Of a stretch of 64,000 nt of DNA, positions 1-64,000 are shown one piece after another. Origin of the DNA: Luteimicrobium xylanilyticum. GTDB taxonomy: Bacteria; Actinomycetota; Actinomycetes; Actinomycetales; Cellulomonadaceae. Each line of letters starts with the position of its first letter. Positions within the stretch are counted from its first letter, which is position 1. The DNA lies in assembly GCF_009429125.1 (NCBI RefSeq), contig NZ_CP045529.1, positions 1,364,001 through 1,428,000 on the forward strand, written 5' to 3'. The position numbers and the translations under genes are program-made. Below the pieces are notes generated by a model that worked only from the letters and a program-made list of their open reading frames with translations, was not told where the DNA came from and ran no database searches.

Positions 1-1681
1 GACGGGCGCCTTCTACGCCATGCGCACGTCGGGCCTGCGGGCGACGGGCCGACGGTTCTTCGGCGAGATCGGCCTGCACCTCGTCGACCCGCGCACCGCG
101 ATCGAGATCGACGACACGCACGAGCTGTGGCTCGCACGCCGCCTCGCGGGCGTCCTGCCGACGCCGTCCTGGGACGAGCCCGTGGACGTCGACGCGATCG
201 TCACGGACTTCGACGGCGTGCACACCGACGACCGGGCCTGGATCACCGCGGACGGCACCGAGCACGTCGCGGTCCACCGTGGCGACGGACTCGGCGTTGC
301 AGCTCTGCGCACCGCGGGCGTGCCCGTGCTCGTGCTGTCGACCGAGCGGGACGGCGTCGTCGCTGCGCGCGCCCGCAAGCTCGGCGTCGACGTGCTGCAC
401 GGCGTCGACGACAAGGAGGCCGCGCTGCGCGAGTGGCTGTCGGTCAACCGCCTCGACCCCGCACGCGTCGCCTACCTCGGCAACGACGTCAACGACCTGC
501 CCGCCCTGCGGCTCGTCGGCTGGCCGCTCGCCGTCGCCGACGCGCGGGACGAGGTGCGGTCCGTCGCGCGGCGCGTGCTGGCCCGGCCGGGCGGCCACGG
601 CGCCGTCCGCGAGCTCGCCGAGCTCGTCCTGGCCGCGCGGGGTGAGCCGGGCCTCGGCGAGAAGGACGCGCCGGCGCCCGCCCGCACGACCCGGCGGCCC
701 GCGTCCCACCTCGAGCCGACGCACACCGCGTCCCACCTCGTCTCCACCCGCACGACCCGCTCCACCACCGGAAGGAACACCATGAACGCGCGAGTGACCG
801 AGAGCACCGCCCCCGCCGTCGAGATCGGCGACCTCGTCGTCGGCGACGGCCGACCCGTCTACGTGATCGGCGAGATCGGCATCAACCACAACGGCGACCC
901 CGACATCGCGCGGCAGCTCATCGACGTGGCCGCCGACGCGGGCGTCCAGGCCGTGAAGTTCCAGAAGCGCACCCCCGAGCTCGCGGTGCCCCCGGAACAG
1001 CGTGACGTCATGCGCCAGACGCCCTGGGGCGAGATGACGTACCTCGAGTACAAGCACCGGGTCGAGCTCGACCGTGGCTCGTACGAGAAGATCGCCCAGC
1101 ACGCCGCCGACCGCGGCCTGCAGTGGTTCGCGTCCCCGTGGGACGTGCCGAGCGTCGAGTTCCTCGAGGACCTGGGCGTGGTGACGCACAAGGTCGCGTC
1201 GGCGTCGGTGACGGACAAGGAGCTGCTCCGTGCGCTCGCCGAGACGGGCAAGCCGATCATCCTGTCGACCGGCATGTCGACGCTCGAGCAGGTCGACGAG
1301 GCCGTCGAGATCCTCGGCACCGACCGGCTCGTCATCCTGCACGCGACCTCGACGTACCCGCTGCCGCCCGAGGAGACGAACCTCCGGGTGATCGCCGCGC
1401 TCAAGGAGCGCTACGGCGTGCCGGTCGGGTACTCGGGCCACGAGCGCGGCCTGCAGATCTCGGTCGCCGCGGTCGCGCTCGGCGCGGTCGCCGTCGAGCG
1501 GCACATCACGCTCGACCGCACCATGTGGGGCTCGGACCACGCGTCGTCGCTCGAGCCGCAGGGCCTGCAGCACCTCGTGCGCGACATCCGCATCCTCGAG
1601 CAGGCCATGGGCGACGGGGTCAAGCGCGTCATGCCGGGCGAGGTCGCGCCGATGCAGCGCCTGCGCCGCGTCACCGACTGA
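1..1681 (+). CDS. neuB: CMP-nonulosonate synthetase C-terminus + KdsC-like HAD phosphatase + NeuB synthase in one open frame (5' partial)
   Basis: The frame is open from the window edge to TGA at 1681, so the true start is upstream. The first ~50 residues match the end of a CMP-sialate cytidylyltransferase. A HAD phosphatase domain of the KdsC type follows, with VTDFDGVHTDD and LGNDVNDLP motifs. A low-complexity Ala/Thr/Arg/His linker (about 660-780) then leads into a full NeuB domain beginning MNARVTES at 782, with IGEIGINHNGD, AVKFQKR and YSGHERG motifs. NeuB condenses PEP with an N-acylhexosamine to make sialic, legionaminic or similar acids; the cytidylyltransferase activates them. Such activities are usually separate polypeptides. 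No stop separates them here, but a good ribosome site precedes 782, so NeuB may also be made alone. The ~300-residue NeuB part lacks an obvious C-terminal antifreeze-like SAF domain. The following genes are glycosyltransferases. Confidence 0.85.
   Translation, partial: TGAFYAMRTSGLRATGRRFFGEIGLHLVDPRTAIEIDDTHELWLARRLAGVLPTPSWDEPVDVDAIVTDFDGVHTDDRAWITADGTEHVAVHRGDGLGVAALRTAGVPVLVLSTERDGVVAARARKLGVDVLHGVDDKEAALREWLSVNRLDPARVAYLGNDVNDLPALRLVGWPLAVADARDEVRSVARRVLARPGGHGAVRELAELVLAARGEPGLGEKDAPAPARTTRRPASHLEPTHTASHLVSTRTTRSTTGRNTMNARVTESTAPAVEIGDLVVGDGRPVYVIGEIGINHNGDPDIARQLIDVAADAGVQAVKFQKRTPELAVPPEQRDVMRQTPWGEMTYLEYKHRVELDRGSYEKIAQHAADRGLQWFASPWDVPSVEFLEDLGVVTHKVASASVTDKELLRALAETGKPIILSTGMSTLEQVDEAVEILGTDRLVILHATSTYPLPPEETNLRVIAALKERYGVPVGYSGHERGLQISVAAVALGAVAVERHITLDRTMWGSDHASSLEPQGLQHLVRDIRILEQAMGDGVKRVMPGEVAPMQRLRRVTD
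770..784 (+). promoter_or_regulatory. Internal ribosome binding site and ATG for the NeuB module
   Basis: GGAAGGA at 770-776 lies 5 nt before ATG at 782, in frame with the upstream cytidylyltransferase/HAD reading frame. This is a near-ideal Shine-Dalgarno spacing and marks where the NeuB family's own N-terminus begins. It suggests translation can restart here, giving free NeuB besides any read-through fusion. Confidence 0.6.
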
Positions 1682-1706
1682 CCCGCCGACCGAGAGAGCT
1701 CCCGAG

Positions 1707-2741
1707 GTGATCGCACGCGACCCGGGCGGTGCCGAGAGGCACGCGCTCGCCCTCGCCGAGTCCCCGCTCCAGCTCCTCATGACGGTCGAGGCGGTCGACG
1801 CCGGGCACGTGCGGGGGCCCGTGGCCGTGCACGCCCGGCGAGGTGTGCCGGGTCTCGAGGACGCGGTCCGCGCGTTCGGGACGCTGCCGCTGCCCCCGAC
1901 CCTGGACCTCGACGTCCGGGGGCACGTCCGCTCGACCGTCGGGGGCCTCGGCGCGACGACGCTCGTCCTGGGTGACGCGTTCTCGGGCCGCGCCCAGGCG
2001 CTGCTCGCGGCCCGGGACCGCTGGGGCGGGCGCTCCTCCGGCAACCAGTGCCGGGTCGTCGTCGTCGACGACGGCCTCGCGACCGCGCACCTCGCGCGGG
2101 TGCTCGCGTCGCCCGGTCGCCTGCCGCTGGTCCGGCTCGGGACGCCCGCGACGCAGCGCCGCGACGCCCTGGGGCTCGCCGCCCGCGACGGGCTGCTGCG
2201 GCGGGCCGAGCTCGGGCGGCTGAGGCTCGTGACCGCGTTCGAGCCACCGCACGACGTGCGGGAGGCACTCGAGCGCGCGGGCGTCCGCGTCGCGCGGGCC
2301 CGCCTGCAGTGGGCCGCCCGGGTCGCGCCCGCGGTGGGTGGGCGGATCGGTGAGCCGGTCGTCGTCGTCGGGTCCGCGCTCGTCGTCGACGGGTTGCTGC
2401 GCCGCGAGCCCTACCTGGCCTGGGTCCGCGCGCAGGCGCAGCACGGCAAGGTCCGGTACCTGCCGCACCGGCGCGAGGACGCCGGCGCGCTCGCGCACGT
2501 CGCCGCGATCCCGGGCGTCGTCGTCGACCGGGTCGGGCTGCCGATCGAGCTGCGTCTCGCGGGCCTGCGCCCGCCGCAGCGGGTCGCGGCCCTCCCGACG
2601 TCGGCGATCGCGCTGCTGCCCGCGACGCTCGCCCCCGGCGTCCGGCTCGACGCGACCGTCCCCGAGGCGGGCTGGTGGGCGCCGGGCGTCGACGACGACC
2701 TGCGTGAGCACCTCGTGAGCATCGTCCGGGTCGCCGGATGA
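1707..2741 (+). CDS. Polysialyltransferase-like (GT52-type) glycosyltransferase
   Basis: This 344-residue protein starts at GTG 1707, 25 nt after the NeuB stop. Near the N-terminus it carries AESPLQLLMTVEA, resembling the SPLQLLN signature of bacterial alpha-2,8-polysialyltransferase/GT52 enzymes. It has alternating hydrophobic beta segments (RVVVVDDG, EPVVVVGSALV) typical of a GT-B fold, and the HGKVRYLPHRREDAG stretch resembles the family's YxPHRxE region. No signal peptide or membrane segment is visible, so it should act in the cytoplasm on CMP-activated nonulosonate. Position directly after NeuB supports that donor. The assignment rests on motif recall and context; acceptor and linkage cannot be read. 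Confidence 0.6.
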   Translation: MIARDPGGAERHALALAESPLQLLMTVEAVDAGHVRGPVAVHARRGVPGLEDAVRAFGTLPLPPTLDLDVRGHVRSTVGGLGATTLVLGDAFSGRAQALLAARDRWGGRSSGNQCRVVVVDDGLATAHLARVLASPGRLPLVRLGTPATQRRDALGLAARDGLLRRAELGRLRLVTAFEPPHDVREALERAGVRVARARLQWAARVAPAVGGRIGEPVVVVGSALVVDGLLRREPYLAWVRAQAQHGKVRYLPHRREDAGALAHVAAIPGVVVDRVGLPIELRLAGLRPPQRVAALPTSAIALLPATLAPGVRLDATVPEAGWWAPGVDDDLREHLVSIVRVAG

Positions 2742-2754
2742 CGGGCGGCGCACC

Positions 2755-3912
2755 GTGAGCGTGTGCGTGCTCGCCGTCGCCGACTCCGACTCGTACCTCA
2801 AGTGGGCGGCGGCGACGCTCGACGCGCTGGGGGACGGGTTCGCGGGCCGGCTCGCGCTCGTCGCGTCGCCCGTGCTCCCCTCGGGTGCGCAGGTCGCCGC
2901 CGCCGTCGCGGGGACCGCGCTCCGTCCTCCGGTCGTCCGCCGGGTCGGAGGGCTCGTGCGGCGGCTTCGCCGGGACCCGCCGGACGTCCTCCTCGTCGCG
3001 TGCACCGGCCCGACGGCGCGCGTGGTCCTCGCGCTCGCCGGCCGCGTCCGGCCGCGTCCGGTGACCGTCGTCGGGCTGCCGGGCTGGGCGCTGCCCGCGT
3101 CGCCCCGGGCCGTCGCGCTGCGGCGCGGCGCCGACCTCTTCGTGGCCCACTCCCGGGCGGAGCGCGCCGCGTTAGAGCGCGTCGCCGCGCAGCTCGCGCC
3201 GGGCACGCGCGTCGTCCTGTCCCGGCTGCCGTTCCTGCCCGACGGCGACCGCCCGGGCGGCGTGGACCGGAGCCCGGTCCGCCGGGTCGTCTTCGCACCG
3301 CAAGCCCTCGTCCCGGCGGCCCGGCCCGAGCGCGAGCGCCTCCTCGACGGCCTGGTCGGGCTGGCGGCGGCGGGCTACGAGGTCGTGGTGAAGCTCCGGG
3401 GCCGGGCCGCGGAGCGACAGACCCACGACGAGCGCTGGCCCTTCGACGAGCTCGCCGCGGCCCGCCCGGGTGGAACCCCGGGCGTCCGGTTCGAGACCGG
3501 CCCGCTGGCCTCCTGGCTCGGACCCGGCACGGCGCTCGTGACGGTGAGCTCGACGGCCGCGCTCGAGGCGCTCGCATCCGGGGTGCCGGTCGCGCTCGTC
3601 GACGACTTCGGGGTGCGCGACGAGCTCATCAACACCGCCTTCCGCGGCAGCGGGCTGCTCGTTGGTCTCGCCGAGCTGCCCGCCGTGCTGGCCGTGGGCG
3701 GACCCGTGCCCGACCGGGCCTGGCTCGCGGGGCACGGCCTGCACCCCGAGCCGTCGGAGCTTCCCGGGGCGCTGCACGGGCTCGTCGGCGCGGCCGCACG
3801 CTCGGGCGCTGCCGGCGCGGGCGCCCCGGCGCTGCGGGGCCCGGCGGACCTGCGGGCGCTGGCGCGGCTGCTCGCCCCGGCGCCCGTCGCGCAAACGGTT
3901 CGTCGGCGCTGA
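2755..3912 (+). CDS. Putative glycosyltransferase, DUF6716-like (copy 1)
   Basis: The 385-residue protein starts at GTG 2755, 13 nt after the previous stop. It resembles the product of 5192-6499 (minus strand). Both open with a short beta strand and an aromatic signature (DSYLKWAA here, DSQLRWAA there), contain VLLVACTGP or VLVLALQGP, and share a late TVSSTA.LEA segment followed by a helix, as in GT-B enzymes that bind a nucleotide sugar. I recognise the family as an actinobacterial putative glycosyltransferase group (DUF6716) without a proven reaction. The Ala/Gly-rich C-terminal tail (about residues 340-375) looks disordered. Its place after NeuB and the GT52-like gene suggests the same nonulosonate-containing polymer. 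Confidence 0.6.
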   Translation: MSVCVLAVADSDSYLKWAAATLDALGDGFAGRLALVASPVLPSGAQVAAAVAGTALRPPVVRRVGGLVRRLRRDPPDVLLVACTGPTARVVLALAGRVRPRPVTVVGLPGWALPASPRAVALRRGADLFVAHSRAERAALERVAAQLAPGTRVVLSRLPFLPDGDRPGGVDRSPVRRVVFAPQALVPAARPERERLLDGLVGLAAAGYEVVVKLRGRAAERQTHDERWPFDELAAARPGGTPGVRFETGPLASWLGPGTALVTVSSTAALEALASGVPVALVDDFGVRDELINTAFRGSGLLVGLAELPAVLAVGGPVPDRAWLAGHGLHPEPSELPGALHGLVGAAARSGAAGAGAPALRGPADLRALARLLAPAPVAQTVRRR

Positions 3913-3935
3913 CGCGGGGTGCTAGAACTGCGTCC

Positions 3936-4403
3936 ATGACCGCGACCCCGCAGGACCAGGAACCCCGAGTCGTCTCCGCGAGCCGGGTCGTGCGCGCCCC
4001 CGCCGACGTGCTCTTCGAGCTGATCGCCGACCCCGCGCAGCAGCCGCGGTGGGACGGCAACGACAACCTCGCCGAGGCGGCCCCGGGCCAGCGGGTCCGT
4101 GCCGTCGGCGAGGTGTTCGTCATGGGCATCACGTCGGGCGCGACGCGCGAGAACCACGTCGTCGAGCTCGAGGAGGGCCGCCGGATCGCGTGGATGCCCG
4201 CCGAGCCGGGCGGCGAGCCCATCGGTCACGTCTGGCGCTGGGAGCTCGAGCCCGCGGGCCCGGGCGCGACGACCGTCACCCACACGTACGACTGGACGCG
4301 CCTCACCGACGCGAAGCGCCTCGTCCGGGCCCGCGCGACGTCCGCCGACCGGCTGCAGGCGTCGGTGGACCGGCTCGCCGCGCTCGCCGAGCGCGAGGGA
4401 TGA
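3936..4403 (+). CDS. SRPBCC (START-like) family protein
   Basis: This 155-residue soluble protein begins SASRVVRAPADVLFELIADPAQQPRWDGN, the usual entry of the polyketide-cyclase/SRPBCC fold, and ends with the long helix of the family. The fold binds hydrophobic ligands; no substrate can be read. ATG 3936 is preceded by TAGAAC 7 nt upstream, so the message may be leaderless. The stop overlaps the next start (ATGA at 4400-4403), which implies translational coupling to the PrmC-like methyltransferase. Confidence 0.8.
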   Translation: MTATPQDQEPRVVSASRVVRAPADVLFELIADPAQQPRWDGNDNLAEAAPGQRVRAVGEVFVMGITSGATRENHVVELEEGRRIAWMPAEPGGEPIGHVWRWELEPAGPGATTVTHTYDWTRLTDAKRLVRARATSADRLQASVDRLAALAEREG

Positions 4404-5305
4404 CGCCCGCCGCCCTCGTCGAGCGGCTGCGTGCCGCGGGCTGCGTGTTCGCGGAGGACGAGGCCGCGGTCCTGGTCGAGGAGGCGGCCGGCTCCGACGT
4501 CCGGCTGGAGGAGCTGGCGGCCCGGCGGGTCGCGGGCGAGCCGCTCGAGCTGGTCGTCGGGCACGTCGACTTCGGCGGCCTGCGCCTGGCGGTCGCGCCG
4601 GGCGTGTTCGTCCCGCGACAGCGCACGGTGCTCCTCGCCGACGAGGCCGTGCGGCTCGCCGCCGACGTCGAGGGTGCGGGCCGGGCCCCCGTGGTCGTCG
4701 ACCTGTGCTGCGGCGCCGGCGCGGTGGGCGCGGTGGTCGCCGCCCGGGTGCCTGCCGCGGTCGTCCACGCGGCCGACGTCGACCCTGCCGCCGTGGCGGT
4801 CGCCCGGACGAACCTGCCGAGCGCCCGGGTCGCGGCGGGCGACCTCTTCGACGCGCTCGACGACGCGATCCGGGGACGGGTCGACGTGCTCGCGGCCAAC
4901 GCGCCCTACGTCCCGACCGAGGCGATCGCGACGATGCCGCCCGAGGCCCGGCTCTTCGAGGGCGCGGTCGCGCTCGACGGCGGCGCCGACGGGCTCGACG
5001 TCCAGCGCCGGATCCTCACCGGCGCTCCGGCGTGGCTCGCCCCGGGCGGGCACGTGCTGATCGAGACCTCGGAGCGGCAGGCCGCCACGAGCGCCGCCGC
5101 GTTCCGTGCGGCCGGGCTCGAGGGCGTCCGGGTCGTCCGTGACGACGAGCGCGACGCGACGGTCGTCGTCGGGCGCCGGCCGGCCCGGGCGTCACGCACG
5201 CCGGAGCCGGTCGACCAGCGGCCAGTCCTGCCACCCGCTCGGCAGCACCGCGTGGCACGCGAGCAGGACCCGACCGCGGACCCCCTGGCGCCGTCGGCCG
5301 GGTAG
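4400..5305 (+). CDS. Putative protein N5-glutamine methyltransferase (PrmC-related)
   Basis: The 301-residue protein has the PrmC layout: a helical N-terminal domain, FVPRQRT, then an AdoMet domain with VVDLCCGAGAVG (motif I), HAADVDPAAV (motif II) and LAANAPYVPT (motif IV). PrmC enzymes usually carry NPPY; here it is NAPY, as in the PrmC-related paralogue group (TIGR03704-like). The substrate is therefore uncertain and release-factor methylation should not be assumed. ATG overlaps the preceding stop. The family body ends near VVVGRRPA (about 5185); the last ~38 residues are low complexity and lie antisense to the convergent glycosyltransferase gene, overlapping it by 114 nt. Confidence 0.75.
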   Translation: MTPAALVERLRAAGCVFAEDEAAVLVEEAAGSDVRLEELAARRVAGEPLELVVGHVDFGGLRLAVAPGVFVPRQRTVLLADEAVRLAADVEGAGRAPVVVDLCCGAGAVGAVVAARVPAAVVHAADVDPAAVAVARTNLPSARVAAGDLFDALDDAIRGRVDVLAANAPYVPTEAIATMPPEARLFEGAVALDGGADGLDVQRRILTGAPAWLAPGGHVLIETSERQAATSAAAFRAAGLEGVRVVRDDERDATVVVGRRPARASRTPEPVDQRPVLPPARQHRVAREQDPTADPLAPSAG

Positions 5306-6499
5306 GGCCGGCACGACGGCGCTCACGGGGCCCGGCCGATGGCCCGCCAGGGCGACCCGGGCACGGAACGCCGGGGTCGCCGTCGTGCGTGCGAACGGAC
5401 GACCGGCCGGCGGCACGTCCGCGAGCTCGGCGACCCGGTCGACGATGCGCCGGGCGGGCGGACGGGGGTCGTCGTCGCCGACGAACCAGTCCCGCAGCCA
5501 CGCGGGGTCCGGCTCGGGCAGCTCCGCGTCCGGGCCTTCGAGGACGTCGAGGGTCCGGACGAGCCCCGACGGCAGCAGCACGTGGTTGCCGAGGCTCTCG
5601 TGGACGCCGAGGTCGGCGACGAAGACCGTCCGGACCCCGGCGCCCACCGCCTCGAGCCCCGCCGTCGAGGACACGGTGAGGACCACGTCCACCGACCGCA
5701 GCAGCTCCGGGAACGGCTCGTACACGAGCTCGAGGTTCGGCGGCAGGTCGTCGCCCGCGAGCAGCTCGGCGGGATGGTGGCGGGCGGTCCGGAACGGGTC
5801 CTCGTCGGGCCGGTGCCGCGGCTTGACCAGCACCCGGCGCTCAGGGTGCCGGCGGGCGTGCTCGACGAGCCGCCCGTACAGGTACGAGCGGTCCGCGCGC
5901 GACGCCGGAACGGCCGGCTGGTCGGCGAACAGGACCGTACGGACGGGACCGCGTCGGGGCGCGGCTGGACGCCCGGGCAGCAGGGGCAGGCCCGAGAGCA
6001 TGAGGTTGTCGGTCGGCAGCCCGAGCTGGGCGCCGGCCGCCCGGAACGTCCGCAGGTCCTCGCGCGAGTTCACCGCGACGACGTCCGACGCGAAGCGCTC
6101 GAGGTACCCGGCGACGAGCTTCTCGACGATCACCCCGACCCAGCCCGTCACCACCACCGGCCGGATCCCGTCCCGGCCCCCGTCGGCGTGCCCGGCGTCG
6201 GCCGCGACGTCCTGCACGAACCGCGACGTGAGCGGCCCCTGGAGCGCGAGCACGAGCACGTCGGCGCCGGCCGCGCGCCGGACCAGCTCGGCCCACGGCG
6301 CCCGCTCCAGCCTCACCCCGAGCTCGCGCTCGAGCTCGGGCGTGACGAAGCTCCGCACGTCCGACGGCGCCGCGTACCGGCAGTCCCAACCCCGCGAGGC
6401 CAGCTCCGCGCCGACGCCGGCCGCCCACCGCAGCTGCGAGTCGTAGGCCACCAGCACCAGGGCCGTGGCCGCAGGGTTCGTCACTGTGCTCTCCTTCAT
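5192..6499 (-). CDS. Putative glycosyltransferase, DUF6716-like (copy 2)
   Basis: This 435-residue protein is paralogous to 2755-3912. It has an N-terminal AATALVLVAYDSQLRWAAG, a central PVVVTGWVGV, VLVKPRHRPDE resembling the KxRxR loop of nucleotide-sugar enzymes, and LTVSSTAGLEAVGAG near the C-terminus. ATG 6499 overlaps the upstream GT2 stop (ATGA). A GTG at 6484 preceded by AAGGAG with 6 nt spacing is an equally good start and would remove five residues. It is co-transcribed with the GT2 gene. No membrane segment is seen. Donor and acceptor are unknown; neighbours suggest surface glycan assembly. Confidence 0.65.
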   Translation of the reverse strand: MKESTVTNPAATALVLVAYDSQLRWAAGVGAELASRGWDCRYAAPSDVRSFVTPELERELGVRLERAPWAELVRRAAGADVLVLALQGPLTSRFVQDVAADAGHADGGRDGIRPVVVTGWVGVIVEKLVAGYLERFASDVVAVNSREDLRTFRAAGAQLGLPTDNLMLSGLPLLPGRPAAPRRGPVRTVLFADQPAVPASRADRSYLYGRLVEHARRHPERRVLVKPRHRPDEDPFRTARHHPAELLAGDDLPPNLELVYEPFPELLRSVDVVLTVSSTAGLEAVGAGVRTVFVADLGVHESLGNHVLLPSGLVRTLDVLEGPDAELPEPDPAWLRDWFVGDDDPRPPARRIVDRVAELADVPPAGRPFARTTATPAFRARVALAGHRPGPVSAVVPALPGRRRQGVRGRVLLACHAVLPSGWQDWPLVDRLRRA

Positions 6500-7650
6500 G
6501 TCCGGTGCTCCGTCCTCGCGTGCCGCGACACCCCGCGCAGGAACCCGATGCCCCACGCCACGTGCATGACGACGAGCACCACGGGCAGCCGGATCTTGAC
6601 GGCTCGCGGTTCGCGCAGGCCCGCGTGCGCGCTCGCGGTGAGGACGACGAGCGCGTAGAGGACGGGGCCGAGCAGCGCCAGCCCGAGCCAGGCGGTGGGC
6701 GCCGGGGGGACGAGCACGTCCACGAGCCCGACGACGCCGAGCACCAGCGACGCGACCAGCCCCAGGACCAGGGCGGGCGGTGCGAGGTAGCGCAGGGACG
6801 CCGTCGTCGGGTGCCGTCGGACGATCTCGCGGCGCCACATCCCGGTGCGCCAGAACTGGCGCGCGAGGTCGCGCGCCGTGCGGCGCGGGTGGTAGACGAC
6901 CTGCAGCCCCGGGTCGAACCAGACGAGGCCGCCGCCCGCGCGGATCCGGCGGTTGAGGTCCCAGTCCTCGGCGCGCACGAGCGTCGGGTCGTACCCGCCG
7001 GCGCGCTCGAGCGACGTCCGGCGGAACACCCCGAGGTAGACGGTCTGCGCCGGACCCGCCTCGCCGCCGGTGTGGAACGACGTCGCCCCGATGCCCGCGG
7101 GGTGCGCCATCGCCCGGGCGACGGCGCTCTGGAACGGCGTGCGGCCCACCGGGACCATCATCCCGCCGACGACGTCCGCGCCCGTCCGGCCCATGACCCG
7201 CACCGCCTGACGCACGTAGCCGACCGGGAGCACCGCGTGGCCGTCGAACCGGACGACCACGACCTCCCGGCTACCGGAGGGCAGCGCGCGGAACGCCAGG
7301 TTGAGCCCCTCGCTGCGCGAGCCCGACGGGTTGTCGACGACGTGGACGCGCGGGTCGCGGGCGGCGAGCTCGTCGGCGATCTCGCGGGTCCGGTCGTGCG
7401 ACGGGCCGACCGCGAGGACGACGTCGAGGGGCCCCGTCCAGGTCTGGTCGAGGACCGCGTCGACGGCGGTGCCGAGGTAGCGCTCCTCGTCCCGGACGAC
7501 CGCGACCGCCACGACGTGGGGCGGTGCGGGCACCGGGCCGCCCTCGCGACGCGGGCGCGTGGCGGGGCCGGTCGTGGTGGCGCCCGTGGTGGCGGCGCCG
7601 GCCCGGTCGGCGCCGTCGGACGTCGCGCGGGTCGTGGCGAGCTCGGTCAT
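6496..7650 (-). CDS. Membrane-anchored family 2 glycosyltransferase
   Basis: The 384-residue protein has a GT-A domain (about residues 40-280): HVVAVAVVRDEERYL, VDAVLDQTW, VDNPSGSRSEGLNLAF, a VVVRFDGHAVLP metal-site region and RAEDWDLNRRI, which carries the catalytic-base ED of GT2 enzymes. Three to four hydrophobic C-terminal helices (ALVLGLVASLVLGVVGLVDVL and on) anchor it, as in ExoA-like succinoglycan transferases. An Ala/Thr-rich N-terminal tail precedes the domain. It likely adds a sugar to a lipid-linked intermediate on the inner membrane face. Its stop overlaps the start of the DUF6716-like gene. Confidence 0.8.
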   Translation of the reverse strand: MTELATTRATSDGADRAGAATTGATTTGPATRPRREGGPVPAPPHVVAVAVVRDEERYLGTAVDAVLDQTWTGPLDVVLAVGPSHDRTREIADELAARDPRVHVVDNPSGSRSEGLNLAFRALPSGSREVVVVRFDGHAVLPVGYVRQAVRVMGRTGADVVGGMMVPVGRTPFQSAVARAMAHPAGIGATSFHTGGEAGPAQTVYLGVFRRTSLERAGGYDPTLVRAEDWDLNRRIRAGGGLVWFDPGLQVVYHPRRTARDLARQFWRTGMWRREIVRRHPTTASLRYLAPPALVLGLVASLVLGVVGLVDVLVPPAPTAWLGLALLGPVLYALVVLTASAHAGLREPRAVKIRLPVVLVVMHVAWGIGFLRGVSRHARTEHRT

Positions 7651-7748
7651 CACGGGTGACGGTAGGGACGCCCGGTGCCGGGCGGTCGGCGGCCGGACGG
7701 CCGCGCGGGGAACGCTGGGTGAACGGCCGAGGACGCGCGCCGACCCGC

Positions 7749-7779
7749 TTGACCCTCCCCTCGGGGGAGGGTCGAGAAC
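7749..7779 (+). promoter_or_regulatory. MerR-type promoter/operator for the MFS pump
   Basis: TTGACC (7749-7754) and GAGAAC (7774-7779) are 19 bp apart, the long spacer that MerR activators compensate for. The spacer holds a perfect inverted repeat, GACCCTCCCC (7751-7760) and GGGGAGGGTC (7764-7773). The -10 ends 6 nt before ATG 7786, so the transcript should be leaderless. The MerR gene at 9311 is the obvious ligand-responsive activator. Confidence 0.85.
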
Positions 7780-7785
7780 GGAGCC

Positions 7786-9264
7786 ATGACCACCACCGGA
7801 GCACCTGACGCCCTGTCCACCGCCGACACCGGTCTCCCGCTCGCCGGGCCGGAGCCGGCGCCACCGTGGCGCGCCCTCCCCGTGCTGCTCGCCGGGACGT
7901 TCCTCGTCGTCCTCGACTTCTTCGGGGTGAACGTGGCGCTGCCCTCCCTCGCGGCCGAGCTCGGCGCCGACCCGAGCGCGATCGTGTGGGTCGTCGCCGG
8001 GTTCGCGCTCGCGACGGCCGCCACCCAGCTCCTCGCAGGTCGGCTGGGCGACCACGTCGGGCACCGCCGGGGGTTCGCCGTCGGCCTGGCGGTCTTCACC
8101 GCCGCGTCGTTCGTGTGCGCGGCCGCCCCCGGTGCGACCGTGCTCGTCGCGGCACGCGTCGTCCAGGGCGTCGGGGCCGCGTTCATCGGGACGAGCGTCC
8201 TGTCGATCGTGGGCGTGAGCTTCGCCGGTGGGGCTCGCGCCCGGGCGCTCGCCTGGTACGGCGCGGTGCTGGGCGTCGCGGCCGCGGGCGGACAGCTCGT
8301 GGGCGGCGCCCTCATCGCCGCGGACGTCGCCGGCCTGGGCTGGCGCGCGATCTTCGCCGTGAACGTCCCCGTGGGCGTGCTCGCGCTCGTGCTGACGCCG
8401 AGGCTCGTCCCCGTCACCCGAGGCACGCGGTCCGGGCGCCTCGACGTCGCCGGCATGGTCCTCGGGGCGCTCACCATGGTCCTGCTCGTGCTGCCCCTCG
8501 TGCAGGGCCGGCAGGCCGGCTGGCCCCTCTGGACCTGGGTGAGCCTCGCCCTCGTGCCCGTGCTCGGCACGGCGACCTACCGGCACGGGGACCGCGTCGA
8601 GCGGGCCGGCGGGCAGCCGCTGCTGCCGCCCTCGCTCCTGCGTCGCCCCTCGATGTCGCTCGGTCTCGTCGCGCAGCTCGTCTACTGGTGCGGCCAGGCG
8701 TCCTTCTACTTCGTGCTCGCGCTCTACCTCCAGGACGGCCTCGGTCTCACGCCCCTCGACGCCGGTCTCGTGTTCGGGGTCCTCGCCGTCGGCTACCTCG
8801 CCACGTCCTTCCGGGCGCCCGGCCTCGCCGTGCGCCACGGGCGCCGGGTCGTGGTGGTGGGGCTCGTCGCGATCCTCGCCGCGTACGGCGCGCTCGGGCT
8901 CGCCCTGGTGGCCGCTCCCGACGGCACCGGTTCCACCGTCGCCGCCCTCGTCCCCGGGCTCCTGCTCGCGGGGGCGGGCCAGGGACTGTGCATCGTGCCC
9001 CTGACGGCGCAGGTCCTCGCGCACGCCGACCCCCGGCAGGCGGGGTCGGTGTCGGGGGCCCTGCAGACGGCGCAGCAGGCCGGGAACAGCGTGGGCGTCG
9101 CCGTCGTCGGTGTCGTCTTCTACGGTGTCCTGGGAGCCGCGGGCGGGACCGTGGGCCACGCGTTCGGCGCGAGCCTCGTCGCGCTCGCCGCGGTCGGCGC
9201 CGCCGCGCTCGCCGCCGTCGGGCTGCCGGCGCTGGTCCTCACCCGCTCGCGGGCCGAGGCGTGA
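7786..9264 (+). CDS. MFS drug/proton antiporter, DHA2-like
   Basis: This 492-residue polytopic protein has about 14 hydrophobic segments. Signatures are VVLDFFGVNVALPSLAAELG (TM1, typical of DHA2/EmrB-QacA pumps), GRLGDHVGHRRGF (motif A between TM2 and TM3) and RVVQGVGAAFIG (TM4 motif B). It probably exports toxic organic compounds using the proton gradient; substrates are unknown. The promoter is a textbook MerR target and a MerR regulator with an effector-binding domain follows 46 nt downstream, so expression is likely induced by the pumped drug. Confidence 0.88.
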   Translation: MTTTGAPDALSTADTGLPLAGPEPAPPWRALPVLLAGTFLVVLDFFGVNVALPSLAAELGADPSAIVWVVAGFALATAATQLLAGRLGDHVGHRRGFAVGLAVFTAASFVCAAAPGATVLVAARVVQGVGAAFIGTSVLSIVGVSFAGGARARALAWYGAVLGVAAAGGQLVGGALIAADVAGLGWRAIFAVNVPVGVLALVLTPRLVPVTRGTRSGRLDVAGMVLGALTMVLLVLPLVQGRQAGWPLWTWVSLALVPVLGTATYRHGDRVERAGGQPLLPPSLLRRPSMSLGLVAQLVYWCGQASFYFVLALYLQDGLGLTPLDAGLVFGVLAVGYLATSFRAPGLAVRHGRRVVVVGLVAILAAYGALGLALVAAPDGTGSTVAALVPGLLLAGAGQGLCIVPLTAQVLAHADPRQAGSVSGALQTAQQAGNSVGVAVVGVVFYGVLGAAGGTVGHAFGASLVALAAVGAAALAAVGLPALVLTRSRAEA

Positions 9265-9310
9265 CGGCAGGGCGCGTGGCGACCGAGCACGACGGGACGA
9301 GGGAGCACGG

Positions 9311-10261
9311 ATGGTCGGCAGCGGACGCGGCTCGCGGAGCGGGCTCGTGACGATCGGCGAGTTCTCCCGGATGACCCACCTGACCGTCAAGGCGCTGCGC
9401 CACTACGACGCCCAGGGCGTGCTCGTGCCCCACCACGTCGACGACGCGACCGGGTACCGCAGCTACAGCGTCACCCAGGTGCCGCTCGCTCAGGTCGTCC
9501 GCCGGCTGCGCGCGCTCGGGATGCCGCTCGACGAGGTGGGGTCCGTCGTCGGCACCGACGACGTCACCGAACGGACCGCCCGGATCGCCGAGCACCTCGA
9601 CCGCATGGAGAAGCAGCTCGACGAGGTGCGCGGCGCCGTCGACACCCTGCGGGCGCTCCTCGGGATCGAGGCCTCGCCCGACGACCCCGCACCCGCGTCA
9701 GGACGCACCTTCGACCACCTGCTCGACGCCGACACCACCGACGCAGCAGGAGGCGAGGTCGAGTTCCGGCTCGAGCCCGCGACGTGGGCGCTCGCGGCCC
9801 GGGCGCGTCTCTCGCTCGCGATGGCGGGCTGGACCGCCGACGCCTACGCAGCGATCGACGCGACGGTCCAGGCGGTCGGAGCGGAGCAGTCCGGCGTGCA
9901 CGGGGCGCTGTTCTACCCGGACCTGTTCGAGCGCGAGCAGGGCACGCTCGTCGCGTACGTGCCCGTCACCGAGCGGCCCGCGCCCGACGCCCTCGCGGCG
10001 CTCGCGGGCACGGGCGACGGTTCCGTCGAGGTCCGGCCCGTGCACCTGCGCGCGACGGAGGTCGCGGTCATGCTGCACCGCGGCACGTGCGCCGACATCG
10101 ACTGGACGTACGGGGCGCTCGGCAGCTACGTCGCCCGGCGCGCGCTCGGTGTCGACGGGCCCATCCGGGAGACGTTCGTGGTGTCCGCGGTCCACACGCC
10201 CGACGTGGGGCTGCACCGCACGGAGGTCGCCTGGCCCGTCTTCCGGACCCGCGCCGCCTGA
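9311..10261 (+). CDS. MerR family regulator with GyrI-like effector domain
   Basis: The N-terminal winged helix is typical: VTIGEFSRMTHLTVKALRHYDAQGVL, then YRSYSVTQVPLAQVVRRLRALGMPLDEV. A coiled-coil linker (about residues 90-125) precedes a BmrR/TipAS-like C-terminal drug-binding domain (EVEFRLEP to AWPVFRTRAA). ATG 9311 is preceded by GAGGGAG; GTG 9347 with GGAG upstream is an alternative that would start exactly at the HTH. It probably activates the upstream pump from the 19-bp-spaced promoter at 7749-7779 and, since it is co-oriented, also its own synthesis. Confidence 0.88.
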   Translation: MVGSGRGSRSGLVTIGEFSRMTHLTVKALRHYDAQGVLVPHHVDDATGYRSYSVTQVPLAQVVRRLRALGMPLDEVGSVVGTDDVTERTARIAEHLDRMEKQLDEVRGAVDTLRALLGIEASPDDPAPASGRTFDHLLDADTTDAAGGEVEFRLEPATWALAARARLSLAMAGWTADAYAAIDATVQAVGAEQSGVHGALFYPDLFEREQGTLVAYVPVTERPAPDALAALAGTGDGSVEVRPVHLRATEVAVMLHRGTCADIDWTYGALGSYVARRALGVDGPIRETFVVSAVHTPDVGLHRTEVAWPVFRTRAA

Positions 10262-10287
10262 GGGCGGCCACCCTTCGGGCACCGGCT

Positions 10288-10563
10288 CTACGAGCGCAGG
10301 CTCCAGCGCCACGCGTCGGCGTTGTGCCGGCCCGCGCGCCCGCCGAAGTTCTTGGCCGTCCCGCCGTTCCCGCGCATCGTGCGCGTGCGGTTGACCCACT
10401 CGTCCACGGGTGCGGCGTCCGCGGGGACGCTGACCCCGGCCGCCGCGGCGGCCAGCCCGGCGACGAGCGCCGCGACCTCGATCTCGTCGGGGGCGCCGCG
10501 CACGACCCGGACCTGCGCGGGAGACGGTGTCGTCTCGCCGGACCTGCTGTCAGGACTCGTCAT
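10288..10563 (-). CDS. Acyl-CoA carboxylase epsilon subunit
   Basis: The 91-residue protein ends in the family signature: VRVVRGAPDEIEVAALVAG early and a C-terminal NADAWRWSLRS. Actinobacterial AccE proteins bridge biotinylated alpha and beta subunits of acetyl/propionyl-CoA carboxylases. It overlaps the preceding gene by 14 nt and is third in a minus-strand operon after the beta subunit. No alpha (biotin carboxylase) gene is in the window. Confidence 0.85.
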   Translation of the reverse strand: MTSPDSRSGETTPSPAQVRVVRGAPDEIEVAALVAGLAAAAAGVSVPADAAPVDEWVNRTRTMRGNGGTAKNFGGRAGRHNADAWRWSLRS

Positions 10564-11089
10564 CGTCGTCGTCCTCGTCGTCGAACAGGCCGGGCTCGCC
10601 GCGGGACGCCGCCCACTCGACGACGTCGAAGCCCGCGCCGACGAGCTTCGTCACGGTCTCCTCGCCGGCCTCGTCGAGCAGGTCGATGACGGTGCCCATC
10701 GACGCGTCGGTGGGTCGGGTCGGGGGAGTGACGACGAAGCCCAGGTAGAAGACCTCCGCCGCCTCGGGCTCGCCCGCCGCGTGCTCGTGGTCGTGCTCGG
10801 CCACCTCGTCCTCGCCCCAGGTGAGCGTCGTGAGGTCGGGGTGCATGCCGAGCGTGCCGTGGAGCGCGTCGAACACGTGCGCGTTGTGCGTGGCGATGCG
10901 GGTCTCGAGCGCGAGGATCCGGGGGTCCTCGTCGGCCTCGGCCGCCCCGAACTCAGCGCGCACGCCGACGGCTGTGTCCACGTACTCGTGCAGGGCGCGC
11001 GCGAGCTCGTCGACGGCGTCGTGGAGGGGGGCCGCGTCGACGGCGCCGAGCGGGGCCGGGCCGTGGGTGATGTCGTCGTGGTCGCTCAT
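10550..11089 (-). CDS. Conserved protein of unknown function in the acyl-CoA carboxylase operon
   Basis: This 179-residue acidic soluble protein starts 10 nt after the beta-subunit stop and overlaps the epsilon gene. It has a predicted helical middle (LHDAVDELARALHEYVDTAV), a His/Glu patch (EDEVAEHDHEHAAGEPEAAEV) that might bind metal, and an Asp-rich C-terminus. I do not recognise a family. Its tight position between beta and epsilon genes argues for a role linked to the carboxylase. Confidence 0.7.
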   Translation of the reverse strand: MSDHDDITHGPAPLGAVDAAPLHDAVDELARALHEYVDTAVGVRAEFGAAEADEDPRILALETRIATHNAHVFDALHGTLGMHPDLTTLTWGEDEVAEHDHEHAAGEPEAAEVFYLGFVVTPPTRPTDASMGTVIDLLDEAGEETVTKLVGAGFDVVEWAASRGEPGLFDDEDDDDDES

Positions 11090-11099
11090 CGGACCCTCC

Positions 11100-12734
11100 T
11101 CACAGGGGGATGTTCCCGTGCTTCTTCGGGGGCAGGCTCGCGCGCTTGGTGCGCAGCGCGCGCAGCGCCCGGACGACCTGCACGCGCGTCTCGGACGGCG
11201 CGATGACGCCGTCCACGTAGCCGCGCGCGGCCGCGTCCCACGGGTTGACGATCGCCTCCTCGTAGTCGTCCACGAGGCGCAGGCGCTCCGCCTCCACGTC
11301 CTTGCCGGCCTCCGCGGCGGCGGTCAGCGTGCGGCGGTGGAGGATGTTCACCGCGCCCGACGCACCCATGACGGCGACCTGCGCCGTCGGCCACGCGAGG
11401 TTCACGTCGGCGCCGAGCTGCTTGGACGCCATCACGATGTACGCGCCGCCGTACGCCTTGCGCGTGATCACGGTGACGAGCGGGACCGTCGCCTCGCCGT
11501 ACGCGTAGATGAGCTTCGCGCCGCGCCGGATGATGCCGTTCCACTCCTGGTCCGTGCCGGGCAGGAAGCCGGGGACGTCGACGAGCGTCAGCACCGGGAT
11601 GTTGAACGCGTCGCACGTGCGCACGAAGCGCGCGGCCTTCTCGGCGGCGTTGATGTCGAGCGTGCCCGCCATCGCGAGCGGCTGGTTCGCGACGACGCCG
11701 ACGCTCTGGCCCTCCACGTGCCCGAAGCCCACGAGCACGTTCTTCGCGAACAGCGGCTGGACCTCGAAGAAGTCGCCGTCGTCGAGCACGTGCTCGATCA
11801 CGGTCCGCATGTCGTACGGCTGGGAGTCCGAGTCGGGGATCAGGGCGTCGAGCTCGAGGTCGTCGTCCGTGACCTCGAGGGCGACGTCGTCGGGGATCCA
11901 CTGCGGCGGGTCCGCGAGGTTGTTCTGCGGCAGGTAGCCGACGAGGTGGCGGACGTAGTCGATTGCGTCGTCCTCGTCGGCGCCCAGGTAGTGCGCGACG
12001 CCGGAGCGCTCGTTGTGCGTCTGGCCGCCGCCGAGCTCCTCGAACCCGACGTCCTCGCCCGTCACGGCGCGGATGACGTCCGGGCCCGTGATGAACATGT
12101 GCGACGTCTTGTCGGCCATCACGACGAAGTCCGTGAGCGCGGGGGAGTACACCGCGCCGCCCGCGCTCGGGCCCAGGATCAGGGAGATCTGCGGGACGAC
12201 GCCCGAGGCCGCGACGTTGCGCCGGAAGATCTCCGCGAACTGCGTGAGGGCCGCGACGCCCTCCTGGATGCGGGCGCCGCCGCCGTCGGAGATGCCGATG
12301 ATCGGGACGCCCGTGCGCAGCGCGAGGTCCTGCACCTTGGTGATCTTCTGGCCGTGGACCTCGCCGAGGCTCCCGCCGAAGACCGTGAAGTCCTGGCTGT
12401 AGACGCAGACCTGGCGGCCGTCGATCGTCCCGTACCCGGTGACGACGCCGTCGCCCGCGACCTTCTTCTTGTCGAGCCCGAAGTTCACGGAGCGGTGCGT
12501 CGAGTACGCGTCGAGCTCGACGAAGCTGCCCTCGTCGAGGAGTGCCTCGATGCGCTCGCGCGCCGACTTCTTCCCGCGCGCGTGCTGCTTGGTCCGGGCG
12601 TTCTCCTCGGGCTGCTCGACGGCGGCCCGACGGCGCTCCGCCAGGTCGGCCAGCTTGGCCGCGGTGCCCGTCGGGCGGGCCGGTGGGGTGGCGGTCGCCA
12701 CGTCGGAGCCGAGGGCTGCAGGGTCCTGAGTCAC
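11100..12734 (-). CDS. Acyl-CoA (acetyl/propionyl-CoA) carboxylase beta subunit
   Basis: This 544-residue carboxyltransferase has two crotonase-fold halves. It shows [17 protein letters not shown] and [17 protein letters not shown] in the N-half (oxyanion and acyl-CoA sites), and [29 protein letters not shown] and [15 protein letters not shown] in the C-half. It transfers carboxyl from carboxybiotin to acyl-CoA for fatty-acid or methyl-branched precursor supply; acetyl versus propionyl specificity cannot be fixed by eye. The GTG start is preceded by TAGGCT 6 nt upstream with no convincing Shine-Dalgarno, so the mRNA is probably leaderless. Divergent from the biotin ligase gene that serves the partner alpha subunit. 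Confidence 0.9.
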
Positions 12735-12740
12735 CCTGCG

Positions 12741-12766
12741 AGCCTAGTTGGTGGTTGCCGCCAACT
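12741..12766 (-). promoter_or_regulatory. Leaderless accD-type promoter with overlapping inverted repeat
   Basis: On the minus strand TAGGCT (12746-12741) lies 6 nt before GTG 12734. Immediately upstream is AGTTGGTGG/CCGCCAACT (12746-12754 and 12758-12766 on the plus strand), 9-bp arms with one mismatch and a 3-nt spacer. The repeat fills the -10/-35 spacer, so a bound protein would block the carboxylase promoter. Candidates are a fatty-acid regulator of the FasR type or another local factor; none is proven. Confidence 0.5.
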
Positions 12767-12884
12767 CGACGGTGACGACGCGCGGGGTCGGAGCGGTGGT
12801 TTGGAGGAACTCGACAAGGCTGGGGGTCGCGGTCCGACGGGCGGCGTCACGGCGGCACCCGGTCCCCGGCCGCAGACTGGTGGC

Positions 12885-13784
12885 ATGACCGACGCCATCG
12901 CTCGCCCCGCGCTCGACGCCGACGCCCTCGCGTCCGCCCTCCTCGCGCCGCGGGGCCCGTTGGCACGCCTCGACGTGGTGGCGACGTCCGGCTCGACGAA
13001 CGCGGATCTCGTCGCCGCCGCGTCCCGCACCCCCGACGCGTGGCCTGCGCCGTCGCTCCTCGTCGCCGACCACCAGACCTCCGGGAAGGGGCGGGCCGGT
13101 CGGACCTGGGAGACGCCGCCGCGGGCGGCGCTGACGTCGTCGCTGCTGGTCTCGCCGGGAGTGCCCGGCGACCGGCTGCCGTGGCTGCCGTTGCTCGCCG
13201 GCCTCGCGGTCGTGCGCGCGCTGCGTTCCGTGACGGGCCTGCGTGCCGTGCTCAAGTGGCCCAACGACGTGCTGCTGCCCGCGGCCGACGGCGTCGACGT
13301 CGCAGGCTGGGGACCGTACCGCAAGGCTGTGGGCATCCTCGTCGAGGGGCTCGCGGGCGGCAGGGCCGTCGTCGGCGTCGGGGTGAACGTGACGCAGACC
13401 GCCGACGAGCTGCCCGTGCCGAGCGCGACGTCCCTCGCGCTGTCGGGGGCCGCGACCACCGACCGCGCCACGCTGCTGGTCGCCCAGGTCGGCGAGCTCG
13501 TGCGGATCCTCGACGCGTGGCGCGGCGCCGCCGGGGACGCACGTGCCGCCCGGCAGCCCGATGACGGACCGGACCTGGCGTCCGCCGTCGCCGACGTGTG
13601 CGTCACGGTCGGTTCGCGGGTCACGGTCGACCTCGTCGACGCGACAGGCCTCGAGGGCGACGCGTACGGGCTGGGTGCCGGCGGGGAGCTGCTGGTCCGT
13701 GCCGACGACGGCACCCGGCACGCCGTCGTCGCCGGTGACGTACGCCACGTCCGGACAGGCGGCGCCGCTACCCTGGGCGGGTGA
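12885..13784 (+). CDS. birA: Biotin--[acetyl-CoA-carboxylase] ligase
   Basis: This 299-residue enzyme activates biotin with ATP and attaches it to the carboxylase biotin carrier. Motifs: SGSTNADLVAAA, ADHQTSGKGRAGRTWETPP (biotinyl-AMP binding loop), LKWPNDVLL and KAVGILVEG, then a small C-terminal SH3-like domain (GSRVTVDL to HAVVAGDVRHV). It lacks the N-terminal HTH of E. coli BirA, so it is a ligase only. ATG 12885 lies 6 nt after CAGACT, a weak -10, consistent with a leaderless start. Divergent from the carboxylase beta gene; the stop overlaps the cyclase start (GTGA). Confidence 0.92.
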   Translation: MTDAIARPALDADALASALLAPRGPLARLDVVATSGSTNADLVAAASRTPDAWPAPSLLVADHQTSGKGRAGRTWETPPRAALTSSLLVSPGVPGDRLPWLPLLAGLAVVRALRSVTGLRAVLKWPNDVLLPAADGVDVAGWGPYRKAVGILVEGLAGGRAVVGVGVNVTQTADELPVPSATSLALSGAATTDRATLLVAQVGELVRILDAWRGAAGDARAARQPDDGPDLASAVADVCVTVGSRVTVDLVDATGLEGDAYGLGAGGELLVRADDGTRHAVVAGDVRHVRTGGAATLGG

Positions 13785-14866
13785 CGACGGACCATCGGGA
13801 CCCGCACGGCGACGTCGCCGGGACACCGGACGGGGCACCCCCCGGACCCGGTCTCGACGACGAGCTCCTCGGCGGCCCCGCGGCCCGCACGGCCGCCGAG
13901 GTCGCCCACGACCTGGGCACGGGCGTCGAGTTCGTCCACGAGGCGTGGCGGGCGCTCGGGCTGCCCGCCGTCGACGAGGACGAACGGATCTTCACCGCCG
14001 AGGACGTGCGTGCCCTGCGCGAGATCCTCGAGCTCGCCGGCGAGCAGCACCTGAGCGACGGCACCGTGACCACGCTGCTGCGGTCGACCGGCCACACCAT
14101 GGACCGGCTCGTGCTCTGGCAGGCGGAGGCGCTCGTCGGAGACCTCGTCGAGCAGCAGGGCTACGAGCCCGTGGCCGCACGGCTCGAGCTCCTCGACCGG
14201 CTGCCCGGCATCGCGCCCGTGCTCGAACGCCAGCTCACCCACGCGTGGCGGCGCCAGCTCGCCGCCTACGCGGGCCGCTACGCCGTCGAGTTCTCGCACG
14301 CGCTCGAGCAGGGGACGTACGGGCAAGGGGCGTCGGGGCACGGGACGTCCGGGCAGGGGGAGCTCCGGCTCGCCCGCGCCGTCGGGTTCGCCGACATCGT
14401 CGACTTCACCAAGCGCACCGCCGGGTTCGAGTCGATCGAGCTCGCCCACTTCGTCCAGGACTTCGAGTCGGGCGCGCGGGACGTCATCTCTGCCGCGGGC
14501 GCACGCGTCGTGAAGACCATCGGCGACGCCGTGCTCTACGTCGCCGACGACGTCGGGACCGGTGCCGAGGTGGCGCTCGGCCTCGCGGAGGCGCCCGCGA
14601 CGCGCGGGGAGAACGGCGTACCCGTGCGCGTCAGCCTCGTCTGGGGGCGCGTGCTCGCGCGGTTCGGCGACGTGTTCGGGCCGAGCGTCAACCTCGCCGC
14701 CCGGCTCGTCGACATCGCCGACCCCGGCAGCGTCCTCGTCGACCGCGAGACCGCCGGTCTCCTCGCGGACGACGCACGGTTCGCCCTCACCGCGCGGCCC
14801 GGCGTCGAGGTGCAGGGACTCGGGATGATCGAACCCGTGCAGCTCCAGCGCGCGTACCGGGGCTGA
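13781..14866 (+). CDS. Class III adenylate cyclase, Rv1264-like
   Basis: The 361-residue protein has an N-terminal helical regulatory domain (about residues 25-180; EVAHDLGTGVEFVHEAWRAL, FTAEDVRALREI, TMDRLVLWQAEALV) resembling the pH-responsive autoinhibitory domain of M. tuberculosis Rv1264. A Gly-rich linker with GQGASGHGTSGQG follows, then a catalytic domain from LARAVGFADIVDFTK. VGFADIVDFT and KTIGDAVLYV carry the two metal-binding Asp residues; FGPSVNLAARL follows. It should make cAMP from ATP in the cytosol. GTG 13781 overlaps the birA stop, and TACCCT sits 6 nt before it inside birA, so it may have its own leaderless transcript. Confidence 0.85.
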   Translation: MTTDHRDPHGDVAGTPDGAPPGPGLDDELLGGPAARTAAEVAHDLGTGVEFVHEAWRALGLPAVDEDERIFTAEDVRALREILELAGEQHLSDGTVTTLLRSTGHTMDRLVLWQAEALVGDLVEQQGYEPVAARLELLDRLPGIAPVLERQLTHAWRRQLAAYAGRYAVEFSHALEQGTYGQGASGHGTSGQGELRLARAVGFADIVDFTKRTAGFESIELAHFVQDFESGARDVISAAGARVVKTIGDAVLYVADDVGTGAEVALGLAEAPATRGENGVPVRVSLVWGRVLARFGDVFGPSVNLAARLVDIADPGSVLVDRETAGLLADDARFALTARPGVEVQGLGMIEPVQLQRAYRG

Positions 14867-14906
14867 GCGGTCGCGCACGAGCTCGCCCGGCACGTCCGTG
14901 TCGTCG

Positions 14907-15030
14907 GCGTGGGTTGTCGTGCGTGGGTTGTGGTGCGTGGGTTGCGGTGCGTGCTCGCCGACGTCATGAGTCAGGACACCGAGGGAGTGGAAAACGCCTG
15001 GGGAGTGGAAAACACCAGGGGAGTGGAACT
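14907..15030. repeat. Two short tandem repeats in the convergent intergenic region
   Basis: The gap between the cyclase and the HNH gene (14867-15309) has no gene I can support. At 14907-14948 a 14-bp unit (GCGTGGGTTGTCGT and two variants) occurs three times. At 14983-15030 an 18-bp unit (GGGAGTGGAAAACGCCTG) occurs twice plus a 12-nt partial copy. Units differ by one to three bases. The rest of the gap shows nothing recognisable. Confidence 0.8.
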
Positions 15031-15309
15031 CGAGGTCGCGTTCAGCCGCCCGGGACAGCTCGCCGAACGGCTCGAGCGTGCGAGGGGCGGGCAGCCTGCG
15101 GCGGCGGTGCGACCTTGCCGCAAGGTGGCGCGAGGATGGTGAACCGCTGCACGCGGGTGACTGGCGTGCGGATGACAGGCACGGGCGGGTGGCGGGCGCG
15201 CGTGGACGACGGGCGCACGCGGGTGGGGGCGCGCGTGGACGACGGGTCGACGTGAGCTCGGAGCCGGGGATCGGCGTGTGCGAACGACCTCGTGAGACGA
15301 CGGAGCGCG

Positions 15310-16896
15310 TCAGAAGGGTGGGTCGCCGTCGTCTCCTGGATCGACGTCGTGTCCACGGCTCGCTGGCCTCCTCCCGCGCAGGGTCGGGGCGGTCGGCAGG
15401 GTCGGGTCGGTGGGTCTGGCGGGGACGGTGTACCGGTGCCCGGAGGGGGCGGTCCAGGTGATCGCGCCGCTGCCGGGGTCGCGGTGGGTGGACCATCCGC
15501 CGTGGGTCTTGGCGTTGTGGTGGGCGCGGCACACGGGGTGCAGGTTGTCGGCCCGGGTCTGCCCGGGGGTGGACCGTCTCGGGTCGAACGGGTCGACGTG
15601 GTCCAGGTCGCACCGGGTGGCGGGGACCTGGCAGCCGGGGAAGGTGCACGTGGTGTCGCGGGTGCGGACCAGGTCGCCCAGCACGACGCCGGGCCGGTAA
15701 CCGGTCCGCGACACGTCGGTCGCGGCACCGGTGACGGGGTCGGTCAGGATCCGGCGCCAGGTCGGGTCGCCGTCGGACGCGAGCACCCGGGCGACCGTAG
15801 CGGGGACGGGCCCGTAGCCGGCCAGGTCGGCCGGGGACTCGTCCAGCCCGAGCAGCGTGCTCGCCGCGACCGTGACGTTGACGACGGTGCGCACTCCTGC
15901 GGCCGGTGCGCTGCCTTCGGTGACGAGGTCGGTGAGTGTGTCCGCCCGGACCTGCGCCACCGTGCGCGTCTCCCCGGCCGCCCGGACCCTTTCTCGGGAC
16001 GCCGCGTCGAGCCGCGCCCACACGCGTGCGGCGTCGGCGGCAGGCAGGAGCGCGGTCAGCCAGGCCATCTGGTCCGGTGCGGGGTCGATCCACACGTGCC
16101 GGCGTTCCGCGGCCGCTGCGGCACGCTCGACGGCGCCGTCGGGGTCGGCCTCGATCGCTGCCCGGCGGAGGCGGTCACGCAGCTGGGCCGGGGTCAGCCC
16201 GGTCGCCGGGCCGGGCGCGGCGGCGGTGCCGACCAGCTCACCGGCGACGCGTTCGCGCACCGCGGCCGGGACCGCGTCGTAGCAGACCAGGACGTCCGCG
16301 CGGGCGGCGTCGATCCGTCCCTCGGCCAGAGCGTCGGCGACCTCGGGTGCCCGGCCGAGCCCCGTCGCGCGGCCCACCAGGGCCGTCGCGGTGCGCCGCG
16401 AGGTCACCAACGCTGCCGTCAGCTCGTGCACGACGGCGTCCGCGGCCTGCGAGGAGGACCCGCCCCGCGCGAGGAGCTCGCCGACCACCCGGGCCTGCTC
16501 GGCCGCCGCCCACGACGCGACCTGCTGCCACGCCACGACCGCGTCGACGAGAGCGTCGTCCGACATCGACGACACGTCCGCCCCCACGAGCCGACGCACC
16601 ACGTCCAGGACGGCCTCGTCGGCAGACGAACCGCCCGAGGCCCGCGACGAGAGGCCGCCCTGCTGGGCCGACCGCGTCACGCGAGCGTCGGTGGCGTCGG
16701 GATGATGGTGGTGCACCGCGTTGGTCACTTCGAGCGCCTTCAGCATGACGCTGGCCAACGCGAGCTCGACGAACGAGGTTCGTGCCGCGATGGGGTCCGC
16801 CGAGCGAAGCTCGCCGGCCGGTTCGACCGCGGCCGCGTGCAGCGAGGCGACGACGGGATGGGTCGCCACCTCGGGAACGTCGCGCGATTCGAACAT
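15310..16896 (-). CDS. DUF222/13E12-family protein with C-terminal HNH endonuclease domain
   Basis: This 528-residue protein has the actinobacterial 13E12 layout: a long helical DUF222 domain (about residues 70-400, with AAAEQARVVGEL and ARADVLV) and a C-terminal HNH nuclease domain, CTFPGCQVPATRCDLDHVDPF then NLHPVCRAHHNAKTHGGW. The two Cys pairs and the DH/H..H residues needed for zinc and catalysis are present. A tail rich in Pro/Asp ends the protein. A consensus LexA box overlaps the start codon and -10, so it should be induced by DNA damage; members in M. tuberculosis also have SOS boxes. The family often behaves as multicopy, mobile genes. Confidence 0.88.
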   Translation of the reverse strand: MFESRDVPEVATHPVVASLHAAAVEPAGELRSADPIAARTSFVELALASVMLKALEVTNAVHHHHPDATDARVTRSAQQGGLSSRASGGSSADEAVLDVVRRLVGADVSSMSDDALVDAVVAWQQVASWAAAEQARVVGELLARGGSSSQAADAVVHELTAALVTSRRTATALVGRATGLGRAPEVADALAEGRIDAARADVLVCYDAVPAAVRERVAGELVGTAAAPGPATGLTPAQLRDRLRRAAIEADPDGAVERAAAAAERRHVWIDPAPDQMAWLTALLPAADAARVWARLDAASRERVRAAGETRTVAQVRADTLTDLVTEGSAPAAGVRTVVNVTVAASTLLGLDESPADLAGYGPVPATVARVLASDGDPTWRRILTDPVTGAATDVSRTGYRPGVVLGDLVRTRDTTCTFPGCQVPATRCDLDHVDPFDPRRSTPGQTRADNLHPVCRAHHNAKTHGGWSTHRDPGSGAITWTAPSGHRYTVPARPTDPTLPTAPTLRGRRPASRGHDVDPGDDGDPPF

Positions 16897-16909
16897 GTGT
16901 TCGATTCTA
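16889..16909 (-). promoter_or_regulatory. LexA SOS box over a leaderless promoter
   Basis: TCGAACATGTGTTCGA (16889-16904) is a perfect TCGAAC-N4-GTTCGA box. The minus-strand start codon (16896-16894) lies inside it, and TAGAAT (16909-16904) abuts it, 7 nt before the ATG. LexA bound here would cover the transcription and translation start of the HNH gene. Confidence 0.88.
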
Positions 16910-17073
16910 GCAGTCGAACGCGCTCGCCACCAGGGCCTGCATGCCCGCGGTGGGCGACGTCCGAACCCGCGTCGTCCGAGCCCGCGACGACCACTCCGCG
17001 GCGCGCCCGGACGGGTCGTCGTTCCGATCCTCCGGCGTCCGAGGCTCCACGCGCCTCGGCGTCCGCGGAGGGC

Positions 17074-17235
17074 TCAGCGCCTGCGCAGCCGGGAGAAGAA
17101 GGTGTTCTTCGGGGCGTCGGGGTGCCCGTCGCACCACTCGGACGCTGGCACGCTCCGGCGCACGTCGTCGACGTGCTGGCCGCAGCCCTTCCAGGTCGTC
17201 TTGCCGCAGGTGGAGCAGGTGGTGGGGTAGCACAT
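17074..17235 (-). CDS. Cys-rich miniprotein (53 aa) in the persulfide-response operon
   Basis: This small gene starts MCYPTTCSTCGKTTWKGCGQH and ends FFSRLRR. Two CxxC-like pairs, CSTC and GCGQH plus a later Cys-Asp, suggest a zinc ribbon. Similar small proteins are widespread in bacteria but I know of no assigned function. It lies 44 nt after the CsoR-family gene on the same strand, so it is probably the last gene of the operon beginning with the CoA-disulfide reductase. Confidence 0.75.
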   Translation of the reverse strand: MCYPTTCSTCGKTTWKGCGQHVDDVRRSVPASEWCDGHPDAPKNTFFSRLRRR

Positions 17236-17279
17236 GGTTCGTTCGTCTCCTCGGTGTCAGGGTGGGGGCGTGTGGTTCG

Positions 17280-17549
17280 TCAGGCAAGCATGAGGAAGAG
17301 CTTCTCCAGCTCCTCGGTCGTGAGCCCGTCCGCTGAGCCGTCGGGGTCGCCGAGGCAGTCCTTCATCGCGGACGACACGATCGCGAAGCCCGCCCGGTCG
17401 AGCGCGCTCGACACGGCGGCGAGCTGGGTGACGACGTCGCGGCAGGGCGCGTCGTCCTCGATCGCGGCGACGACGGCGTCGAGCTGGCCGCGCGCGCGGC
17501 GGAGGCGGTTCACGATCTTGCGCCGGGCGTCGGCGTCGGGTGTGGTCAT
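17280..17549 (-). CDS. CsoR/FrmR-family repressor, probably CstR-like persulfide sensor
   Basis: The 89-residue all-helical protein has IVNRLRRARGQLDAVVAAIE, the DNA-contact start of the DUF156 family. Two Cys are present at residues 36 and 65, matching CsoR positions, but residue 61, a copper-ligand His in Cu(I)-CsoR, is Ala. CstR-type persulfide sensors keep the two Cys and lack that His. The neighbouring CoA-disulfide reductase–rhodanese gene also speaks for sulfur rather than copper. GAGGAG precedes ATG 17549. The likely operator is the palindrome at 19413-19430. Ligand choice is an inference. Confidence 0.85.
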   Translation of the reverse strand: MTTPDADARRKIVNRLRRARGQLDAVVAAIEDDAPCRDVVTQLAAVSSALDRAGFAIVSSAMKDCLGDPDGSADGLTTEELEKLFLMLA

Positions 17550-17580
17550 CGGGGCTCCTCGGTCAGGGCGGGTGGGGTCG

Positions 17581-19404
17581 TCACGCGGCGCGGTCGTCCG
17601 CGCCGGTGGGCTCGGCGTCGGCGCCGTCGCCGGGCTCGGCCTCGGCGGGGGCCCCGACGCGGGGCGCGGTGCCGGTCGCTGCGTCGTCCGGCCGCGCCAG
17701 GACGACGGCGGCGCGAGGCCCGAGCGCGGCGCGGAGGGTGAGCATCCCGCCCGACAGGGAGGCGCTGTCGAAGCCGTGCTGGGCGAGGATCCGGTGCGCG
17801 AGGTAGGAGCGGACCCCGGACGCGCACAGGACGCGGACAGCCCGCCCGGCCGTCGCGGTCCGGACCTCGTCGAGGCGGTCGCGGAGCTCGGTGTGCGGGA
17901 CGTTGAGCGCCCCGGGGAGGTGCCCCGTCGCGAACTCGTCACGGCTGCGGACGTCGAGCACGAGCGCCTGGGCGGACACCTCGTCCACCTGGTCCGCGTA
18001 CCAGAGGCGCAGGGTCCCGTCGACGACGTTCGACCCGAGCAGGCCCACCATCGTGACCGGGTCCTTGGCGGCGCCGTACGGGGGTGCGTAGGCGAGGTCG
18101 AGGTCGACGAGGTCGTGCACGGTCAGATGGGCGCGCAGCGCGGTGGCGAGGACGTCGATGCGCTTGTCGACCCCGTCCGGGCCGACGGCCTGGGCGCCGA
18201 GGACCCGACCGTCGTCGGCGCCCGCGTGCACGACGAGGTGGAGCTGTGCGGCGCCGGGGAACCAGCCGGCGTGCTGGGTGGGGTGCAGGTGGAGCGTGCG
18301 GTACGGCACGCCGAGGGCGTCGAGGTCGGCCCGGTTCGCGCCGGTCGTGGCGGCGGTGAGCGTCCCGACGCGGACGATCGCCGTGCCGAGCGGGCGCGGG
18401 ACCGGCCGGGCGGTGGGGTGGCCGACGATGTCGTCGGCGACGAGCCTTCCCGCGCGGTTCGCCGGGCCGGCCAGGGTGACCGGCCGTCGCGCCCCCGTGA
18501 CGGCGTCCGTGCTGGTGGTCGCGTCGCCGGCGGCCCAGACCCCCGGCAGGGACGTGCGGCCCCGGTCGTCCACGACGATCGCGCCGTCCTCGCAGCGGAC
18601 GCCGGCCTCCTCGAAGACGTGCGTGTCGGGTCGGACGCCCGTGGCGACCAGGACGACGTCCGCCTCGAGGCGGGTCCCGTCGGCGAGCACGACGACGTCG
18701 TGGTCGGGGAGGTGCTCGACGGCGGTGGCGCCGGAGCCCGCATAGACGTCGACGCCGAGCCGGACGAGCTCGTCCGTGACGAGCTGCGCGAGCTCGGGCT
18801 CGAAGGTCGCGAGGACATGCTCGGACCGCTGCGCGAGCGCGACGTCGAGCCCCTGCAGCGTGAGAGCCTCGGCAGCCTCGAGCCCGACGTACCCGCCGCC
18901 CAGCACGACGGCGCGGTGGGCGGTGCCGACGAGCGCACGGAGCGCGGCGCCGTCGGCGACGGTGCGCAGGGTGTGGACGCGAGGCGAGCCGAGGCCGGGC
19001 AGGGCAGGGTGGGCGGCGACGGCTCCGGGCGCGAGGACGAGCGCGTCGTACCCGAGGTCGGTCTCGCCGTCCGCGGTGCGCACGCGGACGGTGCGGGCGT
19101 CCGCGTCGAGCCCGACGACGTCGTGCGCCGTGCGCACGTCGAGGTTCAGCGCGGCGCGCAGGCTCTCCGGCGTCTGGACGAGAAGGTCGTCGGCGTCGGC
19201 GATCTCGCCGCCGACGAGGTACGGCAGCCCGCAGCCTGCGAACGACACGTGCGGGCCGCGCTCGAGCACGACGATCTCCGCCGTCTCGTCGAGGCGACGG
19301 AGGCGCGCGGCGGCGCTCGCACCGGCCGCGACCCCGCCGACGACGACGTAGCGACGGGTGGGGGCGTCCGGGTGCGCGACCGGGTTCGTGCGGGTCTCGA
19401 GCAT
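17581..19404 (-). CDS. CoA-disulfide/polysulfide reductase with C-terminal rhodanese domain
   Basis: This 607-residue flavoprotein starts YVVVGGVAAGASAAARLRRL (FAD-binding) and has SFAGCGLPYLVGG with the single redox Cys of the CoADR family. A second Rossmann motif AVVLGGGYVGLEAAE (NAD(P)H) and VWAAGDATTSTDAVTG (FAD) follow, then the dimerisation domain. A rhodanese domain (about residues 465-570) carries VLCASGVRSYLA, whose Cys would hold a persulfide. CoADR–Rhd fusions reduce CoA persulfide or polysulfide and release H2S. A Pro/Ala/Glu tail of ~35 residues is probably disordered. It leads a three-gene minus-strand operon with a CsoR/CstR-like repressor. Confidence 0.9.
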   Translation of the reverse strand: MLETRTNPVAHPDAPTRRYVVVGGVAAGASAAARLRRLDETAEIVVLERGPHVSFAGCGLPYLVGGEIADADDLLVQTPESLRAALNLDVRTAHDVVGLDADARTVRVRTADGETDLGYDALVLAPGAVAAHPALPGLGSPRVHTLRTVADGAALRALVGTAHRAVVLGGGYVGLEAAEALTLQGLDVALAQRSEHVLATFEPELAQLVTDELVRLGVDVYAGSGATAVEHLPDHDVVVLADGTRLEADVVLVATGVRPDTHVFEEAGVRCEDGAIVVDDRGRTSLPGVWAAGDATTSTDAVTGARRPVTLAGPANRAGRLVADDIVGHPTARPVPRPLGTAIVRVGTLTAATTGANRADLDALGVPYRTLHLHPTQHAGWFPGAAQLHLVVHAGADDGRVLGAQAVGPDGVDKRIDVLATALRAHLTVHDLVDLDLAYAPPYGAAKDPVTMVGLLGSNVVDGTLRLWYADQVDEVSAQALVLDVRSRDEFATGHLPGALNVPHTELRDRLDEVRTATAGRAVRVLCASGVRSYLAHRILAQHGFDSASLSGGMLTLRAALGPRAAVVLARPDDAATGTAPRVGAPAEAEPGDGADAEPTGADDRAA

Positions 19405-19412
19405 GGACCGAA

Positions 19413-19430
19413 GATACCCCCGGGGGTATC
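19413..19430 (-). promoter_or_regulatory. CsoR/CstR-type operator upstream of the CoADR operon
   Basis: GATACCCCCGGGGGTATC is a perfect 18-bp palindrome, 8 nt upstream of the start codon at 19404. TACCC...GGGTA with a G/C core is the known operator form of CsoR-family repressors. Its location suggests that the repressor encoded at 17280-17549 controls its own operon. Confidence 0.8.
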
Positions 19431-19506
19431 CGGGTGTCAGGCCGACGCCGGCTGATGTGACCCGCCCGACAGTGCGGTCCGCACCCGGGGCCCGAGCGGC
19501 GACCCG

Positions 19507-20271
19507 TCAGCCGACGGGAGCCAGCAGCGCGGGGGAGTCGTTGTTCACGTTGCTGACCAGCGACGACACCTCACGGAACCGCAGGGGCTCGGGTTCCCGG
19601 CTCAGCAGGGCCGCCGCTCCCTCGGCCCCGACGGACGGGTCGAGCCACGCGTCCCACGCCGACCGGGGCAGCACGAGGGGCATGCGGTCGTGGATCGAGG
19701 CGAGGTCCTCGCTGGCGGGCATCGTGACGATCGTCGTCGACACGAGCCAGCGGCGGGGATCGTCGGCCGCCCGGGAGGGGTCGCGCCAGAACTCGTAGAG
19801 CCCGGCGAGGGCGGCGACGTCGTCGTCGGCGGGGGCGATGTAGTACGGCTGCTTGGGGACGCGCGCCCGGCCCGAGGGACTCGATCCCGGCGCGGGCTCG
19901 AGCTTCTTCCACTCGTAGTAGCCGTCCGCCGGGACGATGCAGCGCCGGGCGGCGAAGGGCTTGGCGAACGCCGGCTTGTCGGCGAGCGACTCGACGCGCG
20001 CGTTGATCATCCGGTTGCCGACCGACGGGTCCTTGGCCCAGCTCGGGACGAGCCCCCACCGGGCGAGGCGGAGCGACCGCTGGGGGGCGTCGCCGGGCTC
20101 GGTGGAGTCACGTCTCGGCGCGCGCTCGACGACGATCCGTACGTCCTGCGTGGGGGCGACGTTCCAGCTCGGGGCGAGCTCGCGCACGGCGGGCTCGACG
20201 AGGGCGGCGTCGATCGCGAAGGCGTCGGCGAGGTCCTGGGCTTCTCGGAAGGAGGCGTAGCGGCCGCACAT
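19507..20271 (-). CDS. SOS-response-associated peptidase (SRAP, YedK/HMCES-like)
   Basis: This 254-residue protein begins MCGRYASF; Cys2 is the residue that forms a thiazolidine crosslink with abasic sites after Met removal. WNVAPTQDV, INARVESLADKPAF, RCIVPADGYYEWKK and SIHDRMPLVL are all present, covering the catalytic Asn, Glu and His of the family. It protects single-stranded DNA at abasic sites. The gene is monocistronic; no LexA box is obvious nearby. Confidence 0.92.
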   Translation of the reverse strand: MCGRYASFREAQDLADAFAIDAALVEPAVRELAPSWNVAPTQDVRIVVERAPRRDSTEPGDAPQRSLRLARWGLVPSWAKDPSVGNRMINARVESLADKPAFAKPFAARRCIVPADGYYEWKKLEPAPGSSPSGRARVPKQPYYIAPADDDVAALAGLYEFWRDPSRAADDPRRWLVSTTIVTMPASEDLASIHDRMPLVLPRSAWDAWLDPSVGAEGAAALLSREPEPLRFREVSSLVSNVNNDSPALLAPVG

Positions 20272-20434
20272 GGCTCCATCGTCGGGCACGCCACCGACAT
20301 CGCGCCTGGCGCCGAGATCGCGCCTGCCGCCCACCTCGCCCGCCGCGCGCCGGGCGCGGGCCCGCACGCGATCGTCACATCCTCCGGCGGCAATCGGCTC
20401 GGCACGCTCGAAACGATTCGATATGATGACGGTC

Positions 20435-21790
20435 GTGACGCGTGCCGACGACCCCGATGATCCGAACCCCACCGCCGACCTCACCCCCACCACGACGGAC
20501 GCCCCGACGCGGCTCCCCGCCCCGGCGCCCCGCACGAGCCTGCGCTCGCGGGTCCTGACGGGCCCCCGCACCGGACCCCGCTCGACCGCCGCGTGGATCC
20601 TCCTGCTCGGCTCCCTCTCCGCGCTCCCGGCCTTCACGACCGACATGTACCTCCCGGCCCTGCCGGACGTCGCGCGCGACCTCCACACCACGGACGCCGG
20701 TGCCCAGATCACCATGTCCGCGATGCTCGTCGGCGCCGCGCTCGGCACCCTCGTGATCGGTCCGCTCTCGGACCGGTTCGGCCGCCGCGGCCCGCTGCTC
20801 GTCGGGCTCGTGGGTCACGTCGTGACCTCGGTCCTGTCGATCATGGTCCCGAACATCACGCTCCTCATCGCGCTGCGCGTGGTCCAGGGCTTCTTCAACG
20901 CGGCCGCGTCGGTCACGAGCATGGCGATCATCCGCGACCGGTTCAGCGGTGCCGAGGCTGCGCGCATGTTCTCCCGGCTCATGCTCGTGATCGGTCTGTC
21001 GCCGCTGCTCGCCCCGACGGTCGGCTCGCTCGTCGAGGGCTGGGGGAGCTGGCACGGGATCTTCCTCGTGCTCGCACTGATGGGCGCCGTGCTCGGCGCG
21101 GTCGTGCTGCGCGCCCTGCCCGAGACGCTCCCCGTCGAGCGGCGCGTCACCGGCGGTCTGCCCGCCGCGCTCCGCGGGTACCGCACGCTCGTCCGGGACC
21201 GTCGCTTCCTCGCGCTCGCCGTCGTGCCGGGCCTCGGGATGGCCGTCGTGATGAGCTACGTCTCCGGGTCGCCGTTCGTGTTCCAGGAGCACTTCGGGCT
21301 GTCGTCGGGGGCGTTCTCCCTGCTCTTCGCCGTGAACGGGCTCGCGCTCGTCGCGTCCGCGCAGGTCAACGCCGCGCTCGTCCGCAAGGTCGCGCCGATC
21401 CGCCTGCTGCGCACCGCGCTCGTGGTCCAGCTCGTCTTCGCGGTCGGGCTCGTCGCGTTCGCCGTGACCGGCGTCGGCGGGCTGCTCGGGGTGCTCGCCG
21501 GGCTCTGGCTGGTCCTCGCGATGCAGGGCATGGTGCCGTCGAACGCGTCGGCGCTCGCGCTCACCCGGCACGGCGAGATGGCGGGCACCGCGTCCGCCGT
21601 GATCGGCGCGCTCCAGACGGGCATCGCCGGCGTCGTGAGCCCGCTCGTCGGGGTGCTCGGCGCGACCGCCGCGGCCATGAGCTCGGTCATGCTCGGTGCG
21701 ATCGCGGTCGCGATCCTCGTGCTCGCCGTCGCCACGCCGGCGTTCCGGCGCGAGGGCGGGTTCCACGCGGGCGTCCCCGCGTCGTCCTGA
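20435..21790 (+). CDS. Bcr/CflA-like MFS multidrug transporter
   Basis: The 451-residue protein has a ~45-residue hydrophilic Pro/Thr-rich N-terminus, then 12 membrane segments. ALPAFTTDMYLPALPDVA is the TM1 signature of Bcr/CflA pumps; GPLSDRFGRRGPLL is motif A and LIALRVVQGFFNAA motif B. It likely exports drugs or metabolites. GTG 20435 follows TATGAT (20422-20427) by 7 nt, suggesting a leaderless start; ATGs at 20423 and 20426 are in frame but overlap that -10. Confidence 0.85.
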   Translation: MTRADDPDDPNPTADLTPTTTDAPTRLPAPAPRTSLRSRVLTGPRTGPRSTAAWILLLGSLSALPAFTTDMYLPALPDVARDLHTTDAGAQITMSAMLVGAALGTLVIGPLSDRFGRRGPLLVGLVGHVVTSVLSIMVPNITLLIALRVVQGFFNAAASVTSMAIIRDRFSGAEAARMFSRLMLVIGLSPLLAPTVGSLVEGWGSWHGIFLVLALMGAVLGAVVLRALPETLPVERRVTGGLPAALRGYRTLVRDRRFLALAVVPGLGMAVVMSYVSGSPFVFQEHFGLSSGAFSLLFAVNGLALVASAQVNAALVRKVAPIRLLRTALVVQLVFAVGLVAFAVTGVGGLLGVLAGLWLVLAMQGMVPSNASALALTRHGEMAGTASAVIGALQTGIAGVVSPLVGVLGATAAAMSSVMLGAIAVAILVLAVATPAFRREGGFHAGVPASS

Positions 21791-21809
21791 CGCGCTGCGA
21801 CCGACGGCG

Positions 21810-22742
21810 TCAGCGCGTCGGGCGCAGCGCCCGGGCCGCCGTCTCGCGCACCGAGGCCGCGAGCGCGTCGAGCGCCGACGAGCGCAGCCGCCACTGCTGC
21901 CAGTGCAGCCGGACGTCGTCCGCGCCGTCGGCATCCAGCACGACGACGTCGCCGCGTGCCGCGAGCTCGTCCGCCTGCTGCTCGGGGAGCATCCCCCAGC
22001 CCAGGCCGAGCCGCACGGCCTGCGCGAACGCCGTCGAGCCGGGGACGTGGTGGCGCGGGGGGTCGATCCTCCGTCGCGTCCGACGGCGCAGGTAGCGGTC
22101 CTGCAGGTCGTCCTTGCGGTCGTAGACGACGACGGGCGCGGCGGCGAGCGCGTCGGGGGTGACGGCCGGTGCGGTGCGCGAGCCGAACCACCGCCGGGCG
22201 AACGCGGGCGACGCGGCGGGCAGGTAGCGCATCGCCCCGAGCGCGGTCACGGTGCACCCCTGGACGGCGCGCGCCTGCGTGGTGATCGCGGCCATGACCT
22301 CGCCGTCGCGCAGGAGCTCGACCGAGTGGTCCTGGTCCTCGCGGCGCACGTCGACGTACACGCCGTCCCCGACCCCGGCGAGCGCCGGGACCGCCCACGT
22401 CGTGAGCGAGTCGGCGTTGACGGCGACCGGGAGCACGACGCGCGGAGCAGCGTCCCCGCCGCGGCTCCCGCCGCCCGTGGCGCCCGTCCCGGTCAGCGCG
22501 GCCTCCGCCTCCGCGACGAGCAGGGAGACCTGGCGTGCGAGCCGGAGCAGCTCCTGACCGTCCTCGGTCGCGGTCACCGGCTTGCTCCGTCGCACGAGCA
22601 CCCGTCCCGCCTGCGCCTCGAGCGCCTTGATCCGCTGACTCACCGCCGACGGCGTCACGTGCAGCGCGCGGGCGGCCGCGTCGAAGGTGCCGTGGCTGAC
22701 CACGGCGTCGAGCGCCCGGAGCTGCGCGAGGTCCCAGTCCAT
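21810..22742 (-). CDS. lysG: LysR-type regulator, LysG/ArgP-like
   Basis: The 310-residue protein has an N-terminal HTH (LRALDAVVSHGTFDAAARALHVTPSAVSQRIKALE) and an ArgP-like effector domain. ArgP/LysG activates a divergent lysine/arginine exporter when basic amino acids accumulate. The divergent neighbour is a LysE-family exporter, which makes the assignment firm. ATG 22742 follows TAGCAT by 6 nt on the minus strand, pointing to a leaderless mRNA. Confidence 0.9.
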   Translation of the reverse strand: MDWDLAQLRALDAVVSHGTFDAAARALHVTPSAVSQRIKALEAQAGRVLVRRSKPVTATEDGQELLRLARQVSLLVAEAEAALTGTGATGGGSRGGDAAPRVVLPVAVNADSLTTWAVPALAGVGDGVYVDVRREDQDHSVELLRDGEVMAAITTQARAVQGCTVTALGAMRYLPAASPAFARRWFGSRTAPAVTPDALAAAPVVVYDRKDDLQDRYLRRRTRRRIDPPRHHVPGSTAFAQAVRLGLGWGMLPEQQADELAARGDVVVLDADGADDVRLHWQQWRLRSSALDALAASVRETAARALRPTR

Positions 22743-22754
22743 GAAGCGATGCTA

Positions 22755-22773
22755 ACGACTGATGAGGAATCGT
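22755..22773. promoter_or_regulatory. Possible LysG operator in the lysG-lysE divergent region
   Basis: ACGACT (22755-22760) and AATCGT (22768-22773) form an imperfect dyad around GATGAGG between the divergent genes. LysR-type regulators bind interrupted dyads of this kind. The match is short and only suggestive. Confidence 0.3.
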
Positions 22774-22834
22774 CGTGGCGCTTCAGGCAGCCAGCGGGGT
22801 CTCGAGGCTCTCCGGGTGGCTAGCGTGGTCGTCC

Positions 22835-23452
22835 GTGACCTCGTTGACCGCCGCGCTCTCGGGCCTCGCGTCCGGTCTGTCGCTGATCGTGGCCATCGGC
22901 GCGCAGAACGCGTTCGTGCTGCGCCAGGGCGTGCGCCGCGAGCACGTGGGGGCGGTCGTCGTGATCTGCGCGGCGAGCGACGTGGTGCTCGTCGCGGCGG
23001 GGACGGCCGGGCTCGGCACCCTCGTGGCGCGGTCCGGCACGGTGCTCGAGGTGGTCCGCTGGGTCGGCGCGGCCGTCCTCGTGGGGTACGGCGTGCGGTC
23101 GGCCCTGCGCGCGCTGCCGCGACGCGACCCGGGCGCGCTGCACCCGGCGGGCGAGCGGCCGCCGTCGGCGCTCGGAGCCACCGTCGCGACGACGCTCGCG
23201 CTCACGTGGCTCAACCCGCACGTCTACCTCGACACGGTCCTGCTGCTCGGCTCGGTGGCGGCCGGCCACGGCACGCTCCGCTGGGCCTTCGCCGCCGGCG
23301 CGTGCGTCGCGAGCTGGCTGTGGTTCAGCGGCCTCGGGTACGGGGCACGCGCCCTCGTGCCCGTCTTCGCGAGGCCCGCGGCGTGGCGTGTGCTCGACGG
23401 CGTGATCGCCGTCGTCATGGTGCTCGTCGCGGTCTCGCTCGTCGCGCGCTGA
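22835..23452 (+). CDS. lysE: LysE/ArgO-family amino-acid exporter
   Basis: This 205-residue protein has six hydrophobic segments. Its N-terminus, GLSLIVAIGAQNAFVLRQG, is the LysE/ArgO signature, and TLALTWLNPHVYLDT is the conserved mid-protein motif. It exports L-lysine and/or L-arginine. Start GTG 22835 is chosen because the family begins here and TAGCGT lies 8 nt upstream. Regulation is expected from the divergent LysG-like activator. Confidence 0.9.
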   Translation: MTSLTAALSGLASGLSLIVAIGAQNAFVLRQGVRREHVGAVVVICAASDVVLVAAGTAGLGTLVARSGTVLEVVRWVGAAVLVGYGVRSALRALPRRDPGALHPAGERPPSALGATVATTLALTWLNPHVYLDTVLLLGSVAAGHGTLRWAFAAGACVASWLWFSGLGYGARALVPVFARPAAWRVLDGVIAVVMVLVAVSLVAR

Positions 23453-23455
23453 GCG

Positions 23456-24694
23456 CTACCCGGCGAGCGCCGCGAGCCGCGCGACCGCGTCACGCAGCAC
23501 GTCCTCGCGCTTGACGAACGTGAACCGCACCCACGACCGCAGAGCGCGCGCCGTCGGCGATCCCGCCGTGCAGAACGCCGCCACCGGCACGCCCACCACG
23601 CCCGCGAGCCCGGGGAGCCGGCGGCACAGGTCGGTGCCGTCGTCGAACCCGAGGGGGCCGGCGTCGGCCAGCACGAAGTACGTGCCCTGCGGGCGCACGA
23701 CGCCGAACCCCGCGGCCTCCAGACCGTCGCAGAGCAGGTCGCGGCGCGAGGCGAGCGACGCGGCGAGCTCGCGCGGGTACGCGTCGTCGGCGAGCGCCCG
23801 GGCGATCGCGGGCTGGAACGGCGCACCCGACACGTAGGTGAGGAACTGCTTGACCGTCCGTACGGCCGTCACGAGCGGCTCGGGCCCGGTCACCCAGCCG
23901 ATCTTCCAGCCGGTCAGCGAGAACGTCTTGCCCGACGACGACACGGTCAGCGTGCGTTCGGCCATGCCCGGGAGGGTCGCGAGCGGGACGTGGGCCGCGC
24001 CGTCGAACGTGAGGTGCTCGTAGACCTCGTCCGTCACGACGACGGCGTCCGCCGCACGCGCCGCGGCGGCCACGGCCTCGAGCTCGGTGCGCGTGAGGAC
24101 CGTGCCCGTCGGGTTGTGCGGCGTGTTGAGGAGGATCACGCGGGTCCGGGGCGTGACGGCCGCACGCAGGGCGTCGGTGTCGAGGCGGAACCCGTCCGGG
24201 CCCGGGACCAGCGGCACGGTGACGTGCCGCGCACCCGCGAGCGCGATCCCCGCCGCGTACGAGTCGTAGCACGGCTCGAGGGTGACGACGTCGTCGCCGG
24301 GGCCCGCGAGCGCGAGGAGCGCGGCCGCGATCGCCTCGGTCGCGCCGGTGGTGACGAGGACCTCGGTGTCCGCGTCGAGGTCGAGGCCGTAGTGCCGCCT
24401 CTGGTGGGCGGTGACCGCCCCGCGCAGCTCCGGGATCCCCGGGCCGGGCGGGTACTGGTTGGCGCCGTGCTCGGCGTCGGGCGCGATCGCGTCCGCGGCC
24501 GCGCGGCGGACCCAGGACGGGCCGTCGACGTCGGGGAAGCCCTGGCCGAGGTTGAGGGCGCCGGTACGGGTCGCGAGCGCGCTCATCTCCGCGAACACCG
24601 TCGACGCGACCGCGCCGTCGGGGGCGAGGAGGCCGGTCGCGTGGGCGACGTCGCGCCAGCGGCCGGACGGCGAGGGCGGGGGAGCGGAGGGCAT
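23456..24694 (-). CDS. Class I/II PLP-dependent aminotransferase
   Basis: The 412-residue protein has the fold type I layout: LNLGQGFPDVDGPSW, ANQYPPGPGIPELR, LLNTPHNPTGTVLTR, VVVTDEVYEHLTFDG and SSSGKTFSLTGWKIGW, in which Lys forms the PLP Schiff base. It resembles kynurenine/methionine aminotransferases and actinobacterial DapC-like enzymes; the amino donor is not decidable by eye. ATG 24694 follows TACGCT by 6 nt on the minus strand (probable leaderless start). It lies 3 nt from the end of the exporter gene, convergent. Confidence 0.88.
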   Translation of the reverse strand: MPSAPPPSPSGRWRDVAHATGLLAPDGAVASTVFAEMSALATRTGALNLGQGFPDVDGPSWVRRAAADAIAPDAEHGANQYPPGPGIPELRGAVTAHQRRHYGLDLDADTEVLVTTGATEAIAAALLALAGPGDDVVTLEPCYDSYAAGIALAGARHVTVPLVPGPDGFRLDTDALRAAVTPRTRVILLNTPHNPTGTVLTRTELEAVAAAARAADAVVVTDEVYEHLTFDGAAHVPLATLPGMAERTLTVSSSGKTFSLTGWKIGWVTGPEPLVTAVRTVKQFLTYVSGAPFQPAIARALADDAYPRELAASLASRRDLLCDGLEAAGFGVVRPQGTYFVLADAGPLGFDDGTDLCRRLPGLAGVVGVPVAAFCTAGSPTARALRSWVRFTFVKREDVLRDAVARLAALAG

Positions 24695-24881
24695 GGCGGC
24701 AGCGTAGCGAGCGGGCGGACGGCCGGACCGACCGGTGCGTTCCCGGCTCGCACCCAGGTTCCCAGGGAGCGGGGAGGGGACTCACAGGGGACGCAGGGGC
24801 GCGGCCGACGTCGGGCTCACCTCGGGGGCGTGGTCTAGGGGTCGACGGCACCAGCAGGCGCCGGGACCCGAGGAGGACACG

Positions 24882-26261
24882 ATGAGCACCGAGCGCGAGA
24901 ACGACCAGCAGCACGAGCCCACGGCCGCGGGCGTCGGCCCCGTCCCGCAGCCCCCGACGGCCGGGCAGGCGCCGACCCCTCCTGCGCCCCCGTACGCACC
25001 GGACCCCGCCGCGTACGCCCCCGCTCCCGACGCGTACGCCTCCGCTCCCGACGCGGGCGTGGCGGCCGACGCGTCCGACGCGACGCGCCCTGCGGGACCC
25101 GGAGCCGCCACTGTCCCTGCCGCCACTGTCCCTGCCGCCACCGTCCCTGCCGTCGCGGACGAGCCGGTCGTCGGCGCTCAGGCGACGCGTCCACGCGCCT
25201 CGCGACGCGTCCTGGCGGGCTCGGTGGCCGGCGCGCTCGTCGTCGGTGCGCTCGGCGGCGCCGGGGTGACCGCACTGCTCGCCGGCGGTGGCCAGTCGGC
25301 TCAGGCGGCCGGCGGGTCGTCGGCGTCAGGCCAGACGGGCGGCCGGACGGGTGGTCAGTCGATGGGCGGGCCCGGCGGCACGACGTCCGGCGAGGGCGGC
25401 TCGACCGGTGGCCAGGGGTCGTCGGGCGGCTTCGGCGGTGGACCGAGCCAGGACGGCGGCTCGGCCGGCTCGTCGGGCGGCACGGGCTCGAGCGACGGGA
25501 CGGGCTCGAGCGATGGGACGGGCACGGGCTCCGGCACGGCGTCGGGCACGTCCACCGCGCTCGAGCAGCAGACCAGCGCGACGTCGTCCGAGTCGAAGGG
25601 TGTCGTCGTCGTGGAGGCGCTCCTCGACGACGGCCGCGCGGAGTCGGCGGGCACCGGCATCGTGCTGACGTCGAGCGGCGAGGTGCTCACGAACGCGCAC
25701 GTCGTCGAGGACGCCCAGGTCATCCGCGTCGTCGACACCTCCACGGGCACCACGTACACGGCCTCGCTGGTCGGGGAGTCCACCACGTCGGACGTCGCCG
25801 TGCTGAAGCTCGCCGACGCCTCCGGGCTGACGACCGCCACGATCGACTCCGACGACGACCTCGCCGTCGGGGACGACGTGACCGCCGTCGGGAACTCGGG
25901 CGGCACGGGCGTGCTCCGGGCCGCGGACGGCACCGTCTCGGCGCTCGACCAGACGATCACCACCGCCTCCGAGTACGGCGAGTCCGGCGAGACCCTCACC
26001 GGGGTCATCGCGGTGGACGCCGACGTCGTGTCCGGCGACTCGGGCGGCGCGCTGCTCGACTCCGACGGCGAGGTCGTCGGGCTGACGACCGCCGCGACGA
26101 GCGGGACCGCCGACGTCGAGGGCTACGCCATCGACATCGAGGACGCGCTCAGCGTCGTCCACGACATCCTCGGCAGCTCGACGACGGCCAGCGACACCTC
26201 GTACGTCGTCCTGCCGGGCGGGGAGCTCGTGACCGTCGGCCGTCAGTTCCAGGAGTCCTGA
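24882..26261 (+). CDS. Membrane-anchored trypsin-like serine protease (S1C/HtrA-type, no PDZ)
   Basis: AGGAGG at 24871-24876 fixes ATG 24882. Of 459 residues, 1-105 are a Pro/Ala-rich cytoplasmic tail with PAATVPAATVP repeats. One membrane helix follows (VLAGSVAGALVVGALGGAGV), then a Gly/Ser-rich linker (~100 residues). The protease domain has LTNAHVVED (His), TSDVAVLKL (Asp) and VSGDSGGALL (Ser), so the triad is complete. No PDZ domain follows, unlike most HtrA proteins. The catalytic part should face the cell-wall side, probably for envelope protein quality control or processing. Confidence 0.85.
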   Translation: MSTERENDQQHEPTAAGVGPVPQPPTAGQAPTPPAPPYAPDPAAYAPAPDAYASAPDAGVAADASDATRPAGPGAATVPAATVPAATVPAVADEPVVGAQATRPRASRRVLAGSVAGALVVGALGGAGVTALLAGGGQSAQAAGGSSASGQTGGRTGGQSMGGPGGTTSGEGGSTGGQGSSGGFGGGPSQDGGSAGSSGGTGSSDGTGSSDGTGTGSGTASGTSTALEQQTSATSSESKGVVVVEALLDDGRAESAGTGIVLTSSGEVLTNAHVVEDAQVIRVVDTSTGTTYTASLVGESTTSDVAVLKLADASGLTTATIDSDDDLAVGDDVTAVGNSGGTGVLRAADGTVSALDQTITTASEYGESGETLTGVIAVDADVVSGDSGGALLDSDGEVVGLTTAATSGTADVEGYAIDIEDALSVVHDILGSSTTASDTSYVVLPGGELVTVGRQFQES

Positions 26262-26517
26262 GATCTCGGGCCTCCCGGCCCTCGATCAGGGGTGTCGCAG
26301 CCACCCCACAGCCGCGACACGCGTCCCGCCTGACGGGCTACCTACGGTGCCGAAGCCTACGGAGGGGTAACCTCCCGTCTCAGCCAGGCTGGACGTGCGA
26401 CGACGCCGCGCCAGACCTCCACGACGAACGACGGGGAACCGTCCCTGCCCGTCCGCCGCGCGTCCGACGCGGGCCGCCCGTCACGTCCGCACCACGTGAG
26501 AGCGGAGGGTGTCGACG
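26262..26517 (+). promoter_or_regulatory. Structured 5' leader/intergenic region before the shikimate-type operon
   Basis: This 256-nt gap holds a weak hairpin after the protease (GGGCC/GGCCC near 26268-26281). Further down are GGAGG-GGTAA-CCTCC (26361-26375) and GACGG-GGAA-CCGTC (26430-26443), the latter with a GNRA-type loop. GGAGG at 26504-26508 is the ribosome site for ATG 26518. I cannot match the leader to a known riboswitch class. Confidence 0.4.
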
Positions 26518-29500
26518 ATGCAGCTACGGGTCGCGGGGACGAACGACGCGGTGGTCGGGGAGCTCGAGGTCCCCGTCTCGAAGTACCACGCGCACCGCGC
26601 GCTGGTCCTGGCCTCGCTGGCTCCCGGGCGCAGCGTCGTGACGGGGGTGTCGCGCACGCGCCAGGTCGAGTGGACGATCGGGGTGCTGCGCGCGCTCGGG
26701 ACCCGGATCGAGATCGAGGGCGACGACTACGTCGTCGACGGCGGGCCCTACGCCACCAGCCGCGCCGGGGACCTCGTGGACCACGGGTCCCGGGCCGAGG
26801 ACGGCATCCTCGACGTCGGGTCGTCGGGAACGACGCTCTACTTCATGACGGGCCTCGCGGCGCTCGCGGACCGGCCCGTGACGCTCACGGGCATGAAGTA
26901 CTTCCGGCGCCGGCCCATCAAGGCCCTGCTCGACGCGCTGCGCGAGCTGGGTGTCGAGCTCGAGTCCGACGCCGACCGGCCACCGATCACCGTCCAGCCG
27001 CGCCGGCCGCGGGGCGGTGAGACGCACATCGCCGGCACGCTGTCGCAGTGGCTGTCGGGCCTCCTGCTCGTGGCGCCGTTCGCCGAGCACGACACGACGA
27101 TCCACGTCACGGGCGGCACGCTCAACGAGCGGCCGTACGTCGAGCTGACCGTGCGGATGATGCGCCACTTCGGCTTGGTCGTGGAGCCGTCGGACGACTG
27201 GCTGACCTTCCACGTCCCCGCGCACCAGACCCCGACGCCCGCGCGGTACGAGCTGCCGCCCGACATCGGGTCTGCGGCGTTCGGCATCGCCGCCGCGGCC
27301 GCGCACCCGTCCGACGTCCTGCTCCGCGGCCTGCGTGCCACGCGCGCCGCGGACACCGACCACCCCGAGGCCGACTTCCTCGATCTCGCGACCGCGATGG
27401 GCGTCCCGCTCGAGCGCGACCGGGAGACGGGCTTCGTGCGGGTGCGGCACGACGGGTCGCCGCTCGCGCCGGTGGACGTGGACTGCGGCCCCATCCCCGA
27501 CCTGCTGCCCGTGCTGGCCGCGATGGCGTCGTTCGCCGAGGGGACGAGCCGGTTCCGCAACGCCGGTCACGTCCGGCTCAAGGAGTCCGACCGGGTCGGC
27601 GCGATGCTCCAGCTCGGCCGGCTCGGTGCCGACGCGGGGCTCGTGCGCGGCGACGAGCTGCACGTGACCGGCGCCCGGCGCCTGCGCGGGACGCCGCTGT
27701 CGTCCTTCAACGACCACCGCGTCCTCATGGCGCTGTCCGTCGCGGCGACCCGCGCGGAAGGCGTCTCGACGCTCACCTACCCGCACGCGTACCGCATCTC
27801 CTACCCGGAGTTCCTCACGGCGATGACGTCGGTCGGGCTCGACCTGTCCGTCGTGGACAGTGCGCAGGCGGCGTCCGGGCTCGACGAGTGGGCGTCGTCG
27901 GGCCGGGCGACGGACGACGTGTCGGAGGCCGAGGCGGGCGCGCTGGGCGCACCCGCGCCACCCGACGACGGCCCGCTCGTCCTGCCCGACCGCGTGCGCG
28001 AGCTGGCCCGGACGCAGCCGGACGCGACCGCCGTCGTCGAGGTCGGGGCCGCCGGACCGGTGGCGACGACCTGGCGCGAGCTGCAGGACGAGGCGGACCA
28101 CGTCGCCGCGCTGTTGCTCGACCTCGGGGTCGAGCACGGCGAGCCCGTGGCGCTGCAGCTCCCGAACTGGCGCGAGTTCGTCGCGATCGCGCTCGGGATC
28201 ATGCAGGTCGGTGGCGTCGTGACGCCGATCATGCCGGTCTTCGGGCCGCGCGAGACGTCGATGACGCTCCAGCGCTCGCGCGCCCGCGTCGTCTTCCTCC
28301 CGACGTCGTACCGCCGCCGTCGCCCCCCGCTCGAGCTCCTCGAGGCGGCCGACGAGGCGCGGGCGGTGGGCCGTCCCGTGTCCGTCGAGCACGTCGTCGT
28401 GCTGCGCACCGAGGCGCGCCGCAGCCCGGGCGCTCGCGTCGGGGAGCCGCCGCTGCCGCTCGAGGCCGCGGAGTCGCGTCAGGCGCAGGAGTGGACGTGG
28501 CGTTACTACGACGCGGCGCTCGCATCCGTGGGCCGCGCGGCGGCCGAGCGGGTCGAGTCGTCGGGCCGCGCCGTGCGCCCCGACGACGGCTGCCAGCTCC
28601 TGTTCACCTCGGGTACGACGGGCGAGCCCAAGGGCGTCCAGCACCGGCACCGGACGCTCGCTCGCGCGACGTCGATGGAGGTCGCCCACCTCGGCCTGAC
28701 GGGCGACGACCGGGTGTACGTCCCGTCGCCGCTCGCGCACCAGACGGGCTTCCTCTACGGGATGCTGCTCGCGTGGCGGCTCGGGGTCGCCGCGGTGATC
28801 CAGCCCGACTGGGACGCGGGGGTCGCCCTCGACCAGGTCTTCGGCGCCCGCGACGACGCCGGGCGCGCGACGTTCGTCCAGGCGGCGACGCCGTTCCTGA
28901 CCGACCTGGTCACCGCCGTGGAGGCGGGCGCGCCCGCGCCGTCGACCCTGCGGATCTTCGTGCCGACGGGGGCCGCGGTGCCCCGGGCGCTCGCCCGCCG
29001 GGCGAGCGAGGTGCTCGGTTCGGCGATGCTCGGCGCCTTCGGGACCACCGAGACGTGCCTCGGCACGCTCGCGGCACCCGGCGACCGGCCCGAGGACGCC
29101 TGGGGCACCGACGGGCGCCCGTTGCCCGGCATCCGGGTCCGGATCGTGGACGACGACGGCCGCGAGCTGCCGGCGGGGACGGACGGGAACTACGAGCTGC
29201 ACTCGCCGACCATGTTCGACGGCTACCTCGACCGCCCCGACCTCACCGCCGACGTGTTCACGCCCGACGGCTGGTACCGCACGGGCGACCTCGCGCACGT
29301 CGACGACCACGGGTTCCTCCACATCACCGGCCGCGTCAAGGACGTCATCAACCGCGGCGGCGAGAAGGTGCCGGTCGTCGAGGTCGAGAACCTCCTCTAC
29401 CAGCACCCGCACGTCGCGGACGTCGCGATCGTCGCCATGCCCGACGCGCGGCTGGGCGAGCGGGCGTGCGCGTTCGTGGTGCCCGCGCGGGCGGGCGAGC

Positions 29501-29685
29501 GGCTGGGGTTCACCTCGATGCAGAAGTTCCTCGAGGCGGCGGGGTTGTCGAAGTACTACTGGCCCGAACGGCTCGAGCACGTCGACGTCCTGCCACGCAA
29601 CGCCGTCGGGAAGATCCAGAAGAATGTGCTGCGGGAGCGCGCTGCCGCGCTCGTCGCAGCCGAGAGCGAAGGAGGACGTGCGTGA
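26518..29685 (+). CDS. EPSP-synthase-like domain fused to an acyl-CoA/AMP ligase
   Basis: This 1055-residue protein has two parts. Residues 1-~440 are an EPSP-synthase fold: VPVSKYHAHRALVL, LDVGSSGTTLYFMTG, LSQWLSGLLLVAP, IPDLLPVLAAMASF, HVRLKESDRVGAM and SFNDHRVLMAL. Residues ~480-1055 are an adenylate-forming ligase: LLFTSGTTGEPKGVQ, GAFGTTETC, WYRTGDL, GRVKDVINRGGEKV and NAVGKIQKN with the catalytic Lys. The segment aligning with the PEP-binding Arg124 region (E. coli numbering) is GMKYFRRRP, so that Arg seems lost. The domain probably performs an elimination on shikimate rather than enolpyruvyl transfer, and the ligase would make the CoA ester. ATG 26518 is chosen for its spacing from GGAGG; GTG 26509 is too close. 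It heads a four-gene coupled operon. Confidence 0.85.
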   Translation: MQLRVAGTNDAVVGELEVPVSKYHAHRALVLASLAPGRSVVTGVSRTRQVEWTIGVLRALGTRIEIEGDDYVVDGGPYATSRAGDLVDHGSRAEDGILDVGSSGTTLYFMTGLAALADRPVTLTGMKYFRRRPIKALLDALRELGVELESDADRPPITVQPRRPRGGETHIAGTLSQWLSGLLLVAPFAEHDTTIHVTGGTLNERPYVELTVRMMRHFGLVVEPSDDWLTFHVPAHQTPTPARYELPPDIGSAAFGIAAAAAHPSDVLLRGLRATRAADTDHPEADFLDLATAMGVPLERDRETGFVRVRHDGSPLAPVDVDCGPIPDLLPVLAAMASFAEGTSRFRNAGHVRLKESDRVGAMLQLGRLGADAGLVRGDELHVTGARRLRGTPLSSFNDHRVLMALSVAATRAEGVSTLTYPHAYRISYPEFLTAMTSVGLDLSVVDSAQAASGLDEWASSGRATDDVSEAEAGALGAPAPPDDGPLVLPDRVRELARTQPDATAVVEVGAAGPVATTWRELQDEADHVAALLLDLGVEHGEPVALQLPNWREFVAIALGIMQVGGVVTPIMPVFGPRETSMTLQRSRARVVFLPTSYRRRRPPLELLEAADEARAVGRPVSVEHVVVLRTEARRSPGARVGEPPLPLEAAESRQAQEWTWRYYDAALASVGRAAAERVESSGRAVRPDDGCQLLFTSGTTGEPKGVQHRHRTLARATSMEVAHLGLTGDDRVYVPSPLAHQTGFLYGMLLAWRLGVAAVIQPDWDAGVALDQVFGARDDAGRATFVQAATPFLTDLVTAVEAGAPAPSTLRIFVPTGAAVPRALARRASEVLGSAMLGAFGTTETCLGTLAAPGDRPEDAWGTDGRPLPGIRVRIVDDDGRELPAGTDGNYELHSPTMFDGYLDRPDLTADVFTPDGWYRTGDLAHVDDHGFLHITGRVKDVINRGGEKVPVVEVENLLYQHPHVADVAIVAMPDARLGERACAFVVPARAGERLGFTSMQKFLEAAGLSKYYWPERLEHVDVLPRNAVGKIQKNVLRERAAALVAAESEGGRA

Positions 29686-30860
29686 GCGCCGTCGTCGAGA
29701 AGCCCGCCGCTCTGGACGAGGCCGCGTTCGCGGACCTCAAGGCCGAGCTCACCGCATGGGTGACCGGACCGGGGGAGGAGTGGGCCGAGCGCATCGAGGC
29801 CACCGGGGACGTGCCCCCCGAGCTGTTCGCCGAGCTTCGCGAGCGCGGGTACCTGTCGCTCGCGGCGCCGCCCGCGCTCGGGGGCCGGGGCATCCCGTTC
29901 CCGCGGTACCTCGAGCTCATGGAGATCGTCTCGCGCTCGCACGCGTCGGTGAGGATGCTCGTGCACGTGATCAACGGGACGTGGCGCGCCATGGCCCCGT
30001 ACGCGACGCCGCAGCAGCTCGACGAGATCGTGAAGCCGTCCGTGGCCGGCGACGCGCTCGTCGCGTTCACCCTCACCGAGCCCACCGCCGGGACCGGTGC
30101 GGACCTGCGGACCACGGTCCGGCGCGAGGGCGACACGTACTACCTGAACGGCGAGAAGCACCTCATCACGTTCGGCGTGAAGTGCGACTACTGGCTGCTC
30201 GCCGCCCGGCTCGAGGGCACGCGCGGGCACGAGGGCACGGTCGCGCTCCTCGTGCCGAACGACGGTCTCCCGGGCGTCGAGGTGGTCGACGACTCCGAGA
30301 CGATGGGCGTGCGAGGCACCGACCACGCGATCCTCCGGTTCCGCGACGTGCCCGTGCCCGTGTCCACGCGCCTCGGTGACGAGGGGCAGGGCCTCGAGGT
30401 CGCGCTCGGTGGGTTCCTGCTGCCGTCGCGCGTGTCGGTCGCGATGAGCTGCGTCGGGCTCGCCGAGCGTGCCCAGGAGCTCGCGATCGAGTACGCGAAC
30501 CGGCGCGAGACCTTCGGCAAGAAGCTGCGCGACCGGCAGGCCGTGCAGTTCTACCTGGCCGAGAACTACGCCGACATCGCCGCCGCGCGGGCGCTCGTCC
30601 TGCAGGCCGCCCGCGCGTACGAGGACGGCGCCCCCGACGCTGGCGCCCTGTCGAGCGCGTCCAAGATGGTCGCCGTCGACATGCTCGCCCGCGTCACGGA
30701 CAAGGCCCTGCAGATCCACGGCGGCCAGGGCTACTGGCACCGCAACGCCATCGAGCGCGTGTACCGCGACGCCCGCGCGCAGCGGTTCGAGGAAGGCACG
30801 AACGAGATCCAGAAGCTCGTCGTCGCGCGGGCCGTCCTCGACGGCACCGCCGGCTTCTGA
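29682..30860 (+). CDS. Acyl-CoA dehydrogenase family flavoprotein
   Basis: The 392-residue protein has AFTLTEPTAGTGADL (FAD/substrate loop), YLNGEKHLITFG, GVRGTDHAILRF, ETFGKKLRDRQAVQF, QIHGGQGYWHRNAIERVYRDAR and RFEEGTNEIQKLV, which contains the catalytic Glu position of the family. GTG 29682 overlaps the upstream stop (GTGA) and AAGGAGG precedes it. In the proposed cyclohexanecarboxylate pathway it would oxidise or, in reverse, reduce a ring double bond of a CoA ester; the step is an inference. Confidence 0.88.
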   Translation: MSAVVEKPAALDEAAFADLKAELTAWVTGPGEEWAERIEATGDVPPELFAELRERGYLSLAAPPALGGRGIPFPRYLELMEIVSRSHASVRMLVHVINGTWRAMAPYATPQQLDEIVKPSVAGDALVAFTLTEPTAGTGADLRTTVRREGDTYYLNGEKHLITFGVKCDYWLLAARLEGTRGHEGTVALLVPNDGLPGVEVVDDSETMGVRGTDHAILRFRDVPVPVSTRLGDEGQGLEVALGGFLLPSRVSVAMSCVGLAERAQELAIEYANRRETFGKKLRDRQAVQFYLAENYADIAAARALVLQAARAYEDGAPDAGALSSASKMVAVDMLARVTDKALQIHGGQGYWHRNAIERVYRDARAQRFEEGTNEIQKLVVARAVLDGTAGF

Positions 30861-30897
30861 GCACCCGCACCCGCCCACCCGAGGGAGAACACCAGGC

Positions 30898-31761
30898 ATG
30901 ACCACCCCGAACTCGGCGCCCGTCGCCGTCGTCACCGGCGCGTCCCGCGGCATCGGCAAGGTGCTCGCGCTCAAGCTGGCGCAGCGCGGCGTCGACGTCG
31001 TCGTCAACTACAAGACCAACGAGGACCTCGCCGAGAAGACCCTCGCCGAGGTGCGCGCCGCCGGGGCGGACGGCCTCGTCGTCCGCGCCGACATGGAGTC
31101 GCCCGACGACATCGACGCGCTCTTCGACGCGGTCCGCGAGCGCTACGGGCGGATCGACCACTTCGTCGCGAACGCCGCCGCGTCCGCGTTCAAGCCCGTC
31201 GCGGCGCTCAAGCTGCACCATCTCGACCGGTCGTACGCGATGAACGTCCGCTCGTTCGTGCTCGGTGCGCAGCGCGCCGCGGAGCTCATGACGGGCGGCG
31301 GTCGGATCGTGTACCTGTCGAGCTACGGCTCGCTGCGTGCGTTCCCGACCTACGCCGCGCTGGGCGCCGCCAAGGCCATGGCCGAGTCGTACGTCACCTA
31401 CATGGCGACCGAGTTCGGGCCGCGCGGCATCACCGTGAACGCGGTCAACGGCGGGCTCATCGACACCGACTCGCTCGAGTACTTCTACGAGCGCGTCCCC
31501 GGCATGGCGCCCATGGAGTCGGTCCTCGAGAAGCTGCCGCTCCAGCGCCCCGGCACCGCGGAGGACATGGCCGACGCCGTCGACTTCTTCCTGTCGGACA
31601 AGGCGGGGTACATCACCGGGCAGGTGCTGTCCGTCGACGGCGGGCTCACGGTCGTCGCGCCGCCGTTCTGGGCCGACACGACCGGCGACCTGCGGGCCGC
31701 CGTGTTCGGCGCCGACGACGCGCTCGACGCCCACGGCACCGCCGCGCCCGAGCAGGCGTGA
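30898..31761 (+). CDS. SDR with enoyl-reductase YX6K motif, ChcA-like
   Basis: This 287-residue short-chain dehydrogenase starts VAVVTGASRGIGKVLA (NAD(P)H site) and has VANAAASAF and VYLSSYGSL. The catalytic pair is in TYAALGAAKAMAES: Tyr and Lys are separated by six residues, as in FabI/FabL enoyl reductases, not three as in ketoreductases. This fits 1-cyclohexenylcarbonyl-CoA reductase (ChcA), the last step to cyclohexanecarboxyl-CoA. A ~30-residue extension ends the protein. Ribosome site GAGGGAG; the stop overlaps the next start (GTGA). Confidence 0.85.
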   Translation: MTTPNSAPVAVVTGASRGIGKVLALKLAQRGVDVVVNYKTNEDLAEKTLAEVRAAGADGLVVRADMESPDDIDALFDAVRERYGRIDHFVANAAASAFKPVAALKLHHLDRSYAMNVRSFVLGAQRAAELMTGGGRIVYLSSYGSLRAFPTYAALGAAKAMAESYVTYMATEFGPRGITVNAVNGGLIDTDSLEYFYERVPGMAPMESVLEKLPLQRPGTAEDMADAVDFFLSDKAGYITGQVLSVDGGLTVVAPPFWADTTGDLRAAVFGADDALDAHGTAAPEQA

Positions 31762-34046
31762 GCGCCGACCCGCTTGCGCTGACCCGTCGACCGTGGCGGC
31801 TCGGGACCCTCGAGCTGCCGCACCGCGTGCTCCTCGGCTCCATGCACACCGGGCTCGAGGCGGCGGGCGTCGCCGTGCCGGGCGCCTGGTCGGCCGTGCC
31901 CGACTCGCGGGCCCTCGCCGCGTTCTACCGCGAGCGCGTCGAGGGCGGCGCGGCGCTCGTCGTCACGGGCGGGCTCGCGGTCGACGGGCCGGGGCGCGGG
32001 GGAGCGGACTACGCGGTCCTCACCGCGCCCGGCGTCGGCGAGGCGCTGGCGGAGGTGACCGCCGCGGTCCACGAGGCGGGCGGGCGCATCGCCGCCCAGC
32101 TCTTCCACGCGGGGCGGTACGCGCTGTTCTCCGAGGTCGTGGGGGAGTCCGGGGAGCCCGCGGAGGCGGTCGCACCGTCGCCCGTGCCCTGGCGGGCGGC
32201 ACGCGGAGCCGTACCCCGCGAGCTCACCCACGACGACGTGCTCGCGACCGTCGAGCACTTCGCCGACGCCGCCCGCGTGGCCGTCGCCGCCGGGTTCGAC
32301 GCGGTCGAGGTGATGGCGTCCGAGGGGTACCTACTCAACCAGTTCTGCTCGCCCCTGACGAACCTGCGCGACGACGCGTGGGGCGGGGATCCGGTCCGTC
32401 GCCGGGCGTTCCCCCTCGCCGTCGTGCGGGCCGTGCGCGCCGCCGTCGGGCCGGGCGTCCCCGTGCTCGTCCGGGTGTCGGGCGACGACCTCATGCCCGG
32501 ATCCTCGACGCCCGACGACGTCGCTGCGCTCGTGCGTGAGCTCGTCGGGACCCCGGACGAGCCGCTCGCCGACGCCGTCAACGTCGGGGTGGGCTGGCAC
32601 GAGTCCACCGTCCCCACCGTCCAGTCCGCCGTCCCGCACGGCGCCTGGATCCCCGTAGCCGAACGCGTCGCCGCCGCCGTCCGGACCAGCGCCCGGCCCG
32701 ACGTCCCCGTCATCGCCAGCAACCGCTTCACCGACCTGCGCGACGTCGAGACCGTCCTCGCCCGCGGCACCGTCGACGCCGTCGCGCTCGCCCGGCCCTT
32801 CCTCGCCGACCCCGCCGTCGTCGCCAAGTCCCTCGCCGGCCGGTTCGACCTCGTCACCACCTGCCTCGGCTGCGACCAGGCGTGCATCGACCGGTCGCTC
32901 GTCGGGGAGCGCGTGTCGTGCCTCGTCAATCCCCGGGCCGGACGTGAGGTGGAGCTTCCGTTGCCTGCCGACGGCGCATCCACCTTCGCCGAGCAAGCGG
33001 GTTCTGCGCCGAGCAAGCGGGGGAATCAAGCTTGGTCGGTGCGGAACCCGCTTGCTCGGCGGGGTGCGGAGGTCGGACGGGGGCTCGCCGTCGTCGGGGG
33101 CGGGCCCGCCGGGCTGGCTGCCGCCGTCGACGTCGCGCGTCGCGGGCATCCCGTGACGGTGTTCGAGGCGCGGGAGGTGCTCGGCGGGCAGCTCGAGCTC
33201 GCCGCGCGCGTGCCCGGCAAGGAGGACTACGCCGCGGCGGTCGCGGGGCTGACCGCCGAGCTCGACGAGCTCGGGGCCGACGTGCGGCTCGGGGTGCGGG
33301 CGCGGGTCGAGGACCTGGTCGGGTTCGACGGCGTCGTGGTCGCCACCGGGGTCCGACCGCGTCGGCTCGACGCCGGGCCTGGCGGGCTGCCCGGCGCTGA
33401 CCTGCCGCACGTCGTCGACTACGAGACCGCCCTGCGCGACGGCATGCCCGCCGGGAGCGTCGCGATCATCGGCGGGGGAGGTGTCGGCGTCGACGTCGCG
33501 ACGTTCCTCGTCGAGGAGCACGACGAGGCGGCGCGCGCCGCGCGGTTCGCCGACCGGTTCGGGCTCGAGCTCGACATGGCACTCGTCGGCGCCGGACACG
33601 GCCAGCGCTGGGCCGCTCCGCCGCCCGCCCGGTTCCCGACGGCGCAGCCCCGGCCCGGCGGCCAGGTCACCGTGCTGCGCCGGTCCGGGAAGATCGGGAC
33701 CGGCATCGGCGTGACGTCGCGATGGGTCGTGCTCGGAGCTCTCCGGCACGCCGGTGTACAGATGTTGACCGGCGTTTCGTACACGCGAATCCGGCCAGGC
33801 TCGCTCGAGATCGTGGACGCCGACGGCGCGGCTCGCGAGGTCCCCGCCGACACCGTCGTCGTGTGCGCCGGCCAGGAGGCCGTCACCGGCCTGGCGGGCG
33901 AGCTGGACCGCCTCGGGGTTCCGTGCGCCGTCGTCGGGGGAGCGCGCGACTCCCGCACGCTCGACGCGGTCCGCGCGACCCGCGAAGGCCTCGCGGCGGC
34001 TCGTGCGCTCCTCCCCGGAACCCCTCCAGACAACTCCGCTCGCTGA
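31758..34046 (+). CDS. 2,4-dienoyl-CoA reductase-like FMN/4Fe-4S/FAD oxidoreductase
   Basis: The 762-residue protein has an Old Yellow Enzyme-type FMN barrel (residues 1-~370; AAQLFHAGRYA, MASEGYLLNQFCSP, VIASNRF), then a 4Fe-4S cluster motif CLGCDQACIDRSLVGERVSC, and a C-terminal FAD/NAD(P) domain beginning LAVVGGGPAGLAAAVDVA with a second GGGGVGVDVA. This is the FadH/trimethylamine dehydrogenase layout; it would reduce diene-CoA intermediates. A ~30-residue linker between cluster and FAD domains is encoded by the inverted repeat at 32987-33061. Coupled to the SDR gene by GTGA overlap. Confidence 0.88.
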   Translation: MSADPLALTRRPWRLGTLELPHRVLLGSMHTGLEAAGVAVPGAWSAVPDSRALAAFYRERVEGGAALVVTGGLAVDGPGRGGADYAVLTAPGVGEALAEVTAAVHEAGGRIAAQLFHAGRYALFSEVVGESGEPAEAVAPSPVPWRAARGAVPRELTHDDVLATVEHFADAARVAVAAGFDAVEVMASEGYLLNQFCSPLTNLRDDAWGGDPVRRRAFPLAVVRAVRAAVGPGVPVLVRVSGDDLMPGSSTPDDVAALVRELVGTPDEPLADAVNVGVGWHESTVPTVQSAVPHGAWIPVAERVAAAVRTSARPDVPVIASNRFTDLRDVETVLARGTVDAVALARPFLADPAVVAKSLAGRFDLVTTCLGCDQACIDRSLVGERVSCLVNPRAGREVELPLPADGASTFAEQAGSAPSKRGNQAWSVRNPLARRGAEVGRGLAVVGGGPAGLAAAVDVARRGHPVTVFEAREVLGGQLELAARVPGKEDYAAAVAGLTAELDELGADVRLGVRARVEDLVGFDGVVVATGVRPRRLDAGPGGLPGADLPHVVDYETALRDGMPAGSVAIIGGGGVGVDVATFLVEEHDEAARAARFADRFGLELDMALVGAGHGQRWAAPPPARFPTAQPRPGGQVTVLRRSGKIGTGIGVTSRWVVLGALRHAGVQMLTGVSYTRIRPGSLEIVDADGAAREVPADTVVVCAGQEAVTGLAGELDRLGVPCAVVGGARDSRTLDAVRATREGLAAARALLPGTPPDNSAR
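32987..33061. repeat. REP-like palindromic element inside a coding sequence
   Basis: Arms CGCCGAGCAAGCGGGTTC (32987-33004) and its exact reverse complement (33044-33061) enclose 39 nt. A third copy of the first 15 bases lies at 33008-33022. The element is in frame inside the dienoyl-CoA-reductase-like gene, encoding a linker. It looks like an inserted short mobile palindrome. Confidence 0.8.
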
Positions 34047-34048
34047 CC

Positions 34049-34080
34049 CCATCTGATCTCGCATCGTGGACAACAGATGG
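34049..34080. repeat. Short inverted repeat at the left side of the TnpB element
   Basis: CCATCTG (34049-34055) and CAGATGG (34074-34080) flank 18 nt just after the stop of the preceding operon and ~110 nt before tnpB. IS200/IS605-type elements have subterminal hairpins rather than terminal repeats, so this may mark the left end. Not decisive. Confidence 0.35.
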
Positions 34081-34192
34081 ATCGTAACGGTTTGCACCGA
34101 TTGTGTGGGTGCTGGTTTGCGCGCCGACGTGCGGATTCGAGGGTGGCAGCGCTGTTCGCAGCGGTGTCGGTGCCGAGTGGGAGGGTGACCTT

Positions 34193-35395
34193 GTGACGTT
34201 GCAGGGGTTCCGAGTCGAGCTTGCGCCCAATCCTGTTCAGGCGGACCGCCTAGCGCAGCACGCTGGCCTACACCGGGTTGTCTTCAATCACTGCCTGGCC
34301 CACGTCAAAGCTGTGATGGGGCAGCGGGCCGCTGAGCGCACCTACGGGCTGGCGGAAGGTGAACTAACGCCCGCGGCCTCATGGTCGGCGCCCGAGCTGG
34401 AGAAGTACTGGCGCCGGACACACGCCCAGGTCTACCCGTGGTTCACCGGCGAGGGTTTGTCCTCACGGGTTCCGAAGGAAGCGTGCCGGGCGTTGGCGTC
34501 GGCGTTGTCGAACTGGGCTAAGTCAAAGGCCGGCGCCCGGAAGGGTCGGCGCGTCGGGTTCCCCAGGTTCAGGCGGCGTAAGGATGGCGCGACCTGCCGG
34601 TTCGACGCCCGCACCGCCTACCCCGCCACCGCGCGGTCGGTGCACGTGCCCACAGTCGGGAAGGTCGCTGTGCGCGAGGATATGGGCTGGTTGACCGATC
34701 GGATCGCCGACGGGCGGGCCCGGGTTCTGGGTTCACGGTTCGAGCGCCGGGCCGGGCGGTGGTGGCTCTCCTTCCAGGTGGAGGTCGACCGCGCCGACCT
34801 CAACACTCGCCGGGCTGTACCCACGGGCGCCGCGGTCGTCGGGATCGACCTTGGGATCAAGACGTTCGCCACGGTCGCCGACGGTGACGGGAAGGTGACC
34901 AAGGTCGCGAACCCGCGCCACCTCGGGCGCGAGCTCCGCCGGCTGCGACGGGCGAACAAGGCCCTGGCACGCAAACGGAATGGCTCCGCGAACCGCGCCA
35001 AGGCTGCCCGCACGGTTGCGCGCGTCCATCTGGACGTAGCCCACGCCAGGGCCGACTTTCTGCACAAGCTCACCACGACACTGACGAGAACCAACTCAGT
35101 GCTCGTGATCGAGGACCTGTCGGTCGCGGGCATGGTCCGTAACCGGCGACTGGCCCGGCACATCGCCGACGCCGGGTGGGCCGAGTTTCGCCGGCAGCTT
35201 GAGTACAAGGCCAAGTGGTACGGGTCGAAGGTAATCGTCGCGGACCGGTGGTACCCCTCCACCCGCACCTGCTACGCCTGCGGGCACGTCCATCCCGGTC
35301 TCACACTGGCCGACCGGACCTGGACCTGCCCGTGCGGGACTGCCCACGACCGCGACCACACAGCCGCCCTCAACCTCCTACGACTCGCCGCCTGA
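34193..35395 (+). CDS. tnpB: TnpB-like RNA-guided nuclease (IS200/IS605 OrfB)
   Basis: The 400-residue protein opens QGFRVELAPNPVQADRL, the usual OrfB entry. RuvC-like motifs are complete: VVGIDLGIKTFA (Asp), VLVIEDLSVAGM (Glu) and CGTAHDRDHTAALNLL (Asp). A zinc ribbon, CYACGHV...TCPCG, lies between the last two. TnpB proteins cut DNA guided by an RNA from the element's right end. No TnpA recombinase is nearby, so the element is solo and would need a helper in trans. GTG 34193 is preceded by GGGAGG with 8 nt spacing. Confidence 0.9.
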   Translation: MTLQGFRVELAPNPVQADRLAQHAGLHRVVFNHCLAHVKAVMGQRAAERTYGLAEGELTPAASWSAPELEKYWRRTHAQVYPWFTGEGLSSRVPKEACRALASALSNWAKSKAGARKGRRVGFPRFRRRKDGATCRFDARTAYPATARSVHVPTVGKVAVREDMGWLTDRIADGRARVLGSRFERRAGRWWLSFQVEVDRADLNTRRAVPTGAAVVGIDLGIKTFATVADGDGKVTKVANPRHLGRELRRLRRANKALARKRNGSANRAKAARTVARVHLDVAHARADFLHKLTTTLTRTNSVLVIEDLSVAGMVRNRRLARHIADAGWAEFRRQLEYKAKWYGSKVIVADRWYPSTRTCYACGHVHPGLTLADRTWTCPCGTAHDRDHTAALNLLRLAA

Positions 35396-35510
35396 CACAC
35401 AAGACTCACGGTCGCCGGGCAGTTCCCCGGAGACCCAAAACGCCCGTGGAGGCCACGTCAGACCCTGAACCTTCAGGGCAGAGGCCAAGGAAGCAGGAAG
35501 AGAGAATCAC
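35396..35510 (+). ncRNA. Putative omega-RNA scaffold / right end of the TnpB element
   Basis: The ~115 nt after tnpB contain CCCGTGGAGGCCACGTCAG, familiar from right ends of actinobacterial OrfB elements, and the perfect hairpin CCCTGA-ACCT-TCAGGG (35463-35478). The guide would be read from whatever lies beyond the right end, here the tadA remnant starting near 35511. The exact end is uncertain. Confidence 0.5.
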
Positions 35511-35558
35511 TTGAGATTCCTCGAACGGTCGAGTGAACGGCGGGACCGACCGCGCGAG

Positions 35559-35783
35559 ATGCGCGAGCTCGTGCGCTGCCGGCGCATCGCCCCCACGGGC
35601 GACGCGGCGGCTACACGGCAGCTCGTCGCCGACGCGCTGAGCGACAATGACGAGCCCATCGCGCAGGGCTTCGTCCCGGCGCTGGGCGACCCGCGGGGTC
35701 GCCCAGCGGGTACTCGACGTCGTCGCCGGCTTCGGCCCGCTCCGACCGTACGTCGACGACCGGGAGGTCGAGGAGGTGGTCGG
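35559..35783 (+). pseudogene. Truncated, frameshifted 5' stub of tadA/cpaF (Tad pilus ATPase)
   Basis: Two adjacent frames match the N-terminal region of TadA ATPases. The first gives DAAATRQLVADALSDNDEP...VPALGD (about 35600-35690). After a frame change near 35690-35700, the second gives QRVLDVVAGFGPLRPYVDDREVEEV (to about 35778), the GLGPLEPLL-DDPEVEEI block. Homology stops abruptly where the minus-strand gene ends at 35784. Walker motifs are absent, so the ATPase is lost. The orientation matches the tadE/tadG remnants at 43979-44616. Confidence 0.7.
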
Positions 35784-36377
35784 TCACGCAGTAGTTGTGG
35801 GCTCCCAGGGCCACCACCACACGTCGCCATCGCGCCAGGCCTCAAGGCCGGAATTTGCGTAGCTGCGGCGTAGCGAGTGCAGTGCCGCGTCCCGTTTGGC
35901 CCCGTCGTCGTACGGCCCTCCGGACGGCTTCTGGGGCTCGGGCTGGAGGACGAGGACTGTGGAGTCGCGACCGAGGCGAAGCAGGTCGATGAGATCCGCC
36001 AGAATCCGCCCGCTGAGGCGCTGATGCCGCCACCGCGGCTCAAGGTGCATCCGGTCGACGAGCACAACGGAGTCGACCCACTGCTCGGGATGGGCGCCGA
36101 TGATCTGGGCGGCAGTGGCCCCCAGTGCCTCGGCGTCCGAACTGATGGCATCGGCAGCGTCTTGGACGTCCTCGTCGAGCGCGCCCCAGCCGATCCAGCC
36201 GCGGACCATACCGATCTCAACCATCTGCAACGGGCTGCAGGCGTCGACGACGGCAGAGAACGTCCGAAGGAAGACGTCGGCGTCGGCCTCGGTGCGATCG
36301 ATGCCGGTGATGCGCACCTGAAGGTCAAAGCCCTCGCGGGCGAAGGCGTCCGGGCCGACCTCTGTGTCCGTGCTCAT
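35784..36377 (-). CDS. Hypothetical protein, possibly GNAT-like
   Basis: This 197-residue soluble protein has no family I can name with confidence. The segment VLVDRMHLEPRWRHQRLSGRILADLIDLL followed by VLVLQPEP resembles strand-helix-strand of GNAT acetyltransferases, where R/Q-x-x-G/A binds CoA; here the loop reads RHQRLS. It ends with a Trp-rich VWWWPWEP. ATG 36377 is preceded by CACACT, 7 nt upstream. Divergent from the methyltransferase by 75 bp; first gene of the accessory region. Confidence 0.5.
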   Translation of the reverse strand: MSTDTEVGPDAFAREGFDLQVRITGIDRTEADADVFLRTFSAVVDACSPLQMVEIGMVRGWIGWGALDEDVQDAADAISSDAEALGATAAQIIGAHPEQWVDSVVLVDRMHLEPRWRHQRLSGRILADLIDLLRLGRDSTVLVLQPEPQKPSGGPYDDGAKRDAALHSLRRSYANSGLEAWRDGDVWWWPWEPTTTA

Positions 36378-36452
36378 GCCATGCAGTGTGCCCCTCGAAC
36401 GCCCGCGGAGCAGCGTGTCACCCCTGTCTGATGCCAGCACTAGGGTGAGCGG

Positions 36453-38099
36453 GTGCCTATCGAGTACGGAGAAGTCTTCACACGCCGCTGGGTCGTTGAG
36501 ACCCTCCTTGACCTCACCGGATACACCGTTGACCGCGACCTCGGCACGATGCATCTGCTGGAGCCGTCCTGTGGGTCGGGCGCGTTCCTCGGGCCCGCTG
36601 TCGAGCGCCTCATTGAATCGGCGCAAGCTCACGGCCGCGTGCTTGCCTCACTCACCGATGCAGTGCGGGCCTACGAGCTGCAGGCAAGCCACATCGCAGC
36701 CTCTCGCGAGCTGTGCCGTCGGCTCCTGGTTGACGCTGGGATGAGCGATCGCTCTGCTGCGAACCTCGCTCGCACGTGGGTGCGGCACGCAGACTTCCTG
36801 CTCGATCAGGTGGAGGACCGGACAGCGGACGTGGCCATCGGTAACCCTCCGTACATCCGCTACGACGACCTCGATGATGACACGGCAGCGACCTACCGGG
36901 CCACATGGTCGTCCATGAAGGGTAGAGGCGACATCTACGTCGGTTTCATCGAGCGCAGCCTGGCGATGCTAAAGCCCGGAGGGCGGGTTGGCTTCATCTG
37001 CGCCGATAGGTGGATGCGCAACCAGTACGGGGCGGGGCTGCGCGGTCTCGTCGCCGAGCGTTATGCGGTCGAGCACGTCTGGACCATGCACGACGTCGAC
37101 GCTTTCGAGTCCGAGGTGTCCGCCTACCCGGCGATCACGGTGCTGGCCAACCGTCGCCAGGGCTCCGCAGTCGTCGCTGACACGACTGCCGAGTTCAGCA
37201 AGAGCTCGGCCTCCGCGCTGGTCAAGTGGTCGGGCGACGAGTCGCTAACGGACTTTACCGACGTCGGCGTCCAGGCCCACAGGTTGCCCCATTGGTTCGC
37301 GGGCGACGATCTGTGGCCGACCGGGTCGCCAGCGCGCCTGGCCCTCGTGGAACTGCTCACTGACCGATTCGGTTCGCTCCACGATCCCGAGACCGGCACA
37401 AAGGTCTCGATCGGAGTCGCCACCGGCAACGACAGGGCGTACGTGACCAAGAACCCGAAGGCCGCTGAGGCCGACCGGATGCTGCCGCTGGCCATGCGCA
37501 GGGACCTTATGTCGGGAACCTTCGACTGGCAGGGCAACTACCTGGTCAATCCGTGGGATGTCGACGGAAACCTCGTCGATCTAGCCGACTACCCGCGTAT
37601 GGCGGAGCACTTCGCCGGTCACCCGGAGCTCAAGCAGCGCTTTGTCGCCCGCAACAACCCCAACCGGTGGCACCGCACAATAGACAAGGTTCACGCCGAC
37701 CTGACCGCCCAGCCGAAACTGCTGCTTCAGGACATGAAGGCCCACATCCACCCCGTCCTGGAGCCGGGGGGCTTCTACCCGCACCACAACCTGTACTACG
37801 TCGTGTCGACGACCTGGGACATGGAGGTGCTCGGGGGCCTGCTGCTCTCCCGCGTCGCGCAAGCCTTCATCGAGGCCTACTGCGTTCGCATGCGTGGTGG
37901 GACGCTGCGCTTCCAGGCGCAGTACCTCAAGAAGATCCGTGTCCCTGGCCCGGAATCGATTTCCGACGATCTCGCCGGACGGCTGCGCACAGCGTTTGCC
38001 GACCGCGACGTCGACGCAGCCACGGTGGCCGCCGCCGAGGCATACGGGATCGACCCGGCCGCGTACGACGTCCTGACTTCGTCCGACACGGAAGAGTGA
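36453..38099 (+). CDS. N6-adenine DNA methyltransferase of a PaeR7I/XhoI-type R-M system
   Basis: The 548-residue protein has EPSCGSGAFLGP (AdoMet motif I) and VAIGNPPYIRYDD (catalytic NPPY), then a long C-terminal target-recognition region. This is the gamma-class layout of stand-alone Type II adenine methylases such as M.PaeR7I. The following gene is a PaeR7I-like nuclease, so the expected target is CTCGAG with methylation of A. GTG 36453 follows TAGGGT by 6 nt, so the methylase is probably translated from a leaderless mRNA. Confidence 0.85.
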   Translation: MPIEYGEVFTRRWVVETLLDLTGYTVDRDLGTMHLLEPSCGSGAFLGPAVERLIESAQAHGRVLASLTDAVRAYELQASHIAASRELCRRLLVDAGMSDRSAANLARTWVRHADFLLDQVEDRTADVAIGNPPYIRYDDLDDDTAATYRATWSSMKGRGDIYVGFIERSLAMLKPGGRVGFICADRWMRNQYGAGLRGLVAERYAVEHVWTMHDVDAFESEVSAYPAITVLANRRQGSAVVADTTAEFSKSSASALVKWSGDESLTDFTDVGVQAHRLPHWFAGDDLWPTGSPARLALVELLTDRFGSLHDPETGTKVSIGVATGNDRAYVTKNPKAAEADRMLPLAMRRDLMSGTFDWQGNYLVNPWDVDGNLVDLADYPRMAEHFAGHPELKQRFVARNNPNRWHRTIDKVHADLTAQPKLLLQDMKAHIHPVLEPGGFYPHHNLYYVVSTTWDMEVLGGLLLSRVAQAFIEAYCVRMRGGTLRFQAQYLKKIRVPGPESISDDLAGRLRTAFADRDVDAATVAAAEAYGIDPAAYDVLTSSDTEE

Positions 38100-38101
38100 C
38101 C

Positions 38102-38809
38102 ATGACGACCTTTGAGGACTATGACGCTGCGATCCGCGCATTATGGGCGGGACGCGACCTGCAAACACAGAAGCAGATCGAATCCGGCAGGATCGACGCC
38201 GGCACACGGGGATCGACCACGGGGGGAAAACACCTCGATCCGCTTCAGGAGCTAGTTGCTGAGCAGTTCGAACCGCTCCTGCAGATTGGTGCGAAGGTGC
38301 GCTCCACGGGCGTCCTCACGCTTCCCGGCTGGTATCGGCGCGCGAAGAACTGGGACATCGTCGTGACCTACGGCGACACCCTGATCGCGGCAATTGAGTG
38401 CAAGTCGCAATCCGGCTCGTTCGGCAACAACTTTAACAACCGGACCGAGGAAGCCATCGGCAACGCGGTGGACCTTTGGCGCGCATACGAGGCTGGGCAC
38501 CTCGGCCGCGTGAGGCCGTGGCTCGGCTTCATCATGGTTCTGGAGCGGTCACAAGGATCGCTGGAGTCTGTCCGGGACCGCGGCGTGCCGATCTTTCCGG
38601 TCGATGAGCGCTTCCGCGATACGTCTTACACAGACCGCTACGCGATCCTGTTCGACCGGCTGGTTAAGGAGCGGCTCTACGACGCGGCCTGCCTCATTTC
38701 TGCCGAGAAAGGCAAGGGGATCCACTCCGAGCCGCTGGAAGAGGTTTCGACGAAGAATCTGACCGCCGCCATCGCGGGTCGCGTGGAATACATCAAGGGC
38801 CTCGCGTAG
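38102..38809 (+). CDS. PaeR7I/XhoI-type Type II restriction endonuclease
   Basis: The 235-residue protein is about the length of R.PaeR7I (~246). Its signature is LIAAIECKSQSGSFGNNFNNR then TEEAIGNAVDLWRAYE; the E-x-K within IECKSQ is the likely metal-binding part of the PD-(D/E)xK active site. The family cuts CTCGAG. It starts 2 nt after the methylase stop. Such sites occur in the surrounding host DNA (for example 1043-1048 and 1163-1168), so host survival depends on the methylase. Confidence 0.85.
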   Translation: MTTFEDYDAAIRALWAGRDLQTQKQIESGRIDAGTRGSTTGGKHLDPLQELVAEQFEPLLQIGAKVRSTGVLTLPGWYRRAKNWDIVVTYGDTLIAAIECKSQSGSFGNNFNNRTEEAIGNAVDLWRAYEAGHLGRVRPWLGFIMVLERSQGSLESVRDRGVPIFPVDERFRDTSYTDRYAILFDRLVKERLYDAACLISAEKGKGIHSEPLEEVSTKNLTAAIAGRVEYIKGLA

Positions 38810-39297
38810 TCTCGGGGCCGCGCGAAGTAGTTGCGAACCGCTTGCTGGTTGTGGCTTTCGAAGTACCGATGACGTCCGGGCAGTGCCGATCAGGTCACTT
38901 ACCTGGCCCCACATGCCGCCAAGTCGTTACCGAGTAGCGGACGCGCTCGGTCGAGTGCGCCTTGGAACATAAAGTCGATATGACCGTGCCAATCACGGTA
39001 GCCGTGGGCGCAGCTCTGGGGTGCCAGACGAGCACGCCCTCAGGGCGACCGTCGCCGTGCAGGTCCAAGCAACGCAGCAACGTGCGCCCCTTGGAGCGAC
39101 CATGTGGGAGCTCCTTACACACGCCGGTCGACGAAGCCAAACCGCCGGGGGTGAGCTTTCGCTGATCCTTCGTTCGACGGCGTTGGTCTTGTCGAGCCAG
39201 CTCCTCGCGCGACGACGGGGTACGCGACGACGGTTGTGGCAGGCGCTTGATAGGTCGCCAAACTGCCGACGCGCGACCTGTGACATGCTTGCTCACT
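38810..39297. other. Gene-poor gap
   Basis: Nothing I can support lies in these ~490 nt between the restriction gene and the Zn/HTH gene. Short open frames exist on both strands but show no family features or good starts. The composition is mixed and may be remnant mobile DNA. Confidence 0.5.
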
Positions 39298-39726
39298 GTG
39301 TGGACGGTGCGGCAGCTGACGGAGGAGCTGGGCGTTCGCGAACACCGGATCGCACGACTCGCGCGCACCTGGGGATGGAAACGCGGCGGCCCGGCATGGA
39401 GTTTGACGGACGAGCAGGCCGATCGGATCCGGGAGCACGTTCGCGGATGGGATGCGAGGACCCCAGTGGTGTGCAGCGTGGACGGGTGTGACACGCGCGC
39501 GGCGGCGAAGGGGATGTGCCATGCTCACTACCTTCGTGTCTGGCGGCACGGGTCGACCGAGGCGCGGACAGGTGGCGAGCACCAGCGCGCGAAGACCCAC
39601 TGCCCCCACGGTCACGAGTACACGCCCGAGAATACGTACCGATTCGCGGACGGGCGGCGACGGTGCAGGGCGTGCAGGCTGAAGACAGCGAGTGTGTCAG
39701 CTCATGTCGGAGTGGCACTCGGGTGA
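39298..39726 (+). CDS. Phage-type HTH + zinc-binding (HNH-like) protein
   Basis: The 142-residue protein starts WTVRQLTEELGVREHRIARLARTWG, a helix-turn-helix. The C-terminal half has paired zinc motifs, CSVDGCDTRAAAKGMCHAHY and HCPHGHEYTPENTY...CRACRLK. The latter block is often seen at the end of phage and mobile HNH nucleases, but a clear HNH active site is not visible, so it may be a truncated nuclease or a DNA-binding accessory protein. GTG 39298 is inferred from where the HTH begins. Confidence 0.6.
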   Translation: MWTVRQLTEELGVREHRIARLARTWGWKRGGPAWSLTDEQADRIREHVRGWDARTPVVCSVDGCDTRAAAKGMCHAHYLRVWRHGSTEARTGGEHQRAKTHCPHGHEYTPENTYRFADGRRRCRACRLKTASVSAHVGVALG

Positions 39727-40445
39727 AATTGCCCTCCTGGCTATGGCGCAACTTGGTTGCCCCTGCTACGTTCCGGCGTCAGACGCTTCGACGACGAGCA
39801 GGGGGGACATGTACGGGTTTCGCGTGTATGAGCTTTGGGCTACCCAGGGTGCGACAGGACGGGCGCACCTCGAGATTGACGGCCCGTTGGCGCCGCAAGA
39901 GCACCTCATTGATGTCTTGGTCGCGCTCACCGCGGACCTCGGCGCTCGGGGCTTGTTGACCGACATCCCCAAGTTGCAGCATCCTGAGGAGTGGGAAACC
40001 GCGCCATTCCCCGATCTTCGGACGCCTCAGATGCAGATAGTGGAGGCTCGCGAGCTTGACAGACGCCGTCTGTTTCTAAAGTTCAAGTTTGGACGATATG
40101 GAGAGTATGGCGAGGCCATTGGCCCATCAGGATCGATCGATCTCCATGACGCAGCGGCGGTCCATGAGTACCGCGCCATGTTTTTTCTGCCCGAACATGG
40201 GAAGGTTGGGCGGATCGCTGTTGAGGCCATCGGGACAACTTGCCCTGATGTGATGCTCCTGCCCTGGCTTGGTTACGCGTCGTACCAGCGGGACAAGAAC
40301 GCGTGGTTCCGGCTGAAGTGGAAGCAGGTCGCCGACAGGGCGCGGATCATCGCGATGCTCAAGAACGCCGAGAAGGTTCAGGCCGAGCTGACCCAGAAGC
40401 GGCCGGCTGAGCCTGGACGTGGTGCAGGAGTAAAGGCGAAGCTTA

Positions 40446-41400
40446 GAGCGTTATTCAGCGGCTGTGGTCGGGTCGTGTGGCTGCTGGCGCCTGACCTGCG
40501 TCGGTGCTGGTCAGGGTCAAGTTCAGGCAAGTAGCGCAACGGTCCTCGCGTCCGGTTTGATCCAGGTTGTCTACGCCAGGATCGAGCACGAACGAAGGAC
40601 CGATGCGCTACCACTCTACGTGCGGGCTGACCCCCGCCCAGACGACCGAGCTGATCGCCCGCGCCTGGCAGGTCCACACCGGCCGACCCCGACCCGAGCG
40701 GTACGAGTTCGAGCTCGGGTTCGGACGCGCCGTCACGATGATCCTGATCAAGGTGCGTCACAACCTGGCCCAACAGCTGACCGGGGACCTGTTCGGGATC
40801 GCCCAGCCCACCGTCTCGCGGATCTGGCGGTACCTGATGCCGATCATCGGGCAGGTCACCGCGATGGACCGTCGACACCTGCGCGACGCCCTCGAACGCG
40901 GCACGGTCTTGATCGACGGCACCCCGATCCCTACCGGAAACAGGGCCGGCACCGGCACGACCAACTTCAACGCGAAGCACCGCAAGCAGGCCCTCGGCGT
41001 CCAGGTCGCCGCGTTCTTCGACGGCACCCTGGCCGACGTCTCGGCCCCCGTGCCCGGATCACGGCACGACTCCCGCGCCCTGGACGAGGTCGGCTGGGCC
41101 GAACAGATCACCGCCGCCCGCACGCGCCGCACGGTCGCGGTCCTGGCCGACACCGCCTACGTCAAGCACACCCGCCTGACCCCGCGCCGCAAGACCAGGG
41201 GCGCGCCCCGCACCGACGCGGACCGCGAGCACAACCGTCACATCTCGTCCCTGCGCGCCCCGGTCGAACGCACCATCGCGCTGCTCAAACAGTGGAAGAC
41301 CCTGTCCGCCGGCTACCGCGGACGCCTGACCGAACTACCAAGCGTGATCCACATGATCGTCAACCTCGAGTTCTACCGCCAAGCCACGTGAATAACGCTC
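40446..41400. mobile_element. IS5-like insertion sequence, 955 bp
   Basis: Perfect 12-bp terminal inverted repeats GAGCGTTATTCA (40446-40457) and TGAATAACGCTC (41389-41400) are flanked by the target duplication TTA (40443-40445 and 41401-41403). One transposase fills the element, its stop codon lying in the right repeat. The intact ends and duplication indicate a recent insertion. Confidence 0.92.
40603..41391 (+). CDS. IS5-family DDE transposase (DDE_Tnp_4 type)
   Basis: The 262-residue transposase has an N-terminal HTH (FGIAQPTVSRIWRYLMP) and a DDE core: GTVLIDGTPIP (Asp), VPGSRHDSRALDE (Asp) and LRAPVERTIALLKQW (Glu). GAAGGA precedes ATG 40603. It appears complete and catalytically competent. 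Confidence 0.9.
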   Translation: MRYHSTCGLTPAQTTELIARAWQVHTGRPRPERYEFELGFGRAVTMILIKVRHNLAQQLTGDLFGIAQPTVSRIWRYLMPIIGQVTAMDRRHLRDALERGTVLIDGTPIPTGNRAGTGTTNFNAKHRKQALGVQVAAFFDGTLADVSAPVPGSRHDSRALDEVGWAEQITAARTRRTVAVLADTAYVKHTRLTPRRKTRGAPRTDADREHNRHISSLRAPVERTIALLKQWKTLSAGYRGRLTELPSVIHMIVNLEFYRQAT

Positions 41401-41754
41401 TTACCTACAACGTCGAGGGAAAGTACGCACTTGACGGCATCATCAACGTGGCACTGGGCTGGACGGAGCGTGCGAGTGACTCTGACTACGTCGTCCGTAT
41501 CGAGCGGATTGCCGGATATGATCCTGAGACGCTCGACGCCGGCGGCCTTCGGTTTGACGATGCATCGATCCGTGTGACAGAAGACGGCAGATCCAAGACG
41601 ATCCGGCCCGATTCGATCCGGGCGCTCTTCACTTATCCACTGGCTGCAGATGTTCAGCCGGCGGACGATGCATGGATCGACGGGGTGCGGCTCGGGCTGG
41701 CCGGGACTCTGTCGGATGGCACTGATATAACGATCTGAGTCGGGAGGAGGCCTT

Positions 41755-42327
41755 ATGCTGCGAGCGCTCGTCGAGCTCTTCGCCCGTCACTGGCAGGGGT
41801 TGAGCAACCTCCAGAACCACAGTGGCGGAGCGCCGCGGTGGGTGACACGCGCGGTGCTATACGGAGCACCGGTGATGGCGGCGGGTGTTGCGATCTGGCA
41901 GAGTTGGGGTGTTCGAAGTGTCGCGGACACCCTCATTGCGGCTTTCTCGCTCCTGACCGGCGTTCTAATCGCGGTGTTCGCGCAGATCGCTGGCTGGCGA
42001 ACCCGTCTCGATGACCGTGCGTCGGATCGCCCGGTCTCCGAGGCGCCCGCTCGGCGCGCCGTCGATGCCACTGCGGCCCATGCGCTTGTGGGCGTGGTGG
42101 CCTGTTGTCTCGCGACCGGGACGAGTGTGTTGGCGAAGGTTGAGATTCCGCCAGAGCGTGTCTGGAGCGGCCTGTCGGTCGGCCTTGCGCTGTACGTTGC
42201 TCTGCTCATCTTGCTCATCGTCGGTACGGTCTTCGGCGCCTACCAGGACAACGTCGATCCGGCCGTCCGGGAGGCCGATGACGACCTTCAGCGGCCCGAG
42301 AGTCGAGAGCTTCGGATCGCCGCCTAG
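41755..42327 (+). CDS. Four-helix membrane protein of unknown function
   Basis: The 190-residue protein has four hydrophobic helices: AVLYGAPVMAAGVAIWQSW, TLIAAFSLLTGVLIAVFAQI, ALVGVVACCLATGTSVL and GLALYVALLILLIVGTVFG. The ends and the loop between helices 2 and 3 are charged. GGAGGAGG precedes ATG 41755. It follows the IS-interrupted gene with 16 nt spacing and looks like its partner. A soluble protein paired with a small membrane protein is a common form of phage-defence modules, but no family is recognised here. Confidence 0.65.
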   Translation: MLRALVELFARHWQGLSNLQNHSGGAPRWVTRAVLYGAPVMAAGVAIWQSWGVRSVADTLIAAFSLLTGVLIAVFAQIAGWRTRLDDRASDRPVSEAPARRAVDATAAHALVGVVACCLATGTSVLAKVEIPPERVWSGLSVGLALYVALLILLIVGTVFGAYQDNVDPAVREADDDLQRPESRELRIAA

Positions 42328-42500
42328 GCGTGGTCCGGTCGATGCGGCATTACCCCCGGCGGGCGAGCTCGTGCCATATCCCGGGTGTCCTGCTTTGGCC
42401 CCGACGGGCCAGGCATCGGCGCGTCCGGGAGTGGATGGCGAAGAGCCAGTCGAAGGTCTGGGAGCCATCGCCCGTCAGCGGTCGCCACTAAGGTGCTTCC

Positions 42501-43181
42501 ATGATTCTCGTTGCCGCCTCGCACGGTCCCTGGTACAACTGGCTCACGCCAGCTGTTGCCGTGTCGATCCTCGCCCCCCTCCTTGCTTTGGTCGGCGTGA
42601 TTCTCACGGTGTGGCGAAGCGGGGTCAACGCGATCAACGCCGAGAACGCCCGTGCCCAGAGCGCGATTCACGCGGAGAACGTCCGCGCATCGAATGCGAT
42701 TGCTGCGGAGGATCGACGGGCAGCCGCAGCTATAGAGGCCGAGGACCGTCGGCATGCCCATGACCTCGAACTCGATTTGGCGCGGCGGCTACGGGACGAT
42801 CAACGGGTCGCGTACGAGAGGCTTGCTGGAGCACTGACCAGTGTCGCCAGCCCGTTGGGCTATTTTGCAATGGGAGTCGAGGGTACTACGTTGGGCAATT
42901 ATGGTGAAAGGCAACTGGAATTGCTGGAAGCGGCTGTTCGGGCAATCGACGACGCTCTAGAGGGCCATGCTCTCTACATCCCAACGGATATACGGCTCTC
43001 CGCGGGTCTTGTCTCATCCGACGCCTTCATGGTCCAGGTCTATGCGGGAAATCTCCGCGATGACGAAGGGGGCTTGGAGAAGCGCCGGGAGTACGCAAGG
43101 AAGGCGCGCAATCTATCAGTTGAAGTGATGACCACGTTGCGCGCGGGTGTCGGCCTCTCCGACAAGAGAGTCGACAAGTAG
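42501..43181 (+). CDS. Membrane-anchored hendecad coiled-coil protein
   Basis: The 226-residue protein has one N-terminal membrane helix (AVAVSILAPLLALVGVILTVW), then four exact 11-residue repeats: AINAENARAQS, AIHAENVRASN, AIAAEDRRAAA and AIEAEDRRHAH, an undecad coiled coil. A helical C-terminal domain follows. ATG 42501 follows TAAGGT by 6 nt (leaderless pattern). The next gene starts 2 nt after the stop and has the same TM plus coiled-coil plan. The gap before it (42328-42500) shows nothing. Confidence 0.65.
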   Translation: MILVAASHGPWYNWLTPAVAVSILAPLLALVGVILTVWRSGVNAINAENARAQSAIHAENVRASNAIAAEDRRAAAAIEAEDRRHAHDLELDLARRLRDDQRVAYERLAGALTSVASPLGYFAMGVEGTTLGNYGERQLELLEAAVRAIDDALEGHALYIPTDIRLSAGLVSSDAFMVQVYAGNLRDDEGGLEKRREYARKARNLSVEVMTTLRAGVGLSDKRVDK

Positions 43182-43183
43182 CT

Positions 43184-43741
43184 ATGGCGGCGTTGTGGTC
43201 CATCGTCGGTGTGATCGTCGGTGCGGTTCTTGGGTCACTCGGTCAGGCATACCTTGAGGACCGACGCTACGAACGCGACAAGGCAGATAGAGAGCGTGAA
43301 GAGCGCAAGGCGGCGTATGGTGCGCTGCTAGCAGCGACAAGCCAGTACGCTATAGCTCTCAGCGCGGTTAGCAGTGCGCTTCAGTCTGAACCACGCGGTC
43401 TCATGATGTTGGCGTCCAGCACACAAAAGGAACCGTCAGGTGCCTTTGTTGAAGCGGCGGATCACCTTCAGGATACCTTTGTCCAGACTCTTGACACCGC
43501 GGGCATGGTGTCCCTGCTTGGCTCGAAGGAAGTTGATAAAGCGGTGAACCAAATGCTCCGCCGCTCCACACTGCCGGACCGCGGCAAGACCAGCGTCGTC
43601 CTATGGGCTTCGTCGATTCAGGTCCGGTCCAGCAACGTGATTAGCGAGCGCCGGAACATTCTGACGGCGATGAAGGCGGACCTGGCGTCAGCCGATGATG
43701 TGAAGCGAGACCGCAAGCGCAATAAGAGCAGCGAGATCTGA
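43184..43741 (+). CDS. Membrane-anchored coiled-coil protein, partner of the preceding gene
   Basis: The 185-residue protein has an N-terminal helix IVGVIVGAVLGSLGQAYL, then a highly charged helix (EDRRYERDKADREREERKAAYGALL) and a mostly helical C-terminal domain. It begins 2 nt after the upstream gene and shares its architecture, so the two products probably assemble together at the membrane. No family or reaction is recognised. Base composition is visibly less GC-rich than the flanking core genes. Confidence 0.6.
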   Translation: MAALWSIVGVIVGAVLGSLGQAYLEDRRYERDKADREREERKAAYGALLAATSQYAIALSAVSSALQSEPRGLMMLASSTQKEPSGAFVEAADHLQDTFVQTLDTAGMVSLLGSKEVDKAVNQMLRRSTLPDRGKTSVVLWASSIQVRSSNVISERRNILTAMKADLASADDVKRDRKRNKSSEI

Positions 43742-43964
43742 CACCACGGCCGTCCACGGGATGCGTCGGGTCTCCTGGGCCGTCCTGACGCTTCTCCCGC
43801 CACGTGGTTCGGCGCTCCTGGTCTGTCCGGTACTGGTCCCACTCGGTGCGCTGCACGTAGTCCTTGGACATGGCCTCCAACTTTTCCAGGATGGCCCGCT
43901 GTCCGTCGTCCATGCGCTGAAGCCACCTGACCAGGTCACCAGCGTTCGGAAGCAACTTCCACAC
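43688..43964 (-). pseudogene. Small coiled-coil/TM protein, apparently frameshifted
   Basis: From GTG 43964 one frame reads WKLLPNAGDLVRWLQRMDD...DQYRTDQERRTTWREKRQ, helical and charged. Near 43790-43810 a second frame takes over sensibly, ending TAVVSDLAALIALAVSLHIIG with a hydrophobic tail and a stop at 43688. Joined, they would give a ~90-residue protein with a coiled coil and a C-terminal membrane anchor, as in many small phage-type proteins. Could instead be a shorter or longer intact gene in one frame (to 43641). Confidence 0.35.
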
Positions 43965-43978
43965 AGACCACGTCCTGT

Positions 43979-44164
43979 GTGAGTGTCGTACCCGCCCTGC
44001 GAGCGCCGCAGGGAACCATCGGCCGCTCGCACCGACGTCGAGGACCAGTGGCGCTGCCGCTGGTGCCGGCGTTCGTGCGCGCCCACGTGCCGCTCGCGGT
44101 GCCCGTCGAGGCGACCGCGCACGGCACCTTCCCGCGCTACGCGGACCTGTCGGGGTGGCCGTGA
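43979..44164 (+). pseudogene. Likely C-terminal remnant of a TadE-like pilus protein
   Basis: The frame ends PAFVRAHVPLAVPVEATAHGTFPRYADLSGWP, similar to the end of TadE-type proteins. The N-terminal membrane helix expected of TadE is missing; upstream sequence belongs to the minus-strand phage-like gene. Its stop overlaps the start of the Tad-domain gene (GTGA), the normal operon junction. Confidence 0.5.
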
Positions 44165-44616
44165 ACCGCGGGGAGGACCGGGAGTCCGGTCAGATCATGC
44201 TGCTCACGATCGGCGTCGTGGTGCTCGCGCTCGCGCTGGTCTTCGCGGTCGCGTCGGCGTCGTCGGTCCACCTGGAGCGCAAGCGCCTGTACGACGCTGC
44301 CGACCAGATCGCGCTCGATGCCGCCGACCGGCTCGACCGTGGCCGGTACTTCGACCAGCTCGACGCCGGGGTGACCCCGCAGGTCGTGATCTCGGACGCG
44401 GACGTCCAGGCTGCGGTCGACGCGGTCCTCGCGGACTCGCCCGAGCTGTTCGACGGATACCAGGAGGTCCGGGTCGTCGACGCGCCGACGCCGGACGGCC
44501 GGACCGCGGAGGTCGTCCTGCGGGCGCGCGTCCGCCCGACTCTGCTGACGTGGGCGACCGCGGCGTCCTCCGGTGGCGTCGTGGTGACCGCGGACGCCCG
44601 CGCCCGCGCGGACTGA
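44161..44616 (+). CDS. Tad/TadG-like pilus assembly protein
   Basis: The 151-residue protein begins RESGQIMLLTIGVVVLALALVFAVASASSVHLERKRLYDAADQIALDA: the ExGQ start, membrane helix and Ala-rich follow-on of Tad (PF13400-type) proteins. The rest is probably extracytoplasmic. It would belong to a Flp/Tad pilus system, but the ATPase and platform genes are missing from this locus, so it is probably a non-functional leftover unless another tad set exists. Confidence 0.75.
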   Translation: MNRGEDRESGQIMLLTIGVVVLALALVFAVASASSVHLERKRLYDAADQIALDAADRLDRGRYFDQLDAGVTPQVVISDADVQAAVDAVLADSPELFDGYQEVRVVDAPTPDGRTAEVVLRARVRPTLLTWATAASSGGVVVTADARARAD

Positions 44617-44955
44617 CGCGCGCTCCCGACCGTCGATACCGACCGGACCCGGATATTCGGTGCGAGCCGTATGTGAACGCGGTGTTAACTTGGTCCTGGC
44701 ATCCCGTTCGAGGGTGCGGCCCGGCGTCGGCGGTCCGACGTCGTTGGCCCGGCAGTTCACCGGGGCCAGTGCAGCCGCACCGCGCCGGATGGTCGCAACG
44801 TCGCGCGGCCCGCACCTCGTCCTGCAGAGCTGTCCCCAGAGCTGACGCGTCGGTGGCGTGTGCGGCTGCGTCGTGCTGTGCGGTTCCTGAGGGCGTCGGA
44901 TGTCGGCGGTGACGTGACGAGATCGCATACGCAACTGACGAAGGAGCCCGTTCCC
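44617..44955. other. Intergenic region before the lipoprotein gene
   Basis: About 340 nt with no supported gene. AAGGAG at 44941-44946 is the ribosome site of the next gene. No terminator hairpin or repeat stands out. Confidence 0.5.
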
Positions 44956-45387
44956 ATGAAGAAGACAGCCCTCATCGCACTGCCCCTCGCCGCCCTGATC
45001 GGGTTCGGCGCCGCGGCGTGCAGCTCCGACGACGACTCCTCGTCCTCGTCGTCGACCACGACCTCCGCCGCGTCCACCGAGAGTGCGACCCAGCGCCCCG
45101 CCGACGTGAAGGCGCAGGAGCTGAGCGACGCGATCGCGGACAAGTTCCCCAACGCGAAGGTCACCGCGTACCACGGCCAGGTGAGCCTCAACGTGTCGAA
45201 GGACGAGAAGGACGTCGTCGCGTTCGTCGAGAAGCAGACCGGGATGTCTGCCGAGGCGAAGAAGCAGATCGAGGACGCGGGCAAGGACCCGTCGTCCGTC
45301 ACGTACGACGAGTGGCTCGTCAACGTGACGCCGGACGACCAGGGCGGTTCGCAGTGGCGGATCGTGTCGATCGCGCCCAGCAACTGA
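44956..45387 (+). CDS. Small secreted lipoprotein
   Basis: The 143-residue protein has a lipoprotein signal, ALIALPLAALIGFGAAAC, with the lipid-carrying Cys followed by SSDDD and a Ser/Thr-rich linker. The ~90-residue C-terminal domain (KAQELSDAIADKFPNAKVTA to WRIVSIAPSN) is unrecognised. ATG is fixed by AAGGAG 9 nt upstream. Confidence 0.8.
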   Translation: MKKTALIALPLAALIGFGAAACSSDDDSSSSSSTTTSAASTESATQRPADVKAQELSDAIADKFPNAKVTAYHGQVSLNVSKDEKDVVAFVEKQTGMSAEAKKQIEDAGKDPSSVTYDEWLVNVTPDDQGGSQWRIVSIAPSN

Positions 45388-45412
45388 CCGACGCACCGCC
45401 CCCACGAGGGGT

Positions 45413-45452
45413 GGACGGGCCGTCTCTCGTGCGTGGGGAGGGCGGCCCGTCC
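45413..45452 (+). terminator. Intrinsic terminator-like hairpin after the lipoprotein gene
   Basis: GGACGGGCCG (45413-45422) pairs exactly with CGGCCCGTCC (45443-45452) around a 20-nt loop. No U-tract follows, as is usual in high-GC actinobacteria. Confidence 0.6.
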
Positions 45453-45482
45453 GCATCTCGTGGTCGCGTAGGGTAGAACCTC

Positions 45483-46598
45483 GTGGCGACCATCGACTTC
45501 CCGGCTGAGATCAGGGCCCTCCGTACCACCCTCGAGTCGATCGAGTCGGTGAGCGACCCCGCGGCGCTCGAGAAGAAGGTCGCCGAGCTGTCCGAGCAGG
45601 CCGCGGCCCCCGACCTGTGGGACGACCCCGAGGCCGCCCAGAAGGTCACGACTGCGCTGTCGCAGACGCAGGCCGAGCTGGACCGCGTCACGAACATGGC
45701 GAGCCGGATCGACGACCTCGAGACGCTCGTCGAGATGGGGACCGAGGACGGCGGGGACGCGGAAACCCTTGCCGAGGCGGAGGGCGAGCTCGCCGCCATC
45801 CGCAAGGACCTCGATGTGCTCGAGGTCCGGACGCTGCTGAACGGCGAGTACGACGCCCGCGAGGCCGTCGTCACGATCCGCGCCGGCGCGGGCGGCGTCG
45901 ACGCCGCGGACTTCGCGGAGATGCTGCTGCGCATGTACCTGCGCTGGGCGGAGCGCCACGGCTACGGCACCCAGGTCCTCGACACCTCCTACGCGGAGGA
46001 GGCCGGCCTGAAGTCGGCGACGTTCGAGGTCAAGGCGCCGTACGCGTACGGCAACCTGTCCGTCGAGGCCGGCACCCACCGCCTGGTCCGCATCTCGCCG
46101 TTCGACAACCAGGGCCGTCGGCAGACGTCGTTCGCCGCGGTCGAGGTCATCCCGCTGATCGAGCAGACGGACAGCATCGAGATCCCCGAGTCGGAGATCA
46201 AGGTCGACGTGTTCCGCTCGTCGGGACCCGGCGGGCAGTCCGTCAACACCACGGACTCCGCGGTCCGGATGACCCACATCCCGACCGGGATCGTCGTGTC
46301 GATGCAGAACGAGAAGTCGCAGATCCAGAACCGCGCCGCCGCGCTCCGCGTGCTCCAGTCGCGCCTCCTGCTGGTCCGCCAGCAGGAGGAGGCCGCGAAG
46401 AAGAAGGAGCTCGCGGGCGACATCAAGGCGAGCTGGGGCGACCAGATGCGTTCCTACGTCCTGCAGCCGTACCAGATGGTCAAGGACCTGCGGACGGAGC
46501 ACGAGGTCGGGAACCCGTCTGCCGTGTTCGACGGCGACATCGACGACTTCATCGAGGCCGGGATCCGCTGGCGCCGGGGTGCGTCGCAGGCCTCCTGA
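45483..46598 (+). CDS. prfB: Peptide chain release factor 2
   Basis: The 371-residue protein has the RF2 anticodon-like region with [15 protein letters not shown] (SPF) and the catalytic GGQ in [17 protein letters not shown]. It ends translation at UGA/UAA. It is encoded in one frame; the autoregulatory +1 frameshift of many bacterial prfB genes is absent, as is usual in actinobacteria. GTG 45483 lies 8 nt after TAGGGT, without a good Shine-Dalgarno. Confidence 0.95.
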
Positions 46599-46756
46599 CC
46601 GCCGTCCAGCCGCCGTTCAGGCAAGCGCCGCCCCGGCGTGTCGCCGTCGGGCGGGCTCGGGGCCGTGCTTAGTGTCGAAGCCGCCGTGCGCGGGCAGCGC
46701 GCGGTGAAGCGCGCCGCGGGGCGCCGGCGACGACAGCACGGGAGGGGTGATCGGGT

Positions 46757-47452
46757 GTGATCCGCTTCGACGACGTCACCAAGGTGTACGCGCGTGGCGC
46801 CCGTCCGGCGCTCGACCGGGTCAGCGTCGACATCGAGCGCGGCGAGTTCGTGTTCATCGTCGGTGCCTCAGGCTCCGGCAAGTCGACGTTCTTGCACCTG
46901 ATCCTGCGCGAGGAGCGCCCGACCGGCGGTCACGTGTACGTCGCGGGACGTGACCTGTCGCGTCTGTCGAGCTGGAAGGTCCCGCAGCTGCGGCGGGGGA
47001 TCGGGGTCGTGTTCCAGGACTTCCGCCTGCTGCCCAACAAGACCGTCTTCGACAACGTGGCGTTCGCCCTGCAGGTGATCGGCGAGCCGCGGCACTCGAT
47101 CCGGCTCCGGGTGCCCGAGGTCCTGGAGCTCGTGGGCCTCGACGGCAAGGAGAAGCGGCTGCCCGAGGAGCTGTCGGGTGGCGAGCAGCAGCGCGTGGCC
47201 ATCGCCCGCGCCATGGTGAACCGCCCGCCGATCCTGTTGGCCGACGAGCCGACCGGGAACCTCGACCCCACGACGTCCCTCGGCATCACCCGCCTGCTGG
47301 ACCGCATCCACCGCAACGGCACCACGGTGGTCATGGCCACCCACGACGACGAGATGGTCGACGAGCTGCGCAAGCGGGTCATCGAGCTCAAGACGGGCGA
47401 GGTGGTGCGCGACGAGTCGCGCGGCGCCTACGGATCGGAGCGCATCGCGTGA
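46757..47452 (+). CDS. ftsE: Cell division ATP-binding protein FtsE
   Basis: This 231-residue ABC ATPase has [14 protein letters not shown] (Walker A), [15 protein letters not shown] (signature), [13 protein letters not shown] (Walker B) and ATHDDEMV (H-loop). With FtsX it transmits ATP hydrolysis across the membrane to a cell-wall hydrolase during division. Ribosome site GGGAGGGGT precedes GTG 46757. Overlaps ftsX by 4 nt. Confidence 0.95.
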
Positions 47453-48363
47453 GGTTCCAGTACGTCCTGTCGGAGATCGGCCAGGGGCTGCGCCGCAACG
47501 TGACCATGGTGGTCGCGGTGGTGCTCGTGACGTTCGTGTCGCTCACGTTCGTGGGCGCTGCCGCGCTGCTGCAGATGCAGATCGGCAAGCTGCAGGACGA
47601 CTGGTACGGCAAGGTCGAGGTCTCGGTCTTCCTGTGCCCGCAGGGCTCGACGGAGGCCGGCTGCTCGAGCGGCGAGGCCACGCAGCAGCAGATCGACGCG
47701 CTGTCGGCGCTGATGAAGTCGCCGGACGTGGCGCCGCTCGTCGAGAAGGTGACGTTCGAGTCCAAGGCAGACGCCTTCAAGGAGTTCCAGACCCGCTACC
47801 CCGACGGGTACAACGGGACCCAGCTCACCAAGGACGACATGCAGGCGTCGTTCCGGATCAAGCTCAAGGACCCGTCGCAGTACCAGGTCGTCGCGGACGT
47901 GGTCACGGGCCGGCCCGGGGTCGAGTACGTCCAGGACGAGCGCCGGATCTTCGACTCGCTCTTCCTCGCGCTGAACCGCGCGTCCTACCTGTCGGCGGGC
48001 CTCGCGGCCGTCATGCTCCTCGCGGCCGTCCTCCTCACGACGACGACGATCCGCCTGTCCGCGATGAGCCGCCGTCGCGAGACGGGGATCATGCGCCTGG
48101 TGGGGGCGAGCAACTGGTTCGTGCACCTGCCGTTCATGCTCGAGGGGGCGATCTCCGCCCTCCTGGGCGCGGGCCTGGCGATCGGCGGCCTGTGGCTCGC
48201 CGTGAAGTACCTCGTCGACGACTGGTTGGCCCGGTCGGTGACCTGGGCGCCGTACGTCACGGAGCGCGACGTCCTGACGATCGCGCCTGTCCTGCTCGCG
48301 ATCGCCGTCGTGCTGGCGGCACTGGCGAGCGTCCTGACCCTGCGGCGCTACACGAGGGTGTGA
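47449..48363 (+). CDS. ftsX: Cell division protein FtsX
   Basis: The 304-residue protein has an N-terminal membrane helix, a large extracytoplasmic loop (about residues 45-170, with one Cys pair) and three further helices in the C-terminal half, the FtsX plan. The loop would contact the M23 hydrolase encoded next. GTG 47449 overlaps the ftsE stop. Confidence 0.94.
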
Positions 48364-48364
48364 G

Positions 48365-49840
48365 ATGCGAAGCCTGATGACGTCTCCCCGACCGGCCGCG
48401 CGCCCGCGGCCCCGCCCGACGGCGCGGCTGTGGTTCGCCCGTGCCCTCGCGGGCGCGGTCGGCGCGGCCCTGCTCGCGGGTTCGGCCGTCGCGGCGCACG
48501 CCGACGACCTCGACGACCGGCGTGCTGCGGCCGTCGCGAAGCAGAAGGCGCTCGAGGCGAAGAACGAGAGCCTGAAGTCGGAGCTCGAGGACACGTCCGC
48601 CGCCCTGTCGAAGGTCTACCTGGAGCTCAAGGACGTCGAGGCGAAGATCCCCGTCGCCCAGGCCGACCTCGACGTCGCCAACGGCAAGGTCGAGGCGACC
48701 CAGCGGGCTCAGCAGCTCCTCGCGCAGCGGCTCGCGGACGCGCAGGCGCAGGAGAAGGCGCTCGAGGGTCAGGTCGCGAAAGGCGCCACGCAGGTCACGC
48801 AGGCGCACGACGACGTCGCCGCCATGGCTCGGCGCGCGATGCGGGGCGACGGTGCCCTGACGAGCCTGGGTGTCGTCACGGGCGCGCAGAGCACGCAGCA
48901 GTTCGTCGACGACTACGCGCTCGCCAAGACCGTCTCGCGGACCCAGTCACGCGAGCTACGGTCGCTCCAGGACACCGAGGCCGTGGCGAAGAACCGGTCC
49001 GTCCGGCTCGAGGCGGTCCGCCAGCAGGTCGCCGACCTCAAGGCTCAGGCCGACGAGAAGGTCAAGGAGGCGAAGGCCGCCCAGCAGGCGGCGGCAGAGC
49101 GCCGGTCCGCTCTCGACGACCTGCAGGCGCAGAAGAAGACCAAGGCCGCAGCGGTCGAGAAGGAGAAGAAGGCCGCGCAGACCTCGCTCGACCAGAACGA
49201 GTCGGACACGGCCTCGGCGCAGCACCAGGTCGCTGTGATCGCCCAGCAGATCAAGGCGCGCAACGCCGCGCGAGCGGCCGCCGAGAAGAAGCGCCAGGAG
49301 GAGCTCGCCAAGAAGCAGGCTGAGCAGCGGAAGAAGAACGGCTCGGGGAAGTCCTCGGGCGGTGGCTCGTCCGGTTCCGGTTCCAGTTCCGGCTCGGGGT
49401 CGTCCGGCGGGTCGTCGGGCGGGAGCTCGAACGTCGCCGCAGGACGCCTCGCCTGGCCGGTCGACAACACGTACGTGACATCGCCCTACGGCATGCGTCT
49501 GCACCCGATCCTGCACGTGTGGCGGCTCCACTCGGGTGTTGACCTCCACGCCCCGTGCGGCGTGCCGATCAAGGCCGCAGCGTCGGGCACGGTCGTCTAC
49601 GCGGGCTGGCTCGGCGGGTACGGGAACCGTGTCGTCGTCGACAACGGCGCCTACGGCTCCAAGGAGCTCTTCACCACGTACAACCACATGGTCAACTACG
49701 TGGTGCGGGACGGGCAGCACGTCAGCCAGGGCCAGGTCGTGGGGCACGCCGGCACCTACGGGCTCAGCACGGGCTGCCACCTCCACTTCGAGGTCATGCT
49801 CGACGGGAGCTTCACGAACCCGATGCCGTTCCTGCCCTGA
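48365..49840 (+). CDS. FtsEX-associated M23 peptidoglycan hydrolase with coiled coil
   Basis: The 491-residue protein has a signal peptide (LAGAVGAALLAGSAVAAHA), a long coiled coil (residues ~45-320, rich in Lys/Glu/Ala/Gln), a Ser/Gly linker and a C-terminal LytM/M23 domain. The domain has GMRLHPILHVWRLHSGVDLHAP and GCHLHFEVML, carrying the zinc ligands H, D and HxH, so it should be an active endopeptidase. The coiled coil would bind the FtsX loop, as EnvC or RipC do. Starts 2 nt after ftsX; ATG 48377 is an alternative. Confidence 0.92.
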   Translation: MRSLMTSPRPAARPRPRPTARLWFARALAGAVGAALLAGSAVAAHADDLDDRRAAAVAKQKALEAKNESLKSELEDTSAALSKVYLELKDVEAKIPVAQADLDVANGKVEATQRAQQLLAQRLADAQAQEKALEGQVAKGATQVTQAHDDVAAMARRAMRGDGALTSLGVVTGAQSTQQFVDDYALAKTVSRTQSRELRSLQDTEAVAKNRSVRLEAVRQQVADLKAQADEKVKEAKAAQQAAAERRSALDDLQAQKKTKAAAVEKEKKAAQTSLDQNESDTASAQHQVAVIAQQIKARNAARAAAEKKRQEELAKKQAEQRKKNGSGKSSGGGSSGSGSSSGSGSSGGSSGGSSNVAAGRLAWPVDNTYVTSPYGMRLHPILHVWRLHSGVDLHAPCGVPIKAAASGTVVYAGWLGGYGNRVVVDNGAYGSKELFTTYNHMVNYVVRDGQHVSQGQVVGHAGTYGLSTGCHLHFEVMLDGSFTNPMPFLP

Positions 49841-49972
49841 CCGCGTCGTCCCGGGCCCGTTCGCCGACGACAAAACCTGCGCTCGACGGGGGACAGGTCA
49901 CGTAGGCTGGTCGGTCGGATCGGACGGCGCACCCGGCGTCGTCGGGCCACACCACGTCAGGAGCTGAGCACG

Positions 49973-50443
49973 GTGCCGAAGGACACGGGCCGCCAGGTCG
50001 TCGCGAGCAACCGCAAGGCCCGTCACGACTACGTCATCGAGGATGTCTTCGAGGCCGGGATCGTGCTGAGCGGGACCGAGGTCAAGGCGCTGCGGCAGGG
50101 GCGGGCATCGCTCGTCGACGGCTTCGTGCTGGTCGACCGCGGCGAGGCGTGGCTCGAGAACGTGTACGTGCCCGAGTACTCGCAGGGAACCTGGACGAAC
50201 CACGCGCCGAGGCGCAAGCGCAAGCTCCTGCTCCACCGCTCGGAGATCGACCGGCTCGAGGCGCGCACGCGCGAGAAGGGCCAGACGATCATCCCCCTGC
50301 AGCTCTACTTCCTCGACGGCCGGGCCAAGGTCGAGATCGCGCTCGCGCGAGGCAAGAGGGAGTACGACAAGCGCCAGACGCTGCGTGAGCGGCAGGACAA
50401 CATGGAGGCGCAGCGGGCCATGCGGCACCGCGAGCTGACCTGA
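49973..50443 (+). CDS. smpB: SsrA-binding protein SmpB
   Basis: The 156-residue protein has [34 protein letters not shown] and ENVYVPEY, and a basic C-terminal tail [13 protein letters not shown] needed for decoding-centre entry. It partners the tmRNA gene located 1.1 kb downstream, and the pair rescues stalled ribosomes. GTG 49973 follows a weak AGGAG about 9 nt upstream. Confidence 0.95.
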
Positions 50444-50489
50444 GGTCGCAGCGGGTGACGAATCGGGCGCGGCGCCGTACGTTGGCTGC

Positions 50490-50906
50490 ATGATCAAGCT
50501 GCACCAGCTCTTCCCACGGCTCGCTGCCGGCGCGTTCATCCTCAGCTCGGGGCTCGACAAGCGCAGCGTCGACGACGAGCACGCCGCGGCGCTCCACAGC
50601 CAGGCCGCGGCCGCCTACCCGTTCCTCGCGGACTGGGAGCCGGCGAAGTTCGTCCGGACCTTGTCGAACACGGAGATCGCGCTCGGTGTCGCGCTCATCG
50701 TGCCGTTCATCCCGACGGTGCTCGTCTCGCTGGCCCTGGGCGCCTTCTCCGGCGGCCTCGTCGGGCTGTACGTCAAGACGCCGGGGGCGACGCGCGACGG
50801 GAGCGTCCGCCCGTCGCCGCAAGGGATCGGCCTGGCGAAGGACACCTGGCTCGTCGGGATCGCCGCCGGCCTGTTCGTCGACTCCGTGAGCCGCGGCAAG
50901 CTCTGA
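50490..50906 (+). CDS. DoxX-like membrane protein
   Basis: The 138-residue protein has several hydrophobic segments (FPRLAAGAFILSSGL, IALGVALIVPFIPTVLVSLALG, VGIAAGLFVD), similar to DoxX-family small membrane proteins. The function is unknown. ATG 50490 follows TACGTT by 6 nt (leaderless pattern). Confidence 0.7.
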   Translation: MIKLHQLFPRLAAGAFILSSGLDKRSVDDEHAAALHSQAAAAYPFLADWEPAKFVRTLSNTEIALGVALIVPFIPTVLVSLALGAFSGGLVGLYVKTPGATRDGSVRPSPQGIGLAKDTWLVGIAAGLFVDSVSRGKL

Positions 50907-50971
50907 GCGCGGCGCGCGGCACCGCTCGGCGGCGACGGGCTCTCCGCCGGCCGCCGCCGAGCGTGCGCGCG

Positions 50972-51292
50972 TCAGACGAGGCTGCAGCTGATCGAGATCG
51001 AAGGCTTCGAGGCGGGTCCGGCGGTCGACGCCGAGTAGTGGGCCGTCGACGAGCCTGCCTTGATCGTCACGACGGCGCCGCCGGTGGCGACGGACTTCGA
51101 CGCGGTCCTGCCGTTGACCGTCAGGGTGACCTGCCAGGTGGCGCTCGCGGTGACGATCGCCTGGCCCCCGTTGGGGCAGGTGAAGGTCTTGGACCCGGTG
51201 CTGCCGCTGGCGTTCGCTGCGGCGACGGGAAGGGCGGTCAGGCCTGCGGCCAGGCCGACCGCGAGGAGCGCGGAGCTGATCGAGCGCTTCAT
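50972..51292 (-). CDS. Small secreted protein
   Basis: The 106-residue protein has a clear signal peptide (ALLAVGLAAGLTALPVAAANA) and a mature part of ~75 residues, rich in Ser/Thr/Val, beta-prone, with two Cys (FTCPNGG and ISISCSLV) likely to form a disulfide. No family is recognised. AGGAGAAC precedes ATG 51292. Confidence 0.75.
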   Translation of the reverse strand: MKRSISSALLAVGLAAGLTALPVAAANASGSTGSKTFTCPNGGQAIVTASATWQVTLTVNGRTASKSVATGGAVVTIKAGSSTAHYSASTAGPASKPSISISCSLV

Positions 51293-51538
51293 GGTGTTCT
51301 CCTACCGGGCGACCCGCGCGCACCCTGGTTGCGCTGTCGACGGACCCCCTGAGGGAAGGCTGTGGTATCCCCCGACGGCTGGTCTATCGGGGTAATTGCG
51401 TAGATATCGTTCGCCATCGTCTCGCTGCGGGGGAATACCTTCGCTCGGGGTCCCGTTGATCGCTTAGGCTGGTCACGCACGCCGAGGCGTGCGTCGTCGT
51501 CGGGCTTCTCCGGGAGCCGGACGTTGACAACTGCACAC
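51293..51538. other. Divergent promoter region between secreted-protein gene and tmRNA
   Basis: These ~245 nt should contain the divergent promoters. TAGGCT near 51465 is a possible -10 for a tmRNA precursor with a 5' extension of ~70 nt. No gene is supported. Confidence 0.4.
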
Positions 51539-51904
51539 GGGGGTGATCGGTTTCGACGGTGGTCGTGCTTCGAGGAGAAGCGGGCCGAGGACGCAGGCTT
51601 ATCTCGTTAACGATGCCTGCAAACCCATAGGTGCCGATTCCAAGCGCACCGACTTCGCCCTCGCCGCCTGAGCGAGGCTTCGAAGTCCGTCAGCCCGGGG
51701 ATGCTCTCGCCCCGGTTCCTGGCGTCATCTAGAGAGCCACTGCTTGCTGCGCACGTCAACGGCGTAGCAGGGACTTTTAGTTGACTGAGCCCGTCAGCAC
51801 CTTGTCTGCGTGAGTGCTGGGGCCGAGAAAAACGACAGCAGACTGCGCCCGGAGAAGTCCTGGATCTGCGTCACCGGACCGGGGTTCGATTCCCCGCACC
51901 TCCA
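51539..51904 (+). ncRNA. ssrA: Transfer-messenger RNA
   Basis: The 5' end GGGGGTGATCGGTTTCGAC and 3' end GGTTCGATTCCCCGCACCTCC are the tRNA-like halves; GGGGGTG (51539-51545) pairs with CACCTCC (51897-51903). The T-arm GGTTCGATTCC is intact and CCA is not encoded. The resume frame at 51633-51668 encodes ADSKRTDFALAA, followed by TGA, a typical actinobacterial tag ending in ALAA for proteolysis. SmpB is encoded just upstream. Confidence 0.96.
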
Positions 51905-51912
51905 CCCGTGTA

Positions 51913-51948
51913 GAAGGGCCCGTCCGAGTTCGCTCGGACGGGCCCTTC
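51913..51948 (+). terminator. tmRNA terminator
   Basis: GAAGGGCCCGTCCGAG (51913-51928) and its exact complement (51933-51948) form a 16-bp stem capped by a TTCG tetraloop, 8 nt after the tmRNA end. It can also serve the convergent secreted-protein gene. Confidence 0.9.
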
Positions 51949-51982
51949 GTGCGTCAGCCGCGGGGATCTGCGCGGTACGTGC

Positions 51983-52543
51983 TCACTGCTCGATGAGGCG
52001 CCAGGCCTTGGACGAGGGCGCCTTGTAGGTCCAGACGGTCGTCGACGAGGACTTCTTGCCGGTGACGAGCGACTGCACCGTCTTCACCGTCTTGCCCTTC
52101 ACGGTGTAGTAGTAGATGCCGCGCTGGCACAGCACCGTTTTGTGAGGCTTCACCTTGACGCCCACCTCGATGGACTTCTCCGTGCTGACGGAGCCCGAGA
52201 GGGTCGTACCGACCTCTGCCTTGGCCTCGGCGACGATGCCGGCCTTGACGCTCGCCGAGACCGAGGTCGACAGGGACGCGCTGACGGTCGCCCGTTTCGT
52301 GATCGTGCACTTGAGCGTGGCGGTGGAGCTGGTCTTGTTGTAGACGCCGTCCGAGTCGGCGACCTTGAAGTGCTTGCTGGACCCCGTCGCATAGGAGCAG
52401 TACGTGACGCGCGCACTTCCCGAGATCGTGGTGGAGGTGCAGTGACCCGAGGCGGCCTCGGCCGCGGGCACGGTCAGAAGCGAGCCGGCAAGGGTGAGCG
52501 CGCCGACCAGTGCGGACGCGGCTGCGCGGTGGATGGACTTCAT
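51983..52543 (-). CDS. Secreted Ser/Thr/Lys-rich protein
   Basis: The 186-residue protein has a signal peptide (AASALVGALTLAGSLLTVPAAEAAS) and a mature region with four Cys, long Ser/Thr/Ala/Val stretches (TVSASLSTSVSASVKAG, GTTLSGSVSTEKSIEVGVKV) and a C-terminal YYYTVKGKTVKTVQ. It is probably beta-rich and exported. No family is recognised. AGGAGG lies 10 nt before ATG 52543. Confidence 0.7.
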   Translation of the reverse strand: MKSIHRAAASALVGALTLAGSLLTVPAAEAASGHCTSTTISGSARVTYCSYATGSSKHFKVADSDGVYNKTSSTATLKCTITKRATVSASLSTSVSASVKAGIVAEAKAEVGTTLSGSVSTEKSIEVGVKVKPHKTVLCQRGIYYYTVKGKTVKTVQSLVTGKKSSSTTVWTYKAPSSKAWRLIEQ

Positions 52544-52643
52544 CGTCGTGATGCCTCCTGCGTGGTGGAGTTCGGACAAACGTCGGGACCCGAGCAAAAG
52601 TAGCAAAGGGGCATGAGGGAAGCCGAGTCTGATGGCCACTTGG

Positions 52644-53024
52644 CTACCAGCCGAGCGTGCGCCAAGCTCTCGCCGCGGCGTCGCCGTCGAGCCAGGTGAC
52701 GTGGAGGTCCCTGTCGCCGAGGCGCAGGTGCCCGTCGCGGAGCGCGTCGAGCGCGGACGTCCCGCAGACGCTCGCGTCGTCGCAGAAGAGCTCGGGCTCG
52801 GCGTCGTCGAAGTGGACGCGCCACTCGAGCCGTTCGACCGGGTTCACGTGCGTGGGCGCGCGGTGGGGACCCAGTGCGTCCCAGTGCGGGGCGACGCGCG
52901 TCACGACGTACCCGACGGGGAGCCCCGGCCGAGGGTCTCGAGCCGGGTCGGTGAGCCGACCGATCCGGCGGCGATAGGCGGCGAGCTCGGGGACGGTGCG
53001 GGGGAGGGCGGGGGCGTGGGGCAC
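52644..53024 (-). CDS. Hypothetical protein
   Basis: A 126-residue soluble protein reading PRTVPELAAYRRRIGRLTDPARD...VNPVERLEWRVHFDDAEPELFCDDAS...WLDGDAAARAWRTLGW. No signal or membrane segment, no recognised family. GTG 53024 with GGGAG upstream is preferred over longer starts that run into a low-quality N-terminus. Confidence 0.55.
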   Translation of the reverse strand: MPHAPALPRTVPELAAYRRRIGRLTDPARDPRPGLPVGYVVTRVAPHWDALGPHRAPTHVNPVERLEWRVHFDDAEPELFCDDASVCGTSALDALRDGHLRLGDRDLHVTWLDGDAAARAWRTLGW

Positions 53025-53301
53025 GGTGCTCCCTTCCGGGTCGTGGCCGGCGACGGCGCCGACGGGGCCGCGTCTGGACCGCCAGCGTAGGCAGATCGCG
53101 TGCGCCACACACCCTTGGGAGCGTGCCCACGCGTGCCTTGTGAGCAAGTCGTGATGTCGGCGGGCCGTCCCGTGCGGGCAGGGGTCGCCCGCCATGCGGA
53201 CGTGCGTCGTCGGGCCTGCATCCAGGGCGGAAGGTTACGGAATGGACACAGTCACCGGTGAAAAGTTGACGGCGCTTCGTAAGGAGGGTCTACTAACCGC
53301 T

Positions 53302-54465
53302 ATGACGACGACGGTCACCGGCGCAGGAGCGCCCCGGAGAGGGCTCGGAAGCTCGCTCCGCCCGAGCACGAAGGTGCTCCCCGAGCATGCTCGGGCCCAC
53401 AACCGGTCGCTCGTCCTGCGCCACCTCTTCCACGAGGGTCCGACGTCGCGGGCGGACCTCGCGCGAGCGACCGGCCTCACCCGCGTCACCATCTCCGACC
53501 TCGTCGCGGCGCTCATCGCCGAAGGTCTCGTCGAAGAGCTCGGGGTGCGCCCCGGCCAGCGGGTCGGCAAGCCCGCCATCCTCGTGGGAATGCGCACCGA
53601 CGCCTTCCAGATCGTGTCTGTCGACCTCACCGACGGCGCCGTCATGCACGGCGCGGTGTCGACCCTGACCGGCGACTTCGTGCACCGCAACGAGCTCCCC
53701 ATCGAGGGTCGGACCGGCTCCGACATGGTCGACCTCCTCACTCGTTTCGTCCGCCTCCTGCTCGCAGCTGCGAGCCAGCCCGTCATCGGCGTCGGCATCG
53801 GCTCGCCCGGCGTCATCGACGCGGACGGCGTCGTCGTCGAGGCACCCAACCGCCGCTGGTACGGCGTGCCGCTCGCCGCCGAGCTCTCCGAGCGGCTCGG
53901 CCTGCCGGTCCACGTCGCGAACGACGCCAACATCGCCGCGCTCGGCGAGTACACCTTCGGAGGCGCCGACGGCGACGGGCTCCTCGTCATCACGGTCGGC
54001 GAGGGTGTGGGCGCCGGCGTCATGATCGACGGTGCCCCCCTGCGCGGACGGCGCAGCGCCGCCGGTGAGATCGGCCACATCACCGTCGTCACCGAGGACG
54101 GCGAGCGGTGCGCCTGCGGGCGTACCGGCTGCCTCGAGACCGTCCTGGCCGCGCCCGCCCTGCGCCGCGCCGTCCACGGTCTCGACCCCCAGTCTGCCGA
54201 GGCGGCCCTCGCCTCGGTCGGCGTGCTGCTCGGCTCCGCGCTGGTGCCGGTGATCAGCACGCTCGACCTCGTGGACGTCCTGCTGAGCGGTCCCGCGGAC
54301 CTGCTCGACGGGCCGTTGCGCGAGGCCGCTCTCGCGACCATCCGGGAGCGCACGATGCCCGCCATCACCAGCGAGCTCCGGCTCGAGATGGCGTCGCTCG
54401 GCGAGGACGACGTGCTCGCAGGCGCGGCCGTCCTCGTGCTCGCGAACCAGATGGGGGTCGCATGA
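53302..54465 (+). CDS. ROK-family transcriptional regulator (NagC-like)
   Basis: The 387-residue protein has an N-terminal winged helix (NRSLVLRHLFHEGPTSRADLARATGLTRVTISDLVAAL) and a ROK sugar-binding domain with VGVGIGSPGVID, AGEIGHITV and the zinc motif CACGRTGCLE. It probably senses N-acetylglucosamine or its phosphate and controls the downstream uptake genes. TTGACG (53266) with a 17-bp gap to TCTACT (53289-53294) could drive a near-leaderless start at ATG 53302; ATG 53242 is an in-frame alternative. Confidence 0.88.
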   Translation: MTTTVTGAGAPRRGLGSSLRPSTKVLPEHARAHNRSLVLRHLFHEGPTSRADLARATGLTRVTISDLVAALIAEGLVEELGVRPGQRVGKPAILVGMRTDAFQIVSVDLTDGAVMHGAVSTLTGDFVHRNELPIEGRTGSDMVDLLTRFVRLLLAAASQPVIGVGIGSPGVIDADGVVVEAPNRRWYGVPLAAELSERLGLPVHVANDANIAALGEYTFGGADGDGLLVITVGEGVGAGVMIDGAPLRGRRSAAGEIGHITVVTEDGERCACGRTGCLETVLAAPALRRAVHGLDPQSAEAALASVGVLLGSALVPVISTLDLVDVLLSGPADLLDGPLREAALATIRERTMPAITSELRLEMASLGEDDVLAGAAVLVLANQMGVA

Positions 54466-54510
54466 CCCCCTCGCTGGTTCACTCCTCACGACCCGGGCCC
54501 GAGGCGCCCG

Positions 54511-54527
54511 GGGCGTGGACCACGCCC
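54511..54527. promoter_or_regulatory. Perfect palindrome before the ABC transporter operon
   Basis: GGGCGTGG-A-CCACGCCC lies in the 136-nt gap between the ROK regulator and the binding-protein gene. It could be the operator of that regulator or a short hairpin at the end of its message. It does not match the DasR consensus. Confidence 0.4.
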
Positions 54528-54601
54528 GGCGGACGGCCCATCGCAGTGGGAACCGCCGGACACCCTGGAATGCGCACCCGCGCACAACTCAAGGAGACGC
54601 G

Positions 54602-55942
54602 TTGAAGAAGACACGCACCCTGGCGATCGGCGCCTTCACCGCCGTCGCCGCGCTCAGCCTGGCTGCCTGCTCCAGCAGTGGCAACGGTGGCAGCGACGAC
54701 AAGACGGGCGGCGCGAGCGCCCAGAAGACGATCGGCACCGTCGACGGCTCGGGCAAGACCATCACCGTCTGGGCCATGACGGGCGACCTCTCGGACAAGT
54801 CGCTCGCCGCGATCAACGCCGAGTTCGAGAAGGAGACCGGCGCCAAGGTCAAGGTCGAGACCCAGCAGTGGGCTGACATCGCGACCAAGATCACGACGGC
54901 TCTGTCCACCTCCACGCCGCCGGACGTCATCGACATCGGCAACACGCAGGTCTCCACCTTCGCGGCCACCGGCGGGCTCATGGATCTGACCGCCTACAAG
55001 GACGAGCTCGCGCAGGGGCAGAAGTGGCTCGGCGGCCTCGTCGACCCCGCGACGGTCGACGGCAAGCTCTACGGAGTCCCGTCGTTCGGTGCGACGCGTG
55101 CAGCCATCTACAACAAGGACGTCTGGGAGAAGGCCGGCGTCACGGCCGCGCCGACGACCTACGACGAGCTCAAGCAGGACCTCGACAAGGTCAAGGCTGC
55201 CAGCTCGGCGTCCGACTTCTCCTCCTTCTACCTGCCCGGGCAGTACTGGTACGCGGGCATCCAGTGGCTCTGGGACGCGGGCGGCGACCTCGCCACCCAG
55301 TCCGACGGGACCTGGACGTCCGGCTTCGGCTCCGACAAGTCGCAGCAGGGCCTGACCAACTGGAAGGAGTTCCAGAACGCGTACTCCTCCAAGGCGAGCC
55401 AGACCCTGAACACCGACAAGCCGGACCAGGACCAGGTGTTCGCGGACGGCAAGGCGGCGACGATCATCGGCAACAACTGGGAGATCGGCGCGATCGAGAA
55501 GGCGAACCCGAAGCTCACGGGCAAGCTGGGGACCTTTGCCATGCCGAGCCAGGCGGGCAGCGGGACGCAGCCGGTCATGCTGGCGGGTTCGGACTGGGGC
55601 ATCGCCGCGAAGAGCCAGAACCAGGACCTCGCGCTGGTCTGGGCCAAGATCGCTGCCAGCCCTGACATCCAGAACACCTACGTGTTCGGTACGGACCACT
55701 GGATCCCGAACAGCCAGGAAGGCATCGACGCCGCCACGTCCAGCGGCAAGCTGTCGGACACGGACGGTGCGTTCTTCACCGCCGCGAAGAACTCGAAGGC
55801 CACCCCGCCGTCGGCCGGGTGGGCGCAGCTCGAGGACCCGGGCATGAAGCAGTTCTTCCAGTCGATCGCTTCCGGCAGCAAGTCCGTCGCCGACGCCACC
55901 AAGGACTGGGACGCCACCGTGAACAAGTCGCTCAACGGCTGA
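54602..55942 (+). CDS. ABC transporter sugar-binding lipoprotein (amino-sugar/chito-oligosaccharide type)
   Basis: The 446-residue protein starts at TTG 54602, fixed by AAGGAG 5 nt upstream. Signal AVAALSLAAC gives a lipid anchor. The family body has TITVWAMTG, PPDVIDIGNTQVSTFAATGGLMDL and MLAGSDWGIAAKSQNQDLALVW, typical of CUT1 binding proteins; the IGNTQ block resembles DasA/NgcE-type chitobiose or GlcNAc binders. Two permease genes and NagB follow. No ATPase gene is present, so a shared MsiK-like ATPase is likely. Confidence 0.88.
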   Translation: MKKTRTLAIGAFTAVAALSLAACSSSGNGGSDDKTGGASAQKTIGTVDGSGKTITVWAMTGDLSDKSLAAINAEFEKETGAKVKVETQQWADIATKITTALSTSTPPDVIDIGNTQVSTFAATGGLMDLTAYKDELAQGQKWLGGLVDPATVDGKLYGVPSFGATRAAIYNKDVWEKAGVTAAPTTYDELKQDLDKVKAASSASDFSSFYLPGQYWYAGIQWLWDAGGDLATQSDGTWTSGFGSDKSQQGLTNWKEFQNAYSSKASQTLNTDKPDQDQVFADGKAATIIGNNWEIGAIEKANPKLTGKLGTFAMPSQAGSGTQPVMLAGSDWGIAAKSQNQDLALVWAKIAASPDIQNTYVFGTDHWIPNSQEGIDAATSSGKLSDTDGAFFTAAKNSKATPPSAGWAQLEDPGMKQFFQSIASGSKSVADATKDWDATVNKSLNG

Positions 55943-55982
55943 TTCTCGGGACCTCGCTCCACACCTCGACAGGAAGCAAGTG

Positions 55983-56960
55983 ATGAGTTCCTCAACTGCG
56001 ACTGTCGCGGACGAGGGTGTGGCCGCCGCCCCGCACGGGCGGCGGCCACATGCCCCTCGCCGTGACACCAAGCGTTCACGCTGGGCACCGCTCTGGCTGA
56101 TCTCCCCGGCCGGGATCGTGATGATCATCGTGATCGTCGCCCCGATCGTGTTCCTCGTGTACACGTCGTTCACCGACTACGACCAGCGTTCGCTGTTCAC
56201 GGGCGCGTACGACGCTGTCGGCCTGCAGCAGTACACCGACATCTTCAGCGACCCGGACTTCTATCGCTCCCTGTTCCTGACCCTCTGGTTCACGGCCGCC
56301 ATGGTGCTCGGGAGCGTCGTCGTCGGCGTTGCGGTGTCGGAGCTCTTGACCCGGCTCGGCACAGTCATGAAGTACGTCGTGACAGTCGTCCTGATCTTTG
56401 CCTGGGGCATGCCGAACGTCGCGTCGTCGCAGGTCTGGAACTGGCTCTTCCAGCCGGGGTACGGGATCGTCAACTGGCTGCTGAAGCAGCTCCACATCTT
56501 CGGGGACACGACCGACCTCTCGTGGTCGAACAACAAGTGGCTCGCCCTGCTCTGCATCTGGATGCTGGTGGTGTGGCAGGCGGTGCCGTTCATCGCGCTC
56601 ACGACCTACGCCGCGCAGACGCAGATCGACCCGGCTTACCGCGAGGCTGCCCGGATCGACGGGGCGAGCGAGCGACGGATCTACTTCTCGATCACGCTCA
56701 ACTTCCTCAAGCCGACGCTGCTGCTCATCACAGTCCTGTCGATCATCTGGGACTTCAACGTGTTCAACCAGATCTGGCTCATCACGCAAGGCGGTCCTGA
56801 CAACGGGACGGCGACGCTGGGCGTGTGGACCTACATGACCGCGTTCACCAACTTCAAGATCGGGACCGGCGCCGCGATCTCCGTGGTGACGACCGTTCTG
56901 CTGATGGTTATCAGTGGTTTCTACGTGCGCCGCCTGCTCAAGTCAGGGGAGGACCTGTGA
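55983..56960 (+). CDS. ABC sugar permease, MalF-type
   Basis: The 325-residue protein has an N-terminal cytoplasmic tail of ~35 residues and six membrane helices. The ATPase-contact loop is YREAARIDGASERRIYFSITL (EAA motif). It pairs with the following permease (4-nt overlap) and with the binding protein upstream to import sugar. Confidence 0.92.
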   Translation: MSSSTATVADEGVAAAPHGRRPHAPRRDTKRSRWAPLWLISPAGIVMIIVIVAPIVFLVYTSFTDYDQRSLFTGAYDAVGLQQYTDIFSDPDFYRSLFLTLWFTAAMVLGSVVVGVAVSELLTRLGTVMKYVVTVVLIFAWGMPNVASSQVWNWLFQPGYGIVNWLLKQLHIFGDTTDLSWSNNKWLALLCIWMLVVWQAVPFIALTTYAAQTQIDPAYREAARIDGASERRIYFSITLNFLKPTLLLITVLSIIWDFNVFNQIWLITQGGPDNGTATLGVWTYMTAFTNFKIGTGAAISVVTTVLLMVISGFYVRRLLKSGEDL

Positions 56961-57871
56961 CGTCTCTCGCCGCCGAGTCGAACGCCGCCGCGGAGGCGGG
57001 CATCGTCGCATCTGCCGGCCCCACGCCCCGCACCCTGAAGAAGCGCCGCAAGCGGCCTCGCTTCTGGATCAATCTCGTCGCTCTGGTCTTCAGCGTGGTG
57101 TGGATCTTCCCGGTCTACTGGATGATCAACACCGCCTTCAAGCCCCGGACCGAGCTTCTTACGGTCGACCCCCTGTTCGTGCCGAAGCATCCGACGCTGC
57201 ACAACTTCGACGTCGCCATCAACGACACGACGTTCTTCACGAACCTGAAGAACAGTGTGATCGTGGTCTTCGCAGCGATCATCTTCGCGGTGATCCTGGC
57301 TCTGTTCGCGTCGGCTGCGCTCAGCAGGTTCCGCTTCCGCGGCCGGCGGACCATCATGGTGCTGATCCTCGTGGTGCAGATGCTGCCGGGTGCGGCGCTG
57401 CTCATCCCGCAGTTCCTGATCTTCAACCAGGCGAACCTGCTGAACAACTACTTCGGCCTGATCCTCGCGTACGTCGCGGCGGTCCTGCCGTTCTCGATCT
57501 GGGTCATGCGCGGGTTCTTCGTCGCAATCCCCGTCGAGGTGGAGGAAGCGGCCTGGATGGACGGTGCGAGCACGTGGCGCACGCTGCGGAGCATCTTGTT
57601 CCCGCTGGTGCTGCCGGGAGTCATCTCGACCAGCATCTTCGGCTTCATCACGGCGTGGAACGACTACATCGTCGCCTACACGTTCATGAAGGACTCCAGC
57701 AAGTACACGCTTCCGGTCTGGCTGAACTCCTTCTCGACCCCGACCGGAGGAACCGACTTCGGTGGGCAGATGGCGGCCTCGGTGCTCTTCGCCCTCCCGG
57801 TCGTGGTCTTCTTCCTGATCATCCAGCGCAACCTCGTCGCCGGCATGTCCGCAGGTGCGGTGAAGGGCTGA
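56957..57871 (+). CDS. ABC sugar permease, MalG-type
   Basis: The 304-residue protein has six helices and the EAA loop VEEAAWMDGASTWRTLRSILFPL. GTG 56957 overlaps the previous stop, with GGGGAGGA upstream. It forms the second half of the membrane channel; the stop is directly followed by the ROK kinase start. Confidence 0.92.
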   Translation: MTSLAAESNAAAEAGIVASAGPTPRTLKKRRKRPRFWINLVALVFSVVWIFPVYWMINTAFKPRTELLTVDPLFVPKHPTLHNFDVAINDTTFFTNLKNSVIVVFAAIIFAVILALFASAALSRFRFRGRRTIMVLILVVQMLPGAALLIPQFLIFNQANLLNNYFGLILAYVAAVLPFSIWVMRGFFVAIPVEVEEAAWMDGASTWRTLRSILFPLVLPGVISTSIFGFITAWNDYIVAYTFMKDSSKYTLPVWLNSFSTPTGGTDFGGQMAASVLFALPVVVFFLIIQRNLVAGMSAGAVKG

Positions 57872-57872
57872 C

Positions 57873-58868
57873 GTGAGCATCTCTGCCTCGTTCGACGAGA
57901 CCTACGCGGAGACGATCGGGGACGGCGGGGCGGAGCAGCGGCCTGGCACGTTCGCGGTCGGGCTGGACATCGGCGGCACGAAGGTGCTCGGTGTCCTGCT
58001 CGCCGCGGACGGGACGGTCGTGGACTCCGTCCGCCTCCCGACGGTCCGCGGTGGGGACGGAGTGGTGCGATCGGCTTCCGACGTCGTCCGCCGCCTCGCT
58101 GCTGCGGCGGACCTGAACCTGGAGGAGATCGGCGCGGTCGGTGTCGGCGTGCCGGGACTGGTGGACCCCGAGACCGGGTCCGTCCACCACGCGGTCAACC
58201 TCGGCATCCACGCGGACCAGTTCCCCCTGGCGGACAGGATCAGCCGCGAGCTCGGGGGTACCCCGGTCCACGTCGACAACGACCTGAACGTCGCCGCACT
58301 AGGCGCGTCGTTCGCGCTCGGACCCGACGCCGACGACCTCGCCTACCTCGCCCTCGGGACGGGGATGGCGGCGGGCGTCGTCATGGGCGGCGAGCTGCGT
58401 CGGGGCGCGAGTGGCGCGGCGGGGGAGGTCGGGCACATCCCGATCCGTCCCGACGGCCCCGTGTGCGCGTGCGGCCAGCGCGGCTGTGTCGAGCTCTACG
58501 CGAGCGGCAGCGCCCTGGCCCGTCGGTGGCCGACGACGTCCGACGTCCCGGCACCTCTGCTCGTCTTCCAGGCCGCCGCCGAGGGCGACCCGCGGGCCCT
58601 GGAGATCCGGCACGACTTCGCGGTCGCGCTGGCCGAGTGCCTGCGCATCGTGGTGCTGTCGTACGACGTGCGCCGCATCGTCATCGGGGGCGGCGTGACG
58701 GGTGTCGGTCCGTCGCTGCTCGAGGTGCTGTGCGAGGCTCTGGCGGAGCAGGCGGCGACGTCGGCGTTCCTCGAGAGCCTCCACATCGCCGACCGCGTCT
58801 CGCTGGCGCCGTCGGACGTGCCCATCGCGGCCGTCGGGGCCGCGCTCGCCGGGCTGCGCAGCGAGTAG
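57873..58868 (+). CDS. ROK-family sugar kinase, probably GlcNAc/glucosamine kinase
   Basis: The 331-residue protein lacks an HTH and starts its ATP site at VGLDIGGTKVLGV. It has VGVGVPGLVD, VHVDNDLNVAALG (catalytic Asp), GAAGEVGHIPI and the zinc motif CACGQRGCVELYAS. It follows the permease gene by one nucleotide and precedes nagB, so the substrate is probably an imported amino sugar. Confidence 0.88.
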   Translation: MSISASFDETYAETIGDGGAEQRPGTFAVGLDIGGTKVLGVLLAADGTVVDSVRLPTVRGGDGVVRSASDVVRRLAAAADLNLEEIGAVGVGVPGLVDPETGSVHHAVNLGIHADQFPLADRISRELGGTPVHVDNDLNVAALGASFALGPDADDLAYLALGTGMAAGVVMGGELRRGASGAAGEVGHIPIRPDGPVCACGQRGCVELYASGSALARRWPTTSDVPAPLLVFQAAAEGDPRALEIRHDFAVALAECLRIVVLSYDVRRIVIGGGVTGVGPSLLEVLCEALAEQAATSAFLESLHIADRVSLAPSDVPIAAVGAALAGLRSE

Positions 58869-58904
58869 CCGACCCCGCCGACCACCGAGCTAAATGGAGT
58901 AGTC

Positions 58905-59687
58905 ATGGAAGTTGTCATCGCACCGGCCGAAGAGCTCGCGCGGCTCGCGGCCGACGCCATCGAGAAGCTGGTCCGGTCGAAGCCGGACGCTGTGCTCGGC
59001 CTTGCCACGGGATCGAGCCCGCTCAAGGTCTACGACGAGCTGGCGCGGCGCCACACCGAGGACGGCCTGTCCTTCGCAGCCGCGCGCGCGTTCATGCTCG
59101 ACGAGTACGTCGGGCTCCCCGCCGACCACCCCGAGCGCTACCGCAACGTCATCGAGAAGGAGATCGCCTCGCGCGTCGACTTCGCGCCCGGCGCGGTCCA
59201 GGGCCCGGACGGCCTCGCGGACGACCTCCCGACGGCGTGCGCGGCGTACGAGCAGGCGATCGTCGAGGCGGGCGGCGTGGACCTGCAGATCCTCGGCATC
59301 GGGACCGACGGTCACATCGCGTTCAACGAACCCGGCTCCTCGCTCGCGTCGCGCACGCGCATCAAGACGCTCACGCAGCAGACCCGCGAGGACAACGCGC
59401 GCTTCTTCGAGGACGACATCGACAAGGTCCCGCACCACTGCCTCACGCAGGGTCTGGCGACGATCATGTCGGCGCGTCACCTCGTCCTCCTCGCGACCGG
59501 CAAGGGCAAGGCGGAGGCCGTGCACCAGCTCACCGAGGGTGCCGTGAGCGCGCTCTGGCCCGCGACGATCATGCAGATGCACCCGCACGCGACCGTTCTC
59601 GTCGACGACGCTGCGGCCAGCCGCCTGCAGCTCGCCGGCTACTACCGGCAGACCTTCGCGTCGAAGCCGGACTGGCAGGGTCTCTGA
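58905..59687 (+). CDS. nagB: Glucosamine-6-phosphate deaminase
   Basis: The 260-residue enzyme converts GlcN-6-P to Fru-6-P and ammonia. LGLATGSSPLKVYDEL (phosphate loop), FMLDEYVGLPADHPERY (catalytic Asp), ILGIGTDGHIAFNEPGSSL (Asp/His/Glu proton relay) and WPATIMQMHPHATVLVDDAA are all present. It links the transporter and kinase to glycolysis. No nagA is in the window. Confidence 0.95.
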   Translation: MEVVIAPAEELARLAADAIEKLVRSKPDAVLGLATGSSPLKVYDELARRHTEDGLSFAAARAFMLDEYVGLPADHPERYRNVIEKEIASRVDFAPGAVQGPDGLADDLPTACAAYEQAIVEAGGVDLQILGIGTDGHIAFNEPGSSLASRTRIKTLTQQTREDNARFFEDDIDKVPHHCLTQGLATIMSARHLVLLATGKGKAEAVHQLTEGAVSALWPATIMQMHPHATVLVDDAAASRLQLAGYYRQTFASKPDWQGL

Positions 59688-59697
59688 CCACTCCCGC

Positions 59698-59744
59698 CGG
59701 CCGGGCCTCGCGCCCGGCCGAGCCCCGTGGGATCGCTCCCACGG
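59698..59744 (+). terminator. Tandem terminator hairpins after nagB
   Basis: CGGCCGGGC-CTCGC-GCCCGGCCG (59698-59720) is followed by CCGTGGGA-TCGC-TCCCACGG (59725-59744). Both are perfect stems, just after the nagB stop. Confidence 0.75.
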
Positions 59745-59834
59745 TCGGCCGGGGCCACCTTGTAGGCTGTGCCCGCCACCCGTTCGCGCGCGGACGGGGC
59801 GGGCACAGCCGGAGCACGATCGAGAGGACCGTCC

Positions 59835-61178
59835 GTGTCGTCCCACCACCCCACCTCGCGACGTCGACGCGCTGCCTTCCCGCTGGTCGCGGCGCTCGCC
59901 GCCTCGGGACTCGTGCTGTCGGCGTGCTCCTCGGGCAAGGCCGACGCCGGCGACGACGAGTCGACCTTTCCCACCGGCCAGACGATCACCGTGACCCTCA
60001 TCGCACCGTCCGCGGCGCAGGCTCAGGCGAACGACTACCTCAAGGCGACGTTCGACGAGAAGTTTCCCGGCAACAAGCTCGTCTTCAAGGACGAGGCGTG
60101 GGGTACCTACCAGGCCGACTACGCCAAGGAGCTCATCGACGGCGAGGGCGACATCCCCGACGTCGTCGAGATGGGCAACACGCAGACCCCGGGCTTCACC
60201 GCGACGGGCGCGCTGCTGGACCTCACGGACAAGAAGGACGACCTGGGCGGCGACGACCTCCTGCCGGGCTTCGTCGACATCGGCTCCTACGACGGCCGCT
60301 TCTACGCGCCGCCCTACTACTCGGTCGGGCGCGTCGTGATGGCGTCGAGCGCGATCGCCGGCCAGACCGTCCCCCAGACGCTCGCCGACTACGTCGCCAC
60401 GGGCGAGGCCCTCAAGAGCAAGAGCAAGAGCAAGGACAAGCTGTCCGGCATCTACCTTCCCGGCAAGGACTGGTACGACGTCATGCCGTTCGTGTGGGAG
60501 AACGGCGGCTACATCGCCAAGCAGGAGGCCGACGGGAGCTGGAAGGCGGGCTTCTCGTCGTCGGGTGGGATCGTCGGCCTCGTGCAGGCGCAGAACGTCA
60601 TGCGCAAGGCCAACGACCAGAAGGTCGGGCCCGCGAACAAGGACGAGACCAAGGGGGCGGAGATCTTCTGCAAGGGTGAGATCGGGTATCTCGCGGGCCC
60701 GTCCTCGCAGGGCGTGGTGCTCCAGTCCTCGAAGAAGGACGGCGGGTGCAAGGACACGTTCGGCAGCCCGGACACGTTCGTCGCGTTCGCCTTGCCCGGC
60801 AAGGACAAGGGCACGGTCGCCGCGACGTTCGCGGGCGGCTCGAACCTCGGCGTGGCGGCGAAGTCCAAGAACCCCGAGCTCGCCTACCAGGTGCTGAAGA
60901 TCATGACGTCTCCCGGCTACCAGGACCTCATGGCCCTCAACGGCTTCATCCCGGCGCGCATCTCGTCGTCGACCAACCTGCCGCAGGACGCGCTCACGCT
61001 CGCAGGTGCGCAGGCGGCCCAGAACGCCGTCCTGACGCCGGCGTCGCCCCGGTGGGCGACGGTCGAGGACAAGCACTACCTGCAGAAGGCGTTTGCCAAG
61101 ATCGCCGCCGGGGGCGACGTCCCGACGATCGCCAAGAAGCTCGACCAGGAGATCGAGGAGACGCTCAACGCGAAGTGA
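59835..61178 (+). CDS. Second, orphan ABC sugar-binding lipoprotein
   Basis: The 447-residue protein has a basic N-terminus, a signal ending LAASGLVLSAC and a CUT1 binding-protein fold. VVEMGNTQTPGFTATGALLDLTD parallels the first binding protein, so the two are distant paralogues. No permease follows. It may feed the permeases at 55983-57871 with a different oligosaccharide. TAGGCT at 59764-59769 could be its promoter, after the nagB terminators. GTG 59835 with GAGAGGA upstream. Confidence 0.85.
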   Translation: MSSHHPTSRRRRAAFPLVAALAASGLVLSACSSGKADAGDDESTFPTGQTITVTLIAPSAAQAQANDYLKATFDEKFPGNKLVFKDEAWGTYQADYAKELIDGEGDIPDVVEMGNTQTPGFTATGALLDLTDKKDDLGGDDLLPGFVDIGSYDGRFYAPPYYSVGRVVMASSAIAGQTVPQTLADYVATGEALKSKSKSKDKLSGIYLPGKDWYDVMPFVWENGGYIAKQEADGSWKAGFSSSGGIVGLVQAQNVMRKANDQKVGPANKDETKGAEIFCKGEIGYLAGPSSQGVVLQSSKKDGGCKDTFGSPDTFVAFALPGKDKGTVAATFAGGSNLGVAAKSKNPELAYQVLKIMTSPGYQDLMALNGFIPARISSSTNLPQDALTLAGAQAAQNAVLTPASPRWATVEDKHYLQKAFAKIAAGGDVPTIAKKLDQEIEETLNAK

Positions 61179-61208
61179 GCGTCGGCGCCCCGACGTAGGA
61201 TCGGGATC

Positions 61209-61574
61209 ATGACCGAACCGCTCTCCAGCCCCCAGCCCGCGTACGACGACCCGTCCGGCGGGTCGTCCACGGCGGTGCTCGAGCGGGAGGAGACCCGCGA
61301 GCTCACGGAGCCGGGGGACCACGAGCGGTTCGCGCACTACGTGCGCAAGGAGAAGATCCTCGAGTCGGCCGTCACGGGCGCGCCCGTGATCGCGTTGTGC
61401 GGCAAGGTCTGGGTGCCGGGGCGCGACCCGCAGAAGTTCCCCGTCTGCCCGATCTGCAAGGAGATCTACGAGGGCCTGCGCGAGCCGCAGGACGGCGACG
61501 GGGACGGCAAGGCCTCCGGCGGCGGCAGCGGCTCGGGGCGCAAGGGGTTCTTTGGGGGCAGAGGCGGCAAGTGA
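61209..61574 (+). CDS. DUF3039 domain protein
   Basis: The 121-residue protein has FAHYVRKEKILESAVTGAPVIALCGKVW and FPVCPICKEIYEGL, the DUF3039 zinc-type core (three Cys, one His), with a Gly/Ser/Lys-rich tail. It is widespread in actinobacteria, function unknown, usually next to a helicase as here. ATG 61209 follows TAGGAT by 7 nt (leaderless pattern). Confidence 0.9.
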   Translation: MTEPLSSPQPAYDDPSGGSSTAVLEREETRELTEPGDHERFAHYVRKEKILESAVTGAPVIALCGKVWVPGRDPQKFPVCPICKEIYEGLREPQDGDGDGKASGGGSGSGRKGFFGGRGGK

Positions 61575-63448
61575 CGGCGAACGAGAGCTCCCGCACCCGC
61601 CCGTCCTCTCGTCCCGCAACCGAGCAACCGTCGCTCTTCGCCCCGCACCCGCCTGCCGGCCCCCAGGCCGCGTCCACGTTCGCCGCGGAGCAGCTGAGCC
61701 CGGCGTACCCGCGGCGTGCCCCGTGGGGTACTGCGGGCAAGCTGCGGGCCTGGCAGGCGGCCGCGCTCGAGCTGTACCGCGAGCAGTCGCCCCGTGACTT
61801 CCTGGCGGTCGCGACACCGGGGGCCGGCAAGACGACGTTCGCGCTGCGGATCGCGACCGAGCTGCTGGAGCAGCGGGTCGTCCGGCGCGTGACGGTGGTC
61901 GCGCCGACCGAGCACCTGAAGCACCAGTGGGCCGACGCGGCGGCCCGGGTGGGCATCCACCTGGACCCGTCGTTCAAGAACAGCCAGGGCCGGCACGGCG
62001 CACACTACGACGGCGTCGCGCTGACGTACGCGCAGGTCGCGAGCAAGCCCGCGCTCCACCGGGCCCGGACCGAGGCCGCATCGACGCTGGTGATCCTCGA
62101 CGAGGTGCACCACGGCGGCGACGCGCTGAGCTGGGGCGACGCGGTGCGTGACGCGTTCGACGGGGCGTCCCGGCGTCTCGCGCTCACGGGGACGCCGTTC
62201 CGCTCGGACACCGCGCCGATCCCGTTCGTGCGTTACGAGCAAGGGCCCGACGGCGTCCGCCGCTCGCGGGCCGACTACACGTACGGGTACGGGGAGGCGC
62301 TGCGCGACCACGTCGTGCGGCCCGTGATCTTCCTGTCGTACTCGGGCCAGATGCGGTGGCGTACCCGGGCCGGCGACGAGGTCGCGGCGACGCTCGGCGA
62401 GGCCCTCACCAAGGACATGACCGCGCAGGCGTGGCGGACGGCCCTCGACCCCGAGGGGGAGTGGATCCCGTCGGTGCTCCAGGCGGCGGACACGCGCCTC
62501 ACGGAGGTCCGCCGCGCGGTCCCCGACGCGGGCGCGATGATCATCGCGACCGACCAGTCCGACGCCCGCGCGTATGCGGCCCACCTGCGCCGCATCACGG
62601 GCCAGGCTCCGACGGTCGTGCTGTCCGACGACGACGGCGCGTCCGCGCGGATCGAGGAGTTCTCGTCCTCGGACTCGCGGTGGATGGTCGCGGTCCGCAT
62701 GGTCTCGGAGGGTGTCGACGTGCCGCGCCTCGCCGTCGGGGTCTATGCGACGAGCACCGCGACGCCTCTGTTCTTCGCGCAGGCCGTGGGCCGGTTCGTC
62801 CGGGCCAGGCGGCGCGGCGAGACCGCGTCCGTCTTCCTGCCCAGCGTGCCTCAGCTCCTCGCCCTCGCGGGCTCCCTCGAGGACGAGCGCGACCACGCGC
62901 TCGACCGGCCGTCGTCGGGCGAGGACGAGAACGGCCTCGAGGACGGCCTCCTCGCGGAGGCGAACCAGCAGCGCGACGCGCCGGACGCCGTCGGGCCGGA
63001 CGGGCTCGAGGCGAGCTTCAAGGCGCTCGAGGCGCAGGCCACGTTCGACCGGGTCCTGTTCGACGGCGGCGAGTTCGGGACGGGGGCCGAGGTCGGGTCC
63101 GCGGAGGAGCTCGACTTTCTCGGGCTCCCGGGTCTGCTCGACGCCGACCAGGTCACGACGCTGCTGCGGGAGCGGCAGGCGGGGCAGGCCGGGGGGCGCG
63201 CCGCGGCACCGGACCCCGAGGCCGCCGCACGCGAGCGGGCCGCGTTCGACCACCGCCGGGCGGCCGAGCTCCGCAAGGAGCTGCAGAAGCTCGTCTCGGC
63301 GTGGGCGCGCAAGAGCGGCCAGCCGCACGGCAGCGTGCACACCGAGCTGCGACGCCGCTGCGGTGGTCCCGAGGTGCCGCTCGCGACCGTCGACCAGCTC
63401 GAGGCGCGCGTCGAGCTCGTCCGGAACTGGTTCGTCGGCAGGCGCTGA
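61571..63448 (+). CDS. DEAD/DEAH-box superfamily 2 helicase
   Basis: The 625-residue protein has VATPGAGKTTFALRIA (Walker A), STLVILDEVHHGGD (DEVH box), LALTGTPFRSD (motif III) and AVRMVSEGVDVP plus FAQAVGRFVRARR (motifs V and VI). It resembles actinobacterial SF2 helicases linked to DUF3039 proteins. Role unknown, probably nucleic-acid remodelling. GTG 61571 overlaps the DUF3039 stop (GTGA), so the two are translationally coupled. Confidence 0.9.
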   Translation: MTANESSRTRPSSRPATEQPSLFAPHPPAGPQAASTFAAEQLSPAYPRRAPWGTAGKLRAWQAAALELYREQSPRDFLAVATPGAGKTTFALRIATELLEQRVVRRVTVVAPTEHLKHQWADAAARVGIHLDPSFKNSQGRHGAHYDGVALTYAQVASKPALHRARTEAASTLVILDEVHHGGDALSWGDAVRDAFDGASRRLALTGTPFRSDTAPIPFVRYEQGPDGVRRSRADYTYGYGEALRDHVVRPVIFLSYSGQMRWRTRAGDEVAATLGEALTKDMTAQAWRTALDPEGEWIPSVLQAADTRLTEVRRAVPDAGAMIIATDQSDARAYAAHLRRITGQAPTVVLSDDDGASARIEEFSSSDSRWMVAVRMVSEGVDVPRLAVGVYATSTATPLFFAQAVGRFVRARRRGETASVFLPSVPQLLALAGSLEDERDHALDRPSSGEDENGLEDGLLAEANQQRDAPDAVGPDGLEASFKALEAQATFDRVLFDGGEFGTGAEVGSAEELDFLGLPGLLDADQVTTLLRERQAGQAGGRAAAPDPEAAARERAAFDHRRAAELRKELQKLVSAWARKSGQPHGSVHTELRRRCGGPEVPLATVDQLEARVELVRNWFVGRR

Positions 63449-63469
63449 GACCGGCTCGACGCGAGCGCG

Positions 63470-64000
63470 TCAGCGCAGGCGGAGGGTGACCGTGTCGAGC
63501 GCCGGGTCCCCGGCCGACAGCCGGCGGGCGCCGCGCGGCAGCTCGGCCCGCGACTCGGCGTGACGGCGCACGGCCGCCTGCACGCCGCTGGGACCGGTCC
63601 ACCGCGTGTCGACGGCGCCGTCGGTGACGAGCGGGACGTGCAGCGGCCGCGCGTCGTCGGGCATCTCCCACGAGCGGAGGGCCAGGTCGTCGCCCGTGAC
63701 CACGAGCTCCTCGACCGCCCGGCCGTCGCCGTCGAGGCGTCGCGCCGCGACCTTGCGCCCGCCCGACGACGTCTTCAGGGTCGACGCCTTCGCGACGGGC
63801 TCCAGCAGCCCGCCGCTTCCCTCGCGGGCGACCAGCTTGTAGACCATCCCGCACGTCGGGGCGCCCGAGCCGGTCACGAGCGAGGTGCCCACCCCGTAGG
63901 TGTCCACGGGCGCCGACGCGAGCGCCGCGATGGCGTGCTCGTCGAGGTCCGACGTCACGACGATCTTGGTGCCCGTCGCGCCGAGGTCGTCGAGCTGGCG
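63470..64000 (-). CDS. pncB: Nicotinate phosphoribosyltransferase, C-terminal part (runs off the window)
   Basis: The minus-strand frame is open from the window end to the stop at 63470; the start lies beyond 64000. It reads RQLDDLGATGTKIVVTSDLDEHAI, DTYGVGTSLVTGSGAPTCGMVYKLV and PVAKASTLKTSSGGRKVAARR, conserved blocks of type II NAPRTase, which makes nicotinate mononucleotide for NAD salvage. Convergent with the helicase gene, 21 nt apart. Confidence 0.93.
   Translation of the reverse strand, partial: RQLDDLGATGTKIVVTSDLDEHAIAALASAPVDTYGVGTSLVTGSGAPTCGMVYKLVAREGSGGLLEPVAKASTLKTSSGGRKVAARRLDGDGRAVEELVVTGDDLALRSWEMPDDARPLHVPLVTDGAVDTRWTGPSGVQAAVRRHAESRAELPRGARRLSAGDPALDTVTLRLR

Follow-up and report, generated by a model that had tools for sequence, protein, structure and literature searches.

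A probable shikimate-to-cyclohexanecarboxyl-CoA operon with a fused AroA-like/ligase gene in the polyketide-synthase-free genome of Luteimicrobium xylanilyticum

The window analysed here, a stretch of 64,000 nt from the single-contig, 4.2-Mb genome of Luteimicrobium xylanilyticum (G000:C1:1364001-1428000), carries an operon of four genes on its forward strand between 26518 and 34046. The first gene (26518..29685, 1055 aa) encodes, by Pfam and NCBIfam matches, an AroA-like/acyl-CoA ligase fusion of the PlmJK/AnsJK type. It is followed by an acyl-CoA dehydrogenase family protein in the AnsL/PlmL position (29682..30860, 392 aa; PF00441, PF02770, PF02771), a short-chain dehydrogenase (SDR) with a Y-X6-K motif in the ChcA position (30898..31761, 287 aa; NCBIfam, 3oic), and an Old-yellow-enzyme (OYE)/2,4-dienoyl-CoA-reductase-like FMN, FAD, Fe-S protein in the AnsM/PlmM position (31758..34046, 762 aa; PF00724, PF07992, 1ps9). 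A preceding sequence-only reading had described four genes with these activities, the first two domains being fused in 1055 residues, and our reading of the sequence together with Pfam confirms this description. Its further statement that all four genes are coupled was slightly overstated: the GTG-initiated dehydrogenase gene overlaps the fusion gene, and the flavoprotein gene the SDR stop, by 4 nt each, but at the third junction the SDR gene begins 37 nt after the dehydrogenase gene. The fusion gene runs from ATG 26518 to a TGA ending at 29685; this start is the better one, since a GGAGGG at 26504-26509 is suitably spaced for it while the alternative GTG at 26509 overlaps the GGAGGG. Our scan of the intergenic leader (26262..26517, forward strand), which was also read directly, returned no sigma-70 consensus promoter and no terminator; at 75% GC, the empty promoter scan is unsurprising.

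The fusion protein consists of an AroA-like domain (residues 1-440; EPSP_synthase PF00275 at 10-434, E 1.6e-74), a linker of about residues 441-490, and a ligase domain of about residues 491-1040 (AMP-binding PF00501 at 495-904, E 3e-69; AMP-binding_C PF13193 at 955-1032). The ligase retains the SGTTGEPKG loop as well as YRTGD and the lysine motif NAVGKIQK, and therefore looks active. Its top NCBIfam match is the cyclohexanecarboxylate-CoA ligase TIGR03208 (418 bits, below the cut-off of 792), and a search of plasmid-borne proteins, which returned matches to the ligase domain of the fusion only, had AliA cyclohexanecarboxylate-CoA ligases (38-40% identity) among the best. The operon proteins stay below the NCBIfam cut-offs of the cyclohexane-specific equivalogs generally; the acyl-CoA dehydrogenase likewise resembles cyclohexane-carbonyl-CoA dehydrogenases below cut-off. 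The SDR motif reads YAALGAAK in the sequence; the best NCBIfam match of this protein is the FabL enoyl reductase NF005975 (239 bits, below the 328 cut-off) and its closest solved structure the enoyl-ACP reductase 3oic (FabL; E 2e-52). The flavoprotein carries a CX2CX3CX11C motif, and E. coli 2,4-dienoyl-CoA reductase 1ps9 is its closest solved structure (E 6e-124). In the linker that joins its OYE and FAD domains lies, in frame, a 75-bp imperfect palindrome (32987-33061; 32-nt arms, 91% complementary), which is present in L. album too and has a 72% copy at genome position 1323722; the element is perhaps a small mobile palindrome whose presence the protein linker tolerates.

How widespread this arrangement is was assessed by a scan of GTDB, which gave 168 encoding stretches; the 80 best of them were taken as relatives. 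All of these 80 are fusions, some cut by contig ends, and 59 of the 80 have all four genes in the order of the window, a conservation that argues against a chance arrangement; the remaining ones are cut by contig ends or have no detectable SDR or OYE, mainly in Arthrobacter and Cellulomonas. The fusion of L. album is 95% identical to that of the window, as is that of the same-genus genome G001. The dehydrogenase is found in the same position, at 64-83% identity, in every relative whose contig extends to it, and at 95% identity in L. album. Outside the genus, Curtobacterium pusillum is among the sources of the closest homologues; its strain ATCC 19096 (locus L008) shares 68% identity in the fusion, 82% in the dehydrogenase, 74% in the SDR and 56% in the OYE-type protein. 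This species, Propionibacterium cyclohexanicum and Alicyclobacillus are makers of omega-cyclohexyl fatty acids.

The same set of activities is found in the ansatrienin genes ansJKLM-chcA of Streptomyces collinus, in which, unlike in Luteimicrobium, the AroA-like protein and the ligase are separate; PlmJK of phoslactomycin biosynthesis, judging also from its name, is presumably itself an AroA-ligase fusion. The phoslactomycin and lactomycin clusters of Streptomyces list their cyclohexanecarboxyl-CoA (CHC-CoA) genes in the order plmJK-plmL-chcA-plmM, that is, the same four functions in the same order, plmJK being a single J+K gene annotated as a ligase (PMC5852498). Whereas the plm genes are set in a modular polyketide synthase (PKS) cluster, the Luteimicrobium genome has no PKS, and the two are likened here by gene names and order. 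The sequence-only reading had taken the AroA-ligase fusion to be new. We reject this, as the fusion exists already in at least 80 GTDB genomes and plmJK has, by name and place, the same arrangement in the phoslactomycin clusters; the Luteimicrobium operon, its fused first gene included, is of a known and widespread type. The assignment to CHC-CoA formation made in that reading, on the other hand, is supported: the operon has an AroA-like domain and a ligase (elsewhere fused or adjacent) with dehydrogenase, ChcA-type SDR and OYE in the order fusion-L-chcA-M, and content, order and relatives together make the predicted assignment a strong one.

What the AroA-like domain does is of particular interest, as, to our knowledge, the role of the EPSP-synthase homologue in the CHC-CoA pathway has never been settled, and our literature search on the enzyme of this first step gave nothing usable. 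In E. coli EPSP synthase, S169, S170 and S197 hold the 3-phosphate and S23 and R27 the carboxylate of shikimate-3-phosphate (S3P), and K22, R124 and K411 are PEP/glyphosate residues. The latter are described as such in PMC3411725. We compared 79 fusions with E. coli AroA and 22 canonical AroA proteins of the order, in E. coli numbering. The AlphaFold model of fusion residues 1-457 (mean pLDDT 93) has the EPSP synthase fold, S3P-bound EPSP synthases being its best matches (TM 0.83/0.89 against 1g6s), and, as in EPSP synthase, K22, R27, G96, R124, S170, Q171, E341, R344, H385 and R386 are kept in 79/79 fusions, which also match E. coli AroA at Y200, D313 and K340. Unlike EPSP synthase, the domain has a ligase attached and shows the changes S23Y, R100Y, S169L and S197E in 79/79, while S23, S169 and S197 are kept in 22/22 canonical AroA; K411 is likewise replaced in 79/79, but the replacement reads as an invariant R in one alignment and as I in another, and we put little weight on this position. 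Four of the five PEP-site residues (K22, R124, R344, R386) are thus kept, K411 being the fifth, but the S3P site of EPSP synthase (EC 2.5.1.19) is not. As judged from these residues, the domain has lost its shikimate-3-phosphate pocket and kept the acid/base and most PEP-site residues. With the S3P-pocket residues replaced, we infer that its substrate is unphosphorylated, and the domain probably takes a hydroxyl off unphosphorylated shikimate in a first elimination.

The mechanism of this step is a matter of hypothesis, for which we see two possible forms. The domain may be a PEP-independent shikimate 1,4-dehydratase on a re-used EPSP-synthase fold, in which a new invariant glutamate (E204 of the fusion, aligned to E. 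coli S197) and the lost 3-phosphate pocket would permit elimination, and the diene acid would be handed to the ligase; we offer this as a tentative proposal, short of an even chance. Since the PEP site is largely kept, enolpyruvyl-assisted chemistry is also possible: the domain might still use PEP to enolpyruvylate unphosphorylated shikimate, making a leaving group for a subsequent elimination. The retention of K22, R124, R344, R386, E341 and D313 in 79/79 (with K411 as R, or I by alignment) speaks for the use of PEP, whereas the operon has no obvious pyruvate lyase and no fusion keeps R100 or S23, and we think it rather unlikely; being a step-1 variant of the pathway favoured below, its likelihood is not exclusive of that pathway. 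That the domain might serve as a spare EPSP synthase, in the making of aromatic amino acids or for tolerance of glyphosate, would be suggested by the TIGR01356 aroA match of the fusion, which at 301 bits exceeds the cut-off of 287. However, the genome holds a separate canonical AroA as well as a MurA-like third family member, and the canonical AroA proteins keep precisely those S3P-pocket serines that every fusion has replaced; we have rejected this idea, which is scarcely credible.

We consider it highly probable, from the gene content and the genome context, that the four genes make CHC-CoA from shikimate and that this most likely enters the type II fatty acid synthase through FabH, yielding omega-cyclohexyl membrane fatty acids. 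In this pathway, a 1,4-elimination by the EPSP-synthase-like domain would strip unphosphorylated shikimate of a ring hydroxyl, the fused ligase, by its family, would form the CoA thioester, and reduction and dehydration of the ring would fall to the flavoprotein, the ChcA-like SDR and the acyl-CoA-dehydrogenase-like enzyme, as in the known pathway. An unlinked enoyl-CoA isomerase would then shift the last double bond. Four ECH_1 matches in the genome fall in three proteins (MenB-like, a 270-aa ECH and FadB-like), among which a ChcB is not separable by sequence; the ECH-family protein at genome 2097702-2098394 is perhaps the isomerase, a candidate by family membership alone. Finally, FabH (genome position about 3349700) would prime chain growth.

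The absence of a PKS, remarked on for the neighbourhood of the operon by the sequence-only reading, extends to the entire genome: a whole-genome PF00109 profile search found one ketosynthase, FabF, and one thiolase, the latter being the weak second match (genome 3581438) that we considered and rejected as a ketosynthase. With this FabF as the only PF00109 ketosynthase, use of CHC-CoA as a PKS starter in this genome is rejected, and FabH priming of fatty acids becomes the most likely fate. The corresponding PF08545 search found FabH and an OleA-like protein; the OleA-like ketosynthase gene (G000:C1:2522335, locus L087) is followed by an OleB-like alpha/beta hydrolase gene, and the pair is possibly a long-chain olefin pathway. 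Close relatives of the operon in a known producer, together with the lack of a PKS to use the starter, make entry of CHC-CoA into fatty acids likely. The producer in question, C. pusillum, is recorded with omega-cyclohexyl fatty acids (PMC5023266, PMC3426160), a further Curtobacterium report is cited in PMC5118839, and Herbiconiux, also of the Microbacteriaceae, may have cyclohexyl-C17:0 (PMC10011130). For Luteimicrobium, our literature search found no fatty acid data. C. flaccumfaciens and C. luteum carry the operon as well and we know of no record of them as omega-cyclohexyl producers, so that presence of the genes may not guarantee the cyclohexyl lipid.

Relatives elsewhere adjoin FabF-like, KAS III, ACP and FabI-like genes, as expected of an operon that makes a chain primer. 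Another 12 loci, of Streptomyces, Acidothermus, Streptosporangium and an Eremiobacterota MAG (L040, L053, L056, L058, L059, L061, L063, L064, L071, L074, L077, L083), have a discrete FabF-like gene after that of the flavoprotein, possibly for an undescribed CHC-primed type II product; several of the Streptomyces among them have a second AMP-ligase too. In Lentzea (L080, 7712-9974), two KAS III genes and an ACP gene lie directly upstream of the fusion. By their gene content, these loci look like dedicated CHC-primed chain builders. Such discrete ketosynthase, KAS III, ACP or second ligase genes beside the operon in Streptosporangium, Streptomyces and Lentzea, and the incorporation of CHC-CoA into a polyketide in phoslactomycins (PMC5852498), might suggest that also here the CHC-CoA primes another product, such as a small secreted acyl compound or amide, instead of membrane lipids. 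The window's genome, however, has no ketosynthase besides FabF, its operon has no flanking chain-builder genes, and its own clade is mostly found at a housekeeping site, which together render this improbable. The nearness of the ligase to AliA among plasmid-borne proteins and the below-cut-off resemblance of the dehydrogenase to cyclohexane-carbonyl-CoA dehydrogenases would also be compatible with a degradative operon that, like the ali genes, activates and dehydrogenates cyclohexanecarboxylate as a carbon source. Such a route has no place for two reductases or for an EPSP-synthase-like domain that is joined to the ligase, in the relatives too, and several relatives adjoin fatty acid or polyketide genes; we hold degradation to be very improbable.

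In a quick maximum-likelihood tree, in which long branches were flagged, the fusion of the window joins L. album and then Curtobacterium (including C. pusillum ATCC 19096), Frondihabitans, Gryllotalpicola, Humibacter, Subtercola, one Kocuria and one Acidipropionibacterium, a clade with 100 SH-aLRT; the Cellulomonas fusions belong to the opposite half, together with those of Arthrobacter and Streptomyces. This Luteimicrobium/Microbacteriaceae clade includes 22 loci in which the operon has ffh on one side and rpsP-rimM on the other, with no PKS there. Like C. pusillum, in which ATCC 19096 carries the operon and the species has the omega-cyclohexyl lipid (PMC5023266), Luteimicrobium has the genes; unlike the Curtobacterium operon, its operon occupies another chromosomal place, adjoining a trypsin-like gene. 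The fusion occurs in 5/150 genomes of the family, the three outside the genus at only 58% identity, and in 2/3 genomes of the genus. In the sister genome G002, which is without the operon, the genes for LysR, a LysE-like protein, an aminotransferase and trypsin, followed by the counterpart of window 35554-35777, keep the order of the window, and about 9.3 kb of the window correspond to about 0.65 kb there. This empty site is most simply read as the result of lateral gain, and the operon was probably acquired from a Microbacteriaceae-type source, although it may instead have been lost in G002. Directly after the operon lies a TnpB/OrfB-IS605-type gene (34103-35395) with no obvious tnpA, which is absent in L. 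album, where sequence matching 35527 comes after the operon. Further along, the GC content falls to 63-65% at about 36000-44000, compared with 70-77%, and this segment, with an adenine-methylase-like gene at 36453-38099, was probably acquired as a restriction or defence island. A tmRNA gene with the tag ADSKRTDFALAA is located at 51539-51906.

With this operon, the PKS-free Luteimicrobium becomes a probable host of the shikimate-to-cyclohexane pathway, whose best-known examples are found in the antibiotics of Streptomyces and the lipids of Alicyclobacillus. In the Microbacteriaceae, its operon at the ffh-rpsP site is a stable chromosomal fixture, likely serving lipids. For the family as a whole, the active-site pattern shared by the fusions opens the first pathway step, for which an explanation is lacking, to direct test.

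Follow-up and report, generated by a model that had tools for sequence, protein, structure and literature searches.

We found that two adjacent genes in the 64,000-nucleotide stretch analyzed here (the window), part of the complete 4.2-Mb genome of a soil bacterium in the genus Luteimicrobium, very probably constitute a RexAB-type exclusion module of actinobacterial temperate phages. The module appears to have been left in tadA by prophage decay, after which an insertion sequence (IS) recently broke its rexA gene. Here we describe the gene pair, its homology and operon-like order, its prophage origin as seen by comparison with related genomes, and the IS disruption.

An IS splits the rexA-like gene

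The rexA-like gene lies on the forward strand in two parts, 39809 to 40445 (212 codons plus one base) and 41404 to 41738, because a 955-bp IS at 40446 to 41400 (+) interrupts what is otherwise one 323-codon open frame. The IS ends in 12-bp perfect inverted repeats, GAGCGTTATTCA; it is flanked by a TTA target-site duplication (left copy, 40443 to 40445; right copy, 41401 to 41403) and carries a DDE transposase gene (40567 to 41391, +) that matches PF13359 (E = 2.7e-20) and PF13613. As the earlier note had proposed, excision of the IS and one TTA restores the frame: the joined parts amount to 972 nt, or 323 codons and a stop with no internal stop, and read ...VKAKL-TYNVEG... across the junction. 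This join reflects more than chance, because an intact homolog in Luteimicrobium album (NBRC 106348) is also exactly 323 amino acids (aa) long, is colinear with both halves, and is gapless at the junction. The first part is 45% identical to this protein and matches profile A2 with an E value of 3.4e-85; the second is 59% identical and matches with an E value of 3.4e-40. AGGGGGG precedes the ATG at 39809, and in the alignment this ATG falls on the GTG start of the L. album homolog. Two other readings of this region were rejected on the basis of the same homolog, namely, that the IS joins two unrelated open reading frames and that rexA starts upstream, at 39692, since the L. album protein begins at the residue that matches the ATG at 39809.

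Four identical full-length copies of the IS are present in the genome, with 3-bp direct repeats of TTA, TAA, TAA, and TGG. Because the copies are identical and each has such a repeat, insertion into rexA was probably recent. The sole near match to a plasmid was the IS itself, in Xylanimonas, and comparison with Escherichia coli DNA gave no match. The strain is predicted to be capable of making only a truncated RexA, about 242 aa long and ending in a tail encoded by the IS; therefore, the module should be inactive in this strain despite the intact rexB.

An intact rexB-like gene encodes a predicted four-helix membrane protein

The intact rexB-like gene (41755 to 42327, +) encodes a membrane protein of 190 aa; its start, behind GGAGGAGG, lies 16 bp downstream of the rexA stop codon. 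Good ribosome-binding sites precede both genes, and, the IS aside, both frames are open. The L. album genome has the same arrangement, with the 323-aa homolog followed by a membrane homolog of 192 aa that is 63% identical to the window protein. The product had previously been described as a four-helix membrane protein, a description that agrees with its AlphaFold2 model (pLDDT 81), which contains four long helices plus an N-terminal helix, and with its relatives, but not with hydropathy, which at the threshold used gave just three clear membrane segments. The four-helix count is thus best regarded as a prediction from the model and the relatives.

Both proteins have published relatives, and the two genes are consistently paired

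No curated family clearly recognized either gene in Pfam, NCBIfam, PHROGs, and PADLOC scans, and sequence profiles gave only chance matches when compared with the PDB. When the intact L. album protein was searched by tblastn against 50,697 phage records, only the Gordonia phages Toast and PCoral7 were recovered (gp42, E = 6e-7), and the search of plasmids recovered one Rhodococcus opacus plasmid protein (E = 3e-9). Scans of viral contigs with close-relative patterns yielded few or no further phages. Tblastn also connected Toast gp42 to gp30 of Mycobacterium phage Butters (E = 2e-22) and Toast gp41 to Butters gp31 (E = 1e-11). Toast gp42 is listed as a RexA homolog; the purified protein is a dimer and binds DNA nonspecifically (Adams et al. 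2024, PMC11077077). Butters gp30 and gp31 are a RexAB-like defense pair (Mageeney et al. 2020, PMC7542560). Since these published proteins are sequence relatives of the window pair, the earlier view of the pair as unrecognised and undescribed has to be given up. What is new is this member of the family, its prophage history at tadA, its disruption by an IS, and the existence of copies outside obvious prophages.

The soluble-protein profile alone was run over 222 genomes of the same family, 396 of the order, and 395 of the class. True soluble homologs were found in eight further genomes, and a membrane homolog lay directly downstream in 8/8, as detected with a separate membrane profile (E = 5e-23 to 3e-49); one additional match, in genome G089, was discarded as a UvrC-like protein. 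When L. album, Toast, Butters, and the Rhodococcus plasmid are counted with these eight, the membrane gene adjoins the soluble gene in 12/12 homologs examined, the opposite of the pattern (homologs that never neighbor the membrane gene or defense genes) that the earlier note had said would count against its reading. In trees of both proteins, the window groups with L. album and genome G176, which indicates that the two genes travel together. Both trees also put the window pair on the Toast/Butters side, away from CarolAnn and Sbash, on long branches, with weak support for how the window clade is placed with respect to Toast and Butters.

In genome G732 (L065:6407-14000), the RexAB pair sits directly beside apparent type I restriction-modification genes, with resolvase genes and no repressor seen, and it is possibly a stand-alone defense copy. 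On R. opacus plasmid pCP105 (L008:15589-16951), TIR-domain and caspase-family genes lie about 6 kb from the RexAB pair, and this region is possibly a defense cluster.

Profiles and folds connect the pair to the CarolAnn and Sbash systems

Deeper profiles extended the homology to experimentally characterized phage systems. When 13-sequence profiles were compared with CarolAnn, Sbash, and Sejanus, hhalign gave 85.5% over 246 columns for the soluble family and 76.3% over 113 columns for the membrane family, and 0/200 column-shuffled controls came near either score. With 5-sequence profiles and single CarolAnn proteins the match was weak, and the CarolAnn link thus comes from the deeper profiles. 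Among viral structures, the best match to the window membrane model was Sbash gp31 (probability of 1.00, rmsd of 4.0), with a modest E value of 3.7e-3. The second match came from Siphoviridae sp. ctylc9, a phage that also supplied the second match of the soluble-protein model (AlphaFold2 on the L. album sequence, pLDDT 78, 7-row alignment), one of four phage proteins that this model matched at E values below 0.001. The tblastn match to Toast gp42 and the CarolAnn/Sbash profile match make the soluble protein a homolog of described actinophage RexA-like proteins, and the profile match to CarolAnn gp43 and Sbash gp31, together with the Sbash gp31 fold, makes the product of 41755 to 42327 an adjacent, downstream RexB-like homolog with four long helices in its model.

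Lambda was not reached by these methods. In a Foldseek search of the PDB, the soluble model had no significant match, and lambda RexA (8twq) was absent among the 50 matches listed. For both lambda RexA and lambda RexB, hhalign scored no better than with shuffled sequence, even when merged profiles were used. The proposed relation to lambda RexA/RexB draws instead on the literature and on architecture. One could take the missing lambda link, along with the lack of a match in any model library, to mean that the pair is an undescribed defense module unrelated to Rex. We consider this highly improbable, as Toast gp42/gp41 and Butters gp30/gp31, to which it is directly related in sequence, have been published as RexAB-like and as profile and fold links lead from it to CarolAnn and Sbash.

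The pair lies in the probable remains of a prophage at tadA

Related genomes point to how the pair may have reached this locus. In Luteimicrobium genome G002, the tad pilus cluster beside prfB is intact, including tadA (PF00437). The L. album tadA is interrupted by a prophage of ~38 kb, and the two tadA parts match G002 positions 8308 to 7845 and 7850 to 7070, with a 6-bp overlap, as expected for a serine-integrase site. The prophage encodes a terminase, a portal protein, a serine integrase, an M78 (IrrE-like) peptidase, and a Cro/C1-type helix-turn-helix (HTH) protein, and its gene order is HTH gene, a 221-aa probable repressor that matches no Pfam family, rexA, rexB, peptidase, and integrase. 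The same order is seen in Toast (apart from small genes) and in Sejanus, and a lysogeny-region location of the pair is seen in L. album, Toast, and genomes G137, G185, and G176.

The window retains the edges of this locus and little of the prophage. A frame-disrupted 5' fragment of tadA/cpaF (pilus ATPase), the host gene that holds the related L. album prophage, lies at 35527 to 35777 (+), as identified by blastn to L. album and G002 and by tblastn, which places it in two frames. The right host flank consists of TadE-like remains of the tad pilus cluster (44048 to 44616, +; tblastn to G002 tad proteins), with about 90% nucleotide identity to L. album from 44048 on, and prfB follows at 45483. 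Between these flanks are genes for a type II DNA methyltransferase of the Eco57I/N6_Mtase type (36453 to 38099, +; Pfam PF07669; PADLOC PDLC03313, E = 1.8e-190) and an XhoI-type restriction endonuclease (38105 to 38809, +; Pfam PF04555, E = 9e-53), followed by an HTH/zinc-ribbon-like (zinc-finger) gene (39247 to 39726, +). The zinc-finger gene is 81.5% identical in nucleotide sequence over 384 bp (39313 to 39693), and ~80% identical in amino acid sequence over 134 aa, to an L. album prophage gene that sits beside the left attachment site. Downstream of rexB, the place of the related prophage's M78 peptidase and integrase is occupied by two small adjacent genes (42501 to 43741) for a membrane-anchored coiled-coil-like protein (42501 to 43181, +; no Pfam or PADLOC match and one partial match in 98 relatives) and a second, small protein of this kind (43184 to 43741, +; no curated family match in Pfam or PADLOC). 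The GC3 of rexA and rexB is 0.68 to 0.75, far below that of prfB (0.97), and tblastn found no repressor, peptidase, integrase, or structural genes in the window. The most plausible reading of this locus in the window is that a relative of the L. album prophage decayed there and that its exclusion pair survived until the IS struck rexA; this origin is suggested by the zinc-finger gene, the pair itself, the GC3 values, and the locus. The earlier description of the region as a defense-rich island holds insofar as the XhoI-type restriction-modification system adjoins the pair, but the region is better read as a prophage relic.

Prophage decay also raises the question of whether the pair was inert debris, functionless in its host even before the IS arrived. 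The phage body, repressor, and integrase are gone, and the promoter from which such pairs are expressed in lysogens, being linked to the repressor, was presumably lost too. We regard this as doubtful, though, as neither frame is interrupted by anything but the IS and both have good ribosome-binding sites, and as the identical IS copies imply that the break was probably recent compared with the disappearance of the phage body.

Several further features of these loci were noted. An ImmA/IrrE-type (M78-like) peptidase gene lies beside RexAB in Toast, Sejanus, and L. album and, by sequence similarity, in G137 and G185 (L007:10440-10886, L069:4626-5069, L009:2636-3088 [L. album], L057:8489-8935, and L055:6636-7031), and it is absent from the window. 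In L. album contig NZ_BSUK01000001.1, the left part of the prophage is present three times, including an integrase-to-zinc-finger (attP-like) junction, and tadA 3' sequence stands at the contig start; these repeats suggest a tandem or excised active prophage or a contig-end overlap. The sequence at window positions 34158 to 35530 recurs twice, at ~79% identity, in other parts of the L. album genome and is absent from the corresponding L. album site; it probably represents another mobile element beside the tadA fragment. A tmRNA gene, with the tag ADSKRTDFALAA, occupies 51539 to 51906.

Discussion

CarolAnn, Sbash, and lambda suggest by analogy how the pair would work. The soluble RexA-like protein (Toast gp42 is a DNA-binding dimer) would sense an infecting phage and act on its four-helix membrane RexB-like partner, whose disturbance of the membrane would then halt growth of the infected cell and abort phage production. 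Each of these properties (DNA binding, sensing, the membrane effect, and abortive infection) is ascribed to the window pair from its relatives. CarolAnn gp44/gp43 and Sbash gp30/gp31 have been shown experimentally to be two-gene abortive-infection systems (PMC6426606, PMC6426596), and RexA of Pseudomonas putida RexABpp acts through RexB on the membrane (PMC12894663). The earlier proposal of a soluble-plus-membrane pair, disarmed by an IS and probably serving in phage exclusion or defense, agrees with our results, which place the pair beside a restriction-modification system, and by the same analogies we take this to be probably a defense pair.

The roles of the two proteins could also be reversed. 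Butters gp30 blocks phages by itself, an effect that gp31 weakens (PMC7542560), and the corresponding model would make the soluble protein the antiviral effector, restrained by the membrane protein until infection. The plain tblastn link from Toast to Butters and the position of the window pair on the Toast/Butters side of both trees speak for this model, which also tolerates an IS in rexA, as without rexA the effector would be gone and the keeper that stayed behind would be harmless. On the other hand, the branches are long, the position of the window clade with respect to Toast and Butters is poorly supported, and both genes are required by most of the Rex-like pairs that have been tested (PMC6426606, PMC12894663). 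We hold the Butters version to be possible, if on the improbable side; given the weak support for the placement, we prefer the commoner two-gene model.

A role in the lysis-lysogeny decision must likewise be weighed, in which RexA would bind DNA and bias the repressor switch, with exclusion as a by-product. Lambda RexA stabilizes lytic growth and Toast gp42 binds DNA nonspecifically (PMC11077077), and a repressor adjoins the pair in Toast, CarolAnn, and probably L. album and G137. Yet the pair is also found where no obvious repressor is present, beside type I restriction-modification-like (L065) or toxin-antitoxin-like (L064) genes, and in the window it stayed, with rexB open, after the repressor was lost. 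These observations make a mainly regulatory role unlikely, and a RexAB-type exclusion module remains the reading that we favor.

With these results, the range of the published actinophage RexAB-like pairs takes in Cellulomonadaceae and related bacterial genomes, where some copies lie outside obvious prophages; the family escapes recognition by curated model libraries (Pfam, NCBIfam, PHROGs, and PADLOC). The intact L. album prophage copy and the decayed, IS-broken window copy at the same locus form a paired natural comparison that bears on whether RexAB modules serve the phage or the host. A speculative extension, which we would not expect to hold but which the neighborhoods bring to mind, is that some actinobacteria keep RexAB as a host defense after prophage decay, standing alone by restriction-modification systems (XhoI type in the window; type I-like in G732), and that the adjacent M78 peptidase is a recurrent third component in intact prophages.

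Among known systems, lambda RexA/RexB shares with the window pair the order of a soluble gene followed by a four-helix membrane gene, and a repressor-adjacent position with the relatives of the window pair, but no sequence homology was detected for either protein and the fold link was not recovered. CarolAnn gp44/gp43, Sbash gp30/gp31, and Sejanus gp46/gp45 share gene order, architecture, and profile-profile homology in both genes, and Foldseek indicates a membrane-protein fold common to Sbash gp31 and the window protein; in contrast, these pairs form a separate deep branch in both trees and lie beyond the reach of pairwise sequence search. Butters gp30/gp31 belongs to the same family, with about 20% identity over the full length and a soluble plus four-transmembrane pair for which defense has been shown experimentally, although the Butters pair lies away from the repressor and its published model makes the soluble protein the effector. 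Toast is an intact phage, whereas the window has no repressor, protease, or integrase and its rexA is split by the IS. Toast gp42 and gp41 are both sequence relatives of the window pair (about 24% and 27%, respectively) in the same gene order, and, as in the L. album prophage, a repressor lies upstream of them and a metalloprotease and an integrase lie downstream.
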